Shown: in pieces, positions 1 through 24,188 of the stretch
Layout of the letters: each line of letters opens with the position of its first letter
Numbering within the stretch: position 1 is the first letter of the stretch
From: a virus
Length of the DNA: 24,188 nucleotides
Strand: one strand, 5' to 3'
Virus record (IMG/VR): IMGVR_UViG_3300013132_000255
Location: 1-24,188 of that record
The notes under the pieces: model-generated
Database searches by the model: none
What the model saw: only the letters and a program-made list of their open reading frames with translations
What the model was told of the DNA's origin: nothing
Program-made: the position numbers and the translations under genes

Positions 1-482
1 CTGACATTACCGGGCTTATTAATGGAACAATATCCTCGGCACAAATACGAGCTAAGATTGAGCGATTAATTACTACAGGTTCAATTAGCGATCCGGATTA
101 TTGGGATGATCAGTTAGCACCTATAGGCCATGACAATTCATGGTTATTAATTGGAACTAGTACAGCTAAATCGTTGCGTCCCGGAGATATTGGCGGCACC
201 GCGTTTACTGTACCTAGAAGCGGTACATCATATTGGTCTGGTTGGCTTCATAATGGTTCGAGCAATATTAATTATCAAGGAATTGATATTGATATACCAA
301 TTACCAGCTGGGGTAAGTTATGTAGGCTATGTTTCGATTTTAGACATGATTGGTCAGGCTTAAATCCACCTGATCGCTCGACACAACAAATCGGTAACAT
401 AATACTTCAATTTTCACGAGGTTACGGCGCAGCATCTAATAAAAGCGGCTTTTTAGTTCCAACAATACCTACCGAAGGTTAA
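1..482 (+). CDS. Unrecognised protein, 3' end only (5' end outside window)
   Basis: The reading frame is open from base 3 and ends in TAA at 480-482, leaving the last 159 residues of a gene that starts upstream. The frame runs to the window edge without a stop, so the internal ATG at 174 is not the true start. The visible part is rich in Gly, Ser, Thr, Ile and Trp, has no clear catalytic motif, and looks like a beta-rich surface protein. It precedes four or five fibre-type genes on the same strand, so a role as a virion or fibre component is an inference from context. I do not recognise a family. Confidence 0.75.
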   Translation, partial: DITGLINGTISSAQIRAKIERLITTGSISDPDYWDDQLAPIGHDNSWLLIGTSTAKSLRPGDIGGTAFTVPRSGTSYWSGWLHNGSSNINYQGIDIDIPITSWGKLCRLCFDFRHDWSGLNPPDRSTQQIGNIILQFSRGYGAASNKSGFLVPTIPTEG

Positions 483-495
483 CTATATTTAATAT

Positions 496-517
496 AACAA
501 ATATTTGTTTTTTTTTT
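496..517 (+). terminator. Weak A/T-only palindrome followed by T10
   Basis: A perfect 14-bp palindrome (AACAAATATTTGTT, 496-509) runs straight into ten T residues (508-517), just after the stop at 482. The stem has only A-T pairs apart from one G-C pair, so it would be weak. Its position between two genes and the T-run fit an intrinsic terminator of the upstream gene. Confidence 0.4.
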
Positions 518-525
518 GAGCACCT

Positions 526-533
526 ATATTTAT
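526..533 (+). promoter_or_regulatory. ATATTTAT upstream element, copy 1
   Basis: Exact ATATTTAT, 58 nt before the start at 592, inside the longer AT string TATATTTATTTATAAG (525-540). It is one of eight exact copies, all between genes. The reverse complement contains TATAAATA, the T4 late promoter consensus. Candidate late promoter; this copy is the farthest from its gene. Confidence 0.4.
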
Positions 534-562
534 TTATAAGAACATAAAAAATCGATTTAACA

Positions 563-572
563 AACACGTGTT
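563..572. repeat. 10-bp palindrome AACACGTGTT
   Basis: Perfect dyad AACACGTGTT, 19 nt before the start codon at 592 and just upstream of the AAAGGA ribosome-binding site. It could be an operator or simply chance in AT-rich DNA; nothing else supports a role. Confidence 0.3.
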
Positions 573-591
573 ATCATAAAGGAATTGTCAT

Positions 592-2094
592 ATGGCACAA
601 ACAATTAAAATAAAAAGAGGTGGTATAGGCGCATTAGCATCTCTAACCGGTACAAATGCTGGTGAAATAGCATTAGTAACAGGCTCGGCCGCCTCGGTTG
701 GCATTACTAATTTTTCTATAGCTCCTAGAGTTTTATTAGCAAATAATGGAACTAATTGGGCTCCAGTTGGTGGAGCTGTATATACCGGTTCAGGCGTTCC
801 AGGGAATATTAATGCTAAATTAAACGGTCTTCTGTATTTTGATACTTTAAATAATCAATTTTATCGTTTAGATGCTGGCGGTAATCAGGTATTAGACGTT
901 TCGGCAACCGTACAAAATTCATTAACAGCTGGCAGCGGGTTATCAGGAGGATCTTTTAACGGTTCGGCTGCAGTAACATTTAGAGTTGATACAGGTTCTG
1001 CACATATTACAGAAGGTGTTGCTGACATTGTCGGTGCTATGTTAACTGGTAATACCGAAACAAATATAACAGTAACATATCAAGATACCGATAACACGAT
1101 CGATTTCGTAGTAGCAGATGCATCTGATTCTGTAAAAGGTGTTGTAGAATTAGCAACTACCACTGAAGCCGCTACAGCGGCATCAACCACCCTAGCAGTT
1201 ACACCCGCAGGCCTTGATGCCTTTGCGGACGCTCGAGGCTTATTATCTGGTTCTGGTGCCGACAACCGAGTTGCATATTTCAACGGTGCGAATGCATTAC
1301 AAGGTTCTTCAAATCTAACATTTGATGATGCCAATTTAACAATCGGCACCACCGGACAAGTTAGATTTAGAGATACAGGCTTATACATACACTCATCCGT
1401 GGATGGTCAATTAGATGCAATTGCTGATACTAAATTAAACTTGCAATCACCGACGGTAGATATTGGTAATGTAGGCACTACAACTGCTACAACAGTTAAT
1501 ATTGGTAATTCTAATAATACTGCTACCGTTAATATTAAAGGTAATTTAAATGTTAACGGTACTACTACAACAGTTAACTCAACCACAGTTAATATTGATG
1601 ATAATATCATTATATTAAACTACGGCGGCCCAGCCGATTCCGGCGGTATTGAAGTTACTGACGGACCAAATACGGGCTCATTGCTTTGGGACGGAACTGA
1701 GAATTGGTGGAAAGGGGGCCCCAAATCTTCTGAAAAACGTATTGTAACATTTGATTCAAATGCCGGCGGCACAAATAATAACTTACAAAAGTTAGATTCA
1801 AATAGCAATATAGTCGAATCAACTATTACAGACAATGGTGATGATATATCATTAGGCGGCAACGTTGCAATTACGTCTGGTCATACATTTACAGCTCCTT
1901 CTACCGTAACATTCAGTGGATTGACATTAACTGATTCATCAGCAGCGACAGATGAAGTGCTGTTTATATCAAACGCCGGCGTTGTCGGCGTGATAGATGC
2001 AGCTGCCACTACAGATGAAATGGTCGGAATACTAGGTTATAAGTCTACCGGTGGCATGACATTTAGTACTATACTCGACGGGGGCACATTCTAA
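592..2094 (+). CDS. Tail-fibre-type virion structural protein with phage fibre repeats
   Basis: 500 aa with an AAAGGA ribosome-binding site ahead of the ATG. The N-terminus MAQTIKIKR is shared with the next gene and is typical of fibre/adhesin proteins of marine T4-like phages. Residues 140-175 contain a 'DIVGAMLTGN...TYQDTDNTIDF' stretch and 183-208 a 'GVVELATTTEA...AVTPAGL' unit of the phage fibre repeat type. Residues 290-345 are rich in short beta repeats (TVNIGN, TATVNIKG, TTVNIDDNIIILN), followed by a 'SGGIEVTDGP...LLWDGTENWWKGG' segment common in marine phage structural proteins. No enzyme motif is seen. It probably forms a trimeric fibre or a fibre-linked baseplate part that contacts the host surface; the exact position on the virion is inferred. 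Fibre repeat assignment is good; the specific gp number is unknown. Confidence 0.8.
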   Translation: MAQTIKIKRGGIGALASLTGTNAGEIALVTGSAASVGITNFSIAPRVLLANNGTNWAPVGGAVYTGSGVPGNINAKLNGLLYFDTLNNQFYRLDAGGNQVLDVSATVQNSLTAGSGLSGGSFNGSAAVTFRVDTGSAHITEGVADIVGAMLTGNTETNITVTYQDTDNTIDFVVADASDSVKGVVELATTTEAATAASTTLAVTPAGLDAFADARGLLSGSGADNRVAYFNGANALQGSSNLTFDDANLTIGTTGQVRFRDTGLYIHSSVDGQLDAIADTKLNLQSPTVDIGNVGTTTATTVNIGNSNNTATVNIKGNLNVNGTTTTVNSTTVNIDDNIIILNYGGPADSGGIEVTDGPNTGSLLWDGTENWWKGGPKSSEKRIVTFDSNAGGTNNNLQKLDSNSNIVESTITDNGDDISLGGNVAITSGHTFTAPSTVTFSGLTLTDSSAATDEVLFISNAGVVGVIDAAATTDEMVGILGYKSTGGMTFSTILDGGTF

Positions 2095-2143
2095 GATTGA
2101 TTTTTTGAAAAAGTTTCATTATATTGATCTTTGATTATTAACC

Positions 2144-2159
2144 TGCGCTATATAGCGCA
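2144..2159. repeat. Perfect 16-bp palindrome between two fibre genes
   Basis: TGCGCTATATAGCGCA is its own reverse complement and lies in the 87-bp gap between the two MAQTIKI genes, 22 nt before the start at 2182. The arms are GC-rich compared with the surrounding AT-rich spacer. No T-run follows, so it is not a standard terminator; it could be a protein-binding dyad, an RNA hairpin in the leader or a processing site. Confidence 0.5.
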
Positions 2160-2181
2160 CAATTAAAGGGATGTCATATAT

Positions 2182-5085
2182 ATGGCGCAAACAATCAAGA
2201 TTAGAAGAACCAGTACACCCGGCAAGACGCCCGTTTATAGCACAGATATTGTAACAGGAGAACTAGCATTAAATACCGCCGACGGCCGTGTATTTATTGC
2301 GGATGGTACTCGAGTTAGACCTATTGTGACTACCGGTAATGTTGTTACCGGTAGTATCACTATCAGTGGTTCCTTTATAACACGTAAAAAAGGATTTGTG
2401 AGTTCGTCCGGTGCATTATTTGCATCGTTATCATTAAACAATACTGCAACACTTAAAACAGTAGTTTATAATACATCGACTGGCAAATTCTTTTATACGG
2501 GCTCATATGGTGGCAGCGGTGGAGGAGGCGGCGGCGGCGGCGGGCCGTTAACGGGTACTGCTAATACCATATTATATTTTGATGACAACGGTGACCAAAC
2601 AAGTAATAACCGATTAGCTTGGAATGAGAATACTACTCAGTTTAGTACGCCTAACGAAGCACTAACAACGCCTGGTAATTTGTATACTAATAACACATTA
2701 GAGTTTCCGGGTAGCCTTATTCATAGATCAGGATATCCTACAGTAGTTAATGCCGGTTATGGAGGTAAAACGCATCGTATACATTTTGTAGGACTTTCAT
2801 CAAATAACAATGAATGGGGTACTAACGTCGGCGGCGGTCCACGAGACGGCCTCGCCGGCATAAGCACAGGATGGCTCCCAAAGCCGTTGAATATCGCCGG
2901 CACCCATGTTACATTCAACGGCGCACTTGAAGTATCTAATTTTTACTTAATACAAAATGATCAAGGCGAAGCAACTGTATATATAAAAACGCCGATATCA
3001 CCTACACCAGGACCTGTCCCAGATGATACTGATTTAGGCGGTTTAGTATTAGATAATAGCGATACCGGCGCTGGCACTACAGTTATAAATGGTAACGGCA
3101 TTAAAATGTTTAATGCGTTAGATGTTAAAAATAAATATAATTCGTCTGGCTCACTAGTAGTAAATGTATCAAGTGCTAGTATTAATATAGGGTTAGCATC
3201 TGATAGTTCTAGTCTTGCAGTAACCGTACGTGGAAAAAAGAATGGCGTATTTACGACATTTAATGCATTGTATATATCTCAGTCCGGCGGCATTCCAAAA
3301 ATTGGTATTGGTACACAAGACCCAAAATCTGCATTAGATATTAAAGAAGTTGTTGATGATGGCTCTGGTACTGAATTTATTTTAAAGGTTTCACGTACAA
3401 CTAAAGGTGCTCAATCCGGCGATACCGCAGCAAAAATTAATTTTGTAGTCGATAGCGGTAGTTATAAAGATTATAAGACGTCTGCATCAATTGCAACTAT
3501 AGAAGCAGATGTGCAATCTATTTCTTCAACAGGTGTAGCTGGCAAGTTGCGTTTTAAAGTTTCTGATGAAAGTAATATTAAAGGCGGCCCGGTAGAAGTA
3601 TTGCGATTACAAAAAAACTACCCAGATGATATCACTGATACTGTAGCATATGTTTCCGGTCGTATGGAACTATCGAAAGGTATAGCCGCCGGCGAAAGTG
3701 TAGAGACAAATGCAAATGTGATAGCAAACGCGGGATATGTAGCTACAGATGTACTACGTGTCGGCGCGCCTACTACAAATCCTGGCGGTGATAGTGCTTA
3801 TATACACGGCACTTTACGTGTAGGATCAAATGTTAATCCTGGCACGAATGGCGTATATGTACATGGCGCTATTACATCAAGCCGTGCAAAAGTTACTGGC
3901 AATGTTGATATTGATGGTATATTATCATTGGGCGGCTTTGCTAACGTATCAGCATCATTGGCAGCCGCAGTGGCCGGAGGCGATAATCTAGGCAATCATA
4001 CGGCTACGCAAAATTTAAATATGGGTACGTTTGCTATTACGAACGTCGGCAATGTTGATGGAGTAGATGTATCAGTATTAAAAAGTGATTTTGATACTCT
4101 TAAAGATAAAACATTAGTATCAGGCTCTGCACAATTAACTAGATTAACTGCTACAACACAAATCACAGGCAGTAACTCAGCTGCCGTACGTATAGGCACA
4201 TATCCAATTGGCTATGAAGTTATACCAGGTACATTTGATGTTACGGGCTCGGGATTAATAATACGTAAAAGTGGACTACCAGCTAAAAACTACCCAATGG
4301 TAAAGATTGGCGATGTCGAATTAATAGATTTTAATTCAGCAGTTACGCCAAACACGTTTATGATTCGTAATGTCGATACCTTCTTAGTTACATCGGGAAG
4401 TGAACCATCAAATATATATAGTACCGCTGGCAATCCATTGTTCGAACATACGGGCACCCAATTCAAAGTATATGCAGGCAACTCAACACGTGTTGAGATT
4501 ACTTCTGGTAGTACGAACATTACTAATATATTATCATCAGGACTTCAAACCAATTTACGTGCTACATCAGTAGCTACTAGCAATGTTAAATTTTTACCAG
4601 CCTGGGCATCTGAACCGAATGTCACGCCTGTACAATTACAATACATAACGGCATCTGCTATCGGCGGTAGTGCTAATGAATATATTGTTACACAGCCAGC
4701 TGGTACTAGCGCCGGAACATATGGCCAAGGCACGAGAATATTAAAAGGTCGTGTAACTGGTGCATCGTTAACTGCTGGTAAAGTATATTATTTAGATAAT
4801 GATTCATGGACATTAGCAACTAATACTGATTCTGGTGCATCACGATTATTGACGGTATGTACAACAACAACAAATGGCGGTAGTATGGTTTTAGAAGGAT
4901 CTGTTAATATTGTAACGCCAATTGCTAACGACGCCGGAACGCCGTTATATCTAGGAACAAATGGAGATGTAACTGACACGGCACCATCAACATCTGGTGC
5001 ATATGTAAGAATTATAGGTTATATTCTTAAAGACGGTGAAGAAATTTATTTTAATCCATCATCTGAATGGATTGTTATAGCATAA
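2182..5085 (+). CDS. Large fibre/adhesin-type virion protein, 967 aa
   Basis: The start follows an AAAGGGATG leader. Residues 1-48 (MAQTIKIRR...TGELALNTADGRVFIADG) match the N-terminal domain seen in many phage fibres and in the Bordetella phage tropism determinant, which attaches the fibre to the virion. A Gly-rich hinge follows (110-121, ten Gly and one Ser interrupted once). The long middle part has repeated beta-type segments with SGS/TGS turns and several 'GSGLIIRKSG'-like units. The last ~130 residues (ILKGRV...GKVYYLDNDSWTLA...PLYLG...GEEIYFNPSSEWIVIA) form a C-terminal domain common to phage tail proteins. It is the largest gene in the window and shares its first nine residues almost exactly with the preceding gene. 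Role in host binding is inferred; fibre class is well supported. Confidence 0.8.
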   Translation: MAQTIKIRRTSTPGKTPVYSTDIVTGELALNTADGRVFIADGTRVRPIVTTGNVVTGSITISGSFITRKKGFVSSSGALFASLSLNNTATLKTVVYNTSTGKFFYTGSYGGSGGGGGGGGGPLTGTANTILYFDDNGDQTSNNRLAWNENTTQFSTPNEALTTPGNLYTNNTLEFPGSLIHRSGYPTVVNAGYGGKTHRIHFVGLSSNNNEWGTNVGGGPRDGLAGISTGWLPKPLNIAGTHVTFNGALEVSNFYLIQNDQGEATVYIKTPISPTPGPVPDDTDLGGLVLDNSDTGAGTTVINGNGIKMFNALDVKNKYNSSGSLVVNVSSASINIGLASDSSSLAVTVRGKKNGVFTTFNALYISQSGGIPKIGIGTQDPKSALDIKEVVDDGSGTEFILKVSRTTKGAQSGDTAAKINFVVDSGSYKDYKTSASIATIEADVQSISSTGVAGKLRFKVSDESNIKGGPVEVLRLQKNYPDDITDTVAYVSGRMELSKGIAAGESVETNANVIANAGYVATDVLRVGAPTTNPGGDSAYIHGTLRVGSNVNPGTNGVYVHGAITSSRAKVTGNVDIDGILSLGGFANVSASLAAAVAGGDNLGNHTATQNLNMGTFAITNVGNVDGVDVSVLKSDFDTLKDKTLVSGSAQLTRLTATTQITGSNSAAVRIGTYPIGYEVIPGTFDVTGSGLIIRKSGLPAKNYPMVKIGDVELIDFNSAVTPNTFMIRNVDTFLVTSGSEPSNIYSTAGNPLFEHTGTQFKVYAGNSTRVEITSGSTNITNILSSGLQTNLRATSVATSNVKFLPAWASEPNVTPVQLQYITASAIGGSANEYIVTQPAGTSAGTYGQGTRILKGRVTGASLTAGKVYYLDNDSWTLATNTDSGASRLLTVCTTTTNGGSMVLEGSVNIVTPIANDAGTPLYLGTNGDVTDTAPSTSGAYVRIIGYILKDGEEIYFNPSSEWIVIA

Positions 5086-5095
5086 GGAAATATCA

Positions 5096-5503
5096 ATGCC
5101 TAATTTATTAGAGTTATATGAACGGCAAGAATCATTAAATTCAGTTAATACACAACTAGAAAATTTAATGTTAAGCCAAAGTTTACTTCAAGATCAAATC
5201 AATGAAGTCATGGAACTTGAAAGACAACAGGCATATTTAAACTCTCCTTTATATGTATACAACCAACTTAAACCACATCTAGATACTGTAATAACACAAC
5301 CGTATGATGATAGTACCGGCTTTAATTATCCATTATATTATCACGCTGTTAACAGGACACTAAATTTAGGATATTGTCATGAGTATGTATATGAACGTAG
5401 ATACACTAACGGCGTTCTAACGCATTACCAGCAATTTGGGACCGAGACGGCAGGCGATGCTACATTGCCAATTCCTACTATAACAGTATTAAATATGAGA
5501 TAA
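5096..5503 (+). CDS. Small protein with N-terminal coiled coil, unknown function
   Basis: 135 aa, starting 10 nt after the 967-aa fibre gene with AAGGAAA as ribosome-binding site. Residues 1-45 (LLELYERQESLNSVNTQLE and following) show heptad-like Leu/Gln/Glu spacing that predicts a coiled coil; the rest is Tyr-rich and of mixed character. It ends 2 nt before the beta-helix gene, so it belongs to the fibre gene cluster and could be a chaperone or a connecting subunit of one of the fibres. That role rests on location only; I do not recognise a family. Confidence 0.75.
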   Translation: MPNLLELYERQESLNSVNTQLENLMLSQSLLQDQINEVMELERQQAYLNSPLYVYNQLKPHLDTVITQPYDDSTGFNYPLYYHAVNRTLNLGYCHEYVYERRYTNGVLTHYQQFGTETAGDATLPIPTITVLNMR

Positions 5504-5505
5504 TA

Positions 5506-7185
5506 ATGGCCGCATATTATGTATCAACACAAAACGGCAGTGATGCTAATAATGGAACTACCGCTGCTTTAGCTAAAAAAACAATCTCCGCCGGCCTAGC
5601 ACTAATGTCGGCAAACGGTGATATTTTATATATAGGCCCAGGCGTTTATTATCATACTACTACCAATCAAATACCTAGAAGTGGATTAATGACTAATCCA
5701 TGCCAGATCATAGGCGATACTCAAGCTCAATACTTGACAAGTGATGCTCCCGGTGAAATAATTTTAACTGCTATGAATTCATCGACATTGCTTCCTACGA
5801 CTAACATAATTGGACTAAATTTTTCATCAGATAATCATTGGCATGTTAAAAACTTGACATTTGTAGGTTATATGGGGACAAGCGCCGGCGGTATATTTGC
5901 ACTGACATCGGATGGTGTAGTTATAGAAAATTGCCATTTTTCTAGCTGCTATTATGGCATTTTTGGTGATGCGGATGATGATGTCACTCTTTATAATTGT
6001 AGTGCTGTAGGATGTTATATAGGATATTATACTGTGAATACAGTTAACTGTGTCGTAGTCGCTGCGGCACAGTACGGCTTTTGGGCATGTTATACATATG
6101 GCTGTTTAGCTGTAGGATGTAATAGTGGCTACTTTCAGTGTTTTTGTGACCAATACGGCGCTCTAGTTACAGATACCGGAGCAACATATAATAGCAGTGC
6201 TATAGGTTGTACGAACGGCTTTAATGACTGCGCTGGCCAAAATAATTATGCAATAGCCTGTGGTAGTGGATTTAATTTTGGTAATGCTAATATGATTGGA
6301 TGCTATTCCGTTGCATGTCTCAATGCATATAATAACGGTGAAACATCTGCGACCGGTATATTCCCAAACATAAACTCGGGATCTAGATTATCATCATGTT
6401 ATTATACAGGATTTCATAGTTCCGCTAACTTATCAGTCGATGATGTAAACTTTATTCCTACACAAACTAAAGGTATGCATTACATAGGATATGTCGGTAT
6501 GTGTGATAACATACAACATATGTTTAGAAATCGCCCATTGCCAGGACAAGAATACTTTTATACTGCTAGTAATGGACAGCAATGGTTTTCTACTAAAATA
6601 ACAGGATCCGCAACTCCGCTAGGAACTCGCCCCGAAGCACTACGTGCATTTGTATCAGGTTCTGGTGTTAGATTTGCCGCCAATTGGCTAAAAGGAACTT
6701 ATCCGCCGCCAGCTAAATATGACATACTCGGTGTCCCGATGGGGAACTTATCTATTACTCCCGGATTTACGCAGTATAGTAGATTTCAAGGAGCATTTCC
6801 TGGCCATCAATATCCCAACACGCCAGAACTAAGTAAAACATTTGTAACTGGCAGTAATTATGCTATAAAACTACAAGACTATGGTGGATTTGCTTTAGCG
6901 GCTAATGTAACAGGGTCTATTACAGCATCTGTATCTGTAAAATACGTCGCCGGCACTCCACCAAAATTATTGCTAGTAGATAAATTAACGAGTGGTAAAG
7001 TTGTATCAGCATCCGCATCAGGGACAGGTAATCAGACAGGTTCATGGCAAACCTTAACAGTATCAACTAAGACGCCCAATCCAATTGATGTTGTATTATT
7101 AAATGCGGCAGAACCTACCGGATATAATCCGTACCAAGGATCTAATTCTACTGTATATTTTTCAAATTTCATTATAAATGGGTAA
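5506..7185 (+). CDS. Cysteine-rich right-handed beta-helix protein (tailspike/adhesin type)
   Basis: 559 aa. The N-terminus (YYVSTQNGSDANNG...AKKTISAGLALMSANGDILYIGPGVYY, residues 4-49) is the usual entry to a right-handed beta-helix of the pectate-lyase-like/DUF1565 type. Residues ~105-300 form repeated short strands with turns such as 'VVIENCHFSSCYYGIF', 'LYNCSAVGCYIGYY' and 'NMIGCYSVACLNAYNN', spaced as in helix rungs. Sixteen Cys lie between residues 143 and 298, which is unusual for a phage protein. Residues ~400-559 look like a beta-sandwich of carbohydrate-binding type (ITASVSVKYVAG...GSWQTLTVSTKT...VYFSNFIING). It is likely a surface spike that binds or cuts host glycan. No catalytic residues can be named with certainty. 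Its stop overlaps the next start by 8 bp. Confidence 0.8.
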   Translation: MAAYYVSTQNGSDANNGTTAALAKKTISAGLALMSANGDILYIGPGVYYHTTTNQIPRSGLMTNPCQIIGDTQAQYLTSDAPGEIILTAMNSSTLLPTTNIIGLNFSSDNHWHVKNLTFVGYMGTSAGGIFALTSDGVVIENCHFSSCYYGIFGDADDDVTLYNCSAVGCYIGYYTVNTVNCVVVAAAQYGFWACYTYGCLAVGCNSGYFQCFCDQYGALVTDTGATYNSSAIGCTNGFNDCAGQNNYAIACGSGFNFGNANMIGCYSVACLNAYNNGETSATGIFPNINSGSRLSSCYYTGFHSSANLSVDDVNFIPTQTKGMHYIGYVGMCDNIQHMFRNRPLPGQEYFYTASNGQQWFSTKITGSATPLGTRPEALRAFVSGSGVRFAANWLKGTYPPPAKYDILGVPMGNLSITPGFTQYSRFQGAFPGHQYPNTPELSKTFVTGSNYAIKLQDYGGFALAANVTGSITASVSVKYVAGTPPKLLLVDKLTSGKVVSASASGTGNQTGSWQTLTVSTKTPNPIDVVLLNAAEPTGYNPYQGSNSTVYFSNFIING

Positions 7186-7414
7186 AGTTAAAGTAATATA
7201 CGGTACTATACCTTTTATTGTAGCACCGGAGACTCGATTAATATACGGTACAGTACCGTTTATAACAACGCCCATACCTAAAAAACAAGTCACTGCTGCC
7301 GCTGCCCCCGCGGCAAATATTACATCAGTTAGTGGCATTAGTTACGGCAGTATTACATCTATAACTCAAATAGCCAAAGCGAATATTGCATCTCGTAGCG
7401 GTGTTACGGTTTAA
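7178..7414 (+). CDS. Small protein with internal IYGT(I/V)PFI repeat
   Basis: 78 aa. Its ATG at 7178 overlaps the end of the beta-helix gene by 8 bp (ATGGGTAA), so it is translationally coupled. Residues 6-31 contain two copies of an (V/L)IYGT(I/V)PFI(V/T) unit separated by about 15 residues; the rest is an Ala/Pro/Thr/Ser-rich tail. There is no signal peptide or membrane segment. It is probably a small virion part or peptide linked to the upstream spike, judging from coupling only. Function unknown. Confidence 0.65.
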   Translation: MGKVKVIYGTIPFIVAPETRLIYGTVPFITTPIPKKQVTAAAAPAANITSVSGISYGSITSITQIAKANIASRSGVTV

Positions 7415-7424
7415 TCTATTTGTT

Positions 7425-7432
7425 ATATTTAT
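7425..7432 (+). promoter_or_regulatory. ATATTTAT upstream element, copy 2
   Basis: Exact ATATTTAT within TTATATTTATAC, 14 nt before the ATG at 7447 and followed by AAAGG. It opens the accessory block that starts with the nucleotidyltransferase fusion. Candidate late promoter or translation element. Confidence 0.45.
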
Positions 7433-7446
7433 ACTAAAGGTATAAT

Positions 7447-9357
7447 ATGTTAGGTAAATGGTTAGTAGATCAACTTATTAACGAACAGCAGATAAAAAAT
7501 ATTATTGTTATATATCCGGGACGATTTCAGCCCATGGGTAAACATCATGCTGATGTGTATAACAAGTTAGCTAACATATTTGGTAGGTCTAATACATATA
7601 TTGCTACATCAGATAAAGTTGATCTGCCTAAATCTCCATTAAATTTTCAAGAAAAAAGTCTTGTCATTAAAAATCACGGTATAACAAACGTTGTACAAGT
7701 AAAAAATCCATACCAATCTACAGAAATTACTAGCAAATATGACCCAGAGACTACTGCAGTATTGTTTGCGGTCGGCAAAAAAGATATGATGGATGATCCT
7801 AGATTTCGTGTAGGATTTAAAAAAGATGGTTCACCGTCATATTTTCAATATTATGATGACAATAAAAATAATTTATTGCCATATACACAACATGGCTATT
7901 TATATGTTGCACCACATGTATCATTAAATGTTCCTGGGTTCGGTGAAATGTCTGGGACAATATTACGACAGGCATTAGCAACGGCCACTCCTGACGAATT
8001 CAAGACGATAATGGGGTTCTTTGATCCGGGTGTATATAATTTACTTAAAAAAAAATTCTCAGTGTTAGCAACAGAACATACTAATAAACAGGCTATACCA
8101 TCATTAACAAAAGAATGGTGGCAACAAATTATACGTGAGAATCTTTTAAAGGAAGGCGGTGCTTCCGGGCATATGGCACACCCGTTCGATGATAGAGATT
8201 TAACTTTCGGTGAAATGAAAGACATAATTCGTTTATCACTTGAAGGTAAATTAGACGTTGATTCGGCAGTAACTGAAAAAACTGATGGGCAAAATTTAAA
8301 TGTGACATTTAAGGATGGAAAGGTAGGTGCTGCACGTAACAAAGAAACAATTCGCAATCCGTTAGATGTACAATCGTTAGAACGTAAATTTGCAGATCGA
8401 GGTGAAATTACCAAAGCGTTCTCATATGCAATGAGAGATTTAGAACAAGCCATAATGGCTATACCGGCCGAGAAACGGGAAGAAATATTTCAAAACGGTA
8501 CAAGATTTTTAAACGTTGAGATAATATATCCCGGCACAAAAAATGTTATTAACTACGGAAATGCTGCATATTTACAATTTCACGGATTAAATGAATTTGA
8601 TTTAGACACAGCGCAAAAAACAGATACGCTACCGGAATACGGAACGTTATTGCAAAGTTTAATTGCAGATGTTAATGCAGATGTACAAAAACATTTCAAG
8701 ATTATTCCACCAAAAAAACTAATGATTGCGCGCAGTATTGATTTTGAACAACTGGAGCCAGCATTTATCTCACAAGTTACAAACTTACAAAATGAGTTTA
8801 ACCTCAAAGATACAGATGAAGTTATTAAATATCATGAACAGTGGTGGCGTAGAGAAGTAGAAAAAATGTTTCCAACATTATCTACAGAAGCACAAAACGG
8901 TCTCATACGACGTTGGGCATATGATGACAAAACATTTAGACTTAATGCAACGACGATACCAGATGCGAATGCATTAGATTTGGCAAAAAAATATGATACG
9001 CAAGACTTTACCGCTCAAAACAAAAAAAATGTATCACAGTTTGAAGATATCTTTTTAAAATTAGGCGCCGAGGTGCTATCAAATGTATCTAATTTTTTAG
9101 CAGTAAATCCTAGTGATAGTATTCGAGAATTGAGATCTGATATTGCTAAAACTATCAAACAGCTTAAGTCATCCACTGATTTAAGTGCATTGTCAAAACT
9201 AAAACGAGAACTACGGCGCGTAGAAACAATCGGCGGATTTGATAAGATAGTCCCATCTGAAGGTTTAGTGTTTATGTACAAAGGTAAGATGTATAAACTA
9301 ACGGGTTTATTCGCGCCGATCAATCAATTGTTAGGTTTAACACGATATAGTCGTTAA
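7447..9357 (+). CDS. Fusion of HIGH-type nucleotidyltransferase and polynucleotide-ligase-like domain
   Basis: 636 aa in two parts. Residues ~18-205 are a cytidylyltransferase/NMNAT-like fold: GRFQPMGKHH (25-34) sits where family members have GRFQPxHxGH, and MSGTILR (168-174) matches the ISST-x-x-R motif. The first His of HxGH is Gly here and the Gly is His, so catalysis may be altered. Residues ~240-636 carry the order of motifs of ATP-dependent RNA/DNA ligases: EKTDGQN (277-283, Lys278 as candidate nucleotide acceptor), a FLNVEII segment (354-360, motif III-like), SEGLVF (604-609, motif IV-like) and YKGKMYKLTG (611-620, motif V-like). A helix-rich insert lies between. The linker (~220-240) contains IIRENLLKEGG. 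Such proteins are common near structural genes in marine T4-like phages, but their role is not settled. Substrate (NAD-type, RNA or DNA ends) cannot be told from sequence. Confidence 0.75.
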   Translation: MLGKWLVDQLINEQQIKNIIVIYPGRFQPMGKHHADVYNKLANIFGRSNTYIATSDKVDLPKSPLNFQEKSLVIKNHGITNVVQVKNPYQSTEITSKYDPETTAVLFAVGKKDMMDDPRFRVGFKKDGSPSYFQYYDDNKNNLLPYTQHGYLYVAPHVSLNVPGFGEMSGTILRQALATATPDEFKTIMGFFDPGVYNLLKKKFSVLATEHTNKQAIPSLTKEWWQQIIRENLLKEGGASGHMAHPFDDRDLTFGEMKDIIRLSLEGKLDVDSAVTEKTDGQNLNVTFKDGKVGAARNKETIRNPLDVQSLERKFADRGEITKAFSYAMRDLEQAIMAIPAEKREEIFQNGTRFLNVEIIYPGTKNVINYGNAAYLQFHGLNEFDLDTAQKTDTLPEYGTLLQSLIADVNADVQKHFKIIPPKKLMIARSIDFEQLEPAFISQVTNLQNEFNLKDTDEVIKYHEQWWRREVEKMFPTLSTEAQNGLIRRWAYDDKTFRLNATTIPDANALDLAKKYDTQDFTAQNKKNVSQFEDIFLKLGAEVLSNVSNFLAVNPSDSIRELRSDIAKTIKQLKSSTDLSALSKLKRELRRVETIGGFDKIVPSEGLVFMYKGKMYKLTGLFAPINQLLGLTRYSR

Positions 9358-9362
9358 TTAGA

Positions 9363-9370
9363 ATATTTAT
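9363..9370 (+). promoter_or_regulatory. ATATTTAT upstream element, copy 3
   Basis: Exact ATATTTAT, 17 nt before the ATG at 9388, with AAAAGGA in between. It occupies most of the 30-bp gap after the nucleotidyltransferase fusion. Confidence 0.45.
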
Positions 9371-9387
9371 TATTAAAAGGATTAAAT

Positions 9388-9915
9388 ATGAGTGCAAGCA
9401 AAAATACAAAAATCTCTGAAACAAAATTACGTTCAGTGATTCGCCGTAAAATAAAAGAAGCATTGCGGAGCGATGATTCATTTTTATCGCAAGTTGGTAG
9501 CAGTGTAACTTCTAGATTAGGATCTCGTCGTCAGACATTAGACAGAATCTTAGCTACTATTGATACCGATCGTTTAGGTAAACTACCTAACAGCCAAAAA
9601 GTAGATTTACTTGTAGCATTAGTTCAAAAATTTGGAATATCAGCACGCGATTTTGCTAGTATTAAATCACGTGTACAACGTATGATAGGCGATGATTCAC
9701 CAGTAACTGAGGCTAATGCACCAACGTTGCCAGCATCTCTAGCCAGTAAAGGCGAAAAACTAGAAAAGACTCAAGCATACCAAATGTTAATGAAGTCAAT
9801 TGCAACCAAGCCGGCTGCACAACAAGTAGATTTTGCAATTCAATTTTTAAACAATCTTCCGTTAGATGATGCCGGCAAGCAGCGTCTTAAAATGAAGATT
9901 CGTCAATTCATGTAA
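9388..9915 (+). CDS. Small helical protein with capsid-targeting-like N-terminus
   Basis: 175 aa of unknown family, Lys/Arg-rich and mostly helical. Residues 9-26 contain L-R-S-V-I-R-R-K-I-K-E-A, closely matching the starts of the proteins at 10521 and 18703. I22-K23-E24|A25 fits the (L/I)-x-E|(A/G/S) site of the T4 gp21 prohead protease. In T4, short N-terminal tags of this kind guide internal proteins into the prohead and are then removed. The rest has repeated helical stretches (KVDLLVALVQKFGIS; QQVDFAIQFLNNLP) that look like two similar bundles. A role as a packaged internal protein is inferred from the tag and from lying just before the packaging genes. It ends 2 nt before the next start. 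Confidence 0.75.
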   Translation: MSASKNTKISETKLRSVIRRKIKEALRSDDSFLSQVGSSVTSRLGSRRQTLDRILATIDTDRLGKLPNSQKVDLLVALVQKFGISARDFASIKSRVQRMIGDDSPVTEANAPTLPASLASKGEKLEKTQAYQMLMKSIATKPAAQQVDFAIQFLNNLPLDDAGKQRLKMKIRQFM

Positions 9916-9917
9916 TC

Positions 9918-10517
9918 ATGAGCGAAAAGTTACAAAATGTTAAAGCGGTACGCGAGTTGCTTGACGGCACACACCGATCACAGACGCGTCATACCTACGG
10001 TTTCACAAAGACATCTCATACAAAACATGCTATAGGCGATACATGGACCGAACAATCACCTAACGGCATTGAATATGAAATTACACAACACGACGGATAT
10101 AGAACAAAGCGACCAAAAAATTCAGTTAATGATCAAATTAAAGATCTGTTAAAAGTTCCAGACATATGCCCAAAGTGTGCTACTAAAATGCGTAATGAAG
10201 AAAAACGATTAAACTTTAAATTTTGGTTTAAGCGTAAACAGTGTTTTAGTTGTGTATTGAAAGAGGAACAGTCAATACGAAATCAAGGCCAAGATGCATG
10301 GCAAGAATATGAACGTCGTATTATGTTGGAAAATGCCGAATCATGGTTTCATGATGCCGATGCTGAGGTTGAAATTCTTAAACAGCAATTAACCGAAACG
10401 TATTGGCAGAATGGAGATGGTGAACGCGGCGAAGTTGATATTTCACTAATCATTCAAAAAATGGAACAAGACTACGAACAACTTAAATTAGATATTCGTA
10501 GTCGTTTTGGGGAGTAG
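9918..10517 (+). CDS. Zinc-ribbon-like protein conserved in marine T4-like phages, function unknown
   Basis: 199 aa. CPKC (84-87) and CFSC (109-112) form a four-Cys pair 21 residues apart, which predicts one structural zinc site. Before it lies a polar domain with GDTWTEQSPNGIEYEITQHDG (40-60), and after it an acidic helical tail (130-199) likely to form a coiled coil. It resembles small zinc-ribbon proteins I associate with the terminase neighbourhood in marine T4-like phages, but I cannot name a function. It starts 2 nt after the upstream gene and is followed at 4 nt by the next, so it is part of a tight unit. A packaging or head role (for example in place of a small terminase) is possible but unsupported by any clear gp16-like feature. 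Confidence 0.75.
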   Translation: MSEKLQNVKAVRELLDGTHRSQTRHTYGFTKTSHTKHAIGDTWTEQSPNGIEYEITQHDGYRTKRPKNSVNDQIKDLLKVPDICPKCATKMRNEEKRLNFKFWFKRKQCFSCVLKEEQSIRNQGQDAWQEYERRIMLENAESWFHDADAEVEILKQQLTETYWQNGDGERGEVDISLIIQKMEQDYEQLKLDIRSRFGE

Positions 10518-10520
10518 CTC

Positions 10521-11216
10521 ATGACAACAAATGAACAATTATTACGTGCGAGCATACGTCGTTTAATATACGAAACATTAAATGAAGCCGATGGGGAAAT
10601 GCCTATTACAGATGATGAACAGGCACAACTTGAAAAAGAAATGGGTAATGCATTATCAGCATTAAAGTCGCAAGCAACAAATGCTAAACAACTCAAAGAA
10701 GCCCGTCAGCAAGTTCGTGAAGCTGATATCAAATTAAATGAGGCGTTAGGAACAGTTGCAATTATAGGCGCAATTTTAGCAGCCCCAAAAATTATAGAAC
10801 TTATTGCTAAAGGTATCTCAAAATTAGTTAAATTGTTTAAAAAACTAGTAGGTGTTAAGGCAGCTACAACGGATGATGAACGCGTTGATACGGCTAAGCG
10901 TATTATTGACTTTACACATAAATGGCATAAAGGGTATATTAAAATTATTAAGTTTATATTGTCAGCGACGGGCATTTTAGATAAAGCGGGTATTACTAGT
11001 CCACAGGAACAAATGAAAGCGGCTGAAGTTGTATATTATACTATAATAGCCGGCCTAGCTGTATACAGTGGCATCGGTGCTGTTAGTGCATTTAAATCTG
11101 CTGCAGCGAGTGCCGTTAACGGTAGTGACTTTGCACTCGGTACTTTTGAAACAGTTATGGCGTCAGTTAAGACAACGGAAGTTACTGAATTTTTAACAAA
11201 AGTATTTAAAGTATAA
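10521..11216 (+). CDS. Amphipathic/membrane-type small protein with capsid-targeting-like N-terminus
   Basis: 231 aa, read from a GGGGAG ribosome-binding site. Residues 8-19 (L-R-A-S-I-R-R-L-I-Y-E-T) align without gaps with those of the 9388 and 18703 proteins, and LNE|A occurs at 20-23 and again at 72-75, both fitting gp21-type cleavage. The centre has a hydrophobic run (77-89) followed by a Lys-rich amphipathic helix (IAKGISKLVKLFKKLVG, 95-111), and a second hydrophobic segment lies at 170-190. This pattern suits a protein that is carried in the head and interacts with the membrane on entry, but that is an inference. It could also be a head-associated scaffold component. No known family recognised. 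Confidence 0.7.
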   Translation: MTTNEQLLRASIRRLIYETLNEADGEMPITDDEQAQLEKEMGNALSALKSQATNAKQLKEARQQVREADIKLNEALGTVAIIGAILAAPKIIELIAKGISKLVKLFKKLVGVKAATTDDERVDTAKRIIDFTHKWHKGYIKIIKFILSATGILDKAGITSPQEQMKAAEVVYYTIIAGLAVYSGIGAVSAFKSAAASAVNGSDFALGTFETVMASVKTTEVTEFLTKVFKV

Positions 11217-11235
11217 TTTGTTAGCCTAACAAATT
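11215..11235 (+). repeat. Hairpin overlapping a stop codon before the terminase gene
   Basis: AATTTGTTAG (11215-11224) and CTAACAAATT (11226-11235) are inverted repeats separated by one base, so an RNA stem of about eight pairs with a five-base loop can form. It begins in the stop codon at 11214-11216 and lies 21 nt before the terminase start. There is no T-run, so it is more likely an RNA stability or processing element than a terminator. Confidence 0.5.
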
Positions 11236-11256
11236 TAAATTATATTATAGGTTATA

Positions 11257-12834
11257 ATGGCGCAACGTAGTATTAAAGAAGTCATTCGGGATGAGTACAA
11301 AAAATGTGCACAAGATCCTGTACACTTTATGCGTAAATATTGTGTCATTCAACATCCTACCAAAGGTAAAATGTATTTTAACCTCTATCCGTTTCAAGCG
11401 GATATGTTAACTACAATGCAGCATAACCGTTATAACGTAATATTAAAATCACGGCAGTTAGGAATTTCAACATTATCAGCAGGATTTGTGTTATGGAATA
11501 TGCTGTTTAAAAGTGACTACAATGTATTAGTTATTGCGACGACGCAGGAAGTAGCTAAGAATCTTGTAACAAAAATCAGAGTCATGCATGAAAATCTGCC
11601 GGCATGGCTTAAAGGAAAAACTATTGAAGATAATAAACTTTCACTACGTTTTAAAAATGGCTCGCAGGTAAAAGCTGTATCTAGTACGGGAACGGCTGGT
11701 AGATCTGAAGCACTTTCATTGTTAGTTATCGATGAGGCTGCATTTATTAAAAACATCGAAGAAATTTGGGCATCAGCACAACAAACATTAGCAACGGGCG
11801 GCGGGTGCGTTGCATTATCAACGCCTAACGGCACTGGCAATTGGTTTCATAAAACATGGGTCGATGCTTCACTAGGTGGACAATTTAAGCCTACAGAACT
11901 ACATTGGACAGTACATCCCGAGCGTACTCAAACATGGCGAGTTGAACAAACTGAATTATTAGGTGAAAAGATGGCAGCACAGGAATGTGACTGCGATTTT
12001 ATAACATCAGGCCATACCGTGATTGACGGTCCTATATTACAATGGTATGAACAAACATATGTACAGGACCCAATTGAACGACGCGGGTTTGATGGTAATT
12101 ATTGGGTATGGGAGTATCCAAATTATAGTAAAGATTATGTAGTAGTAGCTGACGTTGCACGCGGCGACGGAGCCGATTATTCAGCATTCCATGTTATTGA
12201 AATTGAATCATTAACACAGGTTGCGGAATATAAAGGAAAAATAGGCACTACAGAGTTTGGTAATATGTTAATATCTGTTGCAACTGAGTGGAATAATGCA
12301 CTGCTAGTAATTGAAAATGCAAACATTGGATGGGCAGCTATACAAGTTGTAATAGATAAGAATTATGCGAATCTATATTACTCGTATAGACAAGATGCGT
12401 ATATTGATGAGGATATTCATTTAGCAAAGGGTTATGATTTAAAAAATAAAGCACAACAGGTACCTGGCTTTTCAACAACATCAAAAACTAGACCGTTAGT
12501 GATTTCTAAGTTAGAAACATACTTTCGAGAAAAATCACCAATTGTACGTAGTAAACGTCTGATAGATGAGTTGTTTGTATTTATATGGAACGGGTCAAAG
12601 CCAGAGGCACAACATGGTTATAATGATGACTTAGTTATGTCGTTTGCAATTGCATTATGGGTTAGAGATACTGCATTGCGTCTACGTCAGCAAGGCATCG
12701 AATTATCAAGAAAGTCGTTAGGATATTTTGGTAAAGTACAACATACAACAGGCGTATATTCTGCTAATAAAACGCATGATTCTTGGCAGTGGCGTAATGG
12801 GTACGGACAAGATGACCTAACATGGCTTATTTGA
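11257..12834 (+). CDS. 17: Terminase large subunit (T4 gp17-like)
   Basis: 525 aa; pumps phage DNA into the prohead and cuts it. The ATPase half has a deviant Walker A, KSRQLGIST (64-72), Walker B LLVIDEAA (155-162) and the coupling motif STPNGTGNW (188-196). The nuclease half has the RNase H-type acidic residues in VVVADVARGD (295-304), LLVIENAN (349-356) and GYNDDLVMS (454-462). In T4 the P-loop is SRQLGKTT; here Lys is replaced by Ile, a change common among phage terminases, where Lys64 is the likely working residue. Length is shorter than T4 gp17 (610 aa). It is followed by the portal gene after 24 nt, without the sheath and tube genes that separate them in T4. No small terminase gene is recognisable nearby. 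Confidence 0.97.
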   Translation: MAQRSIKEVIRDEYKKCAQDPVHFMRKYCVIQHPTKGKMYFNLYPFQADMLTTMQHNRYNVILKSRQLGISTLSAGFVLWNMLFKSDYNVLVIATTQEVAKNLVTKIRVMHENLPAWLKGKTIEDNKLSLRFKNGSQVKAVSSTGTAGRSEALSLLVIDEAAFIKNIEEIWASAQQTLATGGGCVALSTPNGTGNWFHKTWVDASLGGQFKPTELHWTVHPERTQTWRVEQTELLGEKMAAQECDCDFITSGHTVIDGPILQWYEQTYVQDPIERRGFDGNYWVWEYPNYSKDYVVVADVARGDGADYSAFHVIEIESLTQVAEYKGKIGTTEFGNMLISVATEWNNALLVIENANIGWAAIQVVIDKNYANLYYSYRQDAYIDEDIHLAKGYDLKNKAQQVPGFSTTSKTRPLVISKLETYFREKSPIVRSKRLIDELFVFIWNGSKPEAQHGYNDDLVMSFAIALWVRDTALRLRQQGIELSRKSLGYFGKVQHTTGVYSANKTHDSWQWRNGYGQDDLTWLI

Positions 12835-12841
12835 TATTTAT
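12834..12841 (+). promoter_or_regulatory. ATATTTAT upstream element, copy 4
   Basis: Exact ATATTTAT overlapping the last base of the terminase stop codon, 17 nt before the portal start at 12859. The leader reads AAAAAGAAATTAGATT, without a strong ribosome-binding site. Confidence 0.45.
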
Positions 12842-12858
12842 TAAAAAGAAATTAGATT

Positions 12859-14748
12859 ATGGCAGATACATCATTAAGGTCTAGATTAGGTAGATTATTT
12901 TCTACTAATGTTGTAGTACGGCGTATTGCAAAAAATCAATTAAAGGTAGTTGATACAAACAAACTACAATCTATGGGGTCATTATCTAATAATAGATACA
13001 TTGACCGCTTTTCTGGCATGCACAAATCTTCATCCGGTTATGCCACATATAATCAAGCGTATTCATTCTTTACATCAAAAATAGAATTATATTCTGACTA
13101 TGAAGCAATGGATATGGACCCAATTATTGCATCGGCGTTAGATATATATGCAGATGAATGTACGGTTAAAGATACCGACGGTGATACGTTAACAATCTCA
13201 TCACAGAACGACGAAATTAAAAAAGTACTGCATAATCTATTTTATGATATTCTAAACATAGACTATAATCTTTGGCCGTGGATACGTAATGCATGTAAGT
13301 ACGGCGACTTTTTTCTACATTTAGATATTGAAGATGAGATTGGCATAGTAAATGTAACGCCGTTATCGGCATATGAGGTGCGCAGAGAAGAAGGGTTTGA
13401 TCCTACAAATCCATATGCATATAAATTTGTATGGGAGGGAACGCATACCATGTATGCCTCGGCCCGTGTTGCAAACAAAGACATGCGCGAATTTCAAAAT
13501 TTTGAGATTGCACATTTTAGATTGTTGTCAGACACGAACTTTTTACCGTACGGTAAATCAATGATTGAGCCAGCACGTAAAGTATTTAAACAGTTAATAC
13601 TTATGGAAGATGCTATGTTAATTCATAGAATTATGCGCGCACCAGAACGTAGAATATTTAAAGTTGATGTAGGTAATATTCCGCCCAATGAAGTTGATAC
13701 GTATATGCAAAGCATCATTTCTACAATGAAAAAGATTCCATATGTAGATGAGCGTACGGGCGACTACAATCTTAAGTTTAATATGGAAAATATGATGGAG
13801 GATTATTTCCTCCCCGTTCGAGGTGGTGAATCCGGCACGGCCGTAGAATCATTACCTGGACTATCTAATGACGGCCAAATCGAGGATATTGAATACTTAA
13901 GAAATAAGATGCATGCGGCACTTAAAATTCCTAAGGCATTTTTAGGATATGATGAGGGGGTCGAGGGTAAAGCTACATTAGCCGCGGAAGATGTGCGTTT
14001 TGCTAGAACAATTGAGCGTATACAAAAAATATTTGTATCAGAACTTACTAAAATTGCAATCGTTCATTTATTTTCTCAAGGATTTAAAGATGAAGAGTTG
14101 ATTGACTTTACATTGGCATTATCTAATCCATCTTTAATCTATGAAAAGCAAAAAATTGAGTCATTAAATGAGAAAGTTTCATTAGCAACTAGTATGCGTG
14201 ATTCATTACTGTTCTCGGAACAATGGATTTATGAAAATATATTTGGAATGAGTAAAGATGAGTGGTCTGCAGAACAAGACCAAGTTATTGAAGATATTAA
14301 ATCTGCATTTAGAAAAGAACAAATAAAGTCCGAAGGTAATGACCCTAAAAAGACTAACATGAGTTTTGGTACGCCGCATGATATTGCAGCAATGCATGTG
14401 TCGACACGTAACGGTGAATTATTACCTGGCCAGGAACAAGAGCATGTTGCAGGTCCGGGTAGACCTAAATTACCGGGCACTTGGGGAACCCATTCATCAC
14501 CACATGGCAGAGATCCATTAGGCATTAAATCATTATCAACAACATTTAATACAGATAAGTCGCCATTACAACATAATTTTCGTGGAGGTTCGCCATTGAG
14601 TACTGAAAATAAAAATACGATGGCTTTGATTAAATCATTGAAATTATCTAAAACATCATCAATAATTCATGAATCATTGAATATGCCAGTGCCTGATACT
14701 GACCATGGAACGATGCTAGATGAAGCTCAGTTATTTGATGATAACTGA
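12859..14748 (+). CDS. 20: Portal vertex protein (T4 gp20-like)
   Basis: 629 aa; forms the dodecameric ring at one capsid vertex through which DNA passes and on which the prohead starts to assemble. Typical T4 portal segments are seen: YSDYEAMDMDPIIASALDIYADE (78-100, given here only as landmark ends Y78 and E100), the APERRIFKVDVG region, PYVDERTGDYNLKFNMENMMEDYFLPVRGG landmarks, and IPKAFLGYDEGVEGKATLA before the crown. Length is slightly above T4 gp20 (524 aa); the extra ~100 residues are at the C-terminus, which is Pro/Gly/Ser-rich and contains IIHE|S and MLDE|A near the end, both fitting gp21-type sites. The gene is preceded by the ATATTTAT element. Confidence 0.95.
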   Translation: MADTSLRSRLGRLFSTNVVVRRIAKNQLKVVDTNKLQSMGSLSNNRYIDRFSGMHKSSSGYATYNQAYSFFTSKIELYSDYEAMDMDPIIASALDIYADECTVKDTDGDTLTISSQNDEIKKVLHNLFYDILNIDYNLWPWIRNACKYGDFFLHLDIEDEIGIVNVTPLSAYEVRREEGFDPTNPYAYKFVWEGTHTMYASARVANKDMREFQNFEIAHFRLLSDTNFLPYGKSMIEPARKVFKQLILMEDAMLIHRIMRAPERRIFKVDVGNIPPNEVDTYMQSIISTMKKIPYVDERTGDYNLKFNMENMMEDYFLPVRGGESGTAVESLPGLSNDGQIEDIEYLRNKMHAALKIPKAFLGYDEGVEGKATLAAEDVRFARTIERIQKIFVSELTKIAIVHLFSQGFKDEELIDFTLALSNPSLIYEKQKIESLNEKVSLATSMRDSLLFSEQWIYENIFGMSKDEWSAEQDQVIEDIKSAFRKEQIKSEGNDPKKTNMSFGTPHDIAAMHVSTRNGELLPGQEQEHVAGPGRPKLPGTWGTHSSPHGRDPLGIKSLSTTFNTDKSPLQHNFRGGSPLSTENKNTMALIKSLKLSKTSSIIHESLNMPVPDTDHGTMLDEAQLFDDN

Positions 14749-14776
14749 TTTTTGGATATAAATTAATCACAACACT

Positions 14777-14784
14777 ATATTTAT
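14777..14784 (+). promoter_or_regulatory. ATATTTAT upstream element, copy 5
   Basis: Exact ATATTTAT in CTATATTTATAAAAAAG, 33 nt before the start at 14818. It lies in the 69-bp gap after the portal gene and would drive the four-gene string that ends with the prohead protease. Confidence 0.45.
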
Positions 14785-14817
14785 AAAAAAGTATGATTAT
14801 AACAGGACGAATACTTC

Positions 14818-15660
14818 ATGAAACGAATCAAGCATTCAAAGTATAAAAATACAGGCCTAATCTTTGAACTTCTCGTCCGCCAAGTTGCATCCGACACGAT
14901 GCACAATAGAGACTCGAAAGCGTTACGTATTCTAAAAAAACACTTCTCAAAAAATGCAGAATTGTCAAAAGAATTAAAACTCTATCGTTCATTACATGAA
15001 GAGAAGTTTACGGGTGAGCGTAAGGCGGAGTTGTTTTTAGATGCTGTGTTATTATCTAGACGACAAATAAATGAAACGCAATTGCGTAGAGAAAAATTCA
15101 ATCTTGTAAAAGAGATAAATAATATATTAGATGCTAATGAATTTTTCAATGCTCGCATTTCTACGTATAAGCAGCATGCTGCTATATATAAATTATTTGA
15201 ATTTAGCGAAGCCGATGATCCTCGAGGTTATGTCGAAAACAAAATTGCATTAACTGAACATATTCAACATCAACCAAAAACGGACAATAAGCCCTCATTA
15301 ATATCAGAAGATAAAGATATACGTATATTGGCATCAAAACTAGTCGTTGATAAGTTTAACGAAAAATACGCTAATTTAAATACGGCCCAAAAAGAAATGT
15401 TGCGTGAGTATATTAATAATGTTACAAACTCAACAAAGCTTAAAACATATGTTATCAATGAAACTAAAAAACTAGAAGTAGAACTTCAGTCATTAATTAA
15501 AGGCGTTTCTAGTAAAATAACTCGTATTAAACTCAATGAAGTTGCTAGCCTATTAGAACAACTACGCCAAAAACATGTTGTACAAGATAAAGATATTGTA
15601 ACCATGTTACGGTATTATGAGTTAATAGCTGAATTAAAAAAAGCAAAGGGAGCTAACTAA
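14818..15660 (+). CDS. Conserved head-region protein between portal and protease, helical, unknown
   Basis: 280 aa, Lys/Glu/Leu-rich and almost all helical. It begins with a basic segment and KNTGLIFELLVRQVASDT (11-28), a start I associate with a conserved protein lying between portal and prohead protease in marine T4-like phages. The C-terminal third (EVASLLEQLRQKHV; MLRYYELIAELKKA) predicts coiled coil. Position matches T4 gp67/gp68, which are prohead core proteins, but it is much longer than either and I see no direct likeness. A core or scaffold role is inferred. Its stop overlaps the next start (TAATG). Confidence 0.8.
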   Translation: MKRIKHSKYKNTGLIFELLVRQVASDTMHNRDSKALRILKKHFSKNAELSKELKLYRSLHEEKFTGERKAELFLDAVLLSRRQINETQLRREKFNLVKEINNILDANEFFNARISTYKQHAAIYKLFEFSEADDPRGYVENKIALTEHIQHQPKTDNKPSLISEDKDIRILASKLVVDKFNEKYANLNTAQKEMLREYINNVTNSTKLKTYVINETKKLEVELQSLIKGVSSKITRIKLNEVASLLEQLRQKHVVQDKDIVTMLRYYELIAELKKAKGAN

Positions 15661-15962
15661 TGGCACGTGGTCAAACTTACTTAGCTCCTAGTGGTTCGCA
15701 AATTAAGCCGTTTGAAAAATATGGCTTCCCGGGTAAATATCATTCTACAATTAAATACATTAGTGGTCAGTTAGATTTAACAGGGTCTAATTTTGGCTAC
15801 GGTGCTGTGATGGTAATTACTGCCGGAAGTGCAACATTACATTCTGGTAATACTACTATAGTATCGGGCGACTTAACTGCCAAACAAATTTATGATATTA
15901 CATTATCTAAAATTACCGGCGGGTCTGGTGCTAGTATTTATTTATTCAAAAGGCAACAATAA
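15660..15962 (+). CDS. Small beta-structured protein, unknown function
   Basis: 100 aa, coupled at both ends by TAATG overlaps with its neighbours, so made in step with the portal-protease string. It is rich in Gly, Ser, Thr and Ile with alternating hydrophobic residues (AVMVITAGSATLHSGNTTIV, 56-75 region), which predicts a small beta-barrel or sandwich. No membrane segment or catalytic motif. It could be a capsid decoration or a small virion part; the sequence alone does not decide. Confidence 0.75.
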   Translation: MARGQTYLAPSGSQIKPFEKYGFPGKYHSTIKYISGQLDLTGSNFGYGAVMVITAGSATLHSGNTTIVSGDLTAKQIYDITLSKITGGSGASIYLFKRQQ

Positions 15963-16597
15963 TGAAATTTATAGATGAATTATCTCGTCAACTTAAAAAA
16001 ATGAATGAGTCCATAGATCGTGTATCGGATAAAGAGGCTAGCACTAAGTTTAATGATTTAGATGATCAGGATCTAGATAATGATGGTGATAGTGATGAAA
16101 CGGATAAATATCTGCATAAACGTTTAGGTAAAGTTGCTAAAATGGATGAGGAGGAAGAGTTAGATTTAGAAGAAATGTCTTCAACGGCTAGCGCCCCAGG
16201 GTATCAGACGCCATATGCATTTGGCCGAAAGGAAGATGAAAATGACAGCGCAGAGGTAGTAGGGTATAAGAAAGTCAAAGAAAGTGTATATAAAACTATG
16301 ATGCGTGATATGTATGGAGTTAAATCTACAAGTTTAAAAAATATGGACGAAGCGGTATCATATCGTGCATATAAAAAAGATGAAACAGCCTCACCGTCAC
16401 AAAAAGTTAATCAGAGTATTAAAGAAGTAAATAGTATGTTAGCCGAAATGGAAAAAATTGTGTCTAACAATTTACGTTTAAAACAGGAAGCCGGTGTACA
16501 TTCATCGCAGTTTTGGAAATCGACATCACAACGGTTCGCAAAAATAAACGAGCGAATGACTCGAATTTCAAACCGATTAAAAGAATTATCAAAATGA
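15962..16597 (+). CDS. Acidic head-core candidate with EF-hand-like calcium loop
   Basis: 211 aa. D37-x-D39-x-D41-G42-D43-x-D45-x-x-D48 has acidic residues at positions 1, 3, 5, 7, 9 and 12 and Gly at 6 of an EF-hand/dockerin loop, so it probably binds calcium. An acidic run (EEEELDLEE, 64-72) and a conserved-looking APGYQTPYAFGR segment follow, then a helical C-terminus (KVNQSIKEVNSMLAEMEKIV and beyond). Sites of the MNE|S, MDE|A and VKE|S type are scattered through it and loosely resemble gp21 sites. It sits two genes before the protease, where T4 has core proteins 67 and 68, so a prohead core role is likely but inferred. Its stop overlaps the next start (ATGA). Confidence 0.75.
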   Translation: MKFIDELSRQLKKMNESIDRVSDKEASTKFNDLDDQDLDNDGDSDETDKYLHKRLGKVAKMDEEEELDLEEMSSTASAPGYQTPYAFGRKEDENDSAEVVGYKKVKESVYKTMMRDMYGVKSTSLKNMDEAVSYRAYKKDETASPSQKVNQSIKEVNSMLAEMEKIVSNNLRLKQEAGVHSSQFWKSTSQRFAKINERMTRISNRLKELSK

Positions 16598-16752
16598 TTC
16601 CAAACCGTACATGGCAACAATTCAAAGCTGCCAATCCTTCATTAACTCTTGAAGATGCAAAACGCAGATATAGCGATGAGCGTAAGCGTTTTGATCAACA
16701 AGAACAGTTTATTAATTCGGGATTGTTTATGCAGGGGAACAGGAATGTCTAA
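16594..16752 (+). CDS. 52-aa basic helical protein coupled to protease gene
   Basis: The frame is open from 16513, but the ATG at 16594 overlaps the upstream stop as ATGA, the arrangement used by its neighbours, and avoids an 85-bp overlap. The product MIPNRTWQQF...GNRNV is 52 aa, Arg/Lys/Gln-rich and helical. It overlaps the protease start by 8 bp, so all three genes are coupled. Short basic proteins between core and protease genes suggest a head-assembly role; no family is recognised. Confidence 0.65.
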   Translation: MIPNRTWQQFKAANPSLTLEDAKRRYSDERKRFDQQEQFINSGLFMQGNRNV

Positions 16753-17350
16753 ACAATTACTAGTAGATTATACTTTATTCGAAGTGCCAACACAGCACGT
16801 GAATGAATCATTATCAAGAAATGACGGCAAACTAATTGTAACTGGGGTATTACAGCGCGCTGAAGCTAAAAACCAAAACGGCCGTATATATCCAAAAGAA
16901 ACATTGGTACGTGAGTCAAAAAAATATGCACAGACATTTATCGCAGAAAAGCGTGCGTTGGGCGAATTAGACCATCCGGATTCATCTGTAGTAAATTTAA
17001 ATAATGTATCTCACAATGTAATCTCTATGGAGTGGAAGAATAATGATTTGATAGGTACTATCGAAGTATTATCGACGCCCTCTGGTAATATTCTTAAAGA
17101 GCTATTTAAGTCAGGTATAAAATTAGGTATTTCATCACGTGGGATGGGATCGGTGAAAGAAGTCATGAAGGAAGGTGAAAATACATTAGAGGTTCAACCA
17201 GATTTTGAATTGATTTGTTTTGATTTTGTATCAAATCCTTCGACACAAGGAGCGTTTTTATCGCCTGTACATGAGTCAGTTGATAAGAGTATGAAAGCAT
17301 ACCATGGTTCTATTGATAGAATCATTACTGACATTATTAGAGAATTTTAA
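16745..17350 (+). CDS. 21: Prohead core protease (T4 gp21-like)
   Basis: 201 aa; a serine protease that assembles in the prohead core, digests the scaffold and trims capsid and internal proteins after (L/I)-x-E. GELDHPDS (73-80, His77), LGISSRGMGS (127-136, Ser130/131 in the active-site position) and CFDFVSNPS (158-166) match the gp21 family. The open frame extends upstream to 16649, but the ATG at 16745 has a GGGGAACAGGA leader, gives a protein of normal length and avoids a 104-bp overlap with the 52-aa gene. HVNE|S near residue 21 is a possible self-cleavage site. Its substrates are probably the scaffold, the capsid protein and the tagged small proteins of this window. Confidence 0.93.
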   Translation: MSKQLLVDYTLFEVPTQHVNESLSRNDGKLIVTGVLQRAEAKNQNGRIYPKETLVRESKKYAQTFIAEKRALGELDHPDSSVVNLNNVSHNVISMEWKNNDLIGTIEVLSTPSGNILKELFKSGIKLGISSRGMGSVKEVMKEGENTLEVQPDFELICFDFVSNPSTQGAFLSPVHESVDKSMKAYHGSIDRIITDIIREF

Positions 17351-17361
17351 TTAATCTAGTA

Positions 17362-17373
17362 TATTGTACAATA
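17362..17373. repeat. 12-bp palindrome TATTGTACAATA
   Basis: Perfect dyad in the 68-bp gap between protease and holin-like gene. The gap lacks the ATATTTAT element. It could be an operator-like site; no further support. Confidence 0.3.
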
Positions 17374-17418
17374 AGTTTCGTATTAATCTATGCATAATTA
17401 AAGTAAGGTATTGACGAA

Positions 17419-17844
17419 ATGAGTACAAAAACATTGATGAGCATTATTTTAGCCTCGACGGCAACCGTAACGTTTATATGTTCCTATTTCTTGGAATTGA
17501 CGATGAACAATATTGACCAGTTCATGGCAATTGGTATTGTCATAGGCGTAGATGGTTTATTCGGCATAATTGCCGGCACGAAACGTGAAGGATTTAAGAC
17601 ATTTAAAGCACTTAGCGTACTACGTACATTATCAGTATGGTGGATAGTATTAGGCGCTATATTAGCAATTGAACAGGCTTTTGTAGTAGCATCATGGTTG
17701 TCAGAAACAATTATTGTGCCATTTTTAGTATTTCAAATTATTAGTATTCTAAAAAATGCATCAATAGCAGGTTATATACAGGGCGATATATTAAACATGA
17801 TACTAGCTAAAATAGATCAACATAAAGATAGAACATCAGTATGA
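17419..17844 (+). CDS. Four-helix membrane protein, holin candidate (phage holin family 4-like)
   Basis: 141 aa with four predicted membrane segments at about 7-27, 35-52, 73-93 and 96-112, and a charged C-terminus (KIDQHKDRTSV). The pattern VDGLFGIIAGTKREGFKTFKAL after segment 2 resembles the D-x-x-x-G...K loop of the TcdE/holin family 4, which form holes in the inner membrane at lysis. Likeness is by pattern only; an unrelated phage membrane protein is possible. The next gene starts inside its stop codon (ATGA). No endolysin is recognisable beside it, so if it is a holin its partner is elsewhere. Confidence 0.6.
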   Translation: MSTKTLMSIILASTATVTFICSYFLELTMNNIDQFMAIGIVIGVDGLFGIIAGTKREGFKTFKALSVLRTLSVWWIVLGAILAIEQAFVVASWLSETIIVPFLVFQIISILKNASIAGYIQGDILNMILAKIDQHKDRTSV

Positions 17845-18398
17845 TTAAATTAAAATCGTTATTACCAGAATCTATGATTAGACGGTATCGGATTATAGAA
17901 GCGCCTGTAGTGTATAAAAACGATAGTAGCGCAACGGATGATACAGCATCGTCAGCGTCAGACGAATTTTTAGTATGGCTTAAATATTATCCTGTTGCAA
18001 ACAAGGCAGCTAAATTTAATGTAAAACTAACTAATGTAGAAACGTTTGTGCCAAAGGAAGAGGCTCAAGATATTGAGCAGGGTGGGCTGTTAAAAAAACT
18101 TGGTAAATCATTTTTAAAGGCTGTTAGTGGTAGTACTGCTCCGGGTATAGAATTTGAATTTACATCGCCGCGATTCAAAGGAACGGGCAGAATGGCATTA
18201 GATTATAAAAATGGTAAATTTACCCTAGGGGCAGTTCGCAAATTTGCCGGCCGAGATGCAGTTGATGCTCGTTTGACAGATGAAGCTATAGATAAATTTA
18301 TTAAATACTTGCTAACACAGTCACAATATGCTGAAGCACTTAAACAAGCATTTCCGGACATTGAAACTGCATTGACTGATAATTCGTTTAAAAAATAA
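17841..18398 (+). CDS. Small protein with capsid-targeting-like N-terminus, unknown
   Basis: 185 aa, overlapping the holin candidate by 4 bp. The start (KLKSLLPESMIRRYRIIEAP, 3-22) has I-R-R-x-x-I-I-E|A, a variant of the tag in the 9388, 10521 and 18703 proteins with one extra residue, and ends in an I-x-E|A site. A Ser/Thr/Asp-rich spacer (25-40) follows, then a compact domain with FEFTSPRFKGTGRMALDYKN (104-123) that predicts beta strands, and a helical C-terminus. No family recognised. The tag and location suggest an internal head protein. Confidence 0.7.
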   Translation: MIKLKSLLPESMIRRYRIIEAPVVYKNDSSATDDTASSASDEFLVWLKYYPVANKAAKFNVKLTNVETFVPKEEAQDIEQGGLLKKLGKSFLKAVSGSTAPGIEFEFTSPRFKGTGRMALDYKNGKFTLGAVRKFAGRDAVDARLTDEAIDKFIKYLLTQSQYAEALKQAFPDIETALTDNSFKK

Positions 18399-18416
18399 GC
18401 AAGTATTGGCTTATTT
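18393..18416 (+). terminator. Hairpin over a stop codon, possible weak terminator
   Basis: AAATAAGC (18393-18400) and GCTTATTT (18409-18416) form an 8-bp stem with an 8-nt loop that includes the stop codon of the 17841 gene. Only three T residues end the stem, so termination would be inefficient; it may instead protect the mRNA end. Confidence 0.4.
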
Positions 18417-18450
18417 AAAATGAATTTATACCGTATTGTATAGTTCAATA

Positions 18451-18460
18451 TGACATGTCA
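18451..18460. repeat. 10-bp palindrome TGACATGTCA
   Basis: Perfect dyad in the 122-bp gap between 18398 and 18521, upstream of copy 6 of the ATATTTAT element. Operator-like, unsupported otherwise. The rest of the gap is plain AT-rich sequence. Confidence 0.3.
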
Positions 18461-18497
18461 AAGTAGCCGTAATCGATAAAATTTATCATGACCAATC

Positions 18498-18505
18498 ATA
18501 TTTAT
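18498..18505 (+). promoter_or_regulatory. ATATTTAT upstream element, copy 6
   Basis: Exact ATATTTAT followed by TAAAAAGGA, 15 nt before the ATG at 18521. The string CATATTTATTAAAAAGGA is shared with the element before the gene at 23733. Confidence 0.5.
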
Positions 18506-18520
18506 TAAAAAGGATTAGAT

Positions 18521-18703
18521 ATGGCACTTATAGATAAAGTATCAAAATATGGACCTACGACCCCTATAGGTAAGCCAGGTACCGGAACAGCTGTTGATGT
18601 ATTTGGATTTGAGACTGGTGCAGGTCAAATAGGCGCTACTAGTAAGTACGGCCCTATTCTGCCATATGGTAAGCGTCCATCACGATATGAGGATTTGATC
18701 TAA
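18521..18703 (+). CDS. 60-aa protein with duplicated SKYGP...GK segment
   Basis: Good AAAAAGGA ribosome-binding site. The product has two like segments, SKYGPTTPIGKP (8-19) and SKYGPILPYGKRP (41-53), separated by a Gly/Thr/Phe-rich linker, suggesting internal duplication. Pro/Gly/Tyr-rich and lacking helices, it looks like a peptide that lies extended on another protein. It overlaps the next start by one base (TAATG). Unknown function. Confidence 0.65.
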   Translation: MALIDKVSKYGPTTPIGKPGTGTAVDVFGFETGAGQIGATSKYGPILPYGKRPSRYEDLI

Positions 18704-19026
18704 TGATTAGATTAACAAAGCTTGTTGCAAGAAATGCAATTAAACGTAGAATTACGGAAGCGGACAATGACCCAGCTATGCCTACAGCTGATACGCCAGA
18801 ACCGACTACTAGTTATATCGACTCAAAAGATTTGATTCAGCGTCTTAATTCAATTATTGATGAGTTAAATACAATTGATGATGAAATCATGAATGCATTA
18901 GATACGGCTGAATCAGAGACGGCTGACATTAAATATGGCAATGCAAAGGCTGTTATAAGTAGATATTTATCTGCAGGTATTAAAAATATAATTAGGCTTA
19001 AGCAGCCGTTGAAAAAATTATCTTGA
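18703..19026 (+). CDS. Small helical protein with capsid-targeting-like N-terminus
   Basis: 107 aa. Residues 9-20 (A-R-N-A-I-K-R-R-I-T-E-A) align without gaps with the tags of the 9388 and 10521 proteins and end in I17-T18-E19|A20, a fit to gp21-type cleavage. If cut there, the mature part starts ADNDPAMP, an acidic linker, followed by a helical domain of about 70 residues (LIQRLNSIIDELNTIDDEIM region) with many Asp/Glu and a basic end. No family recognised. Likely internal head protein by its tag. Confidence 0.7.
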   Translation: MIRLTKLVARNAIKRRITEADNDPAMPTADTPEPTTSYIDSKDLIQRLNSIIDELNTIDDEIMNALDTAESETADIKYGNAKAVISRYLSAGIKNIIRLKQPLKKLS

Positions 19027-19035
19027 GATGACAAC

Positions 19036-19677
19036 ATGAAAAAGTGGGAATCACAGTTATTACGACATATTCTTAATGAAAAGTATTTAGGCGAAGAAGA
19101 TGCGCCAAAAATGGATAAGAATGAACGTAGCCAATTTTTAGAAGCAGTATCTAACTTTCAACGGTTAGGTGAGATGATATACCGTAAAAATACATTACGC
19201 GAAGTTTCTCAGACACTAGGTAAAATTACCAAACAAGCTGAGCAACTAACAATATCAGAATCTGAGCATTGGTTTGATAATGTTACGGTATCACGCCACA
19301 TGAAACAAATGAACGAGGCATATAAAGTATTTGAAAAGACGGCAAATGAAATGTCCGGTCTGCAGCAACGTTTAGAATCCGCATATGAGGACATGGGCTC
19401 AATATTAAATCGTTATTATAAAGTTAATGGCGCACTACAAGAAGACCAGTATACTGCAGGCGTAGATGATGAAGGCCCGGCATTAGATGAAGATCAGTAC
19501 ACCGCCGGCGTAGATGATGAAGGACCTGCATTACAAGAAGACCAATATACTGCAGGCGTAAGTGATTACGGGCCAGCATTTCATGATCACATGACGTCGA
19601 CAAACTCCAAGAGATTAAAAGAAAGTGTAAAGGCTCGTCGGAAAGCTAACAAAATAGCTGCAAGACGTAAGAAATAA
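19036..19677 (+). CDS. Head-region protein with three 16-residue acidic repeats and basic tail
   Basis: 213 aa. The start (SQLLRHILNEK, 6-16) is a looser form of the tag found in neighbouring proteins (L13-N14-E15). Residues 17-132 are helical, probably coiled coil. Residues 133-180 are three tandem units of A-L-(Q/D)-E-D-Q-Y-T-A-G-V-(D/S)-D-(E/Y)-G-P. The last ~25 residues are very basic (RLKESVKARRKANKIAARRKK) and could bind DNA. This head-coil, acidic repeat, basic tail order fits a prohead core or DNA-condensing internal protein, which is an inference. No known family. Confidence 0.75.
   Translation: MKKWESQLLRHILNEKYLGEEDAPKMDKNERSQFLEAVSNFQRLGEMIYRKNTLREVSQTLGKITKQAEQLTISESEHWFDNVTVSRHMKQMNEAYKVFEKTANEMSGLQQRLESAYEDMGSILNRYYKVNGALQEDQYTAGVDDEGPALDEDQYTAGVDDEGPALQEDQYTAGVSDYGPAFHDHMTSTNSKRLKESVKARRKANKIAARRKK
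19432..19575 (+). repeat. Three tandem 48-bp coding repeats
   Basis: Three in-frame 48-bp units encode the 16-residue repeats of the 19036 protein. The DNA copies differ at several third positions (for example GGCCCGGCA, GGACCTGCA, GGGCCAGCA at the same place), so the repeat is not recent and the amino acids have been kept. Confidence 0.9.
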
Positions 19678-19697
19678 TCTTGGAAAGTTAAAAAATA

Positions 19698-19714
19698 GCT
19701 ATTATATTAATAGC
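19698..19714 (+). repeat. Hairpin upstream of the bS21 homologue
   Basis: GCTATTA and TAATAGC are inverted repeats around a 3-nt loop, in the 57-bp gap before the bS21-like gene. No T-run follows. It may shape the leader of this gene, which lacks an obvious Shine-Dalgarno sequence. Confidence 0.45.
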
Positions 19715-19734
19715 ATAAAATAAATAAGTTATAA

Positions 19735-19986
19735 ATGAATCCAAAACAGTACAAAAAACATCAGTCAATTTTACCTGGCGCGGAAATCGGCGTACGTGTG
19801 CTTAAGCATAAAGAACGCGGTTTAGACATTGAACGGGCATTACGTAATTGGAAAAAACAAGTGAAAGATGCTGATATTGTCAGCGATCTTAAAGATCAGA
19901 TGCAATACGAAAAAAAGTCAGTTGCTCGACGTGAAAAAATGAAGAGGGCTAGATTTATTGCAAAAATACAACAACAAAATCAATAA
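19735..19986 (+). CDS. rpsU: Phage-encoded small ribosomal subunit protein bS21 homologue
   Basis: 83 aa. Residues 18-75 follow the bS21 pattern: IGVRVLKHKERG, then DIERALRNWKKQVKDADIV (31-49), the YEKKSVARREKMKRARF segment (58-74) where bacterial bS21 has YEKPS-x-x-R-K-R, and a basic C-terminus. Cellular bS21 sits near the 3' end of 16S rRNA and affects initiation; phage copies are known in several marine phages and may replace the host protein to favour phage mRNA. The first ~17 residues (MNPKQYKKHQSILPGAE) are an extension not usual in bS21. The leader AAATAAGTTATAA has no clear Shine-Dalgarno, unlike most genes here. It lies in the insertion between protease and scaffold genes, an odd place for a translation factor. 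Confidence 0.85.
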   Translation: MNPKQYKKHQSILPGAEIGVRVLKHKERGLDIERALRNWKKQVKDADIVSDLKDQMQYEKKSVARREKMKRARFIAKIQQQNQ

Positions 19987-19995
19987 GGAGTAATT

Positions 19996-20169
19996 ATGAA
20001 TAAAGAAAAAGTTTTAGGTATCGTTAGACACTTGCTAACATTTGCAGGCGGTGTATTGATTACGCAAGGAGTTATTGATGACGCTGTATTTACAGAGTTA
20101 TTTGGTGCCGCAATGACATTGATTGGCGGTATTTGGTCTGTTGTAGATAAAAATTCTCCGGCAGCGTAA
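19996..20169 (+). CDS. 57-aa membrane protein resembling the Pam3-gp28 small holin family
   Basis: ATG at 19996 with AAGGAG nine bases after the bS21 stop, ending in TAA at 20167-20169. The product begins MNKEKVLGIVRHLLTFAGG and continues with a hydrophobic run, ending SVVDKNSPAA. Features typical of the Pam3-gp28 type putative holins are present: R-H-x-L-T near the start, GGVLITQGVIDD (18-29), and a second hydrophobic stretch FGAAMTLIGGIWSVVDK (36-52). It would cross the membrane once or twice. Its 9-nt spacing suggests co-transcription with bS21, and a strong terminator follows. With the 17419 gene it would be a second holin or an antiholin; the family call is by pattern only. Confidence 0.7.
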   Translation: MNKEKVLGIVRHLLTFAGGVLITQGVIDDAVFTELFGAAMTLIGGIWSVVDKNSPAA

Positions 20170-20190
20170 TAATATTTTTATAGTTTTTAG

Positions 20191-20217
20191 AAAAAGGCAC
20201 CTTCGGGTGTCTTTTTT
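20191..20217 (+). terminator. Intrinsic terminator with UUCG loop, upstream of scaffold/capsid unit
   Basis: AAAAA-GGCACC-TTCG-GGTGTC-TTTTTT: six-pair GC-rich stem (20196-20201 with 20206-20211, one G-U), a UUCG tetraloop and a T6 tract that also pairs with the upstream A-run. It closes the small-gene operon ending at 20169. Confidence 0.9.
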
Positions 20218-20220
20218 ACT

Positions 20221-20240
20221 ATCCGTACGGATGTTTTTTT
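20221..20240 (+). terminator. Possible second, tandem terminator
   Basis: A 12-bp perfect palindrome ATCCGTACGGAT (20221-20232) is followed after one G by seven T residues. The stem would be only four pairs around a GTAC loop, so it is a weak backup to the terminator just before it, or an operator. Confidence 0.35.
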
Positions 20241-20368
20241 GCTATTGTGCATAATTATATTTGACTAACATTACTATGTGTTAATACATAGTCCCTGAGA
20301 ATATCAATCTATTCTTATTGAGGTTTATAATAATCTCAGTTTTCCAATCAAATATTAGGAGACACAAA
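20241..20368 (+). promoter_or_regulatory. Scaffold/capsid leader region with candidate promoter and alternative hairpins
   Basis: This 128-bp stretch between terminator and scaffold start has no ORF of note. It holds TTGACT (20261-20266, -35-like), an inverted repeat CTATGT...ACATAG (20274-20291), a hairpin of 8 pairs (20296-20303 with 20310-20317), and CTGAGA (20295-20300) whose complement TCTCAG lies at 20334-20339, so two foldings exclude each other. TTTATAATAAT (20324-20334) could be a -10 element for a start near 20340. AGGAGA precedes the ATG at 20369. A strong transcription start is expected here since terminators flank the unit, but the exact promoter is not determined. Confidence 0.5.
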
Positions 20369-21223
20369 ATGAATGACCTTTTAAAGGAAGCCATCGCAGA
20401 CGCAAAAGCTGTTCGTGAAACTGCTATGGCAAATGCAAAACTTGCATTAGAAGAAGCGTTTACGCCTAGACTTCAAAGCATGTTATCCGCAAAATTATCT
20501 GAGGAAGAGGAAATGGAAGACGAGCCTGCTGACGAGCCGGCTCCGGCACCTGCCCCTAAGCCAGTTGAGGAAGAGGATGATATGGAACTGACGTCTGAAG
20601 AGGATGACATGGACCCAATGGATGAAGAGGATGACATGGAGCCAATGGATGAAGAGGAAGATGACATGGAACTAGAAGCAATCATTAGAGAACTTGAAGG
20701 TGACATGGAAGAGCCTGTTTCTGAAGAGGATGACATGGAGCCAATGGATGAAGAGGATGACATGGAAGAGCCTGTTTCTGAAGAAGAAGAAGAAGTTTCG
20801 ATCGATGAAATTATTCGTGCTTTGCGCGAGGAAGATGGCGAGGAAGATGAGCCAGTTACAGAAGAAGATGCTGAAGAAGAACTTAAGGAAGCATACAAAG
20901 TTATCCGTTTCTTAAGATCTAAAATCAACGAAGTTAATCTTCTTAATGCAAAACTATTGTTTTCAAACAAGTTGTTTAGAAATTATTCATTAAACGAATC
21001 ACAAAAGGTTAAAGTTATTGAAAATTTCGATCGTGCACGTACTATTCGTGAAGTAAAATTAGTTTTCAGCACATTGGCAGAGTCGTTCACTACGACAAAA
21101 CCAAAAACTCGTTTAAAAGAAAGCTATGCTTCTAAATCATCTCGTTCAACCAAGCCATCAAAGCAGGTTATTAACGAGGGCAATGATTTGGCAGCACGCT
21201 GGAAAAAATTAGCTAACATTTAA
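20369..21223 (+). CDS. 22: Prohead core scaffold protein (T4 gp22-like)
   Basis: 284 aa; fills the prohead as a template for shell assembly and is digested by gp21. The frame is open from 20318, but the ATG at 20369 has AGGAGA at normal distance. Residues ~44-172 are extremely acidic with repeated EEDDM-(E/D)-P-M-D and EEPVSEE units. The C-terminal half has the helical pattern of gp22 homologues (AYKVIRFLRSKINEVNLLNAK landmark 175-195; RARTIREVKLVFSTLAES 222-239) and the end AARWKKLANI. Seven sites fit (L/I)-x-E|(A/S/G): E7|A8, E29|A30, E174|A175, E210|S211, E238|S239, E251|S252 and E270|G271. It is followed after 17 nt by the capsid gene, within one terminator-bounded unit. Confidence 0.93.
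   Translation: MNDLLKEAIADAKAVRETAMANAKLALEEAFTPRLQSMLSAKLSEEEEMEDEPADEPAPAPAPKPVEEEDDMELTSEEDDMDPMDEEDDMEPMDEEEDDMELEAIIRELEGDMEEPVSEEDDMEPMDEEDDMEEPVSEEEEEVSIDEIIRALREEDGEEDEPVTEEDAEEELKEAYKVIRFLRSKINEVNLLNAKLLFSNKLFRNYSLNESQKVKVIENFDRARTIREVKLVFSTLAESFTTTKPKTRLKESYASKSSRSTKPSKQVINEGNDLAARWKKLANI
20623..20784 (+). repeat. Acidic coding repeats within scaffold gene
   Basis: Near-identical units recur: GATGAAGAGGATGACATGGA at 20621-20640 and 20744-20763 region, and a 26-bp string (start GACATGGAAGAGCC) identical at 20702-20727 and 20759-20784, 57 bp apart in frame. The repeats encode DDMEEPVSEE and DDMEPMDEE. The identity of DNA copies suggests recent duplication or slippage, unlike the older repeats in the 19036 gene. 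Confidence 0.8.
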
Positions 21224-21240
21224 TCTTTGGAGAAAAATCA

Positions 21241-22962
21241 ATGAACGTAAATTCATTACTCCCTCATGACTCAGTAGCTAACCAAAATGCGGTATCACTT
21301 CGTTTAGAGCGTAAGTGGGAAAAGACCGGCCTTTTGGAAGGTTTAAAGTCTGAGGTTGAAAGAAAAGGAATGGCCGTCCTTTTAGAAAACCAGGCTAAAC
21401 AATTAGTAACGGAAGTTAATAAAACCGGTACCGGTGGAAGTGATGAACAATGGGCAGGCGTTGCTCTTCCATTAGTTCGTAGAATCTTTGCTGAGATCGC
21501 TGCAAAAGATTTCGTATCTGTTCAGCCTATGAATCTTCCTTCAGGTCTTGTATTTTACTTGGATTTCAAGTATGGCACAAACCAAGGCACTAACGGATTC
21601 ACTACATCAACAGGTAATGATTTCTTAACAGGTCAAGGAAGAACTTCTCAAGGCGATTCTGTATTCGGTATTACCGATGCGGGCAACTTAGGTACTTCTG
21701 CCGCCGGCGGTGCTGCACCTAGCGAAGGTTTGTACGGCGCAGGTCGTTTTGGTTACACGATTAATGATGTTAATGCTGTCATTGCAATAGCAAATATAGC
21801 TACAGGTTCATGGTCGACTTCAACCAATACATTTACTGCTAATACAGCAACTGCATTGACAGGTGCCCAGTTAGCATTGTTCTCTAACTTCAATGCGGAA
21901 TTTTCAGCATCGGCTGCGGCAAATAGCAGAAAATACCAAGTTGTTAGAATTACAAAAGCTAGTTTGACAAATCCTGATATGAACGGTGTAAGAGCATTCA
22001 ATTTGTCAGGATCTGGTATTACTAACATCGTTCCGGAATTTACCCGTCATGATGGTACGTATATCTACTTCCTAGCACAGACTGCTGCAACTCCAGCTGT
22101 TAATCGTTCGTCATGTGAAGTAGCATATCATGTACAGCCAGCTGATAACTCTAGAGGCGACTTTGAAGATACCACTGGCGGTAACTTGACCGATACTTCA
22201 ATTCTTGATATTCCAGAAATTAATTTGGAAATGAGAAGCGAGGCAATCGTTGCTAAAACACGTAAGTTGAAGGCTATCTGGTCGCCAGAATTTGCCCAAG
22301 ACTTAAATGCATACCATAGCATCGATGCTGAGGCTGAGTTAACGTCAATGTTGTCTGAGTATGTTTCTCAGGAAATTGATCTTGAAATCCTTGACATGTT
22401 AATTCAAAATGCACAAACCATTGACCGTTGGTCTGCAAAGATCGGCTTTGAGTTCGACCCAGTAACAAACACCTTTGTTCAGTCGAATGCAACCGCTCAA
22501 GCATACAACCAAGGTACCTGGTTCCAGACATTGGGCACTAAAGTTCAAAAAGTGAGCAACAAAATTCACCAATTGACTTTACGTGGTGGTGCAAACTTCT
22601 TGGTATGTTCTCCAACGGTTGCAACTATCCTAGAATCAATTCCTGGATATGCTGCTGATACTGACGGCGATAAGATGCAATTTGCAATGGGTGTGCAGAA
22701 GGTTGGTGCAATCAACAACAGATACCAAGTTTACAAGAACCCATACATGACTGAAAATGTCATCCTAATGGGCTTCAGAGGATCTCAATTCCTTGAAACA
22801 GGTGCTGTTTATGCTCCATACATTCCGCTCATCATGACGCCATTAGTGTATGACCCGTCTAACCTAACACCAAGAAAAGGTGTTATGACGCGTTATGCCA
22901 AGAAGATGGTTCGTCCGGAATTTTACGGTAAGATTTACGTAGGCGACTTGAACGTAGTCTAA
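21241..22962 (+). CDS. 23: Major capsid protein (T4 gp23-like)
   Basis: 573 aa; forms the hexamers of the head. Read from TTTGGAGAAAAATCA. Typical gp23 segments are ALPLVRRIFAEIAAKD (75-90), VSVQPMNLPSGLVFYL (92-107) and the C-terminus ending TRYAKKMVRPEFYGKIYVGDL. The first ~58 residues form the propeptide; gp21-type cuts may be L31-L-E33|G34 or the V-T-E58|V59 site, the latter aligning best with T4 E65|A66. The protein has a Gly/Thr/Ser-rich insert at ~115-170 and a beta-rich segment at ~185-300 where insertions are usual. Codon choice is more even (more AAG, CTT, TTC, GGT) than in the fibre genes, as expected of the most abundant protein. Flanked by intrinsic terminators. Confidence 0.97.
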   Translation: MNVNSLLPHDSVANQNAVSLRLERKWEKTGLLEGLKSEVERKGMAVLLENQAKQLVTEVNKTGTGGSDEQWAGVALPLVRRIFAEIAAKDFVSVQPMNLPSGLVFYLDFKYGTNQGTNGFTTSTGNDFLTGQGRTSQGDSVFGITDAGNLGTSAAGGAAPSEGLYGAGRFGYTINDVNAVIAIANIATGSWSTSTNTFTANTATALTGAQLALFSNFNAEFSASAAANSRKYQVVRITKASLTNPDMNGVRAFNLSGSGITNIVPEFTRHDGTYIYFLAQTAATPAVNRSSCEVAYHVQPADNSRGDFEDTTGGNLTDTSILDIPEINLEMRSEAIVAKTRKLKAIWSPEFAQDLNAYHSIDAEAELTSMLSEYVSQEIDLEILDMLIQNAQTIDRWSAKIGFEFDPVTNTFVQSNATAQAYNQGTWFQTLGTKVQKVSNKIHQLTLRGGANFLVCSPTVATILESIPGYAADTDGDKMQFAMGVQKVGAINNRYQVYKNPYMTENVILMGFRGSQFLETGAVYAPYIPLIMTPLVYDPSNLTPRKGVMTRYAKKMVRPEFYGKIYVGDLNVV

Positions 22963-22985
22963 CGATAAAATTTAGTGGTACATTG

Positions 22986-23013
22986 AAAAGGGAGGCTTCG
23001 GTCTCCCTTTTTT
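22986..23013 (+). terminator. Intrinsic terminator with UUCG loop after capsid gene
   Basis: AAAA-GGGAGGC-TTCG-GTCTCCC-TTTTTT: seven-pair stem (22990-22996 with 23001-23007, one G-U), UUCG loop and T6 tract. It lies 23 bp after the capsid stop and ends the scaffold-capsid unit. Confidence 0.93.
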
Positions 23014-23015
23014 AC

Positions 23016-23023
23016 ATATTTAT
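23016..23023 (+). promoter_or_regulatory. ATATTTAT upstream element, copy 7
   Basis: Exact ATATTTAT directly after the T-tract of the capsid terminator, 16 nt before the phoH start. Since a strong terminator lies just upstream, some promoter must lie here to express phoH; this element is the best candidate. Confidence 0.55.
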
Positions 23024-23039
23024 ATTAAATAGGAGATGT

Positions 23040-23705
23040 ATGGCAAAGCAGAATATTGAGAAAACCCCACCCCAAGGTCCTATAAGGTTTTCATTAAGTT
23101 TATCAGAAGAGCAGAAAGCGGCTAAGGCAGAAATATTAAAACATCCGTTTAATTTTATTGTAGGAAAAGCCGGCTCAGGTAAAACGTTATTAGCTGTTCA
23201 AGTTGCTTTAGATATGTATTTTAAACGTGAGTGTAACAAGATTATTATTACACGGCCGACAGTCTCAACAGAAGATAACGGATTCTTACCGGGGTCTGAA
23301 CGAGAAAAATTAGAGCCATGGCTAGTGCCAATTCGTTCTAATATGAGAAAGGTATATAACAAGCCTGATATTTTAGAAAAGATGGAATCTTCAGAGGCAA
23401 TTGAATTAGTTTCATTAGCACATTTTCGCGGCCGTACATTTGATAATGCAGTTGTAATAGTAGATGAGTTTCAAAATCTAACAAAGTCTCAGTTAGCAAT
23501 GGCTATAGGTCGTATTGGCGCGGATTCTAAAATGATTTTTACGGGCGATTTACAACAAATTGACTTGAAAGATAAAAATTATTCAGCCGTACATGATTTA
23601 GCCAAGATTAAAGATTCTCAATATGTCTGTAAAATTATATTAAATGACAATCACCGCCATCAGGCAATAGATGAATTGTTGAATTTACTCAACGGATATA
23701 ACTAA
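23040..23705 (+). CDS. phoH: PhoH-like ATPase
   Basis: 221 aa. Walker A GKAGSGKT (42-49), Walker B VVIVDEFQN (138-146) and the TGDLQQID sensor segment (168-175) place it in the PhoH family of helicase-like P-loop ATPases. The frame is open from 22983 but that would start inside the terminator; the ATG at 23040 has AGGAG and gives the usual family length. In Escherichia coli PhoH is induced by phosphate limitation, but many phages carry it without a Pho box, and a role in RNA handling is suspected; no Pho box is visible here. It follows the capsid gene and is read separately from it. Confidence 0.95.
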   Translation: MAKQNIEKTPPQGPIRFSLSLSEEQKAAKAEILKHPFNFIVGKAGSGKTLLAVQVALDMYFKRECNKIIITRPTVSTEDNGFLPGSEREKLEPWLVPIRSNMRKVYNKPDILEKMESSEAIELVSLAHFRGRTFDNAVVIVDEFQNLTKSQLAMAIGRIGADSKMIFTGDLQQIDLKDKNYSAVHDLAKIKDSQYVCKIILNDNHRHQAIDELLNLLNGYN

Positions 23706-23710
23706 ACGTC

Positions 23711-23718
23711 ATATTTAT
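23711..23718 (+). promoter_or_regulatory. ATATTTAT upstream element, copy 8
   Basis: Exact ATATTTAT followed by TAAAAAGGA, 14 nt before the ATG at 23733 in a 27-bp gap. The same CATATTTATTAAAAAGGA string occurs at copy 6. Confidence 0.5.
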
Positions 23719-23732
23719 TAAAAAGGAAAGCA

Positions 23733-24125
23733 ATGGCCGGCTGGTATAACTTTACTATTGAGCAGGGTGCTACTGTTAATTTTGAATTAACATATAAAGA
23801 TTCTAGTGGCAACTACATCGACTTAACAGGTTATACAGCTCGTATGCAAATAAAAAATGCTCGCGGCGGAAGTCAAACATATATTACTTTGACAAGCAAT
23901 AGGGCTGCTGACGGTACGGGATTAAATATGAACGGTTCATCTGGGACAAAATCACCGGTATCTGGCTCTATAGGCGTGTTTATATCAGCACATTCATCGT
24001 CACGGCTTACGTTTTCTGAAGGTTACTATGATATAGAATTAGTTTCAGGTAGTCAATACCCGTATGTAACAAGATTACTAGAAGGTAAAGTGAAACTTTC
24101 GAAAGAAGTGACCACGAGCAGCTAA
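23733..24125 (+). CDS. Small beta-structured virion-type protein
   Basis: 130 aa. The pattern FTIEQGATVNFELTYKDSSG (7-26), then IDLTGYTARMQIK (28-40), YYDIELVSG (97-105) and RLLEGKVKLSKEVTTSS (114-130) is common to small phage structural proteins with an immunoglobulin-like or baseplate-upper-domain fold, found near head-tail genes in marine phages. No catalytic residues. It probably forms part of the neck, tail or a fibre connector. The next gene begins in its stop codon (TAATG), so the two are coupled. Family pattern is good; the place in the virion is inferred. Confidence 0.75.
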   Translation: MAGWYNFTIEQGATVNFELTYKDSSGNYIDLTGYTARMQIKNARGGSQTYITLTSNRAADGTGLNMNGSSGTKSPVSGSIGVFISAHSSSRLTFSEGYYDIELVSGSQYPYVTRLLEGKVKLSKEVTTSS

Positions 24126-24188
24126 TGTCTCAGAAAATATATGTAAATAAAGATGAACCAAAAGTTACAGTAAATGAGTCTACCGCCA
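24125..24188 (+). CDS. 5' end of next gene (runs off the window)
   Basis: ATG overlaps the stop of the previous gene (TAATG) and the frame stays open to the window end, coding MSQKIYVNKDEPKVTVNEST and one more residue. Too short to assign. Coupling suggests it works with the small beta-structured protein before it. Confidence 0.6.
   Translation, partial: MSQKIYVNKDEPKVTVNESTA

Follow-up and report, generated by a model that had tools for sequence, protein, structure and literature searches.

It was concluded that the N-terminal helices of five tagged proteins, and of the two-domain protein 7447, are in all likelihood capsid-targeting propeptides of the T4 type, which serve a second time as cut sites within multi-domain cargo (Table 1; proteins are named by the first position of their genes). 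In each of the six, the N-terminus bore a short putative propeptide with (L/I)-x-E as its last residues. The reading as capsid-targeting sequences cut by a gp21-type protease, proposed in the initial annotation, was indirectly but well supported by the enrichment of such sites in phages that carry Peptidase_S77, by a matching site in the capsid protein, by the exchange of tags and by LxE at module boundaries. However, its single-motif form was not upheld.

Table 1. Features of the window discussed in the text; the bar marks the predicted cut.
Feature	Position	Strand	Remarks
Two-domain protein 7447	7447..9354	+	N-terminal tag, NMNAT/PPAT-like module, linker site, RNA-ligase-like module
N-terminal tag of 7447, residues 1-13	7447..7485	+	MLGKWLVDQLINE13|Q14; low-confidence model part
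Inter-domain site of 7447, residues 225-236	8119..8154 (to E codon)	+	WQQIIRENLLKE236|GG; 43 junctions
Tagged protein 9388, 175 aa	9388..9915	+	tag residues 14-24, LRSVIRRKIKE24|A25
Tag helix of 9388, residues 14-24	9427..9459	+	invariant columns in 17 sequences; modelled helix 11-28
Tagged protein 10521, 231 aa, hydrophobic helices	10521..11216	+	LRASIRRLIYE18|T and LNE22|A23
Prohead (head maturation) protease, Peptidase_S77, gp21 type	16745..17350	+	PF03420 E 4e-26, phrog_207 E 8e-55
Tagged protein 17841, 185 aa	17841..18398	+	MIKLKSLLPE10|S ... IIE20|A
Tagged protein 18703, 107 aa	18703..19026	+	NAIKRRITE19|A; orthologue tags end in [IL]xE
Tagged protein 19036, 213 aa	19036..19677	+	LLRHILNE15|K
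Scaffold (gp22-like)	20369..21223	+	several LxE[AGSV] sites; acidic; between protease and capsid protein; internal ATG taken as start
Major capsid protein (gp23-like)	21241..22962	+	predicted cut LVTE58|V59; 28 distinct relatives

The window, that is, the whole analyzed stretch of 24,188 nucleotides, originated from an uncultivated T4-like ocean phage. The five tagged N-termini (9388, 10521, 17841, 18703 and 19036) were found at the positions given in the initial annotation, and the tag observation in the window proteins was confirmed as real. The pattern [ILV][RK]xx[ILV]xE was present within the first 32 residues of exactly these five of the 26 window proteins, when 0.29 was expected from shuffled N-termini and none of 3,000 shuffles reached five; two internal matches were recorded in the window proteins. 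Three of the 26 proteins had the strict pattern (L/A)RxxI(R/K)RxIxE within their first 32 residues, with no internal match across 6,648 window residues and none in 413 proteins from phages without Peptidase_S77. Both patterns were fitted post hoc to data already seen, therefore the independent tests carry more weight. A tblastn search of the phage collection with a consensus tag gave no match, and de novo motif EM on N-termini returned nothing beyond generic amphipathic helices. A motif-free comparison of N-termini within genomes showed only a modest excess (7 versus 1-2 cluster pairs), a point against the tag reading; the signal stems partly from lipoprotein signal peptides. The proteins 9918, 14818, 18521 and 23733 were rejected as tagged due to an unconvincing excess of LxE[AGSNPQ]. 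Likewise, 15962 was not counted, as its LxE barely exceeded shuffles; a T4-like helix was often observed at the start of its orthologues.

Further, the link to the protease was assessed by comparing phages with and without Peptidase_S77. The gp21-type protease claimed for this phage was borne out by its Pfam match (Table 1). In S77-carrying relatives (14 contigs, 583 protein families), [LI]xE[AGS] was observed 62 times at residues 10-34, against 27 expected from internal positions (2.28-fold, Poisson P = 8e-9). No enrichment at these residues was recorded in three Cellulophaga phages checked for the absence of Peptidase_S77 (0.84-fold). When E was swapped for D, K or Q, or when the spacing was altered, no comparable N-terminal excess was found. 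Peptidase_S77 was also present in 9 of 12 large contigs bearing the fusion or the standalone ligase described below. The predicted site of the capsid protein, LV[TS]E|[AV], matched the tag sites. Across its 28 distinct relatives, LVTE|A was recorded in 12, LVSE|A in 7, LVSE|V in 5, LLKE|G in 2, and LIDE|A and LISE|A in 1 each, with the cut itself placed by its position relative to T4 gp23.

The 12-residue motif of the initial annotation stood as a recurring helix, but not as a single fixed motif. Judged from sequence, the tags form an interchangeable helix class with h-x-x-h-(L/I)-x-E as the constant element. For 17841, the (V/I)IE|A end of the described I-R-R-x-x-I-I-E|A was conserved, but the IRRxxI residues were not: only LLPES and (V/I)IE|A were kept in a 93%-identical orthologue. 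The same held for 18703, where the [IL]xE end was conserved and the rest of the motif was not. The orthologues of 19036 had LxE in 51 of 51 distinct N-termini, nearly all of the listed ones being HILNE. The latter protein also contained three 16-residue repeats, DQYTAGVDDEGPALxE, with LxE ahead of each (E136, E152 and E168).

The propeptide type was common to proteins with unrelated bodies. The homologues of 10521 and of 18703 had the same body and differing tag types. In the cultured Flavobacterium phage immuto, (E)NFDLKKFLVENKLTxNSKLLxE or a closely similar sequence opened four unrelated proteins, these shared N-termini being of the NFDLKKFLVENKLT type (genes at 1803, 103806, 117631 and 118632) with LxE ends. 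The alignment of 9388 with its relatives (17 sequences) took in four tagged proteins with other bodies, and its sole invariant columns were the tag residues L14, R15, I18, I22 and L26. The main site of this family is L26-x-E28. The window protein has S28, so the LxE|A of the family is lost, and this loss of the canonical E counts against the tag reading; the site that remains is IKE24|A25, four residues ahead of the usual one. An internal site, VTE108|A109, precedes the conserved C-terminal module of 9388. The described clustering of tagged genes around the prohead genes was only partly upheld, as relatives also have tagged genes away from head genes. Some tagged genes lie between the portal and scaffold genes.

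It was also found that the tag was not restricted to small proteins or to N-termini: 7447 is tagged at its N-terminus and has a second, internal site. This protein was absent from the initial list of tagged proteins. It comprises an NMNAT/PPAT-like nucleotidyltransferase module (residues ~18-208) and an RNA-ligase-like module (residues 245-634, with K278-T-D280-G281). The former was modeled with a nucleotidyltransferase alpha/beta fold (Z ~12, 145-160 aligned residues, rmsd ~3). The latter gave a weak Pfam match and weak Foldseek matches to RNA ligases, and K278, D280 and G281 were invariant in 24 sequences (KxDG lysine motif). The model was confident except for segments 1-12 and 209-244, and both sites lie at or within these segments. 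All 23 distinct N-termini of the NMNAT module had [LIVF]xE ahead of the domain. In 43 distinct junctions of the ligase module, P3 was L or I in every case and P1 was E in 39, when the upstream sequence was otherwise variable; Met occupied P1 in the other four, which counts against the tag reading. In the protein at 11243 of Microcystis phage Mel-JY01, the ligase junction reads IIAE. Standalone ligases open with a tag placed where the junction lies in the fusions (MIRLKKLLSEVLLNE|GG), and in L221 the whole standalone-ligase tag lies within a fusion. In close relatives, DUF6267 takes the place of the C-terminal module, with the exchange at LLTE|A or one of its variants, and the standalone DUF6267 of HTVC008M had the N-terminus MYNDLLVE|D.

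We infer docking to the scaffold, cleavage, presence in the virion and ejection as the steps of the process. Late in infection, the amphipathic and mostly basic helix would attach a tagged protein to the prohead scaffold core, presumed to be formed by the gp22-like protein. In the same step in which it trims the capsid protein, the phage's own gp21-type serine protease would then cleave behind the Glu of (L/I)-x-E and leave the cargo body free within the head. Multi-domain cargo would contain further sites of this kind, so that 7447 would be packed as a single chain and then cut into an NMNAT-like and an RNA-ligase-like enzyme. Likewise, 9388 would be cut into two helical modules. When the next cell is infected, the cargo would probably leave the head together with the DNA, and delivery of the tagged proteins into the host would be plausible. 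Against the tag reading, LxE is short and common by chance, and many LxE in folded regions must remain uncut.

It was considered very unlikely that the tags are generic amphipathic N-terminal helices for coiled-coil formation or membrane binding, alike by composition, with LxE incidental. Similar helices do occur in some baseplate-region proteins and in the terminase (LKEIIRDEY, or LKEIIKEEY in one relative), the latter counting against the tag reading, and the basic residues were unconserved in 17841 and 18703; terminase is not known to travel as head cargo. However, the enrichment was specific to E after (L/I)-x, to N-termini and to S77-carrying phages, and the junction LxE was conserved despite the otherwise variable upstream sequence. 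Another proposal, unlikely in our estimation, is that in 7447 the conserved LLxE|GG belongs to the ligase fold and is no cut site, the protein working in uncleaved form inside the infected cell. Conservation of P4-P1 across the ligase family along with GGxxGHM is consistent with that. Yet LLxE|GG lies within the low-confidence linker 209-244, close relatives have a different C-terminal module (DUF6267) beginning at this same E, and standalone ligases, which open with a typical tag, start no more than 15-21 residues upstream.

The helices may also dock into the prohead core while the proteins themselves are core or scaffold parts that are degraded and lost, like T4 gp67/gp68. The location of some tagged genes between the portal and scaffold genes fits such a role, as does LxE at each of the three tandem repeats of 19036, as if it were cut into peptides, and T4 core proteins are cleaved into several fragments (PMC9026906). 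Nevertheless, this was judged rather unlikely: 7447 has two folded enzyme-like modules whose destruction would bring no evident benefit, the tagged proteins vary strongly among relatives, and mature virions of cyanophage S-SM1 contain a tagged nucleotidyltransferase (PMC3037559). In that paper, the cyanophage protein T4-GC190, which has a T4-type tag (MKKFSAFLNE|A), was detected by MS in S-SM1 virions, and this indirectly supports the packaging of tagged proteins. No paper on the virions of immuto or Mel-JY01 was found in a literature search.

The propeptide reading was compared with known systems. In T4, cleavage occurs at L/I-x-E, propeptides span 10-19 residues, residues 4 and 7 act in targeting and residues 8 and 10 in processing (PMC9026906). 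The tags share with T4 IPI, IPII, IPIII and Alt (e.g. MKTYQEFIAE|A, gp21-cut) an N-terminal helix 10-25 residues long, hydrophobic positions -6, -3 and -2 and a Glu at the cut site in the same register, unrelated bodies and an S77 protease in the same phage. The resemblance to MKTYQEFIAE was confined to the hydrophobic spacing and LxE; the definition of such a targeting sequence does not demand identity with it, and IPI itself differs from it. Unlike in T4, several interchangeable tag types were found, many with Arg/Lys-rich four-residue repeats (LRxxIRxxIxxxLxE), large proteins were tagged too, and tags recurred at internal module boundaries. An N-terminal signal also packs the defence protein DarB into the head of phage P1, its first 30 residues being sufficient, but the authors saw no common sequence among the P1 Dar N-termini and described no tag that ends in LxE (PMC9024508). 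In phiKZ/SPN3US, propeptides of packaged ejection proteins are likewise removed after Glu by the prohead protease, and two paralogues have an identical N-terminus, whereas the cut is at A-X-E or S-X-E (P3 Ala/Ser) and several propeptides exceed 100 residues (PMC5694885). Polyvalent proteins of phages and conjugative elements are similarly multi-domain and predicted to be packaged and proteolytically released, but their release is ascribed to embedded peptidase domains (PMC5512222), when here the head maturation protease is predicted to act at the inter-module LxE.

The junction sites suggest a polyprotein strategy, and no description of such a strategy via a tailed-phage head protease was found in the literature searched. 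We tentatively regard it as a serious possibility that far-T4 marine phages build multi-enzyme polyproteins with capsid-targeting-type sites between the modules, in which a single tag imports the chain into the prohead, the head protease separates the enzymes, an NMNAT-like and an RNA-ligase-like one among them, and these reach the host together with the DNA and are active ahead of any phage gene expression. The extreme cases would be proteins found in relatives, with as many as seven ESVNE|A-type sites. The proteins that a phage carries into its host normally cannot be read from its genome. Should the tags function in the proposed way, head cargo would become predictable for a large, mostly uncultivated group of marine phages, and this cargo would include enzymes plausibly directed at early host defence, namely NAD metabolism and RNA repair.

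A T4-like myovirus head block (terminase, portal, protease, scaffold and capsid protein) was found in the 24,188-base viral contig, and its protease was assigned to Peptidase_S77 (PF03420, E 4e-26), the gp21-type prohead protease. By portal protein, Microcystis phage Mel-JY01 and Flavobacterium phage immuto were the nearest cultured relatives. A phage-encoded bS21 ribosomal protein homologue (PF01165, E 2e-10) was also located within the block. The initial annotation had placed genes for proteins with a short N-terminal helix, read as a capsid-targeting propeptide (the tag), mostly around the prohead genes. This held in the window, where tagged genes flanked the head block, but not in the related genomes G001 and G003, whose tagged clusters lay tens of kb away.

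Coordinates of features discussed in the text (window proteins are named by start coordinate)
Feature	Source	Position	Length
10521, tagged	window	10521-11216	231 aa
Terminase	window	11257-12834	
S77 protease	window	16745-17350	
19036, tagged	window	19036-19677	
bS21 homologue	window	19735-19986	
Protein with S(V/I)(N/S/T)E-type sites	L158 (G003)	10001-12997 (79071-82070)	999 aa
Protein with ES(V/L)NE sites	immuto (L082)	13386-15911	841 aa

The N-termini of 9388, 10521, 17841, 18703 and 19036 agreed with their initial description. Of the 26 window proteins, 5 matched the pattern [ILV][RK]xx[ILV]xE within their first 32 residues, versus 0.29 in shuffles; there were two internal matches in 6,648 residues. 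Since this pattern was fitted post hoc, the cut-site element was tested on other genomes. The 14 contigs used, which carry S77 or belong to close relatives, gave 583 families; in these, [LI]xE[AGS] was recorded 62 times at residues 10-34, 2.28-fold the internal rate (P = 8e-9), whereas three Cellulophaga phages without S77 showed no N-terminal excess (ratio 0.84). No comparable excess was observed when E was replaced by D, K or Q, or moved by one residue. A motif-free comparison of N-termini common to non-homologous proteins gave a weaker excess than the [LI]xE[AGS] test. As expected, its top pairs included the 9388 tag attached to a different body (161 pairs) and that of 10521 attached to an 83-aa protein. 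MIKLKSLL, with which 17841 begins, reappeared on a protein of Mel-JY01, and four proteins of immuto shared (E)NFDLKKFLVENKLTxNSKLLxE, or a sequence close to it, as their tag.

By sequence, the tag site matches the predicted capsid-protein substrate of the protease itself. In 28 distinct relatives the predicted capsid-protein sites (a slash marks the known or predicted cut) were LVTE/A, LVSE/A, LVSE/V, LLKE/G, LIDE/A or LISE/A, at the same place as FLTE/A of T4 gp23. The T4 gp21 cuts after L/I-x-E (PMC9026906).

The 9388 family was aligned together with four proteins whose bodies differ (17 sequences; mean column identity 40%). The sole invariant columns were the tag positions L14, R15, I18, I22 and L26, after which comes a nearly invariant E28. 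The window 9388 has S28, therefore the usual site is lost there and IKE24/A25 is the candidate left. Homologues of 10521 started with LRAEIRRLIYExLNEAD, MDTAELKIRQYIRNIIKESLYEAD, MIRLRDILNEAE or MVKLKDLLNEVISEAD, and those of 18703 with MIKLIGLVKQHRRLTEV, MKLKSLLKEQ or MNLKKQYQRLFEG. In a 93% identical orthologue of 17841 the tag was rewritten, yet LLPES and (V/I)IE/A were kept. Tags evolve as modules, their constant part being the hydrophobic spacing and (L/I)-x-E. The constant elements are in the same register in the targeting sequence of T4, in which residues 4 and 7 are important to targeting, and residues 8 and 10 to cleavage (PMC9026906).

Some individual features were also recorded. The long hydrophobic stretches of 10521 would suit a membrane-active ejected protein. 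The 19036 protein contains three 16-residue tandem repeats (DQYTAGVDDEGPALxE) with LxE ahead of each, as if meant for cutting into short acidic peptides. The terminase N-terminus, SIKEVIRDEYKKC (LKEIIRDEY or LKEIIKEEY in relatives), resembles the tag helix, but the window copy has no (L/I)xE where that helix ends; to our knowledge, terminase is not a head cargo.

The same kind of site separates modules. The 7447 protein, not named in the initial annotation, starts with MLGKWLVDQLINE/Q, followed by an NMNAT/PPAT-like module (Z about 12), a linker ending NLLKE/GG and an RNA-ligase-like module with invariant K-x-D-G. In its model (mean pLDDT 83), confidence was low only at residues 1-12, which E13 abuts, and 209-244, which include E236. 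All of 43 distinct junctions had L or I as the third residue before the predicted cut; the last residue was E for 39 of them and M for the other 4, the upstream sequence being otherwise variable. In six relatives (L184, L185, L186, L190, L195 and L239) LLLM/GG replaces LLxE/GG, so no cut is expected there if E is needed. Standalone ligases start with MIRLKKLLSEVLLNE/GGAYGHM, and in L221 this whole tag, including its Met, sits inside a fusion. In four close relatives the C-terminal module is replaced by DUF6267, joined at LLTE/A or a variant thereof. In Pelagibacter phage HTVC008M, DUF6267 stands alone and begins with MYNDLLVE/D at the same point. In 9388, VTE108/A lies within a low-confidence linker of the model, and in L012 a 9388-type tag is fused directly to the C-terminal module. 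Larger proteins of relatives carry repeated ESVNE/A-type sites. The 999-aa one, with seven sites between small segments, may be a large cargo polyprotein; scanning for it returned just two identical copies. The 841-aa immuto protein, encoded a few genes upstream of the terminase in a cultured phage, is a convenient test case.

Phages T4 and P1 are already known to use capsid-targeting sequences. What is new, within the literature searched, is that tag types are so varied and are exchanged, and that they are reused to delimit modules. An independent experimental hint came from T4-GC190, a putative cytidylyltransferase that Sullivan et al. 2010 detected by mass spectrometry in purified S-SM1 virions (PMC3037559). 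Its gene adjoins a DUF6267 gene and its sequence starts with MKKFSAFLNE/AERSF (predicted cut); therefore, at least one cultured T4-like phage has a nucleotidyltransferase with a T4-type tag among its virion proteins.

The tag is best read as a T4-type targeting propeptide; cutting, packaging and ejection are inferred. The propeptide would dock cargo to the prohead core and be removed by the S77 protease, and the same kind of site would be reused within multi-domain cargo. Phage NAD-restoring pathways exist as counter-defence (PMC12774641). The modeled NMNAT-like and ligase-like folds suggest that the cargo may have roles in NAD or RNA repair.
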